A DNA stretch of 46,646 bases, taken from the NCBI GenBank assembly GCA_014800945.1, contig JAAVFD010000004.1, forward strand, positions 88,867-135,512, in the 5' to 3' direction. Under the pieces are notes generated by a model, which made no database searches, had not been told where the DNA came from, and worked only from the letters and a program-made list of their open reading frames with translations. Of the stretch, positions 1 to 46,646 are shown one piece after another; the first letter of the stretch is position 1, and every line of letters starts with the position of its first letter. The position numbers and the translations under genes are program-made. Origin of the DNA: Barnesiella sp. (GTDB taxonomy: Bacteria; Bacteroidota; Bacteroidia; Bacteroidales; Muribaculaceae).

Positions 1-74
1 GCATAGCCGAGTGCGATTCCGGCGGCTATAGCAACCGCTATACGTGGGAGTAATCCGAACTTTATCTTTTTCAT
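1..74 (-). CDS. Dicarboxylate/amino acid:cation symporter, N-terminal fragment
   Basis: Only the first 24 or so codons lie in the window; the gene runs off the left edge. The visible product begins MKKIKFGLLPRIAVAIAAG and continues with small hydrophobic residues. This resembles the first transmembrane segment of the DAACS (GltP/DctA-like) sodium or proton symporters of Bacteroidales. The ATG at 74-72 overlaps the TGA of the upstream giant secreted protein as ATGA, so it is probably translated from the same message. The family call rests on a short N-terminus and is an inference; any polytopic transporter starting with KIGLLPRI-like residues would look similar. Confidence 0.5.
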   Translation of the reverse strand, partial: MKKIKFGLLPRIAVAIAAGIALGY

Positions 75-3000
75 CTGATTATAATTTTTTCAGATTTTTC
101 ACCTGTGCGGCGAATGTAAATGCCGGGAGTGAGATTATCGCCGTTCACCTTTACACCGCTAAGGTTAAAGTATTCGGCTTTGCCATCGTTTTCTTCATGA
201 GAATAAACCGGAGAAATAGCGGTCACTTCAATATTTCCGTTGAATGTTCCCGATATTCTCAAACCCTCTTCAATCCATTCGATATCCATCAGTAGATTGA
301 ATTTATCTGACAAATCTGCATAACCGTGGAGGCTTATGTCAAGTGTCATGCCGGGTTGAACTTTCACCTCAGTTGCCGCTCCGTCATAAGCCTTGAAGCC
401 ATTAGACATAGCTGTGACGCTTACACTCGGCACTTCAACCGAGTTGCCTATGGCAGCAGCTCTTGAACCGGTAAGGTCAATGCCTTCGATAACAACATCC
501 GAGCGATTATCGTAAGAGGGTGTAAGATAGATTCTCACATTATGGTCCTTGACAGAATTTTCGGTCTCAGTGGTGAGAGTTCCGGAATAAATAGCTCTTT
601 CTGCTTTCACGGGAGTTTCTTCCGCATTGCTGAATTTTACAAGAATGGGCACTCTCCGGTTATCGTCCATATACCAGGTCACATCCACATTGATTCTTAC
701 TTCATTGGCTGTGGTTACAGTGCCGTCAACTTTCACACCCGCTACAATTTCGCCCCCGGCAAGAATCATGCGGTCAACTTTACCGGTATAGCGGTCAAAT
801 CCTTCACCGGGTGTGAGAGTAATATCGTCAACTTTTATGTCACCGAGTTTAGCAGGTTCTGATGCTGCGTCAAGAGCAATGGAGAAATCCGGGAGCAGGA
901 ATGTGTAGAGTCCGTTTTCGCCAGTCTGAGCAATTTTTATAACCGCATCTTCACCACCCTCGGTAATATCATACCCTTCAATGGCAACCGTCAGTTTACC
1001 GGCAATGGTCATCCATTGAATTTCGTTGCGCTTGCCGTTGAATTCCACATTTATAGGAATACTCTCCTCATCGCTCGCTTTCCAAAGCACCTGAATTGTC
1101 ATCTTCGCATTGCCTGAAGCATCAACGGTACCTGTAAGATTGATATCAGCAATGATTTCTCCATCAATAAATTCCATATCCGGAACATAGCCGCTGTAGT
1201 TAGTGGTACCGTTCTCATTTTCAACATTCACGTCATTGACAATAATATCACCGAGAGTGAGCTGGGTACCGTCAAGGTCAATGCTGAAATCCGGCAGCTT
1301 GAAGATACATTTGCCGTTGACCGCATCAGTGATATATACGGTGGCCTTCTGGTTTTCCGCAATATATGAACCTGCCATTTCAATTGACAGTGTGCCGTCA
1401 AAGTCGGTCCACTCTTCGCTTGGTGCCGGATTGTTATTACCTGTCTCAGCGGTTTTGACACCATTGAACTCAACATTGATTTCAATGCCCTCCCAAAGCA
1501 CAAGAATCTTCATTTTAGCGTTGCCAAGAGCATCGGTGCTACCGGTAAGTGTCACATCAGCGACAATAGACCCTTCAGCAAGTTCGAGACCAGAAACCTC
1601 ACCGGAATATGTGTAGCCGCCATTGCCATCAGGTGTCATGGTCACATTTTCCACAACTATGTCACCGAGCGGAGCGGGACCATCGCCAAGGTCCAGGCTG
1701 AAGTTCGGCAGACTGAAAGTGCAAGTGCCGTCATTGCCTTCCTTAATCTCAATCTTGGCTTCCTGTCCGCCTCCGGTGATATCGTCCCCCATCATAAATA
1801 TGTTGAGAGTACCGGTATATTCCACAGTCTTGCCGGTTGAGGGAGCCGGAGTTTCCCCCTTTTTGAAATTAAGAGTATATGTATGAACATTTTTGCCGTC
1901 CTCATCAGCTCCATCGGCAGTCACTGTTATAGTTACCGCAAACTTAGCCGAATCATAAGCAATAGTGATTTTTGCATCCGGGTTGGAACTTTCGGCAGTA
2001 ACGGCTCCTTCCGCAGGCATCTCCACAGAAGTGAGACGGTATGTGAATATATCTTTGTCAAAGTCGGCGAGGGGAGTGCCATTGATGCTTATTGCTGAGA
2101 GTCTTGAATTAATAGGCTTGTCGAAACGGAGAGTGTAAGTATGGGTTTTCTGACCATCGAGATCCACACCACCGGAGTTGGTCACGGTGACAGTAGCTAT
2201 ACCTTCAGCAACATTGCGTGAAACAGATACCGATGCTCTGCCCGAAGCTTTCATTGGAGTTCCCACAATCTCGTTCTGAGCCGGAAGCACTCCGCTAAGA
2301 GTGTATTCAAATTTGTCTTTGTCAAATTCCGCTACATCTTCTCCTCTCACCTTAAGCGAAGCGAGTCGGGAGAAATAGGGCAGATCGAAATGCAGTGTAT
2401 AAACAGTGCTTGATGAATAATTACCATCAGCATCCCCTCCGTTTGTAACCGTAACGGTAGCGGTTGCTGACTCAATATCGGTAGCTACTTTGTAGTCACA
2501 GGTGCCATTACCGTTATAAACCTGAACTCCGATTTTATCAGCAGCCGGGAGCTGTCCGGCCAAAGTATAATCGAGCTGAGCCGGTGTGAAATCCGGGATT
2601 TCCTCACCGTCAACGGTTATAGAAGCTGCAAATGATAGGAACGGCGGATTGAACTGAATGATATAAAGATGACTTGTCTTGCCGTCAGTGTCTTTCTGTC
2701 CTGAATTGCTAACTGTTACTCTGGCTGTAGCGTTGATATGGTCGAATACAACGGTTGCAACAGGGTTGCCTGAGCTTTTCTTGAATTTATAGCTGAAAAG
2801 AGCCTGTGCTTCTTCATCGGTTGCCGGAAGTTGCCCTGCAAAAGCTATCGGTGTCTTGCCATCCTGAGGCAGCCCGGTAAGTTCCTGACCACCGATAGTG
2901 AGAGATTCCAGTCGGCTGAAATAGGGCAGGGCGTATTGAACTGTGTAAGTGTGACTGCTTTCTCCGTCAATGTCCGGCTGAGTATTTGTCACAACCACAG

Positions 3001-5944
3001 TTACCAACGCCTTTTCCGCATCGGCAGATTTATCCTTAATTTCAGCCTTTCCCTCTGCATTGCTGCCCTTTATCACCGTAGGGGTGATTGTTGGGTTTGC
3101 CGGCATCTGCGCATCGATAGTGTAGGTAAATACATTGCGGTTGAAGCCGGGCACTGCAGCTCCACCGATAACCAGCGACTCAAGGCGTGAGAAGAACGGT
3201 GCATCATACTTGAGAGTATATGTGCGGCTTGTGATACCGTCCACGTCAGGCTTGCTGTTTGATACTTTCACCGTTGCGGTAGCGGTTTCAGGATCCAAAC
3301 TCACCTCATGCTGAATGGCACCGGCTGTTTTGTCGGGGAATTCAAAAGTAGCCTCAATGTCAGCTTGACTCTTTGGCATCTGTCCCGGCACAGTCACTCT
3401 TATAGTCTCGCCGGTTTCGTCCAGCAAATCTACTTTTTCATCTGCGGTTTTAATTGCCGCAAGTCGGGAATAATATGGCAGGAAGTGCAGGATATATTCG
3501 CGTTCATCTTCTCCCTCACTGTTTGAAATCTCGTTGCTCACAAAGATGGTCACTGTTGCCGCATTGGTGTCAATGTTCACCGCCACCTTGGTGCCGTCTG
3601 TAGTGTGTCCGTCATACTCCAGCAAACTATAACCAATCTCGTTGTCAGACTCAATGACGGGGCGGTCAAGATAATATTCAAAAACATCGCTGTCAAAACC
3701 GGGCACTGCTACCCCGCCGACCGACAGGCTGGCTAATGAAACGGAGCGGTTGTCGTGTGTGCGCTGGTTGAAAGTAAATGTGTAAGTGTGAGATTTCTCT
3801 CCATCATAGTCTGTGCCTCCGTTTGGATTGCTGACTTTAACAAGAAGTTTGGGGGTAGGTGAGTCATACTCATCTCCCTCCTTTGTTATCTCAGTTGTTA
3901 GCTCTTTTCCCTCAAACCACTCGAAGCGAACACGTTCATCAATATTATCATCATGCCGGTAGCCGTTTACGGTATATGCGAATTTCTTGGAATCGAATGC
4001 CGGAGTTAGAGTGAGCGCCTTATTGTTTGCAGCGTTCATTATAGTGATGGTCTTGGGGCGTGAAAGATCCACACTGTCAAATATCAGATTATATGTGTGG
4101 CTGCTAAGTCCGTCGTGGTCTTTACCCTCGCTGTTGGTGACGGTTATTTCGCCTGTTCCGTTTTCGGTGTTAACTGTAACTTTTGCGGTCTGATTTCCGT
4201 CGGGGAGAATATAGATAGGCTTAATGTCAGCTACTGCCGGCATGAGTCCTATTGCCCGGAGGTCAATCGACTTTCCGTCCTCGCTTACCGGATAGGTTTT
4301 GCCATTAAAAATCACTCCACTGATTCGTGAGGATATGGGTGAATCATATACCAAAGTATAGCTCTTTGTCAGCACCGGATCTGCCTCGGTATTGGTTACT
4401 GTGATTACTATCCGGGGATTATTGATATCCTCCGGAGCACCGAAATCACTGTTGAGCGTTACCGTGCCGCTTATTCCCGAGGCTTTGGTTACACTCTGTG
4501 GAAGATTGGTGCTGTATTGCTCTCCAATAGTCACATAGTCACCGCTAACGTGCACATGGCTACCGTTGGCAAGAACAATCTCTTCAATAGCAGCACGATA
4601 GGGCAAAAAGCTTAGTGTGTAGTTGCGCTGTGTCTCCGGGTCATCAGGATGAGAAACAGTCAGCTGTGCGGTAGGATTGTCATTGTTGCCTCCACGGACA
4701 ATAGGAGCGAAAACGGGGCTGTCTGTACCTAAAGTTTCGATGCTAATCTGAGTTGTGAATGGCATCTCTGTAGAGATAATGGCATCGTTTGCAAATGCGT
4801 TGCCGGTCTCCGGCTCAATCTCTTTGTCGCCAATAATTATTTTTGTGAGGTCAAGCTGGAGTACTTTTTTGAACTTGAGGGTGTAAGTGTGAGATGTCTG
4901 TCCGTCAATATCCTCAAATCCTTCGCCGCTGCCGTTGGAATTGGTTACGGTTACAGAGTAAGTTACCTCTTTTGCAGTGCGGGAGGTTTCTGTTAGGGTA
5001 GCCTTCGATGAGCCGCTGGGTGACAGCACTTTTGGTGAAACAGCAGTCGGTAGGTTGTTAACCGCAATTTCGTAATCATATTTCTGCGAATCAAATTCAG
5101 GCACAGCAACAGATTTCCCGTCAGCAGTATAATTGATGCCGCTCAGACGAGAATAGTAAATCAGTTTGACGTCATAAGCATAAAGAGTTGTGTTCTCTTT
5201 CATGTTGTCTCTTGTCCAATAATCTCCGGCACTTATTATAACATTTATTTTTTCAGGTTTTTCCGAAGAATGATATTCTAAAGGAATGTTGAGTATTTGA
5301 ATATCATTAGTTTCGGTGAAAGAATAATCAGCAGATGCTATTAGAGTACCGGATTCAATATTCTCAATAGTTCCCATTATAGCTCTATCAACATCATCGC
5401 GTTCTGATGAAGGGTTTCCTTTTTCCCCAATTTTTGATTTAAATGTTCCAGACCAACAATAAACAATTATGTGCGAATTTTCGCCGGTGGAATCGTCTCG
5501 CTTGATTTTAGTTTGGATTACATCAGGTCTATATGCAAATTCCATACCGCCGTAAGTCCCTCCATCACACTTTGATACAGTAGCAGTTGCATAAACCCAG
5601 GGAGTACCAAGTGATATATATCCAGGTGCAACGGAACCTATTTTAATAAAACCTAAGGAGACACCTACATACTTATTTTGTAGCTTCAACCCATTATCGT
5701 TGAAAACTAATATCTCACTTTTCTCAACACCTGAAACTTTTTGATTGACACTTGAACCATACCAATCTTCGGGTTCAACTCCAGGTCTCTGACGCATATC
5801 ACCCATAGCATCAGTGCTTCCACAAGATGATTTCCATTTGCTGAAATCTGAATTTGGTAGCTGTTGGGCGGATGAATTAAAAGAAGCACTTAGAAGCAGT
5901 GCGGCTGTGCATAGCGATGATGCAAATATTTTTAGTCGTGACAT
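71..5944 (-). CDS. Giant secreted repeat protein: PCMD-like head, ~12 beta-sandwich repeats, 4 calycin-like domains, sorting tail
   Basis: 1957 residues. A Sec signal peptide occupies roughly residues 1-26, ending near SFNSSAQ. Residues ~27-265 resemble the putative carbohydrate metabolism domain (PCMD) of Bacteroidales surface proteins. Residues ~265-1370 hold about twelve repeats of 80-100 residues. Each opens with SRL-x-S/A-I/L and closes with DG-x-x-SHTYTL, a cadherin-like or bacterial beta-sandwich pattern. Residues ~1373, ~1515, ~1643 and ~1781 start four related units of the form YTGTL...GDI.V..V, which look like calycin-like beta-barrel domains. The end, from ~1910 (NLSGVKV, then GIYI and KIIIR), matches a type IX secretion type A sorting tail. 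Probably a surface-anchored or exported adhesin or glycan-binding protein; the ligand is unknown. The stop overlaps the next gene's start. Confidence 0.75.
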   Translation of the reverse strand: MSRLKIFASSLCTAALLLSASFNSSAQQLPNSDFSKWKSSCGSTDAMGDMRQRPGVEPEDWYGSSVNQKVSGVEKSEILVFNDNGLKLQNKYVGVSLGFIKIGSVAPGYISLGTPWVYATATVSKCDGGTYGGMEFAYRPDVIQTKIKRDDSTGENSHIIVYCWSGTFKSKIGEKGNPSSERDDVDRAIMGTIENIESGTLIASADYSFTETNDIQILNIPLEYHSSEKPEKINVIISAGDYWTRDNMKENTTLYAYDVKLIYYSRLSGINYTADGKSVAVPEFDSQKYDYEIAVNNLPTAVSPKVLSPSGSSKATLTETSRTAKEVTYSVTVTNSNGSGEGFEDIDGQTSHTYTLKFKKVLQLDLTKIIIGDKEIEPETGNAFANDAIISTEMPFTTQISIETLGTDSPVFAPIVRGGNNDNPTAQLTVSHPDDPETQRNYTLSFLPYRAAIEEIVLANGSHVHVSGDYVTIGEQYSTNLPQSVTKASGISGTVTLNSDFGAPEDINNPRIVITVTNTEADPVLTKSYTLVYDSPISSRISGVIFNGKTYPVSEDGKSIDLRAIGLMPAVADIKPIYILPDGNQTAKVTVNTENGTGEITVTNSEGKDHDGLSSHTYNLIFDSVDLSRPKTITIMNAANNKALTLTPAFDSKKFAYTVNGYRHDDNIDERVRFEWFEGKELTTEITKEGDEYDSPTPKLLVKVSNPNGGTDYDGEKSHTYTFTFNQRTHDNRSVSLASLSVGGVAVPGFDSDVFEYYLDRPVIESDNEIGYSLLEYDGHTTDGTKVAVNIDTNAATVTIFVSNEISNSEGEDEREYILHFLPYYSRLAAIKTADEKVDLLDETGETIRVTVPGQMPKSQADIEATFEFPDKTAGAIQHEVSLDPETATATVKVSNSKPDVDGITSRTYTLKYDAPFFSRLESLVIGGAAVPGFNRNVFTYTIDAQMPANPTITPTVIKGSNAEGKAEIKDKSADAEKALVTVVVTNTQPDIDGESSHTYTVQYALPYFSRLESLTIGGQELTGLPQDGKTPIAFAGQLPATDEEAQALFSYKFKKSSGNPVATVVFDHINATARVTVSNSGQKDTDGKTSHLYIIQFNPPFLSFAASITVDGEEIPDFTPAQLDYTLAGQLPAADKIGVQVYNGNGTCDYKVATDIESATATVTVTNGGDADGNYSSSTVYTLHFDLPYFSRLASLKVRGEDVAEFDKDKFEYTLSGVLPAQNEIVGTPMKASGRASVSVSRNVAEGIATVTVTNSGGVDLDGQKTHTYTLRFDKPINSRLSAISINGTPLADFDKDIFTYRLTSVEMPAEGAVTAESSNPDAKITIAYDSAKFAVTITVTADGADEDGKNVHTYTLNFKKGETPAPSTGKTVEYTGTLNIFMMGDDITGGGQEAKIEIKEGNDGTCTFSLPNFSLDLGDGPAPLGDIVVENVTMTPDGNGGYTYSGEVSGLELAEGSIVADVTLTGSTDALGNAKMKILVLWEGIEINVEFNGVKTAETGNNNPAPSEEWTDFDGTLSIEMAGSYIAENQKATVYITDAVNGKCIFKLPDFSIDLDGTQLTLGDIIVNDVNVENENGTTNYSGYVPDMEFIDGEIIADINLTGTVDASGNAKMTIQVLWKASDEESIPINVEFNGKRNEIQWMTIAGKLTVAIEGYDITEGGEDAVIKIAQTGENGLYTFLLPDFSIALDAASEPAKLGDIKVDDITLTPGEGFDRYTGKVDRMILAGGEIVAGVKVDGTVTTANEVRINVDVTWYMDDNRRVPILVKFSNAEETPVKAERAIYSGTLTTETENSVKDHNVRIYLTPSYDNRSDVVIEGIDLTGSRAAAIGNSVEVPSVSVTAMSNGFKAYDGAATEVKVQPGMTLDISLHGYADLSDKFNLLMDIEWIEEGLRISGTFNGNIEVTAISPVYSHEENDGKAEYFNLSGVKVNGDNLTPGIYIRRTGEKSEKIIIR

Positions 5945-6105
5945 AATCTCAACTGATTGGTTTACTTTCCTATACGCGTATGCGTATGCGCCCGCGTATT
6001 AAATCAAGGTGCAAAGATACACAATCTTCCCATCCCCTCCAAAAAATACTAATCCCCAATAAGCTCCGCAGGAGCGGGTCTGTGACTAACCACCACCCAT
6101 ATAAC

Positions 6106-6130
6106 CACAGCATCGCCACTTCGAGGCTCA
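6106..6130 (+). repeat. Left arm of 25-bp inverted repeat
   Basis: These 25 bases match the reverse complement of 6455-6479 with one mismatch, at the exact centre (position 13). The two arms bracket most of the hairpin mosaic, about 325 bases apart. The mismatch breaks the small GCCTC/GAGGC hairpin that is intact in the right arm. Confidence 0.75.
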
Positions 6131-6454
6131 TAATTTTTTATATTATGCCATCCCTAAGCTGCGCTATCGCTTGCTCAAGTTATTCACAGAGTCGCACCTT
6201 CGGTGCTCATCAGTCAGTCGTTATAAATGTCTTCAGCCGAAGGGTAGCTCCGCAGGAACTAACTGGTGGCTGAACTCCGACTGCTGTAAGCCCGGAGGGC
6301 TTCTGATTGTTGTTTCCGGGTACGTTTACGTGCCCGGAACGGAGCCCCGTCCATCCAACGCCGGAGGTGTTGAACTCAGCTCCGTAGGAGCGCACCTGTG
6401 GATAACCCCAACCAAGCGTTAGCGCAGGTTGGGGCACGCATAACCCTCTCTCCC

Positions 6455-6479
6455 TGAGCCTCGAAGAGGCGATGCTGTG
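6455..6479 (-). repeat. Right arm of 25-bp inverted repeat
   Basis: Reverse complement of 6106-6130 with 24 of 25 bases identical. It contains the perfect hairpin GCCTC-GAA-GAGGC at 6458-6470 and lies just upstream of the promoter at 6507-6538. Confidence 0.75.
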
Positions 6480-6506
6480 TGATTCTATATTTTTTGCCAC
6501 TTCGCA

Positions 6507-6538
6507 TTTGCATATTAACAAAATGTACATTATCTTTG
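6507..6538 (+). promoter_or_regulatory. Bacteroidota sigma-ABfr type promoter
   Basis: TTTG at 6507-6510 and TATCTTTG at 6531-6538 are separated by 20 bases, an exact match to the Bacteroidota -33/-7 pattern (TTTG, 19-21 bases, TAnnTTTG). It places the transcript start near 6544, about 30 bases before the ATG at 6574. Confidence 0.8.
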
Positions 6539-6573
6539 CGCCAACAAACGCACCCAGAATATTTTATATTACT

Positions 6574-7146
6574 ATGAAAAAATTCACATTCGCCATCAAA
6601 TGGCACGAGATTCTCAAACCCTATTCCGACGATATCCGTCGTGAAGTTTATGATGCTATTATTGAATATGTTGCCACAGGTACAATTATCGATATGCAAC
6701 CTGTTTCGCGCATGGCATTCGACTTTATCCGATATGAGATAGATGAAAAGGAACGCCGCAAAGAAGAGCGCTTGGCAAAAAAGCAATCTCAAGCAAAAGC
6801 ACAAGCAGAGCAGAAGGAGACATTTGACCCTGATGAGATTACCGATTCGTACATCGGCACAGGCAAGCTTTCCACTCCTCTGGTTGTGCAATCCAATGGA
6901 GTGGCAGTTATTGTTTCAAACGACAAGATACACGGTTTTGTCCGACGATGCGTCAGTGATATGCTTGAGCGCGAACTGACACCTTCCGGTGATGAAAACC
7001 GCTTTTTCAACACGCTCCATATCATTGCGTCAAATAGGCTCGATATTATCCGTGAGGATATCAAGAAGCATCACACTGATGAAGAATTTACCGATGAACT
7101 ATGGAATTCGATAGTGAATGATGCCTGTGCCAAGTTCCCCAAATAG
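6574..7146 (+). CDS. DUF6291-like protein
   Basis: 190 residues starting MKKFTFAIKWHEILKPYSDD. The N-terminal ~60 residues (a W-H-x-I-L-x-x-Y start, then REVYDAIIEYVATG and a later MAFDFIRYEID) resemble the DUF6291 segment found in Bacteroidales proteins, often near phage or replication genes. A Lys/Arg/Gln-rich stretch, probably helical or coiled, follows at ~60-85. The C-terminal half is mixed alpha/beta with no motif I recognise. The ATG at 6574 is preferred over an in-frame ATG at 6472 because the upstream one lies before the perfect promoter at 6507-6538. It is monocistronic in appearance, and the function is unknown. Confidence 0.6.
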   Translation: MKKFTFAIKWHEILKPYSDDIRREVYDAIIEYVATGTIIDMQPVSRMAFDFIRYEIDEKERRKEERLAKKQSQAKAQAEQKETFDPDEITDSYIGTGKLSTPLVVQSNGVAVIVSNDKIHGFVRRCVSDMLERELTPSGDENRFFNTLHIIASNRLDIIREDIKKHHTDEEFTDELWNSIVNDACAKFPK

Positions 7147-7151
7147 CACCT

Positions 7152-7186
7152 TTTGCACCACTTATGGAAATTATTTAGTAACTTTG
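7152..7186 (+). promoter_or_regulatory. Probable promoter of the 7230-12181 run
   Basis: TTTG at 7152-7155 and TAACTTTG at 7179-7186, with a spacer of 23 bases, slightly longer than the ideal. It would start transcription near 7192, upstream of the small membrane protein and dxs. Confidence 0.55.
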
Positions 7187-7229
7187 CGCTGACTCATTAT
7201 GCAAACCGGCATTTGAGAATGATAAACCA

Positions 7230-7436
7230 ATGAAATTGAGAGGACAAGATATTTTTCGCCTTAGCTGCATCACACTCCTTTGGCTCGCGCTTTGCTATCT
7301 GGTAGTAAGCACTCAGAGATTCAATATCAGGGTCGCTTTTATTCTTGTAGCTTCCGCAATAATTATTTTTGTACCTCTTTATAAAAAATATATCCGCTCA
7401 AAAGATCATGACAACTCTAAAAGTTCCGACCGATGA
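7230..7436 (+). CDS. Small two-helix membrane protein, hypothetical
   Basis: 68 residues. Two hydrophobic segments are visible, roughly residues 10-27 ([13 protein letters not shown]) and 33-50 ([16 protein letters not shown]), followed by a charged tail [15 protein letters not shown]. The gene follows a TAnnTTTG box and overlaps the dxs start by 29 bases in another frame, so it would be the first gene of the dxs-trkA-trkH message. I do not recognise a family. It could be a genuine small inner-membrane protein or a chance frame; the promoter-proximal position and clean helix-helix-tail architecture favour a real gene. Confidence 0.5.
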
Positions 7437-9372
7437 GTCTGTTATTAAACCGGATTCTGCAAAGTATCCGCTGCTGAGTGCTATCAATTCGCCCGAGGAT
7501 CTGCGCAATCTCCCTCTTGACAAGTTGGGAGGGGTGTGCAATGATATCCGCGGCTTTCTCATAGAAAATCTTTCAACAAACCCGGGACATTTCGCATCAA
7601 GCATGGGTGCGGTTGAGCTCACGGTTGCACTCCATTATGTTTTCAACACTCCTTACGACCGCATTGTGTGGGATGTCGGTCATCAGGCTTACGGGCATAA
7701 ATTGCTTACAGGCAGGGCAGGGCGTTTTCACACCAACCGCAAGCTCGGAGGGTTAAGCGGTTTCCCAAACCCGGATGAAAGTGAATATGATACATTTACA
7801 GCGGGTCATGCCTCCAACTCAATTTCGGCGGCTCTCGGAATGGCAGCTGCAGGGGCTTTGAAGCATGAATCACCAGCGCGTCATGTGGTGGCTGTTATAG
7901 GCGATGCGTCCATAAGCGGTGGTCTCGCTTTCGAGGGTCTCAATAATGCGGCTAATGCAAACAGCAATCTGCTCATTATTCTCAACGACAACGATATGTC
8001 GATAGACCGTAATGTGGGTTCGCTCAACTCTTATCTCGCTCATCTCACTGCCTCTAAGGGCTATAACAGCGTGAGGAACCGTTTTGGTAGGCTTGCGCGT
8101 AAAATGGGTTTGGTGACAGATAGCGGCAAGGGGCGCATACAGAGGTTTAACAACAGCCTGAAATCACTGATTACTAAGGAACAGAATATTTTCGAGGGAC
8201 TTAACATCAGATATTTCGGACCATTTGACGGACACGATTTACCTCGAATAATCAAGGTTCTCAACGATATCAAGGATATACCCGGTCCGAGGCTGCTGCA
8301 TCTGCGCACGGTCAAGGGCAAAGGTTATGCACCTGCCGAGAATGACCCGGCTCCGTGGCATGCTCCGGGCTGTTTTGACCCGGAGAGCGGCGAGCGCAAG
8401 GGTGAGGCTGACGATAAGCATAACCCCAAATTCCAGCAGGTGTTCGGCAACACTATCACCGCACTCGCTGAGGAGAATGACAGAATAGTGGGAATCACAG
8501 CGGCAATGTCTTCCGGCACATCGCTGAATATAATGCAGAAGGTGATGCCTGAAAGGGTATTTGATGTGGGAATTTCAGAAGGGCATGCCGTTACTTTTGC
8601 AGGCGGTCTCGCTAAAGAGGGTATGCTGCCTTTTGTCGCTATTTATTCTGCGTTCATCCAGAGGGCTTACGACAATATTATTCATGATGTGGCGGTGCAG
8701 GAACTTCCTGTTACTTTCTGCATTGATCGCGCGGGGCTTGTTGGTGAGGATGGCGTCACTCATCACGGTGTGCTTGATCTGGCATATATGAGGGCTATTC
8801 CGGGAATGACTGTTGCCGCTCCGCGGGATGCCGACACTCTACGCTCGCTGCTCTACACGGCACAGTTGCCGGAAAGAAAGGGCGCATGGGCTATACGCTA
8901 TCCGCGCGGCAGAGGATATTGCTCAAATCCTGATGCTCCTTTTACTCCAATAGCCATAGGTAAGGGAGAGCAGCTCCGTGAGGGAGCAGACGTGAATGTC
9001 TTGAGCCTCGGTGCGTTGGCTTCGGAGGCTGACAAAGCTCTTGATATGGCGGCTCAGAAGGGAGTTGAGTGCGCGCACTATGATATGATTTTTCTGAAAC
9101 CGCTCGATGAAGATATTCTTGAAAAGGTGGCTAAGACCGGCAAACCGATTGTTACGGTTGAGGATGGTACAGTAGAGGGCGGACTCGGCGGTGCTGTGCT
9201 CGAATGGCTTGCAAAAAAAGGCTATCAGCTACCGGTAACAAGAATAGGTGTGCCTGATGCTTTTGTGCCTCACGGCAAGGTGCCGCAGCTTTTCAAGCTT
9301 TGTGGTATGGATGCTGATGCTATTGCCAAAGCGGTTGTTGCGGCAGCGGGAAAGGAGGTTGCTGAACTATGA
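7408..9372 (+). CDS. dxs: 1-deoxy-D-xylulose-5-phosphate synthase
   Basis: 654 residues from the ATG at 7408; an in-frame ATG at 7369 would add 13 unlikely residues. The enzyme condenses pyruvate and glyceraldehyde-3-phosphate to DXP, the first step of the MEP isoprenoid pathway, and DXP also feeds thiamine and pyridoxal synthesis. Visible family features are the N-terminal [20 protein letters not shown] and [17 protein letters not shown] blocks. The thiamine diphosphate motif [17 protein letters not shown] with NDNDMSI lies near residues 165-200. The transketolase-like pyrimidine domain contains [16 protein letters not shown] and [15 protein letters not shown], followed by the C-terminal transketolase domain. 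The length is slightly above the usual ~620-640. The stop overlaps the trkA start as ATGA. Confidence 0.96.
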
Positions 9373-10706
9373 AGATTGTTATAGCCGGCGCCGGAGAGGT
9401 AGGTTCTCATCTCGCCAAACTGTTGTCTCGCGAGGAGCAGGATATAATTCTTATAGATAAGGATGCGGATAAGCTGGCGGCTATAGATGCCAACTATAAT
9501 CTTATGACCATGACCGGTTCGCCAATGTCTTTCAATGTACTCAGGGAGGCGGGAGTGGAACATTGCGACCTGTTTGTTGCCGTAACGCCTTTTGAAACCA
9601 ACAATGTTATTGCGGCATCGGTAGCAAAGAGTCTCGGAGCGCATAAAACCGTTGCAAGAATCGATAACTATGAGTTTATGGAACGGAGCCACGCAGAGTT
9701 TTTCTCGCGTATGGGCGTCAATCAACTTATCTATCCGGAGTATCTTGCCGCCAAGGAGATAATGACCTCGCTGGAGAGAACATGGGTGCGTACTTGGTTT
9801 GAGATTCATAACGGGGAGCTGATTGTTGTGGGCGTAAAGATTCGTGATGCGTCTGCCGAGCTATGCGGTATGCAGCTCAAGCAACTTGCCATGCAGCAGC
9901 ATTTCTTTCATGTGGCTGCGATTCGTCGTTCGCAGGAAACAATTATTCCGCGTGGTGATGACATCATTCAGCAGAATGATATCCTTTATTTTACAACCAC
10001 TCGCGATCACCTTGACTCTATCCGCGAAATGTGCGGCAAGAAGCAGGAGGACATAAAAAAAGTGCTTATTATGGGTGGTAGCCGAATAGCTATCAGACTT
10101 GTGGCGCTTGCAGGGAATAAGTATAAATTCAAAATCATAGATATTGACCGCAATAGGTGCGAAAAGCTCTGTGAGCGGTGTGATGATACCCGTATTATTC
10201 ATGGAGATGCCAGAAATATTGACACTCTTATTGAGGAGGGTATTGATGATATGGATGCCTTTATTGCTCTTACGGATAGCTCCGAAACAAATATACTTGC
10301 TTGTCTCTCGGCTAAGGAGCATGGAGTGAGCAAGACTATAGCCGAGGTTGAGGATCTGCAGTTTATCTCAGCTGCTGAAAATCTCAATATCGGCACAGTG
10401 ATTAATAAGAAACTGTTGGCGTCAAGCAATATCTTCCAGATTCTTCTGGACACTGATTCTTCTTCATCGAAATTTATGGCTCTTGCTGATGCTGATGTTG
10501 CCGAGATAGAGGTTAAACCAAAGTCAAAAATCACTAAAGCACCGGTTAAGGACTTGAATCTTAGCAGAGATATGACAATAGCCGGCCTTATTAGAAACGG
10601 TAAGGGTATGCTTGTGAGCGGTAATACTCTCATAGAAGCGGGAGACAGGGTGGTGGTATTTTGTCTTTCCGGTGCAATTCATAAGATTGAGAAACTGTTC
10701 GGCTGA
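9369..10706 (+). CDS. trkA: Trk system potassium uptake protein TrkA
   Basis: 445 residues, the usual length for a two-lobed TrkA. This is the cytosolic nucleotide-binding regulator that gates the TrkH potassium channel. The first Rossmann fold starts at residue 1 with [17 protein letters not shown] and has IDKDADKL at the strand-2 acidic end. The first RCK-C domain follows at ~140-225. A second Rossmann fold begins near residue 233 ([18 protein letters not shown]) with [10 protein letters not shown], followed by a second RCK-C domain ending with [20 protein letters not shown]. The start overlaps the dxs stop (ATGA) and the stop overlaps the trkH start by one base, so TrkA and TrkH are translationally coupled. 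Confidence 0.95.
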
Positions 10707-12181
10707 TGGGTGTAAAGAGATTCGGCATAAATTACCCTATGGTTCTAAGGGTTATAGGGTGGCTTCTTATGATAGAGGCTTGCTTTTTGCTTTTTCCCGC
10801 AGCAACTTGTATTATTTATGAGGAAAATGCCGATTTTAAGGCATTTGCTATAAGCGCGGCTGTTACCGTTGTGTCCGGTTGCGCTATGACTTTCGGAATC
10901 CGCCCCTCCAGGCATGAAATGGGTAAGCGTGAGGGGTTTCTGCTGACGGCTTGTGTTTGGGTGTTCTTCACTATCTTCGGAATGTTGCCGTTTATGCTTT
11001 GCAAGAATCCTTTATCTCTCAGCGATGCTTTTTTTGAGGGTATGAGTGGATTTACAACTACCGGAGCAACAGTTCTGGATTCGGTGGAGCATCTCGGACA
11101 CGGTATGCAGTTGTGGCGTTGCCTCATGCAGTGGATAGGAGGCATGGGAATAATTCTTTTCACGCTCGCGGTATTACCTATGCTTAACTATAGTGGTGGT
11201 ATGCAGATGTTTAATGCAGAGGTAACAGGTATTACTCACGATAAAATTCGACCGCGAATATCTCAGACGGCAAAAGGACTGTGGGGAGTGTATTTTGCGC
11301 TTACTGCCGCTCTTACTATTTTGCTATGGGTTGGACCAATGGATTTTTTTGATAGTATCTGCCATGCTTTTGCATCTATTTCTACCGGAGGCTATTCAAC
11401 CAGAGACGATAGTATCGGTGCGTGGAATTCATCTTATGTCACTGCGGTGATAACAGTGTTTATGTTTCTCGGTGGGGTCAATTTCGCATTGCTCTTTAAG
11501 GCAGCTCGGGGTAATGTCAAATCTCTGTGGAGCAACGATGTGTTCCGGGCTTACATAATTATTATCGGTGTCGCCTACATTTTATTTATAACCTCAATTG
11601 TAGGCAAGGGACTCTACACGGGGATCGCGTCTGTTACTCTTGACCCTATTTTTCAAATCATCTCTACTATCACTTCTACCGGTCTTACGGCAAATAATTT
11701 TGAGGAATGGGGCACTTTTGTACTTGCCATTCTTATTGTGCTTATGTTTTTCGGAGCTTGTGCCGGCTCAACAAGTGGTGGTGCTAAGATTGACCGACTG
11801 ATATATCTTTTCAAAAACACCCGCAACGAGCTTTACCGTTGCGTTCACCCTTCAGCAATCCTAAGCGTTAGAGTCAATGGCAAGGTCATTCCTACTGACA
11901 CTGTGAACAAGGTGATTGCGTTCCTCTGTATCTATGTCATGGTCATAGCTGTTGGGGGAATAGTGCTAACCGGTTTGAATGTACCTCTTGTCGATGCTTT
12001 TTTCTCTTCATTTTCCTGTGTCAGCAACACCGGTCTTGGTGCCGGTGTAACCGGTTACGGTGAAAACTATGGTGCTATTCCCGATCTTGGCAAGTGGATT
12101 CTTTCTCTGCTAATGCTTATCGGGCGTCTTGAATTGTTTACGGTTCTGATTCTTTTTACTCCGGGATTTTGGCGCAAATAA
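10706..12181 (+). CDS. trkH: Trk potassium transporter membrane subunit TrkH
   Basis: 491 residues of a polytopic inner-membrane protein of the SKT (TrkH/KtrB) superfamily, which imports potassium with TrkA as gating partner. The four degenerate selectivity-filter loops are recognisable: TTGATV, STGGYST, STGLTA and NTGLGAG. Between them lie many hydrophobic helices and the LMQWIGGMGIILF segment typical of TrkH. The ATG shares its A with the trkA TGA (TGATG), showing tight coupling. The gene ends 60-70 bases before uvrA, which has its own -7 box. Confidence 0.95.
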   Translation: MGVKRFGINYPMVLRVIGWLLMIEACFLLFPAATCIIYEENADFKAFAISAAVTVVSGCAMTFGIRPSRHEMGKREGFLLTACVWVFFTIFGMLPFMLCKNPLSLSDAFFEGMSGFTTTGATVLDSVEHLGHGMQLWRCLMQWIGGMGIILFTLAVLPMLNYSGGMQMFNAEVTGITHDKIRPRISQTAKGLWGVYFALTAALTILLWVGPMDFFDSICHAFASISTGGYSTRDDSIGAWNSSYVTAVITVFMFLGGVNFALLFKAARGNVKSLWSNDVFRAYIIIIGVAYILFITSIVGKGLYTGIASVTLDPIFQIISTITSTGLTANNFEEWGTFVLAILIVLMFFGACAGSTSGGAKIDRLIYLFKNTRNELYRCVHPSAILSVRVNGKVIPTDTVNKVIAFLCIYVMVIAVGGIVLTGLNVPLVDAFFSSFSCVSNTGLGAGVTGYGENYGAIPDLGKWILSLLMLIGRLELFTVLILFTPGFWRK

Positions 12182-12236
12182 CAGTTAAATTGAGTTAGGG
12201 GAATTTAAGAGCTTTTTCTTATAGCTTGAAAATGTG

Positions 12237-12244
12237 TAATTTTG
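12237..12244 (+). promoter_or_regulatory. -7 box of the uvrA promoter
   Basis: TAATTTTG matches TAnnTTTG. The -33 element is poor (a T-run at 12213-12216, 20 bases upstream). The transcript start would fall at about 12250, essentially at the ATG at 12251, so the uvrA message may be leaderless or nearly so. Confidence 0.55.
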
Positions 12245-12250
12245 CAAGCT

Positions 12251-15112
12251 ATGGCTAAAAAAATCAAGGAAAAACAATATAATGCCGACTCTGAGAGTGC
12301 TATAAGCGCAAAGGGAGTCAGGGTTAACAATCTCAAGAATATTGATGTAGAAATTGAGCGTGGGGCAATGACTGTTGTCACCGGAGTGAGTGGCAGCGGC
12401 AAGTCAAGTCTTGCATTCGATACCTTATACGCTGAAGGGCAACGACGCTATGTGGAGAGCCTGAGCTCTTACGCAAGGCAGTTTTTAGGCAGAATGCCCA
12501 AGCCCGAGGCGGAGTGGATTAAAGGGCTTCCACCGGCTGTTGCAATTGAGCAAAAGGTTACAACGCGAAATCCCAGAAGCACTGTTGGCACTGCTACGGA
12601 GATTTACGATTATCTGCGTCTGCTTTTTGCGCGCATCGGCAGAACATATTCTCCGGTGTCTGGTCAGGAGGTTAAAAAGCATACCGTTGAGGATGTGGTG
12701 GATACTCTTTACACTTTTCCGGAAGGTACCAGATATGCTGTTACTGCACCGGTTACCATGCCTGAAAAGCGTCGCCTCGTGTCACAACTTGACGTCTATC
12801 TTAAAGGTGGATATAGCAGGCTGCTGAAGGAGGGCAACTTCGTGGATATAGCCTCGCTGATTGCAGAGGAACCGACTGATGCTACCGGACTGGAGCTGGT
12901 TGTTGACCGAAGCATGGTCAAGGATGATGCCGATGAGCGCAGCCGTCTTGCTGAGAGTGCAGAAGCTGCTTTTTTTGAGGGGCATGGGGTTCTCAATCTT
13001 TGGATTTGGGTAGCCGGTGAGGAGAATCCGCGTCGGCTGGAGTTTTCAAAAAGGTTTGAGGCTGACGGAATTGAGTTTGTTGAACCGAGTGAGATGATGT
13101 TCAACTTCAATAACCCTTATGGAGCGTGTCCGGTGTGTGAGGGTCTCGGGCAGGTTGAAGGTATTGATGAGAGAAAAGTAGTGCCGGATACCTCTAAAAG
13201 CGTTTATGAAGGGGCGGTTGCTCCTTGGCGAGGCGAAAAACTCGGTCTGTGGAAGCAGGAGCTGATAGCTATGGCGGATTCGGTGAATTTTCCGATACAC
13301 AGGGCTTACAATCAACTGACACGTGCTCAGAAAGATTTTCTGTGGCATGGTGGTAATGGATTTGAAGGCATAGACGGTTTCTTCCGCATGGTGGATGCTA
13401 ACCGACACAAGGTGCAGTATTCTGTCATAAAAGCACGCTATCGCGGACGCACGACTTGTATGGAGTGTCACGGTTCGCGTCTCAGAAAAGATACCGAGTA
13501 TGTCAAGATCGATGGCAAATCTATCAGCGACCTATGCAATACACCTATTGAGAAACTGGCAGATTTTTTTGATAATCTCAGTCTTGACAATCACGATGAA
13601 AAGATTGCAGGGAGAATACTTACAGAAATTAAATCACGCCTGGCTTATTTGAAAGATGTTGGTCTCGGTTATCTAACTCTTAGCCGTCGTGCGACTTCAC
13701 TTTCCGGTGGTGAGAGTCAGCGAATCAATCTTGCAACTTCTCTCGGCTCACCTCTAATGGGCTCTATGTATATTCTTGATGAGCCGAGTATCGGACTGCA
13801 TCCGCGTGACACCGGCAGGCTCGTCAATGTGATGCATAAACTGCGCGATGCCGGAAACACTGTGATTGTTGTTGAGCATGATGAGGATATTATGCGTGCG
13901 GCGGACAATCTTATTGATGTTGGTCCGGATGCAGGTAGTCTCGGAGGAGAAATAGTTTGGTCAGGAAAGGTGAACGATATATCTGCTTCTACACCGGGGC
14001 ATACAGCGGAGTTTCTTACCGGCAGAGATTCCATTCCGGTTCCTGCTTCAAGACGTAAATGGCGCGATTCCATAGTAATAGAAGGTGCACGGGAGAATAA
14101 TCTTAAGAATATTGATGTGAAGTTCCCTCTTGGAGTTCTGACGGCGGTTACCGGTGTCAGCGGTAGCGGTAAATCAACCCTTGTGCGCTCCATTCTCTAT
14201 CCGGCCCTTCTCGCTCATCTGGACATTGTGCCAACCGGTGATAAGCGTGTTACAGGTGAATTCAGTGCTCTGAAGGGAGACCTTTCGAGAATCTGCGGTG
14301 TGGAACTGGTTGATCAGAATCCGCTCGGCAGGTCATCGCGTTCTAATCCTGCGACTTACATGAAGGCATTCGACGAAATTAGAAGGCTATATTCAGAGCA
14401 GCAGATGAGTAAACAGATGGGTTTCAAGCCCGGATATTTCAGCTTCAATGCCGAAGGCGGTCGCTGTGAGGAGTGCAAGGGTGACGGCACTCTAACTATT
14501 GAGATGCAGTTTATGGCTGACATAACTATGGTTTGTCCGGAATGCGGAGGTAAGCGATACAAGCGTGAGGTTCTTGAAGTTCTGTATCGGGGAAAAAGCA
14601 TTTCCGATGTGCTGGATATGACTGTTGCCGATGCGATTGACTTTTTCGGCAGTGCTCCTGAAGGGTCGCTTACCGAGAAAAAGATTGTAAAACTGCTGAA
14701 GCCGCTTTATGACGTGGGTTTAGGTTACATAAAGCTGGGGCAGAGCACATCCACTCTTTCCGGAGGAGAGAGCCAGCGCCTTAAACTTGCAGGATACTTC
14801 GCATCAGAGAAGATGCAACCCACACTGTTTATACTTGATGAACCCACCACCGGGCTGCATTCGGCTGATATATCAAGGCTTATGAAGTCGCTTGACGCGC
14901 TTGTGTCACGAGGACACACAGTTATAGTTATCGAGCACAATCTTGATGTTATAAAATCCGCCGACTATGTGATAGACCTCGGGCCGGAAGGAGGAGAAGC
15001 CGGCGGAAACATTGTAGCCTCCGGCACCCCCGAGGATGTAGCTGCAAACTCGTCCTCCCTCACCGGTGCCTACCTCCGCCCCAAACTCTCCTCCAGCCCG
15101 ATAATAGTTTAG
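12251..15112 (+). CDS. uvrA: Excinuclease ABC subunit A paralogue
   Basis: 953 residues from MAKKIKEKQY. It is a tandem ABC-ATPase DNA-damage sensor that loads UvrB in nucleotide excision repair. The first half has GVSGSGKSS (Walker A), the UvrA block EGQRRYVESLSSYARQF, LSGGESQRINLA (signature) and ILDEPSIGLHPRD (Walker B). The second half has GVSGSGKST, LSGGESQRLKLA and ILDEPTTGLHSAD. A UvrB-binding-like segment lies at about residues 120-235. The C-terminal zinc module CEECKGDG...CPECGG is intact, but the first zinc module keeps only its second pair (CPVCEG). This suggests one of the extra UvrA copies of Bacteroidota. The start at 12251 is chosen because an upstream in-frame ATG lies inside the promoter. 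The stop overlaps the convergent neighbour. Confidence 0.88.
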   Translation: MAKKIKEKQYNADSESAISAKGVRVNNLKNIDVEIERGAMTVVTGVSGSGKSSLAFDTLYAEGQRRYVESLSSYARQFLGRMPKPEAEWIKGLPPAVAIEQKVTTRNPRSTVGTATEIYDYLRLLFARIGRTYSPVSGQEVKKHTVEDVVDTLYTFPEGTRYAVTAPVTMPEKRRLVSQLDVYLKGGYSRLLKEGNFVDIASLIAEEPTDATGLELVVDRSMVKDDADERSRLAESAEAAFFEGHGVLNLWIWVAGEENPRRLEFSKRFEADGIEFVEPSEMMFNFNNPYGACPVCEGLGQVEGIDERKVVPDTSKSVYEGAVAPWRGEKLGLWKQELIAMADSVNFPIHRAYNQLTRAQKDFLWHGGNGFEGIDGFFRMVDANRHKVQYSVIKARYRGRTTCMECHGSRLRKDTEYVKIDGKSISDLCNTPIEKLADFFDNLSLDNHDEKIAGRILTEIKSRLAYLKDVGLGYLTLSRRATSLSGGESQRINLATSLGSPLMGSMYILDEPSIGLHPRDTGRLVNVMHKLRDAGNTVIVVEHDEDIMRAADNLIDVGPDAGSLGGEIVWSGKVNDISASTPGHTAEFLTGRDSIPVPASRRKWRDSIVIEGARENNLKNIDVKFPLGVLTAVTGVSGSGKSTLVRSILYPALLAHLDIVPTGDKRVTGEFSALKGDLSRICGVELVDQNPLGRSSRSNPATYMKAFDEIRRLYSEQQMSKQMGFKPGYFSFNAEGGRCEECKGDGTLTIEMQFMADITMVCPECGGKRYKREVLEVLYRGKSISDVLDMTVADAIDFFGSAPEGSLTEKKIVKLLKPLYDVGLGYIKLGQSTSTLSGGESQRLKLAGYFASEKMQPTLFILDEPTTGLHSADISRLMKSLDALVSRGHTVIVIEHNLDVIKSADYVIDLGPEGGEAGGNIVASGTPEDVAANSSSLTGAYLRPKLSSSPIIV

Positions 15113-17658
15113 TCCGAGTAGAGGATGCCGGTGGGTGAGATGGCTTGGATTGAGATCCGTAGGTCAGTGCTAGTGGAGTTGTTGATGAATTCCAATCGAG
15201 CTTTTCCATCGGCATCGGTTGTGAGGTCGGGATTCCAGTATAAGGTGCGTCGTATATCCGGTTCATCCAAAAGGTCCAGGCTGTCAATATTCCGATATTC
15301 AGGCGGAACAGTGTAGCCTTCGATGGTTTGTAGGCGTGTGCCTCTTCCTGCCGGGCCTTTTGGCTCGTCAAATGTCTCAATTAATACCGCACACCCATAC
15401 TTTGCATCAATGTTAAACATGTCATTGGTGATGGGATCGGCATATCTGAGCATGGTTGCGGGGTCTTCGGTGATGTAGATGGATTTGATTGATTCCGGAT
15501 AAAGGTAGGTATAGTTCAAAGAGTCGGAATCATGTGTCGTTTTATAGTTGATGACGAAAAATGTTCCTTTTGTCTTATATTTGAGTTTTTCCCCCTGATG
15601 GGTGAATATTCTTGTGAAATTAGGATTGATTGCTTTAAGAATGTCAAATATATCGTTGCTGATGACAATACCTTCATCCGCGAGGTTGCCGAGTTCCTCC
15701 TGCATATCGTAGTACTCGATAGATTTGGAGCGTGAAAGGTATTTTTCATTTCGCTTTGCCGAAACAACCACTTCATCAAGCTGTGTGGTCTTGACAGATT
15801 GCTCATTGTCCAGATGTTCAATAATTTCCAAAGCTTCAGTGTCTTCTTTGATAGAGTCTTCGAACTCTTGAAAGGAGTATTTTTTGCCAACAGATGAGAT
15901 ATGATGTTCAACAACCATTTCCTGAGGTTCATATCTTCGTGGAGTAGGAGAGAAGAGCCGGTTGAGAATAAGGCGGTGATTTTTTGATTTACCTTTTTCA
16001 CTTACCGAAGTGACCATATCCCATTTTCCTATCAGATCATAGCAGATAGTGAAGTTACCGCATGAATCAGTTGCAATCAGGTCTGTAAACGTCTGTTTGG
16101 CAGAATCGGACTGCTCGTGTTGAGAGATCAGGACGGAGATATCGGTGTTTGCTTTCGGAACGCCGCGTACGAAAGACACAACTTTTCCATCGAGTTCTAT
16201 AGTCTGTTCCGGGTAATATTTGATAGTCAGAGGATTGATTCCGGCAATTTCTTCCCATGAATAGTTTCTCCATCCTGAAATCATCATGAGCAGGTCAAGA
16301 TTCAGTCTGTTTGTAGCAGTCGTGTCAGTAAAGTATTGTATTGGATTGTGCACATATCCTTTGATTTCAGACTGGAGAAGAAGATCGGCAAGCAACCCGT
16401 TCTGATAGTCAACAGCATTGTCAGCATCTGAAACAGAAACAGACATCGGCATAAATTGCTCGGGATTGCCTTCGGGGTCAGTAGCTTCAATTTCTAAAGT
16501 AACTTTTTCATGTGGGGCGGGAAATTGGTTGTTAAGTCGGGTATTTAGTTGTCCTACTCCACCGTTATTAATGAAAATCATTCTGTCAGCCAATGTTCTG
16601 CCGTCGGCTCCAAACAGGGTAATTAAGCTGACGCCGGAAGGAATATCCTTGGTATTGAGTCGTATAGTTCTGAGTGATGAAAGATTAACAAATGAATAGG
16701 ACAATAATATGCCTCTTGAAGTCACTGCAAGACCAATCATATCTGAACCGGTGGAATCGGCTGCCGGTGTAACGGATATATAGATACTGTCGGGATTAGT
16801 GATATTGTCAACACACAACCCTATGCCTTTGCTACTTGATTCGGGCAGACGGAATTTCCGCTCAGTGTTATCTGCGGGTGTCTGGATAACAGCAGTGTAG
16901 ATTTTATTGGGTTCAGGAGTTATAGTGAAGTAGCCTCTACCTTCATGAATGGTTGAAATGGAGTCTATTATGTGACCTGTTGCTTCATCTATTACAATAC
17001 CTTTGCCTTCAATAGGTCGCCCGTGGCGACCTGTTATCTCAAATGCCACTCTTGTCGGCACTCCGGCAATGAGCTTGCCACCTTCAGGGAAGAATCTCAT
17101 GGATAGTTTAGGACTTTTTGCAGGTGCTGGACGTGAACCGGTGTATTTAGATATGTCACGTGTCATTTTTTGGTCGGAATAGTCACCGGCTTTTTCCGGA
17201 TGCTCGAATACCGGAACTATTCGTGAAAATATAGCTGTCTCTCCAAAATTTAGCATATATTTGGTATATGCCCTTATCTCGTAGAATCCGGAATAAAATG
17301 GGAGGTGGTTGAGGGTGAACGCTCCAGAACAACGTCCATTACGTATTTTAAGAATCTGTTTTCCAATAACTTTTCCCCGAGGGTTGAGTAATTCAACGTA
17401 GAGGGTATTGCTTAATGATGTGGGTGTATTGTCCAGACTGTTTATAACATAGCACTGGAACCAAATTTTATCACCGGCAAAATATGACGTGTTATCCAGA
17501 TGAACGAAGACCTTTTCATGGGGAAATTTTTTTGAGAATGTTTGTGCCTGAGTGAGGTAATATCTTATATTTCTTATTGTTATGTCATTGACTGCTGCAT
17601 TAATGAGATTTGTGACAGCTAATAGCAGAATTAAAAATATGGTGAGTTTATATTTCAT
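15109..17658 (-). CDS. Secreted MG2-like protein with TonB-plug-like C-terminal region
   Basis: 849 residues with a Sec signal peptide (residues 1-21, LTIFLILLLAVTNLINAA). Residues ~45-150 (KVFVHLDNTSYFAGDKIWFQ, then GFYEIRAYTKYML) match the macroglobulin-like MG2 fold of large Bacteroidota envelope proteins. Residues ~190-290 are another beta-sandwich. Around residue ~640 comes LDEVVVSAKR, the typical lead-in to a TonB-receptor plug, followed by a plug-like fold to ~790 but no beta barrel. The last ~30 residues (DADGKARLEFINNS) again resemble a macroglobulin-type domain. It is probably periplasmic or outer-membrane associated, with unknown substrate. The gene overlaps the end of uvrA by 4 bases tail to tail. 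Confidence 0.7.
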   Translation of the reverse strand: MKYKLTIFLILLLAVTNLINAAVNDITIRNIRYYLTQAQTFSKKFPHEKVFVHLDNTSYFAGDKIWFQCYVINSLDNTPTSLSNTLYVELLNPRGKVIGKQILKIRNGRCSGAFTLNHLPFYSGFYEIRAYTKYMLNFGETAIFSRIVPVFEHPEKAGDYSDQKMTRDISKYTGSRPAPAKSPKLSMRFFPEGGKLIAGVPTRVAFEITGRHGRPIEGKGIVIDEATGHIIDSISTIHEGRGYFTITPEPNKIYTAVIQTPADNTERKFRLPESSSKGIGLCVDNITNPDSIYISVTPAADSTGSDMIGLAVTSRGILLSYSFVNLSSLRTIRLNTKDIPSGVSLITLFGADGRTLADRMIFINNGGVGQLNTRLNNQFPAPHEKVTLEIEATDPEGNPEQFMPMSVSVSDADNAVDYQNGLLADLLLQSEIKGYVHNPIQYFTDTTATNRLNLDLLMMISGWRNYSWEEIAGINPLTIKYYPEQTIELDGKVVSFVRGVPKANTDISVLISQHEQSDSAKQTFTDLIATDSCGNFTICYDLIGKWDMVTSVSEKGKSKNHRLILNRLFSPTPRRYEPQEMVVEHHISSVGKKYSFQEFEDSIKEDTEALEIIEHLDNEQSVKTTQLDEVVVSAKRNEKYLSRSKSIEYYDMQEELGNLADEGIVISNDIFDILKAINPNFTRIFTHQGEKLKYKTKGTFFVINYKTTHDSDSLNYTYLYPESIKSIYITEDPATMLRYADPITNDMFNIDAKYGCAVLIETFDEPKGPAGRGTRLQTIEGYTVPPEYRNIDSLDLLDEPDIRRTLYWNPDLTTDADGKARLEFINNSTSTDLRISIQAISPTGILYSD

Positions 17659-17680
17659 GAGCGTTTCTGGGATATCTATG

Positions 17681-17688
17681 CAAAGATA
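17681..17688 (-). promoter_or_regulatory. -7 box for the MG2-like gene
   Basis: The minus strand reads TATCTTTG, a full TAnnTTTG match, 23 bases before the minus-strand ATG at 17658. No clear -33 TTTG is seen. Confidence 0.6.
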
Positions 17689-17822
17689 GCGCTAATCAAT
17701 CGGAATTATATAAATCAGTTTTTTTTAACAGTTGTATGCGTGATTTAATATTTGGGAGGGGAGTAAACAGAAGAGGGGGACTGAGCGTTGTTTTGTTAGA
17801 CAATAGAATAAAACATCGCATT

Positions 17823-19133
17823 ATGAATAATAAAGATATGTCGCGCAGTTCAGCTCGTGAAAAAATTGTGGTTATAGGTGGCGGATTCGCCGGTCTTAAT
17901 CTGGTTAAAAAACTGGATAAGAAAAAGTTTGAGGTTGTATTGGTAGATGCTAATAATTATCATTCCTTTCCTCCACTATTCTATCAGATAGCGAGCAGCG
18001 GACTGGATCCGTCAAGTATTTCTTTTCCGTTTAGAAGGGAGATGCGTAAGGGCAAAGTGAAAGGCGTCAAGTATCAGATGGGAAAGGTCGAGACAATTGA
18101 TTTTGACCGCAAGGAGGTTAAAACCCAATATGAGTCAATATGTTATGATAAGCTTGTTGTTGCGGCGGGCACGACAAACAATTTTTTCGGAAATCCCGAT
18201 CTGGTGAAGAGTGTCTATACCATTAAGTCTGTGCCGGAGGCTATACGCTGCCGTGATGAAATTCTTGAGCGTATGGAGTGTGCCACTATTACTGATGATG
18301 CTGAGCAAAGAAAGAAACTCCTCACTTTCACGGTGATTGGTGGTGGACCTACAGGAGTTGAAATAGCCGGTGCTCTCGGCGAGATGAAACGGTATATCCT
18401 TCCCCGGGAATATCCCACTATTTCACCGGATGAACTTAAAATAGTTATCATAGAGGGTAATAACCGGCTTCTCGGTACCATGAGCGAAGAATCATCGGCT
18501 AAGGCGGAGAAGTATCTTAACAAGCTGATGGTGGATGTTAAGCTCAATCAGCTGATGAAGTCTTACGAGGACGGAGTGGTGACACTTGGTGATGGTTCTC
18601 AGTTTAACGGAGGTATGGTGATCTGGACTGCCGGAGTGACCTCTCAGAAATTTGACATGAAGGGGAGTGGTCCCGAGCTTGACCGTTCAGGCAGATTTCC
18701 GGTTGATAGTAGCTGCGCAGTGAAGGGAGTCAAAGATGTTTATGCTCTCGGAGATATCGCTTTCATGCCTTCGGATGAGAATCCGAAGGGTTTGCCACAG
18801 CTTGCGCAGGTGGCAATTCAGCAGGCTCGGCATCTTGCCAAAGAGCTTAATAAGGGTGAATTTCAAGAATTCCGATACAAGGATAAAGGTTCAATGGCAA
18901 CAGTAGGAAGGAATCTCGCAGTAGCCGATTTGCCTCACATGCATCTATCGGGATTCTTTGCTTGGCTGACATGGATGTTTATACACCTGATTTCCATTCT
19001 CGGCATGAGGAATAAGATTACAGTGCTAATCACTTGGATATGGGCATACTGCTCTTATCCTACATCGCTGCGCCTTATCATGTCTCCTTCCCGTTACCCG
19101 CTCAAATCGGGCAGGAAGGACGGTTTGGTGTGA
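17823..19133 (+). CDS. Type II NADH:quinone oxidoreductase (NAD(P)/FAD-dependent)
   Basis: 436 residues from ATG 17823 (MNNKDMSRSS); a further start at 17838 is possible and the frame is open upstream to 17736. It is a non-proton-pumping NADH dehydrogenase. The FAD-binding Rossmann motif is VVIGGGFAGLNLVKKL. The NADH-binding motif VIGGGPTGVEIAGAL lies near residue 175. The second FAD motif is GVKDVYALGDIAF, followed by the quinone-side AQVAIQQARHLAK block. The last ~70 residues contain a hydrophobic hairpin (FFAWLTWMFIHLISILG, ITVLITWIWAYCS) that would anchor it to the inner membrane. The length fits Ndh-2 enzymes. It is followed directly by rnpB. Confidence 0.88.
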   Translation: MNNKDMSRSSAREKIVVIGGGFAGLNLVKKLDKKKFEVVLVDANNYHSFPPLFYQIASSGLDPSSISFPFRREMRKGKVKGVKYQMGKVETIDFDRKEVKTQYESICYDKLVVAAGTTNNFFGNPDLVKSVYTIKSVPEAIRCRDEILERMECATITDDAEQRKKLLTFTVIGGGPTGVEIAGALGEMKRYILPREYPTISPDELKIVIIEGNNRLLGTMSEESSAKAEKYLNKLMVDVKLNQLMKSYEDGVVTLGDGSQFNGGMVIWTAGVTSQKFDMKGSGPELDRSGRFPVDSSCAVKGVKDVYALGDIAFMPSDENPKGLPQLAQVAIQQARHLAKELNKGEFQEFRYKDKGSMATVGRNLAVADLPHMHLSGFFAWLTWMFIHLISILGMRNKITVLITWIWAYCSYPTSLRLIMSPSRYPLKSGRKDGLV

Positions 19134-19153
19134 CGCTTGTAGGAATTTTTGCT

Positions 19154-19161
19154 TACCTTTG
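19154..19161 (+). promoter_or_regulatory. -7 box of rnpB
   Basis: TACCTTTG (TAnnTTTG) ends 11 bases before the predicted 5' end of RNase P RNA at 19173. The -33 element is weak. It sits just after the NADH dehydrogenase stop. Confidence 0.65.
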
Positions 19162-19172
19162 CAGAAATATAA

Positions 19173-19545
19173 GACAGTCGGGCGTTTCGTCGCTCGCCGA
19201 TGAACAAGCGGCGTGAGGAAAGTCCGGGCAACATAGAGCACCACACTTTCTAACGGAAAGCTGCGGGTGACCGCAGAGTAGTGTGACAGAAAAGAACCGC
19301 CACATCAGTGGTAAGGGTGAAAAGGCGGGGTAAGAGCCCACCGGGCTTCATGGTGACATGAGGTGCCGCACATCTTTGGGTTGCAAGGCCATGTATACCG
19401 GCATTTAAGGATTGCTCGTCCATTGTCGGGGGGTAGGCTGCTACAGCCGGCTGGCAACAGCCGGCGCAGATAAATGACGAAACATCGGAGCAAGCCTAAG
19501 GGAACTGCTTCCGGTGACATAACCCGGCTTATAGCCCGGCTGTCT
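19173..19545 (+). ncRNA. rnpB: RNase P RNA (bacterial type A)
   Basis: Catalytic RNA of RNase P, which matures tRNA 5' ends. The universally conserved 5' core GAGGAAAGTCCGGGC is at about 19215-19229. The other conserved blocks appear in order: ACAGAAA, GGTAAGAGCCCACCG, the P-helix hairpins, and the 3' core around GATAAATGAC with AACCCGGCTTAT. The terminal P1 helix is formed by 19173-19183 (GACAGTCGGGC) and 19534-19544 (GCCCGGCTGTC) with one G.U pair. A T-run follows at 19545-19549 and probably ends transcription. The ends are set from P1 and could be off by a few bases. Confidence 0.96.
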
Positions 19546-19582
19546 TTTTCTATATAATATATACGCTCAGAGGATTATTTGC

Positions 19583-19590
19583 TATTTTTG
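19583..19590 (+). promoter_or_regulatory. -7 box of the HAD phosphatase gene
   Basis: TATTTTTG matches TAnnTTTG, 30 bases before the ATG at 19620. No convincing -33 element is seen. Confidence 0.5.
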
Positions 19591-19619
19591 CATAAATGAA
19601 TTATTAGTATAAGATTTTT

Positions 19620-20243
19620 ATGAAAGCTGCTTTATTTGACCTTGACGGCGTGATAATTGATAGTGAACGACTTTACACAGTTTTCTGGGATGGAATAGAG
19701 AAGATTTATCCTACCGGAATAGAAAATTTTGCTGTGGCAATCAAGGGATCTACACTACCTGAAATATTGTCGTTATATAAGTCTGATGAGGAGAGGGAAG
19801 ATATTACAAGTCGTCTGCTTGATTTTCAGGATAATATGATGTTTCCTCTTATGCCGGGGGCAATGGAGTATCTGAAAAAGTTGAAAGATAACGGGATACC
19901 GAGAGCGTTGGTGACGAGTAGTGACAGCCGCAAAATGGATTGTCTGTTCAAGCAGTTGCCTAAGTTGAAAGATATGTTTGATGTGATAATTGATGCATCT
20001 AAGGTCACGAAGTCGAAACCTGATCCTCAGGGGTATCTTCTTGCAGCGGAGGCACTTGGCGTTAATGCCGGTGATTGCGTGGTTTTTGAAGACAGCCTGA
20101 ACGGTTTGAAGGCTGGTCGTGCGAGTGGTGCCAAAGTGGTTGGTCTGGCAACAACTTTGCCGGCAGCATCCCTGGAGGGTATGGCAGATTTGATTGTTGG
20201 TGGATGGGATGAGGTTGAGGCTGACAACTCTATGATTTGTTGA
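19620..20243 (+). CDS. HAD family phosphatase (beta-phosphoglucomutase-like), with replaced C-terminus
   Basis: 207 residues. Motif I is FDLDGVIIDSE at residues 5-15 with the nucleophile and acid/base aspartates. Motif II is VTSSDSRK, motif III is KSKPDPQGYLLAA and motif IV is VVFEDSLNGLKAG. It is a HAD subfamily IA hydrolase with a helical C1 cap, acting on a sugar phosphate or similar small phosphate ester in the cytosol. The last ten or so residues are unusual. Codons up to GGWDEV are repeated at 21470-21516, where they continue to KAEEL and a stop, while this copy ends EADNSMIC. The original 3' end was probably separated by the inserted cassette that starts here. The catalytic core is complete, so the protein is likely functional. 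Confidence 0.88.
   Translation: MKAALFDLDGVIIDSERLYTVFWDGIEKIYPTGIENFAVAIKGSTLPEILSLYKSDEEREDITSRLLDFQDNMMFPLMPGAMEYLKKLKDNGIPRALVTSSDSRKMDCLFKQLPKLKDMFDVIIDASKVTKSKPDPQGYLLAAEALGVNAGDCVVFEDSLNGLKAGRASGAKVVGLATTLPAASLEGMADLIVGGWDEVEADNSMIC
20188..20224 (+). repeat. Direct repeat, left copy (inside the HAD gene 3' end)
   Basis: 37 bases identical to 21470-21506 except one position (g at 20217, a at 21499). It codes for LIVGGWDEV and the following residues of the HAD protein and bounds the two-gene insertion on the left. Confidence 0.9.
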
Positions 20244-20283
20244 TTAAAATAGTAGAAAAGATTAAATTTTAGATAAATATTCA

Positions 20284-20291
20284 TATCTTTG
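20284..20291 (+). promoter_or_regulatory. -7 box of the cassette genes
   Basis: TATCTTTG is a full TAnnTTTG match, 18 bases before the ATG at 20310. It favours that start over an in-frame ATG at 20289 that lies within the box. No clear -33 TTTG is seen at the usual spacing. Confidence 0.6.
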
Positions 20292-20309
20292 CTACTGAGT
20301 GGAAATTTC

Positions 20310-21179
20310 ATGGATAAAACTTTTAGACATATAAAATTCAGAAGTACAAAGCGCAATGAATGGATTCCTCAAATAGTATCTGAAACTAATGTTTGTGAAA
20401 AAATTTCCAACCAAAAGTTTATGATACATTTTGATGACGAAATTAATAGAAAGGATTTGGAACCACTTCATTTAGTAAGTCTTGCTTGTTTAATTGAACA
20501 AATATATTCGACTGGAAATGAGGCATACATTTCTAAAGATAATCCAGATGTGCTAAAGTATATAACAGGAGATTTGGGATTCCAATCATATTGGAGTGGT
20601 GGAAAAAATCATGTAGATGCAGTGAACTCCTCAAACATATTTAATTTATGGAGAATAACGGATTCAGAAAAAGATATGTATGCTAAGCAAGTTGAATCTT
20701 ATTTACGTTCTACATATTTCTCAAAAAAGGATTTGAGTTCAGTAAATGTATGTTTGGTCGAAGCATTCTATAATGTGTTTGACCATGCTGAAGCGAAAGG
20801 CAATGCATTTTCTTTATTGAGTTATGATGAGAGGAAAGGCGAGTTGCATGGAGCGATATGTGATTTTGGGATAGGAATAAGAAAAACGTTACAAAGTAAG
20901 TATCCAGAGATAATCAATGATGTTGAGGCAATCAATTTCTCAATTAAAACGGGAGTGACAGCTCAATCTACCGGACGAAATAAGGGTTTCGGAATGGGGA
21001 ACATTGTAGATAATGTGGATACGATAAGGATAATGAGTGGAAATGGACTTGTGGTAAAAATGAATAATGAAATAAAAAGTTACACACCAACTTTTACATT
21101 TCCAGGTACGTTACTATATTTTAATATCAACCTTGCTTCTCTGGATGATGAGGTAGTTATGGATGTGTTTAGTTTATAA
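20310..21179 (+). CDS. GHKL (HATPase) protein with STAS-like N-terminal half
   Basis: 289 residues from MDKTFRHIKF. The C-terminal half has the Bergerat ATP-binding boxes: N-box EAFYNVFDHA, G1-box CDFGIGIRKTL (DxGxG), G2-box GRNKGFGMGNIVDNV and a final FPGTLLYFNI. This is the layout of anti-sigma-factor or histidine-kinase-type ATPases, without a dimerisation/phospho-acceptor domain. The N-terminal half (residues ~25-100, DLEPLHLVSLACLIEQIYSTG, later LKYITGDLGFQSYW) has the helix-strand rhythm of a STAS/MoxR-adjacent regulatory domain; that reading is an inference. It is followed after 8 bases by a DUF4325 gene, so the two are very likely one functional pair. Codon choice is AT-rich compared with its neighbours. 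The target is unknown. Confidence 0.75.
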   Translation: MDKTFRHIKFRSTKRNEWIPQIVSETNVCEKISNQKFMIHFDDEINRKDLEPLHLVSLACLIEQIYSTGNEAYISKDNPDVLKYITGDLGFQSYWSGGKNHVDAVNSSNIFNLWRITDSEKDMYAKQVESYLRSTYFSKKDLSSVNVCLVEAFYNVFDHAEAKGNAFSLLSYDERKGELHGAICDFGIGIRKTLQSKYPEIINDVEAINFSIKTGVTAQSTGRNKGFGMGNIVDNVDTIRIMSGNGLVVKMNNEIKSYTPTFTFPGTLLYFNINLASLDDEVVMDVFSL

Positions 21180-21187
21180 AATAGATT

Positions 21188-21475
21188 ATGAATACAATTA
21201 TATTAAATCAAATTTTTGATACTTCAAAAGATTTAACAGATGCTGGTACCTGTCTTTATGATAGAATTAAAGCGCAGATAAATTCCAACGATAAAGCAAT
21301 TATTGATATGGCAGGAGTAACTTCTATGTCCTCCGTTTTTATGAATGTTTCCATAGGTCGCATAATTGATGAATACGGTATGGATGCCTTAAAGAAAGCT
21401 ATATCATTTTCAAACATAACTCAACAGCAGGCGAAACGACTAACAGAGTATCTAGAAAGATACTCAAACATTTGA
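21188..21475 (+). CDS. DUF4325 (STAS-like) protein
   Basis: 95 residues. The core AIIDMAGVTSMSSVFMNVSIG matches the DUF4325 signature (acidic residue, then SSxF and a following G), and ISFSNIT matches the conserved strand before the last helix. STAS-like proteins are typically small partners of GHKL kinases, as in anti-sigma/anti-anti-sigma switches. Here the N of F-x-N replaces the more usual acidic residue after SSxF. The gene starts 8 bases after the ATPase gene. Its last two codons (ATT TGA) lie inside the right-hand direct repeat, so the insertion boundary coincides with the end of this gene. Confidence 0.8.
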   Translation: MNTIILNQIFDTSKDLTDAGTCLYDRIKAQINSNDKAIIDMAGVTSMSSVFMNVSIGRIIDEYGMDALKKAISFSNITQQQAKRLTEYLERYSNI

Positions 21476-21506
21476 TTGTTGGTGGATGGGATGAGGTTAA
21501 GGCTGA
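21470..21506 (+). repeat. Direct repeat, right copy
   Basis: 36 of 37 bases match 20188-20224. It overlaps the DUF4325 stop codon and reads on as the probable original end of the HAD gene. Confidence 0.9.
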
Positions 21507-21516
21507 GGAACTTTGA
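21470..21516 (+). pseudogene. Displaced original 3' end of the HAD phosphatase gene
   Basis: In the HAD reading frame this stretch encodes LIVGGWDEVKAEEL and then TGA at 21514-21516. It has no start of its own. It ends 5 bases before the convergent DUF5009 gene, so before the insertion the HAD and DUF5009 genes were immediate convergent neighbours. Confidence 0.75.
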
Positions 21517-21521
21517 GGCTG

Positions 21522-22592
21522 TTAGATTTTGAGGAAGATTTTTCGGCGATACATCTCTCTCAGAATAAAAAAGAGAATCAGGAAGTTGCCGAAGGTAAGC
21601 CATGCATTGTAGTAACTGCCAAGAATTGGCTGTAAGCCATAGCTTACCGAACTTACAATGCTTCTGAAATTGATGACCTCTCCCAAAAGATATGCAGTAA
21701 TTGCGTTCATCCCATATATTTTCAACCAGTTCAGTCCTCGTGTATATCCTAAACAATCAATGATATAGTAGAAAAGTGACATTAGAATAAAACAAAGCCC
21801 ACTAGAAAATAGGGTCATGCTGGATGTCCATAGCCTTTTTATAATAGGCATTTCCAGACTCCATAAAAGTCCGGCCGCGGTTAATGCTATGCCTGTTGCA
21901 AATAGAATACATGCTGCACGAGGCTTGTTTGCCGAGTGATTACGAATAATAACTCCGGCGAAGTAACCGGTCAAAACAGTTACACCGAAGTTGATGCTGC
22001 TCCAAATCCAAGTGTAGGTGATGTCTCCTCTGAATTTACCGATAATAGCTTTGTCAACAGAGTAAGCAAATGAGCCATAAAGTGAATAATCCCCACAAAA
22101 TTTCATCGGAATCCAATATATTACAAGGAGCGATGCTGTTACTGCTATCTGGGCTCTTAGTGGAAGGGAGAGAATAATTATTGATGCTATAAGATAGCCT
22201 ATTGCGATAGCCTGAAGTGTATTGGTGTAGATATAAATCCGGGATAAGTCAAAACCAAGGATATTTCCCTGCACGATCATGCCGAAAAAGAACAATATTA
22301 TAACCCGCCTGATTATTTTCCGATACAAATCGGCATAGTCTTTGTTTCTGATGTACTTGCTGAATGAAAATGGCATAGAGGTGCCCACCATAAACAGGAA
22401 CAACGGCATAACAAGATCCCAAACTCTGAATCCTTCCCACACTTCATGGTCAAGTTGGTAAAGTATTGTGTTCAGCCAATGTATATCCGCAGCTTGCCCA
22501 ATGGCAATAATTACAGGCTGAGCAAATACAAGCAGGAATAAATCCAATCCCCGGAGTATGTCAAGAGATGCCAGACGTGAATTATGTTGCAT
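21522..22592 (-). CDS. DUF5009 / heparan-alpha-glucosaminide N-acetyltransferase-like membrane protein
   Basis: 356 residues from MQHNSRLASLDILRG; an in-frame ATG seven codons upstream exists (22613). The opening R-L-A-S-L-D-I-L-R-G-L-D followed by about ten hydrophobic helices is the signature of the DUF5009/HGSNAT-like acyltransferase family. These proteins are thought to transfer acyl groups across the inner membrane to sugars. Helix 2-3 contains VWDLVMPLFLFMVGTSMPFSFSKY, including the conserved D-L-x-x-P-L-F-L-F-x-V-G. The substrate is unknown. It is convergent with the HAD/cassette locus and preceded on its strand by tRNA-Thr and a terminator. Confidence 0.85.
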   Translation of the reverse strand: MQHNSRLASLDILRGLDLFLLVFAQPVIIAIGQAADIHWLNTILYQLDHEVWEGFRVWDLVMPLFLFMVGTSMPFSFSKYIRNKDYADLYRKIIRRVIILFFFGMIVQGNILGFDLSRIYIYTNTLQAIAIGYLIASIIILSLPLRAQIAVTASLLVIYWIPMKFCGDYSLYGSFAYSVDKAIIGKFRGDITYTWIWSSINFGVTVLTGYFAGVIIRNHSANKPRAACILFATGIALTAAGLLWSLEMPIIKRLWTSSMTLFSSGLCFILMSLFYYIIDCLGYTRGLNWLKIYGMNAITAYLLGEVINFRSIVSSVSYGLQPILGSYYNAWLTFGNFLILFFILREMYRRKIFLKI

Positions 22593-22630
22593 ATATTCCA
22601 AGAAGTTAAGCAAATAATTTACAAGACTTA

Positions 22631-22668
22631 CTAAATAAAAAACTCAGCCGATTATACAAGACTGAGTT
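22631..22668 (-). terminator. Intrinsic terminator after tRNA-Thr
   Basis: On the minus strand a 7-bp stem AACTCAG/CTGAGTT (22668-22662 and 22647-22641) is followed by a T-rich run (TTTTATTTAG), about 15 bases downstream of the tRNA. Confidence 0.7.
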
Positions 22669-22682
22669 TTAATTTAGCTTTG

Positions 22683-22755
22683 AGCCGCGAGTGGGACTCG
22701 AACCCACGACCTTCTCGTTACGAATGAGATGCTCTACCAACTAAGCTATTGCGGC
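22683..22755 (-). tRNA. tRNA-Thr (CGT)
   Basis: 73 nt cloverleaf on the minus strand. The acceptor GCCGCAA pairs with TCGCGGC (one A6.C67 mismatch). The D-arm contains AGTTGGTA, the anticodon loop is TTCGTAA with CGT at 34-36, and the T-arm GTGGG-TTCGAGT-CCCAC is perfect. The anticodon stem TCTCA/CGAGA has an A31.C39 mismatch. The anticodon reads threonine ACG codons. CCA is not encoded. Confidence 0.93.
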
Positions 22756-22787
22756 AAACTGTATTTCTGCTTCTATGAAAATCAGAA

Positions 22788-22795
22788 CAAAGATA
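22788..22795 (-). promoter_or_regulatory. -7 box of tRNA-Thr
   Basis: The minus strand reads TATCTTTG, about 33 bases upstream of the tRNA 5' end, next to the stop codon of the DUF4270 gene. No clear -33 box. Confidence 0.6.
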
Positions 22796-22799
22796 CGAA

Positions 22800-24179
22800 T
22801 TATTTTGAGTATTGACGTGTATATGTCAGTTTAATCTTAGCGTTATTTATATCTAACTTAACCATAGCAGGCTTTTGAACGTAGGGGCTTATTGTGGTAA
22901 TATAAGAAACGGTTGAACCATAGCTTGAATTACTTTCTGTTTCAATATTAACGGGTACGAGCAAGAATGTATAATCCTCAGGTTCCAGCGTGTCCTTTTT
23001 CAGCATCTCAACAAGGTAATCTCTCATAGCTGTGAAGCTATAAGATTTATTTAATGAGTTGTAAGAGGTTGAAAATGAAGTCAGATTGTCTGTAATCTTA
23101 TTCTCGGCAAAGAATTTATCCTTATCTTTCTCAAGTATTAGCAATACATCAGCCGGTGGCTCGATGCCATAAGTGTTTTCAATAGTTTCAGCCGGAATTT
23201 CAAATGACAATCCGTTCAGCACCGAAAGGTTTCCTGCACCGTTGCGATATGTCTGAACCAGAGCCGGGGTCGGGAAGATAATTTTTGTTTCCATACCAGC
23301 CGGTGCAACAAGCAGCGAGTTTCCCAGTTTAGCGAGCTCAGTGAGCTGTTCGCTGAGTTTCAAAGAAATATTGTTGTTTGTTATAACTTCCGGTGTGACT
23401 GCGAAGTAAGAGCGAACTTTATTGTAAATAGTATCTTTTTCAACATCATCAACCGTTGCTGTTGTGTGCTGGCGGTAATAGATGTTTATTCTGGTTTCAG
23501 AAATATTTATAACACGTCCGGAGCCAAAAGATGTTGTAACATAAAGTCCCGGGAAGAGAGTGGTGAATTTATCCGGAAGAGCGAACATTGATGAGTCCTG
23601 AAGGTAAGCGCTGTACAAATCCTGTCCGAGCGATCTTGGTAAAGTGATGCTGAAAGATCTGAAATTAAGCGCATTTACGGAGTCGTTATACATAGCGTGC
23701 GCTGTGTATATGGTTGAGCCGAGTTTTTTAGACTCGTCATAGTACCCTTTAGGGTCGAAGTCGCTATAGATGGGATAGGGGAGTTGCTTGGTGAGCGGAT
23801 ACACCTCAATGCCCATAGGCACGAGTGAGTCACCGGTAAAATCACCGGGCACCATAAACATAATGAGTTTTGCCGAGTCGATATCTTCAACTGTTACGCC
23901 TTTTGTTTCCATGCTGAGCGAAGGGAGGAACTGGCAAACGAAGTCAGATTTGAAAGATCCGAACTCCTTAGCATCCAAACATCCAAGCAGCTGGGTTATT
24001 GTTCGAGACTGCACAACCGGGTCAAGCAAAGTTGTTCCTGAAGCAGTAAATGTACTGTCAATAATTATTTCGGTCTGCTCTGTAATTAGAGATGAGCCGA
24101 CGGTTGTGGTATCATCCTGACAAGCGTATAGTGCGCTAGCGGAGATAAGAACAGTTGCTAATAATTTGATTGATTTCAT
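22800..24179 (-). CDS. DUF4270 family lipoprotein
   Basis: 459 residues. A lipoprotein signal peptide ends at the lipobox LYAC (Cys at ~20), so the mature protein is lipid-anchored in the envelope. The following DDTTTVGSSLI and the beta-rich body with SRTITQLLGCLDAKEFG match the DUF4270 family of Bacteroidota. That family is usually encoded next to the short glycogen-synthase-like gene, as here, with 11 bases between the two. The biochemical role is not known. It is probably co-transcribed with the upstream gene from the box at 25048. Confidence 0.88.
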   Translation of the reverse strand: MKSIKLLATVLISASALYACQDDTTTVGSSLITEQTEIIIDSTFTASGTTLLDPVVQSRTITQLLGCLDAKEFGSFKSDFVCQFLPSLSMETKGVTVEDIDSAKLIMFMVPGDFTGDSLVPMGIEVYPLTKQLPYPIYSDFDPKGYYDESKKLGSTIYTAHAMYNDSVNALNFRSFSITLPRSLGQDLYSAYLQDSSMFALPDKFTTLFPGLYVTTSFGSGRVINISETRINIYYRQHTTATVDDVEKDTIYNKVRSYFAVTPEVITNNNISLKLSEQLTELAKLGNSLLVAPAGMETKIIFPTPALVQTYRNGAGNLSVLNGLSFEIPAETIENTYGIEPPADVLLILEKDKDKFFAENKITDNLTSFSTSYNSLNKSYSFTAMRDYLVEMLKKDTLEPEDYTFLLVPVNIETESNSSYGSTVSYITTISPYVQKPAMVKLDINNAKIKLTYTRQYSK

Positions 24180-24190
24180 CGGTATCAGGC

Positions 24191-25012
24191 TTATTTGCCT
24201 TCCTCAACAAGAGAGGTGTAGAATTCAGAATATTTGTCCGCGTAATCTTCATTGCCGGTATAATCAAGAATCGGCTTGGAGAGTGATCGAGCGTATTCAA
24301 TAAGCTCAGTATCAACATTGGGAGATGTAATTACCACAGCATCAGAATGAAGAATCGCAAGTTTATTTAATGCCGTGTTGTCGGCAGGCTGTGAACCAAG
24401 AATAGCAAGATCCTCTTCCGGGAACTGTAGGGATTTGAGCTTATCAATGAGTCGAGCATCGAGGGTGCCTTCAAATTTTTCCGGTCTTATAGAGAATACT
24501 ATTTTGGATTTTGCGAGTGCCGGGTCATCCTGATACATTCTCTTGACATACATAGGCACGAGTGTAGAAATCCATCCAGTGCAGTGTATCACAGCAGGAT
24601 CCCAGCGGAGTTTCTTCACTGTTTCAATAACTCCTTTGGCAAAAAACATCATTCTCTCATCGTTGTCATGAGGAGAGGTAACAGTTTCAAGTTCTTTAGC
24701 ACCCGCACGCTGGAAATAGTCATCATTATCGATGAAATACACCTGCATTCTCGAGGGTTGCAAAGTTGCCACCTTAATAATTAGAGGGTGGTCACTGTCG
24801 TCAATTATAATATTCATACCGGAAAGGCGAATAACTTCGTGCAGCTGGTTTCTGCGCTCGTTTATACAGCCATATTTGGGCATGAATGTGCGCACCTCAT
24901 ATCCTTTTTCCTGCACTTTCTGAGGGAGTTCCCTTCCATAAAGTGACAAAGGAGATTCAGGGAGATAGGGTGCGATCTCCTGAGAGATGTAGAGTATTTT
25001 TTTGTTTTCCAT
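24191..25012 (-). CDS. Glycogen/starch synthase-like protein, N-terminal GT5 half only
   Basis: 273 residues, beginning MENKKILYISQEIAPYLPES, the GT5 N-terminal fold of glycogen synthase. HCTGWISTLVPMY near residue 145 is the family H-x-x-D/G-W segment. The protein stops after the N-terminal Rossmann domain; full-length GlgA is ~480-550 residues and carries a second, ADP-glucose-binding domain. The canonical KTGGLGDV motif near residue 15 is replaced by ESPLSLYGRELP. Such short copies are standard in Bacteroidales upstream of DUF4270 genes, so this is not a recent truncation. Glycosyltransferase activity is doubtful. Confidence 0.8.
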   Translation of the reverse strand: MENKKILYISQEIAPYLPESPLSLYGRELPQKVQEKGYEVRTFMPKYGCINERRNQLHEVIRLSGMNIIIDDSDHPLIIKVATLQPSRMQVYFIDNDDYFQRAGAKELETVTSPHDNDERMMFFAKGVIETVKKLRWDPAVIHCTGWISTLVPMYVKRMYQDDPALAKSKIVFSIRPEKFEGTLDARLIDKLKSLQFPEEDLAILGSQPADNTALNKLAILHSDAVVITSPNVDTELIEYARSLSKPILDYTGNEDYADKYSEFYTSLVEEGK

Positions 25013-25047
25013 AACCTTAGGAGTGTTACTTTGCAGTTTTGGTGGTG

Positions 25048-25055
25048 CAAAGGTA
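25048..25055 (-). promoter_or_regulatory. -7 box for the glycogen-synthase-like/DUF4270 pair
   Basis: The minus strand reads TACCTTTG, 36 bases before the minus-strand ATG at 25012. It is arranged divergently from the box at 25152. Confidence 0.6.
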
Positions 25056-25151
25056 CGAATAATTTTTGGATTTCAGCGCATTGATTGAGTAATAGGTCAT
25101 ATAACGGTCTTAAAAAAACTTATAATGGTGTGGAATATGGTCAAGTTGGTG

Positions 25152-25159
25152 TATCTTTG
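25152..25159 (+). promoter_or_regulatory. -7 box of the dsbD-topB operon
   Basis: TATCTTTG is a full TAnnTTTG match, 26 bases before the ATG at 25185. The -33 region is a weak match. It excludes the upstream in-frame ATG at 25125 as the real start. Confidence 0.65.
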
Positions 25160-25184
25160 CAAAAAAAATATCAAAATAGCGATT

Positions 25185-25646
25185 ATGCGTAGATTATTAC
25201 TATCACTATTACTTATCAGCTGTGGCTTTGTTGCCGGGCTGTGTCAGGCTCCGGGTGAGGCACCGGTAAAATGGCAGGTTACAGTAAAAGTGAATGGTGC
25301 AGAAAAAGGAACTGTTGTTTTCAAAGCACGAGTACAGTCCGGCTGGCATCTTTATGGAATGAACCTTCCGAAAGGAGGTCCAAAGTCAACAGCAATAGAC
25401 ATGAGTGAGAGTACAGGTGTAGAATTCACAACCCCTCTAAAGCCTGACAGAGCACCGTTAAAAGTGCACGATGATATGTTCGGCCTTGATTTGACCTGGT
25501 GGGATAGTGACATAGCCTTCCGCCGTGACTTCAAGGTGAAAAATAAAGCAAATGCGAGAATAGCCGGTAAAATCAGCTATATGAGCTGTAATAACGAGAC
25601 CTGTTCTCCTCCCAAAACTCAGTCTTTTGACAAAATTATCAAATGA
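25185..25646 (+). CDS. Free-standing DsbD alpha-domain (thiol reductant) protein
   Basis: 153 residues from MRRLLLSLLLISCG, with a Sec signal peptide ending near AGLCQ. The mature part is one beta-sandwich of the DsbD N-terminal (DsbDalpha) type, shown by GWHLYGMNLPKGGPKST and the cysteine pair SCNNETCSPP near residue 135. It closely resembles residues ~20-150 of the next gene product, so the pair came from a duplication. In the family, this domain takes electrons from the membrane part of DsbD and passes them to periplasmic thiol proteins. The stop overlaps the dsbD start (ATGA at 25643-25646). Confidence 0.82.
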   Translation: MRRLLLSLLLISCGFVAGLCQAPGEAPVKWQVTVKVNGAEKGTVVFKARVQSGWHLYGMNLPKGGPKSTAIDMSESTGVEFTTPLKPDRAPLKVHDDMFGLDLTWWDSDIAFRRDFKVKNKANARIAGKISYMSCNNETCSPPKTQSFDKIIK

Positions 25647-27616
25647 TATCTGCTATGAGAAAGCTTATATTGTGGTGCACGATGTTTTTTGCCGGTGTTT
25701 TGGTTGCCGGTGCTCAGATAGTTTCGCCGATAGTCTGGAATGTGTCCTCTTCCATGACAACCGATACTGAAGGTGAAATAGTTTTTTCAGCATCAATTGA
25801 AGACGGCTGGCATCTTTACGGGCTACATTTGCCCGAGGGTGGTCCCAAAGCCACATCCATAGTGTTTGACAAACTCGAGGGGCTGACACTTGTAGGAGAA
25901 ATAACACCATCGGCGGCTCCTATAGAGAAGGTTGATATGGTGTTTCATCTCAACCTCAACTGGTGGGAGAAAGATGTGAATTTTGTTCAGAAATTCAAGG
26001 TTGAAGGTAAAAAAGGATATTCCGCATCCGGTGTCATAACTTTTCAGGGATGCAATGATGGCAGCTGTATTCCACCGAGCCGAGAGCCTTTCGATGTGAG
26101 TTCACCCGGCTATATATCATCTCCTTCCGATGAAAAAACAACAGAGGATGTAGCCATTGAAGCAGCTCAAACAGTAAGCGACAGCAAATGGTGGTCTCCT
26201 GTGACATTTCCGGAAGGTGAGAGCGGTGCCCATTCAATAGCAGATTCCTCATGGTGGTACATCTTCATCTGGGGTTTTGTTGGTGGTTTGATTGCCCTCC
26301 TGACACCTTGTGTCTGGCCAATGATTCCGTTGACTGTTAGTTTCTTCCTCAAGAAGAATGGTTCTAAAGGAAAATCAGTGAGAGATGCCATGATGTATGG
26401 CGCAGGTATTATAGTCATTTATCTGGTACTCGGTCTTGCGATAACCTTGATTTTCGGTGCAAGCAAATTGAATGACCTCGCTACAAATGCGGTGTTTAAT
26501 CTAATATTCTTCCTGCTGCTGGTGGTGTTTGCCATATCATTCTTTGGTGCTTTTGATATAAAGTTGCCTTCAAAATGGAGCAACGGAGTGGATAGCAAAG
26601 CGGAGAAAACAACCGGTCTGATAAGCATCTTCTTTATGGCGTTTACCCTTGTGCTGGTGTCATTCTCATGTACCGGACCAATTATCGGAACCCTTTTGGT
26701 AGAAGCTGCTTCGGTAGGTGATATCACCGGTCCAGCCATAGGCATGGGCGCTTTTGCTCTTGCTCTGGCAATACCGTTCACGCTCTTTGCAATTTTCCCG
26801 TCCTGGCTTAAGGAGATGCCCCGTTCCGGCGGATGGCTCAATTCAGTCAAGGTGGTTTTAGGATTTCTGGAACTGGCTCTATCGCTTAAATTCCTTTCGG
26901 TCGCGGACCTTGCTTATGGCTGGGGAATTCTTGACAGAGAGGTGTTTGTTTCACTCTGGATAGTGATATTCATCCTGTTGGGAATGTATCTTCTCGGTAA
27001 AATCAGATTCAGTCACGATTCTCCTCTTGAATATGTGTCTATAGGCAGATTCTTTATGGCACTTATATCCTTCAGTTTTGCAATGTATCTTGTTCCCGGT
27101 CTATGGGGAGCTCCGCTTAAGAGTGTGAGTGCCTTTGTTCCCCCTCTTTACACTCAGGATTTCAACCTTTATGCCGGCGGTCAATTCAAGGAGTTTGACG
27201 ACTATGACGAAGGAATGCGTTTTGCCGCAGAATCAGGTCGCCCGGTGCTTATTGATTTTTCCGGATATGGATGCGTTAACTGCCGCAAAATGGAGGGTGC
27301 GGTATTTGATACTGAGGTGATAAGCGACATTATCAAGAAAGATTTCGTGCTCATCAAGCTTATGGTTGATGACAAGCAGGCTCTTGAAGCGCCGGTCACT
27401 GTAGTTGAAAACGGTAAGAATGTCAAACTCACTACAGTGGGTGAGAAGTGGAGCTATTTGCAACGTTCAAAATTCGCTGCCAACTCTCAGCCCTATTATG
27501 TGATGCTCGATAACTCCGGCGATGCTCTTGCCGCTCCATATTACTATGATGAGAATGTGGAGAAATTCGGCAACTGGCTTGAGTTGGGTGTTGAACATTA
27601 TGGCAACAAAAGATAA
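25643..27616 (+). CDS. dsbD: Thiol:disulfide interchange protein DsbD
   Basis: 657 residues; the alternative start 25655 (MRKLIL) would fit the signal peptide better, but 25643 shares ATGA with the upstream stop. It moves reducing power from cytosolic thioredoxin to the periplasm. Order of parts: signal peptide, DsbDalpha domain with GWHLYGLHLPEGGPKAT and GCNDGSCIPP (residues ~20-150), a linker, then the eight-helix membrane domain (~200-500). That domain has its redox cysteines in LLTPCVWPMIPLTV and SFSCTGPIIG. The periplasmic thioredoxin-like domain has CVNC at residues 544-547 (FSGYGCVNCRKME). All three cysteine sites are present. It overlaps mazG by one base. Confidence 0.93.
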   Translation: MISAMRKLILWCTMFFAGVLVAGAQIVSPIVWNVSSSMTTDTEGEIVFSASIEDGWHLYGLHLPEGGPKATSIVFDKLEGLTLVGEITPSAAPIEKVDMVFHLNLNWWEKDVNFVQKFKVEGKKGYSASGVITFQGCNDGSCIPPSREPFDVSSPGYISSPSDEKTTEDVAIEAAQTVSDSKWWSPVTFPEGESGAHSIADSSWWYIFIWGFVGGLIALLTPCVWPMIPLTVSFFLKKNGSKGKSVRDAMMYGAGIIVIYLVLGLAITLIFGASKLNDLATNAVFNLIFFLLLVVFAISFFGAFDIKLPSKWSNGVDSKAEKTTGLISIFFMAFTLVLVSFSCTGPIIGTLLVEAASVGDITGPAIGMGAFALALAIPFTLFAIFPSWLKEMPRSGGWLNSVKVVLGFLELALSLKFLSVADLAYGWGILDREVFVSLWIVIFILLGMYLLGKIRFSHDSPLEYVSIGRFFMALISFSFAMYLVPGLWGAPLKSVSAFVPPLYTQDFNLYAGGQFKEFDDYDEGMRFAAESGRPVLIDFSGYGCVNCRKMEGAVFDTEVISDIIKKDFVLIKLMVDDKQALEAPVTVVENGKNVKLTTVGEKWSYLQRSKFAANSQPYYVMLDNSGDALAAPYYYDENVEKFGNWLELGVEHYGNKR

Positions 27617-28395
27617 TGAGTACATCAGAAGAGAAAGCTGAATCACTCCGCAAAGTTATAGAGACTCTTGACATCCTGAGGGTGAAATGCCCTTGGGATG
27701 CCAAGCAGACTAACGAGAGTCTGCGCACCAATACAGTTGAAGAGGTGTATGAACTTTGCGACGCTCTGATTAAAGAGGATGATGACAACATAAAGAAGGA
27801 ACTTGGTGATGTGCTCCTTCATGTATTGTTTTATTCAAAAATCGGTGAGGAGAAAGGAAAATTTGATATAGGGGATGTGGCGGAAGCTCTTAATTCCAAG
27901 TTGATTTTCCGTCATCCTCATGTGTTTGGTGACGCTAAAGCCGAAACTGCCGGAGAGGTGTCACAGAACTGGGAACATATTAAGCTGAAAGAGAAAGGCG
28001 GCAACCGGACAGTTCTTGCGGGGGTGCCGGATGCTCTACCTTCAATTATTAAAGCATTCCGTATTCAGGAGAAAGCGGCAAATGTCGGTTTTGACTGGGC
28101 TGATCGCAGAGATGCCTGGAATAAGGTGCGTGAGGAAAGCAATGAACTTGCATCTGAAATAGAGCGGATGGATGCGCAGAAAATGGAGGAAGAGATGGGC
28201 GATTTGCTGTTCAGCATCATTAATGTGAGCAGGCTTTATGGTATCAACCCGGAGAATGCGCTTGAAAAGACAAACAGGAAATTTATAAAACGCTTTAACT
28301 ACATAGAAAGCAAATCTAAAGAAAGAGGTGTATCCTTAAACGATATGACTCTTGACCAAATGGATGAATTGTGGAATGAAGCAAAATCTCTTTAA
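27616..28395 (+). CDS. mazG: Nucleoside triphosphate pyrophosphohydrolase MazG
   Basis: 259 residues, the usual length of two-domain MazG. It hydrolyses NTPs and dNTPs to monophosphates, a house-cleaning role. The first all-alpha MazG fold contains RVKCPWDAKQTNESLRTNTV and the metal-binding EEVYE...EELGDVLLHVLF-type blocks (here KELGDVLLHVLFYSK). The second fold repeats this with REESNELASEIE and EEEMGDLLFSIINVSR near residues 175-215. The ATG shares its A with the dsbD TAA (TAATG), and the end overlaps the next gene by 20 bases. Confidence 0.95.
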   Translation: MSTSEEKAESLRKVIETLDILRVKCPWDAKQTNESLRTNTVEEVYELCDALIKEDDDNIKKELGDVLLHVLFYSKIGEEKGKFDIGDVAEALNSKLIFRHPHVFGDAKAETAGEVSQNWEHIKLKEKGGNRTVLAGVPDALPSIIKAFRIQEKAANVGFDWADRRDAWNKVREESNELASEIERMDAQKMEEEMGDLLFSIINVSRLYGINPENALEKTNRKFIKRFNYIESKSKERGVSLNDMTLDQMDELWNEAKSL

Positions 28396-28810
28396 TATAT
28401 TATTAGCTGTAAGCATGTCCGTTACTTTCTTCAGTATGGACGGAAAATGCCTGAAAGTTAAGTCTTCCAGGAGTACCGGAACTCCTGTGTTGATATGTGA
28501 CAGTGTGGATTTCCGTTCCGACCTGACAAGAGTTTACGGAAAACTTAAAGGCGCTCCACACACATCTCACCGAATAGATGCATTGAAATTGCAGTCAAGC
28601 GGTGTGCTGGCTACAGACATAGACGGTGTTGATATCAAACGTTGGTTTCAGTGGGAGGAAGATGGTGAGATACCGGTTGAGATAGATTTTCCTCCTATGA
28701 AAGAACGCTCGTCTCTTATAATAGAAGCTGCAACCCCGAGAGAAACAGCAATATGGACAATAGAAACAGTGCCGACGCGTGCTGCTAAACGGAAAAAGAA
28801 CACTAAGTGA
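28376..28810 (+). CDS. Secreted hypothetical protein between mazG and topB
   Basis: 144 residues from ATG 28376 (MKQNLFNILLAVSMSVTFFS), which begins with a clear hydrophobic signal sequence; an in-frame upstream ATG at 28352 would bury that signal. The mature part is beta-rich (CDSVDFRSDLTRVYGKLKG, DALKLQSSGVLATDIDG) and ends with a basic tail RAAKRKKNTK. I do not recognise a family. It overlaps mazG by 20 bases and topB by 4 (GTGA), so it belongs to the same message. It is probably periplasmic or outer-membrane facing. Confidence 0.75.
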   Translation: MKQNLFNILLAVSMSVTFFSMDGKCLKVKSSRSTGTPVLICDSVDFRSDLTRVYGKLKGAPHTSHRIDALKLQSSGVLATDIDGVDIKRWFQWEEDGEIPVEIDFPPMKERSSLIIEAATPRETAIWTIETVPTRAAKRKKNTK

Positions 28811-30849
28811 GAGTCTGTATAACCGAGAAACCAAGTGTAGCCAGAGATATAGCCCAGATAATAGGTGCCCCAACCAAACGCGATGGCTATTTTGAGGGGC
28901 AAGATGTGAAAGTTACCTGGACTTTCGGTCATCTTTGTACCCTTAAAGAACCGGCTGATTACACAGACCTTTGGAAGCGATGGTCGCTTGGCTCACTTCC
29001 GATGATTCCCGAAAAATTCGGCATTAAACTGATTGACCAGGCAAGCATAAAACATCAATTTTCAGTAATAAAAAGCCTTGTTGAGCAAGCTGACGAAGTG
29101 GTGAACTGCGGTGATGCCGGTCAGGAAGGTGAACTGATACAGAGGTGGGTAATGCAGAAGGCGGGGGTAAAATGTCCTGTATTGAGATTGTGGATATCAT
29201 CTCTTACAGATGATGCCATTAGGGAAGGATTCCGGCACCTTAAGCCGCAGAGTGATTATGATAATCTGTACTTTGCCGGTTTATCCCGTGCAATAGGTGA
29301 CTGGATTTTAGGTTTGAATGCAACAAGGCTTTACTCCTTGAAGTATTCACCGGGTGGAGGGGTGCTGTCAATTGGCAGGGTGCAGACTCCAACACTTGCG
29401 CTTATAGTAAAACGTTTCAAGGAAATAACTGAATTTAAGCCGGAGGATTATTGGGAACTCAAGACGGTGTATCGTGACACAACCTTCAGCGCAACTGAGG
29501 GAAAATTCAAGAGTGAGGATGAAGCTCAGAAGGCTATTGAGGAAATTAAGAACAATCCCATTGTTATAACTGATATAAAGCAGAAAAGTGGTAAGGAAGC
29601 ACCTCCACGTCTGTTTGACTTGACATCGCTGCAGGTTGAATGCAACAAGCGATGGGGATGGACAGCTGATGAAACGCTCAAACTAATTCAATCACTTTAT
29701 GAGAAGAAAGTAACCACTTATCCACGTGTTGACACAACATATCTCAGTGATGACATATATAATAAGGTGCCTGATATATTGAAGAGAATGACACCTTATG
29801 AAAAATTTACCGGGTTGCTTCTTTCAAAAAAACTGCCAAAAAGTAAAAAGGTTTTTGACAGTTCCAAGGTTACCGACCACCATGCTATCATTCCGACAGG
29901 TGAATCACCCTCAACCTTATATGGTGACGAGAAGAAAATGTATCACCTTATAGCTATGCGTTTTATTGCCGCTTTCTATCCTGATTGTCTTTTTGAAACA
30001 ACAGCTGTAGAAGCGAAGGTTGGTAAAATAGGTTTTAAGGCAAACGGTAAAGTGATAACTTCTCCCGGGTGGCGCGAGATTTTATTGCCGGCGCAGGAAG
30101 ACAGCAAAGGCAATGATGATGAGGCTACTTTGCCTGAATTTACGGTAGGGGAGTCTGGAAATCATGAACCGGCATTACAGAAAAAGACTACTCAACCGCC
30201 AAAATATTATACTGAGGGCACTCTGCTACGCGCTATGGAAAGCGCCGGCAAGCTTGTTGATGAGGAGAGTCTTAGAGAGGCTTTGAAGGAAAACGGTATT
30301 GGACGCCCATCAACTCGCGCAGCAATTATCGAAACCCTTTTCAAGCGAAATTATCTGAAGCGTGAACGAAAAAATATTCTTCCTACTCAGGCGGGGATAG
30401 ACCTTATTGCAACAATTAAAGACCCGCTGCTTAAGAGTGCGGAGCTTACCGGAATATGGGAAAACAAGCTTCGCAGAATAGAGAGGGGTGATTTTTCAGC
30501 CGGGGAGTTTGTCAATGAACTTAAGGCGATGATTAATACCATAGTGGTGGAAGTGCTTTCAGATAATACCTCTGCCCGGATAGAAATCAAAGCCCCTGAA
30601 GAGGTTAAAAAAGCATCAGCTAAATCGACTGTCCAAACTGAGAAAAAGCCACGGAAGCCGTCAATAAAATCATTGGAGGCAATACAGTGTCCGGTTTGCG
30701 GTTCCGGTCATTTGTTAAAGGGTAAGCAGGCGTACGGATGCTCGCGTTTCCGTGAAGGTTGCACCATGTTGCTCTCCTTTGAAGAATATCCGGCGGACAT
30801 TACACCGGCAGCACTTGCCAAACTCATCAAGAAAAATTTTAAAAAGTGA
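28807..30849 (+). CDS. topB: DNA topoisomerase III
   Basis: 680 residues, starting at a GTG that overlaps the previous stop (GTGA). It is a type IA topoisomerase that passes single strands during decatenation. The TOPRIM fold opens with ITEKPSVARDIAQII and contains NCGDAGQEGELI, where the usual second acidic residue of D-x-D is Gly. The catalytic tyrosine is in TTYPRVDTTYLS near residue 303. The gate and cap domains follow, including the family motifs GIGRPSTRAAIIETL and YYTEGTLLRAMESAG. The C-terminus carries one CPVCGSGHLL...YGCSR..GC zinc-finger-like module rather than several. The stop overlaps the Nudix start. Confidence 0.95.
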   Translation: MRVCITEKPSVARDIAQIIGAPTKRDGYFEGQDVKVTWTFGHLCTLKEPADYTDLWKRWSLGSLPMIPEKFGIKLIDQASIKHQFSVIKSLVEQADEVVNCGDAGQEGELIQRWVMQKAGVKCPVLRLWISSLTDDAIREGFRHLKPQSDYDNLYFAGLSRAIGDWILGLNATRLYSLKYSPGGGVLSIGRVQTPTLALIVKRFKEITEFKPEDYWELKTVYRDTTFSATEGKFKSEDEAQKAIEEIKNNPIVITDIKQKSGKEAPPRLFDLTSLQVECNKRWGWTADETLKLIQSLYEKKVTTYPRVDTTYLSDDIYNKVPDILKRMTPYEKFTGLLLSKKLPKSKKVFDSSKVTDHHAIIPTGESPSTLYGDEKKMYHLIAMRFIAAFYPDCLFETTAVEAKVGKIGFKANGKVITSPGWREILLPAQEDSKGNDDEATLPEFTVGESGNHEPALQKKTTQPPKYYTEGTLLRAMESAGKLVDEESLREALKENGIGRPSTRAAIIETLFKRNYLKRERKNILPTQAGIDLIATIKDPLLKSAELTGIWENKLRRIERGDFSAGEFVNELKAMINTIVVEVLSDNTSARIEIKAPEEVKKASAKSTVQTEKKPRKPSIKSLEAIQCPVCGSGHLLKGKQAYGCSRFREGCTMLLSFEEYPADITPAALAKLIKKNFKK

Positions 30850-31373
30850 AGCATAATCCGGACGAAAGATTTCCTATTGTTGAGGAAGATGGTACAGTGA
30901 TAGGCAGTGCTACAAGAGCAGAGTGTCATGGCGGATCCATGCTTCTGCATCCTGTGGTTCATCTTCATGTGGTTACAAAGGATGGGAGTGTTTTTCTTCA
31001 GAAAAGGTCTATGACCAAAGATATTCAGCCGGGAAAATGGGATACGGCTGTCGGAGGCCATGTTGATTGTGGCGAAACAATAGCGAAGGCGGTTGCTCGA
31101 GAAGCAATGGAGGAACTGGGTATTGATGCTTCTGATGCGAAATTGCTAAAGCGTTATGTATTTACCAGCTCTGTTGAGCGCGAATTGGTCAATACACATT
31201 ATATAGTAGTTGACTCTAAGAGTTTTAATCCGGTTCCAGCTACAGACGAGGTGGATGATGCCAGATTTTGGTCAAGAAAGGAGATTGAGGAAGCATTAGG
31301 AAAAGATATTCTAACACCCAATCTGGAGATGGAATTGAAAAACATACTCCCGCTGATATCGACAGACATTTGA
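30846..31373 (+). CDS. Nudix hydrolase (isopentenyl-diphosphate-isomerase-like subgroup)
   Basis: 175 residues, starting at GTG 30846 that overlaps the topB TGA (GTGA). The Nudix box GGHVDCGETIAKAVAREAMEELGI follows GX5EX7REUXEEXGU, with its first residues near 80. It hydrolyses a nucleoside diphosphate linked to X or a related phosphate ester; the substrate is not visible from the sequence. The leading EDGTVIGSATRAECH and HPVVHLHVVTKDGSVFLQKRS match the IPP-isomerase-like Nudix group. It ends the overlapping operon that starts at 25185. Confidence 0.92.
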   Translation: MKHNPDERFPIVEEDGTVIGSATRAECHGGSMLLHPVVHLHVVTKDGSVFLQKRSMTKDIQPGKWDTAVGGHVDCGETIAKAVAREAMEELGIDASDAKLLKRYVFTSSVERELVNTHYIVVDSKSFNPVPATDEVDDARFWSRKEIEEALGKDILTPNLEMELKNILPLISTDI

Positions 31374-31598
31374 CACTTACATCCTGTTCCACGATATTTG
31401 TTATTAGACCGAGGCGATAATAATATTGAGCATAATGTGAGTAAAAATAGTTATAGGTCAAATATTACTTTAATAGAAATGACATGTAAACTAAATAAAG
31501 TTAGCATCGTACTGCATCTCTCTGCCGCATGTAGCTATGTGTCAGTCACAATGCAGCAGTGCTTCTCCATAAACACAAGACAAAATCTATACTAAGAT
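31374..31598 (+). other. Intergenic gap, nothing recognised
   Basis: About 225 bases between the Nudix gene and the FeoB-associated gene. A 65-residue open frame (31398-31595) has no family resemblance and looks accidental. I see no RNA, promoter or clear terminator beyond the start of the next gene. Confidence 0.4.
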
Positions 31599-31820
31599 AT
31601 GCGACCCTGTATTTTAACAACTATTGGTAATCAGGCTCTTAACGATTATCTCCAGCTGGCGGGAGTCATAATAGCCCTTGTTATATGCTTAATCTATATC
31701 ATCCGTAGAATAAAGGCTGGTAGAAACAGGAAGAATGGTTCCTGTGGTGATTGCAGCGGATGCCCGCTTGCGCATAATTGCAAGGGGCATCACAATTCAG
31801 GCTCGTGCGGGTGCAGCTGA
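31599..31820 (+). CDS. FeoB-associated Cys-rich membrane protein
   Basis: 73 residues. One transmembrane helix (~residues 16-35, LQLAGVIIALVICLIYIIR) is followed by a basic stretch and a Cys/His/Gly-rich tail: CGDCSGCPLAHNCKG and SCGCS. This is the FeoB-associated cysteine-rich membrane protein family, found with ferrous-iron transporters. No feoA or feoB gene is in the window. The tail could bind metal; that is an inference. It is convergent with the DcaP-like porin, with 2 bases between stops. Confidence 0.85.
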   Translation: MRPCILTTIGNQALNDYLQLAGVIIALVICLIYIIRRIKAGRNRKNGSCGDCSGCPLAHNCKGHHNSGSCGCS

Positions 31821-31822
31821 AT

Positions 31823-33097
31823 TTAGAACGTGACAGACATTTGAACCTGAAGTCTGTTGGAGTGCAATATCTTACCTGCAAAATCTTTTCGTAATCCGTA
31901 GTCATATTCAATTCCGGCACCTACAAATCTGTTGATATTGTACAGCACGTTGGCAACAAAATAGTCACCGTATCTGTAAGTATCGCTTGCTACTGTTGCA
32001 TTCTCCGGCAAATAGTTGACCAGATGACTGAAAACCAGATTGGAAGAAACTTTGGAACTGAATTTATAGTTTAATCCTGCTGTCATACCGAGGTTCTTTA
32101 CCATTTCAAGTTTACCGGTAGTGGCTGTTGGTACAGCGTCAAGATTAAGTCCGGTATCATCCTGAAGGTATGTTGAGATACCTTTACCATAAACAATATT
32201 ATAGTTAAGGCTTAACGGTCCGGCAATAGGATTCATTCCGGACAGCTGAATGCCAATACCTCCAAGAACTTTATTTTGTTCGCTTGCAAGATTCCTATAT
32301 TGCATGGCACGCACTATACCCGAAATTCGAGTGTGAGCTTTACCGCTGTTCCATGCATACTGTAAATAAATGGGAATTACAGGAATTCTTTGATTTACCT
32401 GCTCGGTTGCGCTATTTGTAGTCAGTGCAGTTGTGGTTGATTCCACAGCTATTGCTCCCGAGAAGTTTTTTGTGAAGTTTTGTGTCCATGACGCAGTGAA
32501 GGCATAGAGAAACGGGTAGCCGTTAGGTCCTTCGTTGTCTATTGTCATCGGTTCGGCGGAGGCATCTGTGAACAAGCTCGTGGTATAGCCAATTTTCAGT
32601 CCTCTGTATCTGGCGTATAAGTGTTTTACTTTTAGTGAATTATTGTTTCCGGTAAAATTGGCTTTGAAGAACATTCCCACCTGATTGCTTTCACCGGGCA
32701 GCGCCAAAATATTCATATAAAATGATGATGTCTGCCATCCGAAACCGAGCGAACTGCCGTTTCCCGGAGTTGAAGGGGTGATAGCAGATGGTGTGAAGCT
32801 TGTCACTGACTTCATGTTGTCACCGAAATCAAATGCGGCTTCACCGAGAAATTGTACACCGATACCCATATAAAACTTGTGATCTTTACCTACTATTGCA
32901 AAGCGAGGTAAACCGTTGTCCTTCGGTGAGCCGGGAGTGTTACCGCTTAGATGATGCTCAACTATATCGGCATTTACAGAGTCATTATTGGTAACTGACA
33001 CAACTCCTTTCTCAAAATGACGGGTATCTCTTTGAGCGTATGCCGAACCGAATCCGATGAAAAGTAGCAATGTAGCAGCAGTGAAAACTTTATTCAT
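31823..33097 (-). CDS. DcaP-like trimeric outer-membrane porin
   Basis: 424 residues with a Sec signal peptide (MNKVFTAATLLLFIGFGSAYAQ). The rest is a beta-barrel pattern of alternating hydrophobic/polar strands, ending in the aromatic C-terminal signature VQMSVTF that directs outer-membrane assembly. AYARYRGLKIGYTTSLFTD and NGYPFLYAFTASW resemble the DcaP family of trimeric porins that pass small acidic solutes. The substrate is not visible. The upstream region (33098-33233) is AT-rich; I see no minus-strand TAnnTTTG box there. Confidence 0.8.
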   Translation of the reverse strand: MNKVFTAATLLLFIGFGSAYAQRDTRHFEKGVVSVTNNDSVNADIVEHHLSGNTPGSPKDNGLPRFAIVGKDHKFYMGIGVQFLGEAAFDFGDNMKSVTSFTPSAITPSTPGNGSSLGFGWQTSSFYMNILALPGESNQVGMFFKANFTGNNNSLKVKHLYARYRGLKIGYTTSLFTDASAEPMTIDNEGPNGYPFLYAFTASWTQNFTKNFSGAIAVESTTTALTTNSATEQVNQRIPVIPIYLQYAWNSGKAHTRISGIVRAMQYRNLASEQNKVLGGIGIQLSGMNPIAGPLSLNYNIVYGKGISTYLQDDTGLNLDAVPTATTGKLEMVKNLGMTAGLNYKFSSKVSSNLVFSHLVNYLPENATVASDTYRYGDYFVANVLYNINRFVGAGIEYDYGLRKDFAGKILHSNRLQVQMSVTF

Positions 33098-33233
33098 GTA
33101 AGTATATTTTTGGGTACTAACTTAATTAATAAACATTAATTTATAATTTTAGTTTAGATAGTAATGAAATTAGGGTTTAATTGATTGATAAATAGAGGAT
33201 TGATAAAAATGTCCTGAAATTTTAATAAAAATA

Positions 33234-33265
33234 TTTGTTTAATTCATCTGTAGTGCCTACCTTTG
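33234..33265 (+). promoter_or_regulatory. Promoter of tRNA-Met
   Basis: TTTG at 33234-33237, 20-base spacer, TACCTTTG at 33258-33265: a perfect -33/-7 pair. A small CGGTT/AACCG hairpin lies between the box and the tRNA. Confidence 0.85.
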
Positions 33266-33299
33266 CACTCGGTTTTTTAACCGCACAACACAAATTTAT

Positions 33300-33373
33300 G
33301 GCGGGATAGCTCAGTTGGTTAGAGCGTCGGATTCATAACCCGGAGGTCTCGAGTTCAATTCTCGATCCCGCTA
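33300..33373 (+). tRNA. tRNA-Met (CAT), elongator type
   Basis: 74 nt. The acceptor GGCGGGA pairs with TCCCGCT, giving a G1.U72 first pair. The D-arm carries AGTTGGTTAG. The anticodon loop is TTCATAA with CAT at 34-36, and the T-arm TCGAG-TTCAATT-CTCGA is perfect. The 31-39 pair is A.C. The first pair is not the C1.A72 of initiators, so this is the elongator. CCA is not encoded. Starting at 33301 instead would break the acceptor/T-stem register. Confidence 0.93.
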
Positions 33374-33381
33374 CTTGAATT

Positions 33382-33409
33382 AAAAAGTCGGCAATTTGTC
33401 GGCTTTTTT
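33382..33409 (+). terminator. Terminator after tRNA-Met
   Basis: Stem AAAAAGTCG (33382-33390) pairs with CGGCTTTTT (33400 on) with one U.G pair, a nine-base loop, and a trailing T-run. Confidence 0.7.
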
Positions 33410-33495
33410 CATTAGATACCTTGAACTTGTAGAAAAGAATTTATTTTGGAAACTAATTTTATTAAAGAATTATTTCTTTAATTGAAATAAAGTAC

Positions 33496-33503
33496 TAATT
33501 TTG
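33496..33503 (+). promoter_or_regulatory. -7 box of the oadA-type gene
   Basis: TAATTTTG matches TAnnTTTG, 27 bases before the ATG at 33530; a degenerate T-rich -33 lies about 20 bases upstream. Confidence 0.65.
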
Positions 33504-33529
33504 CGAGTCTAACTTTTAATTGAGAGAGA

Positions 33530-35407
33530 ATGGAGAAAAGAAAGTTGAAAATTAGAGACTTGACTCTGCGTGACGGACAGCAGTCACTGTTTGCAACCCG
33601 TATGAATCAGCAGACTATTGACCGTCTGTTGCCTTTCTATGAAAACGCAGGTTATTATATAATGGAAGTGTGGGGCGGTGCTGTGCCCGACTCTGTAATG
33701 CGATATCTTGGCGAATCTCCCTGGGATCGTCTGCGCAAGTGCTCTGAGGCTATGAAAGGCAAATCGCTGCTGAGCGCTCTTTCCCGCGGTCGCAATCTGT
33801 TTGGTTACGTGCCTTATCCTGACAGCGTGCTTGAGGGATTCTACAAAGAGGCTATTGCTAACGGACTCAATGTGATGAGAATATTTGACGCACTCAATGA
33901 TATTGACAATGTGCGCGAGAGTATCAAAATGATTAATAACCTTGGCGGTATTGCTGACGGTGCGGTTTGCTACACAGTGGATCCTAAGGATGAGAAGGTT
34001 CAGTCTCAAGGATTTATGGGTAAGCTTAAGGCTATGTTCGGCAAATCAGCTGCTCCGGAAAAGATTTTCACAGATGAGTACTTTGTAGAAAAGGCTAAGG
34101 AGATGGAAGCACTTGGTGCAAAAATTATCACACTTAAGGATATGGCGGGTCTCGTCAATCCCCTCCGTGCAGCATCAATCATCTCCGCTCTCAAGCGCGA
34201 ACTCTCTGTGCCTGTTGACTTCCATACACATTGCACTCCCGGATATGGACTTGCATCTTCGGTGATGGCGATGATTCACGGAGTTGACATTCTTGACACA
34301 AATATCTGGTGGTTTGGTGGCGGTTCTGCAGCACCGGCAATTGAGCTCATCTATATTTTTGCACAGCGCCTCGGCATAGAGGTAGATGTGAACATGGAAG
34401 CTGTTGGTGCTATCAGAAATGAACTTCTCAGTGCCCGCAAGGAACTTTCACAATTTGACCTTGTTAATGAGCTGCCGATTGAGTTTGATCCTCTAAAAGA
34501 CACTCTTCCCGAAGAAATTTCACGTCACTTTGACGAAGCTATCAAATGTGGAAAGGAGAATGATGAGGAAGGCATGCTTGAGCATTGTCATGCTATTGAG
34601 GCTTATTTCCGTTTCCCAAAACCCAACGAACTGGTTAAGAATGCTGAAGTTCCGGGCGGTATGTACTCAAACATGGTAGCCCAGCTAAAATCTCTTCAGG
34701 CAGATGATGTGCTTGATGAGGCAATGGCACTTATTCCCAAAGTGCGTCGCGATGCAGGTCTTGTACCTCTGGTAACACCCACAAGTCAGATTGTTGGCAG
34801 TCAGGCGGTATTCCTCGCTCTTGACCGTAAGAAAGGAAATCCTGACTACTCAAACACCTCAAATCAGTTTATGTCACTGATAAAAGGTGAGTATGGTAAG
34901 ACACCGGTTGCTATTGACCCGGCATTCCGTGAAAAAATCACCGGTGATCCTGTAGAGCACCCCTATGATGTAAGCCAGTACAAGAAGCCTGAAAACCCAG
35001 TTCTTGAGGAATTTGGCGGAGTTAAACTGGCAGCTAATAATGAGGAATATCTTCTTCTCGAACTCCTCCCCGCGGTTGCAAACGGATTCCTGCGCAATAA
35101 GCGAGCTGCTGAATTTGCTGCCAAGCAGGCAGAAGAAGCGAAAAATGCACCTGTAGAGGAAGTGATAGAAGAAAAGATGGAACCCATAACCGGAGAAGTA
35201 CTTTCAGGACCTATGCCCGGCACAATCCTTGAAATATGTGTTAAACCGGGTGATTCTGTCAAGAAAGGTGACAAACTTCTTGTGTATGAATCCATGAAGA
35301 TGGAAAATGATGTAGAGGCAGAACATGATGCTGTTGTAAAGCGCATCTTTGTAAAGCCCGGTGACCGTTTTGCAGGCGAAGCGCCCCTAATTGAATTCCA
35401 GGACTAA
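33530..35407 (+). CDS. oadA: Oxaloacetate decarboxylase / pyruvate carboxylase subunit B, biotin-containing
   Basis: 625 residues with a GAGAGAG ribosome-binding sequence 3 bases before the ATG. The HMGL-like TIM barrel has RDLTLRDGQQSLFATR at residues 7-22 and the conserved FHTHCTPGYG, LKDMAGL and GAVPDSVMRYL blocks. The conserved carboxylase domain (PYCOA-type) follows. The biotinyl domain at ~550-625 carries the biotinylated lysine in ESMKMEND (K590) with PMPGTI upstream. In the family, the protein carboxylates or decarboxylates oxaloacetate/pyruvate with biotin, often as part of a sodium-pumping decarboxylase. No beta/gamma subunits are in the window, so the exact reaction is uncertain. 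Confidence 0.9.
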   Translation: MEKRKLKIRDLTLRDGQQSLFATRMNQQTIDRLLPFYENAGYYIMEVWGGAVPDSVMRYLGESPWDRLRKCSEAMKGKSLLSALSRGRNLFGYVPYPDSVLEGFYKEAIANGLNVMRIFDALNDIDNVRESIKMINNLGGIADGAVCYTVDPKDEKVQSQGFMGKLKAMFGKSAAPEKIFTDEYFVEKAKEMEALGAKIITLKDMAGLVNPLRAASIISALKRELSVPVDFHTHCTPGYGLASSVMAMIHGVDILDTNIWWFGGGSAAPAIELIYIFAQRLGIEVDVNMEAVGAIRNELLSARKELSQFDLVNELPIEFDPLKDTLPEEISRHFDEAIKCGKENDEEGMLEHCHAIEAYFRFPKPNELVKNAEVPGGMYSNMVAQLKSLQADDVLDEAMALIPKVRRDAGLVPLVTPTSQIVGSQAVFLALDRKKGNPDYSNTSNQFMSLIKGEYGKTPVAIDPAFREKITGDPVEHPYDVSQYKKPENPVLEEFGGVKLAANNEEYLLLELLPAVANGFLRNKRAAEFAAKQAEEAKNAPVEEVIEEKMEPITGEVLSGPMPGTILEICVKPGDSVKKGDKLLVYESMKMENDVEAEHDAVVKRIFVKPGDRFAGEAPLIEFQD

Positions 35408-35422
35408 AAGTTACATATAATC

Positions 35423-35459
35423 AAAAAATAAGCAGCACCCATCGTGCTGCTTATTTTTT
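35423..35459. terminator. Bidirectional-looking terminator after oadA
   Basis: A perfect 16-bp inverted repeat: AAAAAATAAGCAGCAC (35423-35438), loop CCATC, GTGCTGCTTATTTTTT (35444-35459). A-rich before and T-rich after, so it can act in either direction. Confidence 0.9.
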
Positions 35460-35502
35460 GCCAATTTACTATCTGTTAATCTTACTCCTTAAAAATTGAT
35501 GA

Positions 35503-36177
35503 ATGGATAAGGATATTTCCCTCTATGATGCCGCTCGTTGGATAGCTTCAATGGCAGCTGCAGATGGAGTAGTGTCTCCAAATGAGCGTAAAATTCTCAG
35601 AAAGTTTGCAGAAACCTACGATTTCAACGTTTCTGCACTTTATCGAATGGCTTATGCGATAGCACATGATATAGAGATACCTGAAGTGGAGATTGTTAAA
35701 TATTCCGAGCAAAAGGGACGGCTGTTTGAAGAATTTGTTGTGTCACTATGCGCTGACAAAGACCGCTTTCAATTACTTGCTTGGCGTGGTGATAAGATAT
35801 CAGGTCAAACATATGCTCTGGAAAATCTTCTGCCCGACTTACATATACGTCATAAGCTGGATAATACAGAAGTAGAATATCTTATGGCGTGTAAATATCG
35901 CACATCTTGGAGTGAAGATGGAATAGATTTATCCGGACAGTTTACGCGCTATTATTTTGCAGCAAAGGAAAGAGGATCAGAGTTATTCATCGCACTTGGT
36001 GTTGGAGGTACGCCATCAAACCCCGAAGAACTCTTTATTATTCCCGGTCGGATGATTTCGCGTGACAAGAAAATCCATCGTGAACGCTATGTCAAATATC
36101 TATGCCCCAAAGACACGGAAGAATTCCACAGGTACATCCAGAGTTACTATCTCAGAGAAATTCTTAAATATGATTGA
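35503..36177 (+). CDS. TerB-like protein with nuclease-fold C-terminal domain
   Basis: 224 residues. Residues ~1-55 (DAARWIASMAAADGVVSPNERKIL) match the TerB/DnaJ-associated helical domain: acidic A-D-G with a following S-x-x-E. From ~residue 70 a PD-(D/E)xK-like nuclease fold is suggested by RLFEEFVVSLC, FQLLAWRGDK, NLLPDLHIRHKL and EYLMACKYR. In homologous nucleases the last motif is normally E-C-K-Y-R; here the glutamate is replaced by Ala, so cleavage activity is doubtful. The gene stands alone between a strong terminator and ssb. Function unknown. Confidence 0.68.
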   Translation: MDKDISLYDAARWIASMAAADGVVSPNERKILRKFAETYDFNVSALYRMAYAIAHDIEIPEVEIVKYSEQKGRLFEEFVVSLCADKDRFQLLAWRGDKISGQTYALENLLPDLHIRHKLDNTEVEYLMACKYRTSWSEDGIDLSGQFTRYYFAAKERGSELFIALGVGGTPSNPEELFIIPGRMISRDKKIHRERYVKYLCPKDTEEFHRYIQSYYLREILKYD

Positions 36178-36242
36178 CTGGGGTTATAGTAACTGCTTTC
36201 ATTTTCTTGGTTTCGTTTAATGCAAAGTTAACTGATTTTGAC

Positions 36243-36250
36243 TATCTTTG
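36243..36250 (+). promoter_or_regulatory. -7 box of ssb
   Basis: TATCTTTG is a full match to TAnnTTTG, 20 bases before the ATG at 36271. No clear -33 TTTG. Confidence 0.65.
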
Positions 36251-36270
36251 AGCGGAATTAAGTAATATGT

Positions 36271-36618
36271 ATGAGTGTCAATAAAGTAATATTGGTAGGT
36301 AATGTTGGGCGCGAACCGTCAATAAGGTATGTAGAGACGCGTCCTGTTGCCGAAATTTCTCTCGCAACTACTGAACGGGCTTACACTAACGCTGCAGGTA
36401 ATAAGGTGGATGAGCGCACGGAATGGCATCGTCTAATAATGTGGGATAGTGCCGCTGAAACGGCTGAAAAATATATTACAAAAGGGACCAAACTATATGT
36501 TGAAGGCAAACTGAGAACGCGAAACTGGACTGATCGAACCGGTATAAGTCACCGTGTAACAGAGGTGTATGTGGACTCTTTTGACATCTTGTCGCGACCA
36601 ACAGGAGGTAATCAATAA
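36271..36618 (+). CDS. ssb: Single-stranded DNA-binding protein, short form
   Basis: 115 residues covering just the OB fold: MSVNKVILVGNVGREPSIRY, then VAEISLATTERAYT, RTEWHRLIMWDSAAETAEKYI and KGTKLYVEGKLRTRNW. It binds single-stranded DNA during replication and repair. It ends DILSRPTGGNQ without the flexible linker and acidic D-D-x-P-F-type tip that recruits partner proteins in most bacterial SSBs. It is 15 bases from the OPT transporter. Probably an accessory SSB, unless a full-length one exists elsewhere in the genome. Confidence 0.88.
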   Translation: MSVNKVILVGNVGREPSIRYVETRPVAEISLATTERAYTNAAGNKVDERTEWHRLIMWDSAAETAEKYITKGTKLYVEGKLRTRNWTDRTGISHRVTEVYVDSFDILSRPTGGNQ

Positions 36619-36633
36619 TAAACCAATTATATT

Positions 36634-38637
36634 ATGTCTGAAATTAATGAAAAAGTCGCTCGTGAGAATGAAGCGATTTATATGGATGCAGATCCGGTTC
36701 AGTTGCCGGAGAATGCGTTCCGTGAGCTTGGCGCGGACGAGCATTATCGCCCGATAATGCATCCGGCTCACGAGTATGCAGAAGTGACTCCTTACTCGGT
36801 AATAACGGGGCTTATACTCGCGGTGATTTTCAGTGCGGCTGCCGCATATCTGGGTCTGCGGGTAGGGCAGGTGTTTGAAGCCGCAATTCCAATAGCCATT
36901 ATAGCCGTTGGACTATCGGGTGCTTTGAAGAAAAAAGATCCGCTTGGTCAGAATGTTATCATCCAGTCAATCGGTGCTTGTTCAGGAGTGATTGTTGCCG
37001 GTGCTATTTTCACTCTGCCGGCACTGTTTATTCTTCAGGCTACTTACAGCGATATTACTGTAAATTTCCTTGAGATTTTCTTGAGCTCTCTATTTGGTGG
37101 TGTATTGGGTATCTTGTTTTTCATTCCTTTCCGTAAATATTTCGTTAAGGATATGCACGGTAAATATCCGTTCCCGGAGGCTACTGCTACCACTCAGGTG
37201 CTTGTGAGTGCTCAGACAAAAGGTGCGGAAGACAGTGGTCAGGCTAAAATACTTGTCATAGCATCACTTGTAGGTGGTATTTATGACTATGTGGTCGCCA
37301 CCTTCGGTGTATGGGCTGAAACTGTAACCTCTGCTGTTACCGGATGGGGAGCTGCTCTTGCCGAGAAAACCAAACTGGTTTTCAGCTGCAACACCGGAGC
37401 TGCTTTGCTTGGCTTGGGCTATATCGTAGGCTTGAAATATGCTTTTGTAATTTTCGCCGGTTCAGCTTTTGTGTGGTGGGTAATTATTCCGCTTATAGGT
37501 ACTTACGGTGCTACTGATATAGCCGCAATGAGCCCAGATGCGCTTTTCTCGAATTACGCACGTCTCATCGGTATCGGTGGTATTGCTATGGCCGGTATCA
37601 TTGGCATTGTAAAATCATGGGGAATTATCATGCAGGCGGCAGGATTGGCGGCCCGTGAAATTAAAGGCTCAACAAAGGGCACAGCAGCCACAATCCGTTG
37701 GCAACGTGACATATCCATGAAGCATATTGTATTTTTTATGGTTATTGCACTTATAGCTGTGCTTGTTTTCTTCTGGATTGGAGTTCTTAATAATTTCTGG
37801 CAAGCTCTGGTTGCATGGGTTGTTGTTACAGCAATATCATTCCTTTTCACAACTGTTGCGGCTAATGCTATAGCTATTGTAGGCTCAAACCCGGTTAGTG
37901 GCATGACTCTTATGACACTAATTATTGCCAGCGCAATATTCGTTGCAATAGGTATAAGCGGCACTTCCGGCATTGTAGCCTCCATGGTTATCGGTGGTGT
38001 TGTTTGCACAGCACTGTCAATGGCCGGAGGATTTGTAACAGATCTCAAAATCGGCTATTGGCTCGGTTCAACTCCACGCAAGCAGGAGAGCTGGAAATTT
38101 GTGGGCACTCTGGTGTCTGCTGCAACAGTTGGTGGTGTTATTCTTCTTCTCAATAAGGTATATGGTTTCACCGGTCCGGACGCCCTTGTGGCACCACAGG
38201 CAAATGCAATGGCTAAGGTTATCGAGCCTATTATGATGGGCGGAGACACTCCCTGGATTCTTTATATGACCGGAGCTATTCTTGCTCTGCTTCTCAACTG
38301 GCTTGGAGTGCCGGCTCTTGCTTTTTGCCTGGGTATGTTTATTCCAATGCAACTTAACACTCCGATGCTTGTGGGAGGAGCTATTGCGTGGTATGTATCA
38401 ACCCGTTCTAAAGATAAGGCTGTGAATGATGCCCGTCGTGACCGCGGCACTCTGATTGCTTCCGGTCTTATTGCAGGCGGTGCCTTATTCGGTGTGTTTG
38501 CCGCTCTTACACGCTTTGCCGGATTTGAGTATCAGAGCACAATGGACGTGATTACAAATCAATGGCTTGGCGTGATTGCTTATGCTGCAATTATAGTTTA
38601 TCTCGCTATTCAGAGCCTTAATGCTAAGAAAGGCTGA
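36634..38637 (+). CDS. OPT family oligopeptide transporter
   Basis: 667 residues of a polytopic inner-membrane protein with about 14-16 hydrophobic helices. The conserved OPT features are visible: an N-terminal hydrophilic segment ~40 residues long (EHYRPIMHPAHEYAEVTPYS), then VITGLILAVIFSAAAAYLGL, PFPEATATTQVL, the central SNPVSGMTLMTLIIA motif and the C-terminal AFCLGMFIPMQLNTP. The family imports peptides or metal chelates driven by protons. The substrate is not visible. It overlaps the MATE gene by 17 bases. Confidence 0.93.
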   Translation: MSEINEKVARENEAIYMDADPVQLPENAFRELGADEHYRPIMHPAHEYAEVTPYSVITGLILAVIFSAAAAYLGLRVGQVFEAAIPIAIIAVGLSGALKKKDPLGQNVIIQSIGACSGVIVAGAIFTLPALFILQATYSDITVNFLEIFLSSLFGGVLGILFFIPFRKYFVKDMHGKYPFPEATATTQVLVSAQTKGAEDSGQAKILVIASLVGGIYDYVVATFGVWAETVTSAVTGWGAALAEKTKLVFSCNTGAALLGLGYIVGLKYAFVIFAGSAFVWWVIIPLIGTYGATDIAAMSPDALFSNYARLIGIGGIAMAGIIGIVKSWGIIMQAAGLAAREIKGSTKGTAATIRWQRDISMKHIVFFMVIALIAVLVFFWIGVLNNFWQALVAWVVVTAISFLFTTVAANAIAIVGSNPVSGMTLMTLIIASAIFVAIGISGTSGIVASMVIGGVVCTALSMAGGFVTDLKIGYWLGSTPRKQESWKFVGTLVSAATVGGVILLLNKVYGFTGPDALVAPQANAMAKVIEPIMMGGDTPWILYMTGAILALLLNWLGVPALAFCLGMFIPMQLNTPMLVGGAIAWYVSTRSKDKAVNDARRDRGTLIASGLIAGGALFGVFAALTRFAGFEYQSTMDVITNQWLGVIAYAAIIVYLAIQSLNAKKG

Positions 38638-39967
38638 TAAAGCTAATGCAAAAATATCGCGCAAAGCTGTTTGCGGTGCGATTCTATCATTGTCAGTACC
38701 GGCAATTGTAACGAATGTTACAGTGCCGGTACTTGGCATTACTGATGTGGCTATTGCCGGACATCTCGGAAGCACAGTGTTTATAGCAGCTATAGCAATA
38801 GGCACGAATATGTTCAACATGCTTTACTGGATGTTTAACTTTCTTCGGATGGGATCAAGCGGACTCACCGCTCAAGCTTTTGGAGCAGGTGACAAAACGG
38901 CATCAACTCTTGTGCTGAGCCGTGCCTTGATTATAGCTGTTGCATCGGGGGCGCTTATGATACTGTTCAGATACCCGTTATGTGACATGATTCTTGCTTC
39001 TATGGATGTGACAGGTGAAACGAGAACTGTAGCCCAAACTTATTTTTTGATAAGAATTTGGGCAGCGCCCGCTACTCTAAGCATTTTTGCATTCACAGGA
39101 TGGTATGTCGGTATGCAGAATTCAAGAATAACTATGTGGGTATCTTTGCTGATAAATGTGCTTAATATTGCTGGAAGTCTGGCATTAGTATTCTTCGCCG
39201 GAATGAATATTGATGCACTTGCTTACGGAACGGTAATGGCTCAGTGGGGAGGATTGATTGCTGCTATGACTGTTTGTATAAAGAAATACAAACTGAATAT
39301 TCCAAATATTAGCGATGTATTTAAGTGGAGCGAACTGAAGCGGTTCTTTTCTATCAATATTGATATTTTTCTGCGGACACTGTGTCTGGTAGCTGTTACG
39401 TTATGGTTCACACGCATAGGTGCAACTCAAGGAGATACCATGTTGGCTGTCAATGCTCTAATAATGCAATTATTTACCGTCTTCTCATTTTTTATGGACG
39501 GCTTTGCCTTTGCGGGCGAAGGATTAAGCGGTAAATATAAAGGAGCGGGTGATATGATATGCTTTCATCAAACCGTTAAATATCTGCTACTCTTCGGGGT
39601 TGCGATATCATTGATATTTACGGTTCTATACGCTTTTTGTGGAGAGTTGTTTCTCGGATTTCTCACCGATGATATATCTGTGGCAATAGCGTCACGAGAT
39701 TATATTTATTGGGCTGCGACTATACCGTTTGCCGGATTTTTAGCATTTACTTGGGATGGTATATTTATTGGGACTACAGAAACCCGGTCAATGCTTGTAT
39801 CAATGGCAGGTGCTATGGTAGTTTTTTTCGGAGTCTTTTATCTGTCATTCGGTACTTTAGGCAATCACGGGTTATGGCTTGCCTTCATCCTTTATCTTAT
39901 AGTGCGAGGTGTAACCCTCTGGATTTTCTCCCGCCGCTTCAACCGAGCCTCCTACTTTAGTCATTAG
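38621..39967 (+). CDS. MATE family efflux transporter (DinF-like)
   Basis: 448 residues with twelve predicted helices in two six-helix halves. The MATE signature lies in SLSVPAIVTNVTVPVLGITDVAIAGHLG-like text at residues ~22-50, of which the conserved core is VTVPVLGITDVAIAGHLG. Helix 7 begins with SINIDIFLRTLCLV and is followed by MDGFAFAGEGLSG in helix 8. It exports cationic drugs or dyes in exchange for Na+ or H+. The start overlaps the OPT gene, which suggests joint translation. It is followed by the phage-derived patch at 39968-41379. Confidence 0.92.
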   Translation: MLRKADKANAKISRKAVCGAILSLSVPAIVTNVTVPVLGITDVAIAGHLGSTVFIAAIAIGTNMFNMLYWMFNFLRMGSSGLTAQAFGAGDKTASTLVLSRALIIAVASGALMILFRYPLCDMILASMDVTGETRTVAQTYFLIRIWAAPATLSIFAFTGWYVGMQNSRITMWVSLLINVLNIAGSLALVFFAGMNIDALAYGTVMAQWGGLIAAMTVCIKKYKLNIPNISDVFKWSELKRFFSINIDIFLRTLCLVAVTLWFTRIGATQGDTMLAVNALIMQLFTVFSFFMDGFAFAGEGLSGKYKGAGDMICFHQTVKYLLLFGVAISLIFTVLYAFCGELFLGFLTDDISVAIASRDYIYWAATIPFAGFLAFTWDGIFIGTTETRSMLVSMAGAMVVFFGVFYLSFGTLGNHGLWLAFILYLIVRGVTLWIFSRRFNRASYFSH

Positions 39968-39972
39968 ATCGC

Positions 39973-40003
39973 CAAATTGTTAATTCAAACATCAAACAAT
40001 TTG
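39973..40003. repeat. 9-bp inverted repeat before the ASCH gene
   Basis: CAAATTGTT (39973-39981) and AACAATTTG (39995-40003) are perfect arms around a 13-base loop, ending 2 bases before the ATG at 40006. It could be an operator, a terminator of the MATE gene without a T-run, or a translational block. Confidence 0.5.
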
Positions 40004-40005
40004 AT

Positions 40006-40380
40006 ATGAATATTTTAACATTATCTCTGAAACGAAAATATTTCGATGAAATACTTGCCGGCACAAAGACTCACGAATATCGTGAAGTCCGTCCGTCAAA
40101 TACCAAGAAATACGTTCATTTGCTTTGTGAGGGTAAATTCTACGAAGATGATGATACCGCATTTGATGATGTTTCATCTGATTCACCGGTTGAAGTAGTG
40201 GCGAAGAAATATGACGCAATCAAGTTCTATACCGGAGCATATTCAGGTAAACGCCCCTATATGCTGGTTGAGGTGAAAGATGCAGAAGCTATCATTATGA
40301 CAGATCAGAATGGTGATGATTTATATCTACAAGATGGAAACGGTGAAGAGTATCTTGCTGTAACCGTAGATTACAGTTAG
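40006..40380 (+). CDS. ASCH-domain protein, frameshifted near its end
   Basis: 124 residues. The ASCH fold (a PUA-like RNA-binding domain) is shown by MNILTLSLKRKYFDEILAGTKTHEYRE, its start, and AIKFYTGAYSGKRPYMLVEVKDAEA in the middle. Such genes are common in Bacteroidales phages. The frame stops at TAG 40378-40380. One frame over, the bases continue as GEVLEVNENPE and a stop at 40413-40415. Inserting one T before the stop would give DYSLGEVLEVNENPE, the usual end of these proteins. A single-base deletion therefore probably removed about twelve terminal residues. The core may still fold. Confidence 0.72.
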   Translation: MNILTLSLKRKYFDEILAGTKTHEYREVRPSNTKKYVHLLCEGKFYEDDDTAFDDVSSDSPVEVVAKKYDAIKFYTGAYSGKRPYMLVEVKDAEAIIMTDQNGDDLYLQDGNGEEYLAVTVDYS

Positions 40381-40393
40381 GTGAAGTTCTTGA

Positions 40394-40645
40394 AGTCAAC
40401 GAAAATCCCGAGTAATACCGGAAGTTGTGAGAGCTTTGAATAACCCGAAACATATCTATCAGGATATAAGTGGTAAGAACTTAAAGAAAGGGAACTTGAT
40501 TTAAGTGGACACGCTTAGGCATCCCGATTACAAGGGGAAGGTCATAAAGGCAGTGGTTCATGCTGGCTTTACTCAACGTGGTGAAGTATTTCACAAAGTT
40601 AAGTCATTTGAGATAGTTAAAAGGGAGGATATGAAAGGGCGGTAG
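40394..40645 (+). pseudogene. Broken nuclease-like (MuF/PBECR-type?) C-terminal fragment
   Basis: One frame reads VIPEVVRALNNPKHIYQD, then a TAA at 40502-40504, and then continues in the same frame with VDTLRHPDYKGKVIKAVVHA, later VKSFEIVKREDMKGR, to a TAG at 40643-40645. It has no start codon. The shape (a short P-x-H-I-Y segment, a D-Y segment, paired beta strands, K-S-F) recalls the small nuclease domains at the C-terminus of phage head-morphogenesis proteins; this is a guess. The in-frame stop marks it as decayed. Confidence 0.5.
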
Positions 40646-40713
40646 TATGTGAAAATTAAATAGCTTTCAAGTAATGAACGCCGCAAGACTGTCAAAACTC
40701 AAAAGCTATTTCA

Positions 40714-40797
40714 AATCGGGCAAGAAGGGACTCGAACCCTTGATATGCTGCCTTGCGGAAACCTCGCTACCATACCTGCGACCATCAGTACCCGATT
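40714..40797 (-). ncRNA. tRNA-like structured RNA candidate
   Basis: 84 bases on the minus strand. A 9-bp closing stem joins AATCGGGTA (40797-40789) to TGCCCGATT (40722-40714) with one U.G. A perfect T-arm AAGGG-TTCGAGT-CCCTT (40741-40725) sits against it with two extra bases between the helices. Inside, TCGC/GCGA and TGAT/ATCA can pair, but no normal D-arm or anticodon arm forms, so it is not a standard tRNA. It begins where the -7 box at 40805-40812 would start transcription. It may be a tRNA mimic, a degraded tRNA or an attachment site derived from a tRNA. Confidence 0.5.
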
Positions 40798-40804
40798 GCC
40801 TTTG

Positions 40805-40812
40805 CAAAGCTA
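40805..40812 (-). promoter_or_regulatory. -7 box reading into the tRNA-like RNA
   Basis: The minus strand reads TAGCTTTG, a TAnnTTTG match, with its end about 8 bases from the 5' end of the 9-bp stem at 40797. It points away from the gene at 40860. Confidence 0.55.
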
Positions 40813-40886
40813 ACAAATAAAACTGAAACAACGATTGAACGGATGTAAAATTTAACATTATGACTGAGAGTCAGGACAAATCTAAA
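40805..40886 (+). repeat. Direct repeat A: promoter plus gene start
   Basis: Related to 41170-41250. Over 40830-40886 versus 41194-41250, 49 of 57 bases agree. It includes a minus-strand -7 box, the text GTAAAATTTAACATTATG and the first nine codons of the downstream gene. Confidence 0.75.
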
Positions 40887-41126
40887 AGAGAGGATTTGCT
40901 ACGTCTGCCTGAATTGCTGGTTTCATCAACATATGTCGGTAGCAGTGGATTGTCAAAATCGCGAAAGGATAGAATCACCGACTTTCATTATTTCAGGGCG
41001 AGATTACACGGCAATCACATGTTTCTTAATGTAGCGGAAGCAAGGACTCCCAGTGGCAAGGTAAAAAGGCGTTATCTCTACTCATTAACTGACAAAAAAA
41101 TGAAACCACTTGAGCGACCCAGTTAG
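40860..41126 (+). CDS. Small phage-type protein, nuclease-domain-like
   Basis: 88 residues. The first nine residues MTESQDKSK resemble the start MAEGQKKSK of the truncated gene at 41224, with a shared upstream region, so this is a hybrid: a terminase-like start joined to another protein's tail. The tail FHYFRARLHGNHMFLNVAEA and RRYLYSLTDKKMK resembles the phage-associated nuclease-type or LPD-like domains that end MuF proteins. It is intact as an open frame but probably a recombination product. The function is unknown. Confidence 0.5.
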   Translation: MTESQDKSKREDLLRLPELLVSSTYVGSSGLSKSRKDRITDFHYFRARLHGNHMFLNVAEARTPSGKVKRRYLYSLTDKKMKPLERPS

Positions 41127-41165
41127 GTTATACACCAGGCGGGACACAGCCTCAAGCGGTTTTCA
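41094..41165 (-). ncRNA. Candidate small RNA with own promoter and terminator-like end
   Basis: The minus strand gives about 72 bases from 41165 to 41094. An outer stem joins AACCGCTTGAG near the 5' end (plus 41151-41161) to CTCAAGTGGTT near the 3' end (plus 41104-41114) with one G.U. It is followed at once by TTTTTTT (plus 41094-41100). The -7 box at 41170-41177 would start transcription at about 41164. On the plus strand the same repeat could instead terminate the gene at 40860, whose stop lies within the loop. Confidence 0.4.
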
Positions 41166-41169
41166 TATA

Positions 41170-41177
41170 CAAAGATA
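41170..41177 (-). promoter_or_regulatory. -7 box reading into the second small RNA candidate
   Basis: The minus strand reads TATCTTTG. It sits in the same position relative to the following gene start as the box at 40805-40812 (about 55 bases from ATG). Confidence 0.5.
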
Positions 41178-41250
41178 CAAATAAATTTGATATAACGATT
41201 GAGCGGACGTAAAATTTAACATTATGGCAGAGGGTCAGAAGAAATCCAAA
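41170..41250 (+). repeat. Direct repeat B: promoter plus gene start
   Basis: Second copy of the module at 40805-40886, ending with the first nine codons (MAEGQKKSK) of the truncated terminase-like gene. Confidence 0.75.
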
Positions 41251-41379
41251 GGCGGGCGAAAGCCCAAATATGACTACAAGAGTGAGGAGTTTCTCTCTCT
41301 TGTGGAATCGTATGCAAAAAAAGGATTGACCGACAAAAAGATAGCTCGTACTTTAGCCGATATGCTTCTTTATAATTGA
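41224..41379 (+). pseudogene. Truncated terminase small subunit-like gene
   Basis: 51 codons: MAEGQKKSKGGRKPKYDYKS, then FLSLVESYAKKGLTDKKIARTLADMLLYN and TGA. The start, the basic linker and the helix-turn-helix opening (KGLTDKKIARTLA) match the N-terminus of phage terminase small subunits and similar HTH proteins of Bacteroidales. The frame ends 10 bases into the 3' end of the convergent DUF3109 gene, so the rest of the phage gene has been deleted. Confidence 0.6.
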
Positions 41380-41975
41380 TTATTTTGTTCGGCAAGGTAG
41401 GCATCGCAGGCTTCTGCAAGTTCATCATACCAATCCTTGCCAAATCTCTCAATCAGTGGCTCTTTCATGAATTGGTATAGTCTTATACCGAGCTCTTTAC
41501 CGTTTATCTCAGCACTGCGGCAAATCTTCCATCGATGATAGTTTATTGCGGTAAAAGTGGGATATTCCGTTAATCTAAGGGGGTATAAATAACATGAAAT
41601 GGGCTTTCTGAAGTCACATTTGCCTTGTCTGTAAGCTCTTTCTATCGCACAGAGGCATTTGCCTCCGGAAGCATAGCAGGTATATACACAGTTTTTGCCA
41701 TCAATAATAGAAGTAACAAGATCGCCTTCCTCATCGGTATATCCGACCCCGTCTTCCTCTATTACCTTTATAGCAGCGGGAAGTAGTTCCGGCATAAAAG
41801 ATGGTGTTATTTCTTCAAGTTTCTTATACTCTTCGGTTGTAATAGGTGCTCCGGCATCTCCTTCAATGCAGCATTGTCCCAGGCATTTGTCTAAGTCGCA
41901 GCAAAAAAATCTTTCCGCAAGGTCAAGGCTCACAAGTGTATTTCCAATCTGTAGCATAATTTCTTCTTCAGTCAT
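41370..41975 (-). CDS. DUF3109 family cysteine-rich protein
   Basis: 201 residues. A large number of cysteines are spaced in the DUF3109 (YkgJ-related) way: FFCCDLDKCLGQCCIEGDAG at residues ~24-43, then NCVYTCYASGGKCLCAIE and CDFRKPISCYLYPLR, and later WKICRSAE. They probably bind a metal or iron-sulfur centre. The role is unknown. It is separated by 4 bases from the T9SS plug gene and is likely co-transcribed with it. Its 3' end is in contact with the phage remnant. Confidence 0.88.
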   Translation of the reverse strand: MTEEEIMLQIGNTLVSLDLAERFFCCDLDKCLGQCCIEGDAGAPITTEEYKKLEEITPSFMPELLPAAIKVIEEDGVGYTDEEGDLVTSIIDGKNCVYTCYASGGKCLCAIERAYRQGKCDFRKPISCYLYPLRLTEYPTFTAINYHRWKICRSAEINGKELGIRLYQFMKEPLIERFGKDWYDELAEACDAYLAEQNNQL

Positions 41976-41979
41976 TTTT

Positions 41980-43245
41980 CTATTTATGAAGTTCAGCGCA
42001 TGTTACTCCTCCCAAACGGTCGAACCGCTCACCGGGAATGCGGTAGTAAACATATATAAGGTATCTGTTTGATGTGTCGCAAAAATTACCCTCGGTCAGC
42101 TCTGTAGAAACTTTACCAGTGTGGAGATCAAGAGTAACGTATCTGTAATCATAAGCTCCCTGCTTGAGAAACAGGCTTTTTTCGTAACATCCGGTAATCT
42201 GATTGTATTTCATCAGAGTGGAAGAATCCTGAGCAAATGAGGTAAGTGCTCCGTCAATATGTACTTCAACGGGAAGTTTTGGGCTTTCCAATCGGAAATT
42301 TGTAGTGATATATTCGGCTTCAGTGTCACTGGCTGAAGAGCTATATTCTCTGACCGTGAATGCTCCGTGCTGGGTCTGATCAAAAGTATAACCGGTGTTA
42401 TATCTCGGTGAATCAATAAATAAGTCAGCGAAATAACCGTCAGTAGAGTGCCCGATTCGGTCAATACCCATCCCTGGATATGAGACTGAGACTGTTTCAA
42501 ACCGTCGATATTCATTTGTACCAGGAAATATAAGGGGACGCAGATGACTGTAACTAACCCTTTTACCGCTTACCATTGACGGAGAAGTGAGTTTAACAGG
42601 TGAGGAATCCCCCAAATTTTGACAGACTACAGTGGTTAGGTCGGTGTAAAAGTTTCTAATATCAGCGCCTTCTGTGTCAACAGTAATGTCAAGCTGTTGA
42701 TGTTGACCCATATAGTCAATATCAGTGCGTGGCGAAACTTGAGCATTAACTTTCATACTGTTGTCAACAACAGAAAAACGAACCTGCAATAATGGATTTT
42801 CGGGTTTATATTCTTCATACACCTTAAGAAGATAGTTTCCGGATAACTTAATCGGCATTCTTTTGTCCGGTAATGTGATTGTGTAGTGAACATAGTGTGT
42901 GAGAGTCGCTCGCGAAAATTCATAATCATCAACCGAAGCCTCATTTAATCCATCTGTGAACTCAAAGTCTGAAATATTTTCCGGCTGCCAGTCAGCATCG
43001 CAGTGAGTAAGACTCCACCGTAAATAGCGAGCATCGGTACTCAGTTCGTCAAAACTGATTGTAAGTACGTCATTGCTCCCGGCTATGAGTACCGGAGGCA
43101 AATCATTCCAGCCATTTATGAGAACACGGAGGGTTTTGATATCGGGTGAGAGGCAGCGTTGCCTCGTGTCAATCCCTTCTCCAGCAGCGGTGGAGAATAA
43201 CATAAAGAATAAACAGAATAACAGTACTTTAGCCAAAGAATTCAT
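41980..43245 (-). CDS. Type IX secretion system plug protein (DUF5103)
   Basis: 421 residues with a signal peptide (residues 1-22, VLLFCLFFMLFSTAAG). The N-terminal beta domain (KTLRVLINGWNDLPPVLIAG, DARYLRWSLTHCDADWQ, then LTHYVHYTITLPD) and the central YSHLRPLIFPGTNEYRRFE block match DUF5103, renamed the T9SS plug protein. It blocks the SprA translocon pore from the periplasmic side when no cargo is present. It fits the type IX sorting tail seen on the giant protein at 71-5944. The start overlaps the next gene's end by 17 bases. Confidence 0.88.
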   Translation of the reverse strand: MNSLAKVLLFCLFFMLFSTAAGEGIDTRQRCLSPDIKTLRVLINGWNDLPPVLIAGSNDVLTISFDELSTDARYLRWSLTHCDADWQPENISDFEFTDGLNEASVDDYEFSRATLTHYVHYTITLPDKRMPIKLSGNYLLKVYEEYKPENPLLQVRFSVVDNSMKVNAQVSPRTDIDYMGQHQQLDITVDTEGADIRNFYTDLTTVVCQNLGDSSPVKLTSPSMVSGKRVSYSHLRPLIFPGTNEYRRFETVSVSYPGMGIDRIGHSTDGYFADLFIDSPRYNTGYTFDQTQHGAFTVREYSSSASDTEAEYITTNFRLESPKLPVEVHIDGALTSFAQDSSTLMKYNQITGCYEKSLFLKQGAYDYRYVTLDLHTGKVSTELTEGNFCDTSNRYLIYVYYRIPGERFDRLGGVTCAELHK

Positions 43246-43630
43246 TGTGGCATTCGGTTATAACCTCTTCTATTAGTTCGTTACACGTTTTTTTACCCGG
43301 AACACGCAAATCGCGACAGAGCAGTGAACCATTACTATTTTTGAACTTATGGCACAAATCTCTCACATGGCTGTAAAGTTTCTGTTTTTCTGCCGGAGTA
43401 GAGTAGTTGACACATCCGTCCAGCATTACCATGGCGCTGACAGCTCCACACACTTCGCCTGAACCTCCGATTCCTCCGCCAAAACCGGCGGTGAGTCGCT
43501 CGGTTATTTCCGGTGACAAACCATGAACATCGTCAAACACCATAGCCACACACTGAGAGCATATATATCCTTGTTTTCTAAGTTCCTTCATTCGCTCAAT
43601 GCGTTCCTGAAGTGTATATTTTGCTACCAT
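43229..43630 (-). CDS. C_GCAxxG_C_C family redox protein
   Basis: 133 residues. The defining cysteines are seen in order: YICSQCVAMVF near residue 25, then GFGGGIGGSGEVCGAVSAMV (the C-G-A-x-x-x motif), C in DGCVN, and late cysteines LCRDLR and ECHNEF. The family is a probable redox or metal-binding protein with no fixed role. It lies between ung (7-base overlap) and the T9SS plug gene (17-base overlap) in one run of minus-strand genes. Confidence 0.87.
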   Translation of the reverse strand: MVAKYTLQERIERMKELRKQGYICSQCVAMVFDDVHGLSPEITERLTAGFGGGIGGSGEVCGAVSAMVMLDGCVNYSTPAEKQKLYSHVRDLCHKFKNSNGSLLCRDLRVPGKKTCNELIEEVITECHNEFFG

Positions 43631-44286
43631 ACAATAGGTTCCTTTCCTTGTTTTTTAAGATAATCGTTGGTTAATGTAAAATGATGATTTCCGAAAAATC
43701 CTCGTGAAGCACTCAACGGTGAGGGGTGTGGAGAGGTAAGCACAAGGTGACGCTTCCGGTCAATAAACTCACCTTTCTTAGCCGCGTATGCTCCCCATAA
43801 AATAAAAACTAATCCGCTTTTCTTTTCGGCAAGTTGTCTTATAACGGCATCTGTAAACTCCTCCCATCCTTTACCTTGATGACTTCCGGCTCTATGAGGA
43901 GCAACGGTTAAAGTAGAGTTGAGTAAGAAAACACCCTGTTTAGCCCAGCGGCTCAAATCACCGTTTGTCGGCATTGGACTGCCTGTGTCAGAAGAGATTT
44001 CCTTGAAAATATTCACAAGAGAACGAGGAATGGCAACTCCCGGATTAACAGAAAAGCATAAGCCATTAGCCTGACCTATATCATGATATGGATCCTGCCC
44101 CAGTATAACTACCTTTACATCATCAAAAGGACATGAATCAAAAGCTGCAAAAATCTTACCGGCAGGAGGGAATGCCTGACCTTTTGCATATTCAGCGCGA
44201 ACAAAATCTGTTAGTGAAATAAAATACTCCTTATCCCACTCATCTTTCAGCTGTTCAGCCCACCCCGGTTCTATTCTAACCTTCAT
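43624..44286 (-). CDS. ung: Uracil-DNA glycosylase
   Basis: 220 residues from MKVRIEPGWAEQL; a longer in-frame start at 44382 would cross the promoter and the tRNA-Arg gene. It removes uracil from DNA as the first step of base excision repair. The family 1 motifs are all present: GQDPYHDIGQANGLCFSV (catalytic Asp and the water-binding loop) at residues ~65-82, FLLNSTLTV, LVFILWGAYAAKK, and HPSPLSASRGFFGN (the DNA-intercalating loop). The length is normal. The upstream region holds its -7 box, overlapping the divergent tRNA promoter. Confidence 0.96.
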   Translation of the reverse strand: MKVRIEPGWAEQLKDEWDKEYFISLTDFVRAEYAKGQAFPPAGKIFAAFDSCPFDDVKVVILGQDPYHDIGQANGLCFSVNPGVAIPRSLVNIFKEISSDTGSPMPTNGDLSRWAKQGVFLLNSTLTVAPHRAGSHQGKGWEEFTDAVIRQLAEKKSGLVFILWGAYAAKKGEFIDRKRHLVLTSPHPSPLSASRGFFGNHHFTLTNDYLKKQGKEPIVW

Positions 44287-44297
44287 TTTCCTTATTT

Positions 44298-44329
44298 TTT
44301 GCAAATTTACGCAAATTTGAGTAATTTTG
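44298..44329 (+). promoter_or_regulatory. Promoter of tRNA-Arg
   Basis: TTTG 44298-44301, a 20-base spacer, and TAATTTTG 44322-44329: a perfect Bacteroidota promoter. A perfect 6-bp hairpin TGAGAT-GATA-ATCTCA (44341-44356) lies between it and the tRNA. It shares DNA with the ung promoter on the other strand. Confidence 0.85.
44302..44309 (-). promoter_or_regulatory. -7 box of ung
   Basis: The minus strand reads TAAATTTG (TAnnTTTG), 16 bases before the ung ATG, so the leader is short. It lies inside the spacer of the tRNA-Arg promoter, so the two may interfere. Confidence 0.55.
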
Positions 44330-44367
44330 CCGTGGAAAATTGAGATGATAATCTCAGTACAATTCAT

Positions 44368-44439
44368 GTTCCCGTAGTTCAATGGATAGAATATTGGATT
44401 CCGGTTCCAACGATTGGGGTTCGACTCCCCACGGGAATA
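44368..44439 (+). tRNA. tRNA-Arg (CCG)
   Basis: 72 nt. The acceptor GTTCCCG pairs with CGGGAAT (first pair G.U). The D-arm contains AATGGATA. The anticodon stem TTGGA/TCCAA is fully paired around loop TTCCGGT with CCG at 34-36. The T-arm TGGGG-TTCGACT-CCCCA is perfect, and the variable loop has four bases. It reads arginine CGG codons. CCA is not encoded. Confidence 0.93.
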
Positions 44440-44441
44440 CT

Positions 44442-44468
44442 AAGGCCGCTTTCACGCTGCCTTTTTTG
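44442..44468 (+). terminator. Terminator after tRNA-Arg
   Basis: AAGGCCGC pairs with GCTGCCTT with one mismatch around TTTCAC, followed by a T-run. It ends about 28 bases after the tRNA. Confidence 0.65.
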
Positions 44469-44702
44469 TTATTTATTGATATTCAGGATGTTGAGCTTTG
44501 TGCTATTGTGGGTCAAGGACTCCTGAAGTATTACCTCAATGGAAAATAATTCAGAGAAACAGCGTCATCATCTACCAAAATCCATTGATTTGCACTTGCC
44601 AATAGAACCTGCGGAGTTAATATAACGGTTATAAAATAGTGAAAAATGTTACGTTAAAATTTAACGGAAATAGTTTATTTTGCCGTTGAAAAATTATTAG
44701 CA
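44469..44702 (+). other. Intergenic region, nothing certain
   Basis: AT-rich with no credible gene or RNA seen. A near-match to the -7 box, TTATTTTG (44675-44682), may serve the following gene. Confidence 0.35.
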
Positions 44703-45548
44703 ATGAAAAAAATAATTACTTACACCTTATTAATTACAACCGGAATTATGGCACAGGCAATAAATCCAACTAAACTGACTGACAAACCCACTGAAATAAA
44801 ACAAACAGCAGGTAGAAATGTGTTAGGTGATTTTGCACCAAAATTTGCAGAGCTTAACGATGATGTTTTATTCGGTGAAGTATGGAGCCGTACAGACAAA
44901 CTTTCTCTTCGTGACAGGAGTATAGTTACTGTTACCGCACTGGTCAGCAGCGGTATAATAGATTCCTCGCTCACATATCATCTGCAGGAAGCTAAGAAAA
45001 ACGGTGTGACAAGAACTGAAATATCTGAAATACTTACTCAGGTTGCATTTTATGCAGGCTGGCCAAAGGCTTGGGGCGCATTCAGGCAAGCAGTTGAAGT
45101 GTGGAAGGACAGCAGCGATGCAAAAGATGCGCGTCAAATTTTTGAGCAGGAAATGATTTTTCCTGTGGGAGAGCCTAATGATGCTTACGCAAAGTACTTT
45201 ATAGGTCAAAGCTATCTTGCTCCTATCTCCGATAAGCAAATGCAGATTGCAAATGTGACTTTTGAACCCGGGTGTAGAAATAACTGGCATATTCACCATG
45301 CAACCAAGGGTGGTGGACAGCTGCTGATATGTGTAGCCGGAAGAGGTTGGTATCAAGAATGGGGTAAACCGGCACGCGAACTTCACCCCGGCGATATTGT
45401 CAATATTCCGGCTAATGTAAAGCATTGGCATGGCGCAGCAAAAGATAGCTGGTTTGCCCACCTTGCCATGTCGCCTGATGGGGAGAATACATCCAATGAG
45501 TGGCTTGAGCCGGTCAACGACGAAGAGTATAATGCTCTTGAAAAGTAG
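44703..45548 (+). CDS. Carboxymuconolactone decarboxylase-cupin fusion protein
   Basis: 281 residues. A short hydrophobic N-terminus (ITYTLLITTGIMAQA) looks like a signal peptide. Residues ~45-130 match the CMD/AhpD-like alpha domain (LRDRSIVTVTALVSSG, ISEILTQVAFYAGWPKA) but without the AhpD CxxC pair. Residues ~175-260 form a cupin with metal-type histidines in NNWHIHHATKGGGQ and HPGDIVNIPANVKHWHGA. Fusions of this kind are common in Bacteroidota; the substrate is unknown, possibly a small quinone or peroxide. It is convergent with sodB across a large hairpin. Confidence 0.85.
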   Translation: MKKIITYTLLITTGIMAQAINPTKLTDKPTEIKQTAGRNVLGDFAPKFAELNDDVLFGEVWSRTDKLSLRDRSIVTVTALVSSGIIDSSLTYHLQEAKKNGVTRTEISEILTQVAFYAGWPKAWGAFRQAVEVWKDSSDAKDARQIFEQEMIFPVGEPNDAYAKYFIGQSYLAPISDKQMQIANVTFEPGCRNNWHIHHATKGGGQLLICVAGRGWYQEWGKPARELHPGDIVNIPANVKHWHGAAKDSWFAHLAMSPDGENTSNEWLEPVNDEEYNALEK

Positions 45549-45595
45549 AATTAGCGCCCTTTTCTCAAAATTTAAGATTCGGAATCTCAGATATA

Positions 45596-45652
45596 TGTGA
45601 TGAATGAAAAAGGAAACAACTCTCACGAGCGGTTCCCTTTCCATTCATCACA
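45596..45652. terminator. Large hairpin between convergent genes
   Basis: TGTGATGAATG (45596-45606) and CATTCATCACA (45642-45652) form an 11-bp perfect stem. Further imperfect pairing continues inside (AAAGGAAAC with GTTCCCTTT). There is no long T-run on either side, so it may be a bidirectional terminator or an mRNA-stabilising structure. Confidence 0.6.
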
Positions 45653-45712
45653 TTATGCTTATTAGTGCTGTATCTTATAAGCTTAGATGCTATATGTTTT
45701 AATATTAATACT

Positions 45713-46300
45713 TTAGTATCTTGAAGCGACTACATCCCAGTCGATAATATCCCAAAGTTTTTTGAGGGCATCTGCTCGTCTGTTCTGATAGTCAAGATAG
45801 TATGCATGTTCCCACACATCAAAGGTCAGTAACGGAGTGAGTCCGTCAGTAAGGGGATTGCCAGCATTGTGACCCTGAGTTATAAAAAGCTTGCCGTCAT
45901 TATCTTTGGAAAGCCAAACCCATCCTGAGCCAAACAGAGTTACACCTGCCTGAACAAAATCTTCCTTAAATTTCTCAAAACTTCCGAAGTCACGGTCTAT
46001 TGCCTTACGCAATTCACCGTCAGGTTCACCTCCACCGTCGGGAGAGAATGTGAAGAAATAGAAGATATGATTCCATGCTTGAGAAGCATTATTAAACAAC
46101 GCTCCGTTAGAAGATTTAATAATGTCTTCAAGAGCCATATCCTCAAATTCTGTGCCTTCAATCAACTTGTTAAGATTGTCAATATAAGCCTTTTCGTGCT
46201 TACCATAGTGATAATCAACAGTCTCTTGTGAAATCACCGGTGCCAATGCATCCGGAGCATACGGTAGTCTTGGCTGAATGTATGTAGGTAGTTCTTTCAT
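45713..46300 (-). CDS. sodB: Superoxide dismutase (Fe/Mn family)
   Basis: 195 residues, normal for cytosolic Fe/Mn SOD, which converts superoxide to oxygen and hydrogen peroxide. The N-terminal helices contain QETVDYHYGKHEKAYIDNLN with the first metal-binding His; the second His is in ASQAWNHIFYF, and the Asp and third His are in TFDVWEHAYYLDYQNRR. GSGWVWLSK is also conserved. The glutamine in ITQGHNAGNP lies in the C-terminal half, but the choice between iron, manganese or either cannot be made with certainty. It is probably monocistronic. No minus-strand -7 box was found upstream. Confidence 0.95.
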   Translation of the reverse strand: MKELPTYIQPRLPYAPDALAPVISQETVDYHYGKHEKAYIDNLNKLIEGTEFEDMALEDIIKSSNGALFNNASQAWNHIFYFFTFSPDGGGEPDGELRKAIDRDFGSFEKFKEDFVQAGVTLFGSGWVWLSKDNDGKLFITQGHNAGNPLTDGLTPLLTFDVWEHAYYLDYQNRRADALKKLWDIIDWDVVASRY

Positions 46301-46428
46301 AGGAATACAGTTGTTTTATGTTACGCTTATTAAACACAGAGAGTACCAATATAGTTCGTTTTACAGCGAAAAATAAAGAAAATTTCTAATCCTGAGTATA
46401 TGGAGTATCATATAGTGCAGATGTTGGA

Positions 46429-46444
46429 TAATTTTGTAATTTTG
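46429..46444 (+). promoter_or_regulatory. Tandem -7 boxes of bioA
   Basis: TAATTTTG occurs twice back to back (46429-46436 and 46437-46444). The nearer copy would start transcription at about 46450, only a few bases before the first ATG at 46453. No clear -33 is seen. Confidence 0.55.
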
Positions 46445-46452
46445 CGCTTAAT

Positions 46453-46646
46453 ATGAATAACAAAATGAAAGAAAACAACGCCACGGACCTTCATGATACT
46501 TGGGATAGGGAGCATTTGTGGCATCCCTATACTTCAACAATAGATCCTTTGCCTACGTACAAGGTGAAAAGTGCTTCCGGAGCTAAAATAATTCTGACTG
46601 ACGGAACAGAGCTTATTGACGGAATGTCATCGTGGTGGGCTTGTAT
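46453..46646 (+). CDS. bioA: Adenosylmethionine-8-amino-7-oxononanoate aminotransferase, N-terminal part
   Basis: The gene runs off the right edge; 64 codons are visible. [20 protein letters not shown] matches the N-terminus of BioA, and [17 protein letters not shown] is the conserved G-M-S-S-W-W motif that lines the substrate pocket. BioA uses S-adenosylmethionine to aminate KAPA to DAPA in biotin synthesis, so it fits the biotin-dependent OadA-type protein at 33530-35407. ATG 46453 is the first start; ATG 46465 is also possible. Confidence 0.92.

Follow-up and report, generated by a model that had tools for sequence, protein, structure and literature searches.

Insertion of restriction-modification genes with long target duplication was reportedly described by Nobusato in 2000 and by Furuta in 2010. 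Passages of several papers describe this mode of insertion for restriction-modification genes (PMC1643837, PMC3031569, PMC3874152, PMC3154945), and the passages of one of them put the target repeats "in the order of 100 bp" (PMC3874152). A different mode of entry is used by tyrosine-recombinase elements, which, in the relevant passages of PMC5704250, target the 3′ ends, more rarely the 5′ ends, of tRNA genes and housekeeping protein genes and are flanked by direct repeats. According to the same passages, such integration leaves the gene product "unchanged or almost unchanged", and CIMEs keep attL and attR without an integrase (PMC5704250).

The proteins treated here resemble those of two signalling systems. 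In the parts of a 2026 study on VapKSC and CapKS that we draw on (PMC13373217), CapK (HTH-STAS-GHKL) and CapS (STAS-wHTH) constitute a DNA-damage switch controlling immune operons for phage defence, the kinase of VapK-VapS-VapC is proposed to release a toxin, and the STAS protein has an absolutely conserved Ser/Thr. Neither "mobile" nor "direct repeat" occurs in the main text of that study. Our literature searches, which were not aimed at that combination, returned no link of a kinase-STAS pair to target duplication. The mobility mark described below is known; the cargo and its stand-alone form are new to us.

The locus lies in the window, a 46,646-nt stretch of one contig (C4) of a draft assembly that also contains a second relevant contig, C10. 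Its features are as follows.

19620..20243, plus strand: HAD-family hydrolase gene in its present form, 207 aa, C-terminus EADNSMIC (Pfam PF00702, E 7.5e-30)
20188..20224, plus strand: direct repeat copy 1, same sequence as the C10 allele (repeat comparison)
20225..21469, plus strand: insert between the repeats, 1,245 nt, GC 0.319 (window 0.438), one copy only in its own genome
20284..20291, plus strand: promoter-like TATCTTTG ahead of the kinase gene (putative, from sequence)
20310..21179, plus strand: GHKL kinase gene, 289 aa, CapK/VapK-like (PF13581, E 9.5e-07; Foldseek)
21188..21475, plus strand: STAS-like DUF4325 gene, 95 aa, CapS/VapS-like (PF14213, E 2.3e-12; profile against VapS)
21470..21506, plus strand: direct repeat copy 2, one G to A change relative to copy 1 (repeat comparison)
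21507..21516, plus strand: displaced original HAD end GGAACTTTGA, same letters in the C10 allele
21522..22613, minus strand: convergent neighbour with a DUF5009 domain, left untouched by the insertion (ORF list, Pfam)

The direct repeats are 37 nt long, identical at 36 of 37 positions and spaced 1282 nt apart, just as the first-pass annotation had placed them. From copy 2 the HAD frame runs onward to VKAEEL and a stop at 21516; five bases separate this stop from the convergent gene (which ends at 21522). The present HAD tail EADNSMIC comes from the insert, and copy 2 in turn gives the second cassette gene its final Ile and stop (ATT TGA); both genes at the insertion borders are still open. These points, too, had been claimed beforehand and hold for the sequence and its open reading frames. 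The base composition of the insert deviates from that of the window, and TATCTTTG may be a promoter of the Bacteroidetes -7 type. No recombinase or transposase was found by Pfam in the insert, which has two genes only, neither of them matching a recombinase, in agreement with the earlier statement that it has no integrase. Allowing up to three mismatches, the 37-nt repeat occurs at three sites in its own genome, two at the cassette and one on C10. A match to it on contig C38 of another genome (G018) is due to chance in low-complexity FtsK-coding DNA. An RNase P RNA gene is located at 19174-19547, just upstream of the HAD gene (Rfam).

If the cassette was inserted, a form with one repeat and the original HAD end was predicted to exist, and it was found on C10 of the same assembly. 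A search with the HAD gene returned a second copy there, 99% identical over 605 of 624 nt, with a single copy of the repeat (L021:6767-7381), a HAD form of 204 aa ending in EVEAEEL and the same convergent gene next to it. Comparison of EVEAEEL on C10 with EVEADNSMIC in the cassette allele reveals that only the tail is altered. This is an insertion polymorphism within one assembly, and the target is duplicated in the filled allele. The first-pass annotation had named two outcomes that would speak against insertion, namely a cassette with both repeats in all relatives, and HAD homologues that normally end in EADNSMIC with no KAEEL form. C10 has one repeat copy, no cassette and the EAEEL form, and 0 of 17 HAD relatives, taken from the loci returned by the HAD gene search, end in EADNSMIC. 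The C-termini of these 17 relatives are variable and include neither EADNSMIC nor an EEL ending (two further loci, L002 and L020, have no full ORF). The convergent neighbour beside HAD was absent from the short flanks of 19 relatives' loci, thus the empty site of the window is known from its own assembly alone. Because that neighbour was not found and none of the 17 ends in EEL, they are not established as the same locus.

C4 and C10 are 97.7-97.9% identical over 9,261, 2,466 and 18,788 nt, and the genome is a draft of 82.4% completeness and 2.1% contamination. C10 is a second haplotype, most likely from another strain in the bin, so that C4 and C10 may represent separate strains that were binned as one; C10 could also be a re-excised allele. 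The contigs differ at a second place as well (window 15095-17759, L145, versus C10 97283-104904, L021), where C4 has one 849-aa ORF and C10 a 7.6-kb block. For the first gene of that block, 859 of 915 aa were searched and gave a PADLOC match to a Type IIG restriction enzyme-methyltransferase (E 1.5e-254); the second gene of the block matches the PADLOC candidate family PDC-S32.

The product of the first cassette gene has a GHKL ATPase domain (PF13581, E 9.5e-07) with motif residues that are invariant in alignment A1. Its predicted model (pLDDT 84) matches GHKL proteins in Foldseek, with Hsp90 types at the top of the list and SpoIIAB (1l0o), an anti-sigma kinase, in third place but with the better target fit (TM 0.66 of the target). 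The kinase also matches the uncharacterised phage family phrog_3364 (E 2.5e-31), and a PDB sequence search with the kinase profile gave no match at E 0.1. By our reading, the N-terminal part of the predicted model has a STAS-like order of elements; a profile comparison with the STAS protein gives nothing. The STAS protein (P0002) is one 95-aa domain matching PF14213 (DUF4325; E 2.3e-12), and a search with its profile A2 returned the solved structure of Escherichia VapS (9z7o_A) at E 2e-10. In A2, 15 of 15 homologues have Ser or Thr at the residue that aligns with VapS S48 (a numbering that we place within the 9z7o_A chain), a likeness to the conserved Ser/Thr of the STAS protein in PMC13373217; in the window protein this residue is Ser49. 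Foldseek with the STAS model gave no match at E 0.001, the best being RsbV at E 0.35.

As in the described parts of CapK/CapS and VapKSC, a GHKL kinase gene is followed directly by a STAS gene (PMC13373217). Unlike CapKS, the window pair has no HTH, no wHTH (none in either cassette protein by Pfam) and no downstream immune operon, and unlike VapKSC, it has no VapC toxin gene in the window; the gene after STAS is the convergent DUF5009 gene. Since it lacks DNA-binding domains and a toxin gene, the pair is outside CapKS and VapKSC as defined, and by analogy it would act like a kinase-substrate switch of the CapK/VapK type. Around 26 kinase-STAS loci, no third gene recurs by our reading, and several pairs are alone between ordinary genes. 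Matches in PADLOC were obtained for 3 of 10 chosen neighbour proteins, and a defence neighbourhood of the kinase-STAS pairs is only suggested; the DrmA matches of the cassette proteins themselves were too weak and were set aside.

The occurrence of the cassette is sporadic across family and order. Counting its own genome each time, matches were present in 10 of 397 genomes of the family (single-protein search), in 29 of 393 of the order and in 34 of 395 of the phylum (profile searches), many of the weaker matches being to the ATPase part only. One other genome of the window's genus, G010, carries the cassette, at 53% identity in the single-protein search of the family, and 53% is also the identity of the closest cassette protein in the genome searches. 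Three plasmid records (two Hymenobacter, one Streptococcus) and seven streptococcal phage records have matches, all distant, and the kinase is found on two IMG/VR contigs at 41% identity.

The first-pass annotation expected the same cassette elsewhere, next to repeats of other gene borders, and homologous pairs in Bacteroidota are indeed so placed. The insertion recurs at other targets, between direct repeats of 40-92 nt with another sequence at each locus. The repeats are perfect in an ATCC assembly of Prevotella pallens (47 nt, before a poly(A) polymerase/CCA-type gene by Pfam), in G108 (40 nt, ahead of a class I tRNA synthetase gene, apparently ileS), in G743 (80 nt, at 5466-5545 and 6809-6888 of L120) and in G506 (66 nt). 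Those of G949 (51 nt, one mismatch; it includes a tRNA-Arg gene end and terminator), G1064 (46 nt, 3 mismatches), G561 (68 nt, 9 mismatches) and G757 (92 nt; 154 alignment columns with gaps) are imperfect. Among the nine clean loci, defined below, the repeats are 37, 40, 46, 47, 51, 66, 68, 80 and 92 nt long, with 0-3 mismatches in eight of nine. When the nine were compared pairwise, 35 of 36 pairs were within chance as judged against shuffles, and they have no common sequence.

The repeats of L040, L047 and L129 lie on what we take to be the promoter side, from a promoter motif assumed by us. Terminator-like hairpins are part of the L120, L128 and L130 repeats, and the L122 repeat contains the last 14-15 nt of a tRNA-Arg plus its terminator. 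With Rfam at gathering scores, run on 10 loci and on window positions 17000-25000, the tRNA at L122 was the only RNA family to fall on a repeat; another lies 140 nt from the L130 repeat. The 80-nt repeat of L120 is the end of an unnamed conserved element that has a terminator and occurs in 8 of 24 relatives of G743. Among 40 relatives of G757, no full-length match to an empty site for L117 was found, and G695 has a partial match. The ends of 10 inserts have no terminal inverted repeats, no shared motif and no excess over shuffles (lowest P 0.06, at L128), which argues against a DDE transposon or MITE. By our reading, the L047 insert ends in an apparent piece of a transposase gene.

A bracketing repeat was defined as one scoring at least 25 and located within 1 kb on each side. 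Such repeats were present at 12 of 37 kinase-STAS loci and at 0 of 451 pseudo-cassettes, which came from 33 of the 37 loci (145 of the 451 from the window) and overlap, so they are not independent. The 12/37 is biased upward because L128-L131 were fetched after a repeat had been seen; without these and the window, 9 of 32 loci are bracketed versus 0 of 306 pseudo-cassettes (those of the window removed). No second gene was detected at L116 and L123, and L037, L118, L123 and L126 are at or near contig ends. Four of the 12 bracketed loci are otherwise explained. At L048 (G035) the pair is flanked by two copies of a sequence with inverted ends (6562-6747 and 8059-8119), which we take to be MITE-like; the repeats at L043 and L121 are duplicated gene pieces, that of L121 being a diverged duplicate of the neighbouring gene; and the repeat at L113 is probably a dispersed one. 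Eight clean bracketed loci are left, the window included, and nine with L129, whose 66-nt perfect repeat is outside the 12/37 count and was seen in separate repeat tests. L113 (G741) itself has two kinase-STAS pairs about 4 kb apart in one locus.

HigB-like and AbiEii loci of the same order served as controls and had bracketing repeats at 1/25 and 2/25, respectively, or 3/50 together. This test needed 2,600 nt, a length available for 66 of 67 family loci and for 25 of 30 loci per control set, and it included distant loci with 1.5-kb flanks. In the kinase family it gave 12/66; without the window the comparison is 11/65 versus 3/50 (one-sided p 0.07), and with a wider core it is 10/66 versus 3/50 (p 0.10). 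The excess of bracketing repeats in the kinase family over small toxin-antitoxin modules is weak, and the repeat mark is common to other small modules, toxin-antitoxin loci included. In the bracketed HigB-like control, from G423 (L229, 2788-4139), a HigBA toxin-antitoxin pair is enclosed by copies of the 3′ end of a tRNA-Asp with its terminator, of which there are three in all.

A second empty site was observed at ileS. In G108 the cassette is between 40-nt perfect repeats beside the ileS-like gene. G179, a sister genome in the genus of G108, aligns to the ileS side over 2,179 nt (98.7% identity). Its alignment to the opposite flank covers 143 nt (98.6%) and shares exactly 40 nt of G179 with the first one, so that the site has one repeat copy and no cassette. 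G155 has cassette pieces beside ileS (L228 3756-4138), one of 175 nt at 93% and one of 24 nt adjoining the repeat, and its site is a relic of a kinase-STAS cassette; the family genome search gave no kinase match in G155. The three genomes are 96-99% identical over the ileS-side flank and present three states, cassette, empty and relic. Therefore, gain or loss occurs at the repeats among closely related genomes.

The unit in the window has the look of a mobile, self-contained one, with no moving enzyme visible. We consider it somewhat better than even (probability about 0.55) that a stand-alone two-gene kinase-STAS module went into the HAD gene close to its 3′ end and duplicated 37 bp there, most plausibly by illegitimate or replicative joining. 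In such a step, a broken target end may copy the incoming DNA and then rejoin the target upstream of the point of its departure (template switch). Joining of this kind would account for repeats that vary in length, for insert ends that are not conserved and for sites at gene borders, where insertion is tolerated. The kinase may sense single-stranded DNA or DNA damage and would phosphorylate the STAS protein at Ser49. A bolder version, which we regard as doubtful, holds that the pair is complete in itself, a selfish or immune unit that needs no integrase and spreads by long target duplications, the DNA-break chemistry that it senses being the moment of its insertion. As in the described passages on restriction-modification insertion, an empty allele can be compared with a filled one (C10 and G179 being the empty ones here), the direct target repeats are long, variable and of a sequence specific to the site, no mobility gene is present (no recombinase in the window insert), and the cargo is a small immune or addiction-type module. 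The differences from those passages are the kinase-STAS cargo, the Bacteroidales host and repeats of 37-92 nt versus approximately 100 bp.

The first-pass annotation had likened the locus to site-specific integration at a gene 3′ end. The target-duplicating insertion in that proposal stands, given C10 and the repeats elsewhere. Site-specific integration at gene 3′ ends is less well supported, as the repeats differ in sequence and length, the insert ends share no motif and three repeats are promoter-side, points that are not decisive. It is less likely than insertion with long target duplication because the targets differ at every locus and there is no integrase. The protein-coding target, which the annotation contrasted with a tRNA target, would not be new, given the housekeeping protein genes already among the integration targets in the passages of PMC5704250. 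A decayed or trans-mobilised integrative element resembling a CIME, with the 37-nt repeats as attL/attR and an integrase lost or acting from elsewhere in the genome, is a possible but distinctly less probable explanation. Elements known from those passages do sit at gene ends with direct repeats, CIMEs among them without an integrase (PMC5704250), and the window shares these traits. The tRNA-Arg end and terminator at L122 and the HigBA pair between tRNA-Asp 3′ end copies also fit this explanation, the hairpins in the L120, L128 and L130 repeats suit an att site equally well, the own genome has five tyrosine-recombinase matches (all on contigs other than that of the window), and the kinase has the phage-family and IMG/VR matches given above. 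Nevertheless, no recombinase is found within the insert, and repeats that differ per locus would require one integrase per cassette; related elements share no att core, which we would expect under one integrase, and three repeats are promoter-side. In contrast to CIMEs as described in those passages, the relatives' repeats are not a shared site, the unit is a minimal one of 1.3 kb and the HAD tail is altered, since the last 10 nt of the original HAD gene, stop codon included, lie beyond the repeat. The changed tail is not decisive by itself, for "almost unchanged" in the passages of PMC5704250 may cover an altered tail.

Homologous recombination from a donor that already had the cassette at this locus, with the old repeats as crossover sites for gain and loss, is improbable as the origin of the window allele. 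Two haplotypes coexist at 98% identity, the ileS site is in three states among three related genomes, and L121 has a diverged duplicate of a neighbouring gene, all of which suit such exchange; it would, however, account for spread inside a lineage and not for the first insertion at each new target, and no donor allele was found in the genome searches, where the closest cassette protein is 53% identical. Least probable is an assembly or binning artefact, in which the cassette or the repeat stems from mis-joined strains. The draft state of the genome (82.4% complete, 2.1% contamination) and the presence of one region in two haplotypes would allow it, but both border genes are open, other genomes (the ATCC assembly of Prevotella pallens is one) have the same pair flanked by perfect repeats, and G179 provides an empty sister site outside this assembly.

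In the literature passages considered, the entry of small recombinase-free defence or addiction modules into chromosomes is unexplained, and the duplications of restriction-modification genes are described without a mechanism. At the nine clean loci, one minimal unit, about 1.3-2.0 kb in size, has inserted several separate times, and two of these loci have empty sister alleles. Because of these separate insertions, the empty sister alleles and the same mark at some toxin-antitoxin loci, the joining step is open to comparative study. Kinase-STAS pairs of the CapK/VapK type can stand alone, with no known effector. If the pair is indeed an integrase-free unit, mobility of the restriction-modification type would extend to signalling modules, and a general route for small defence and addiction cassettes into genomes would be implied.
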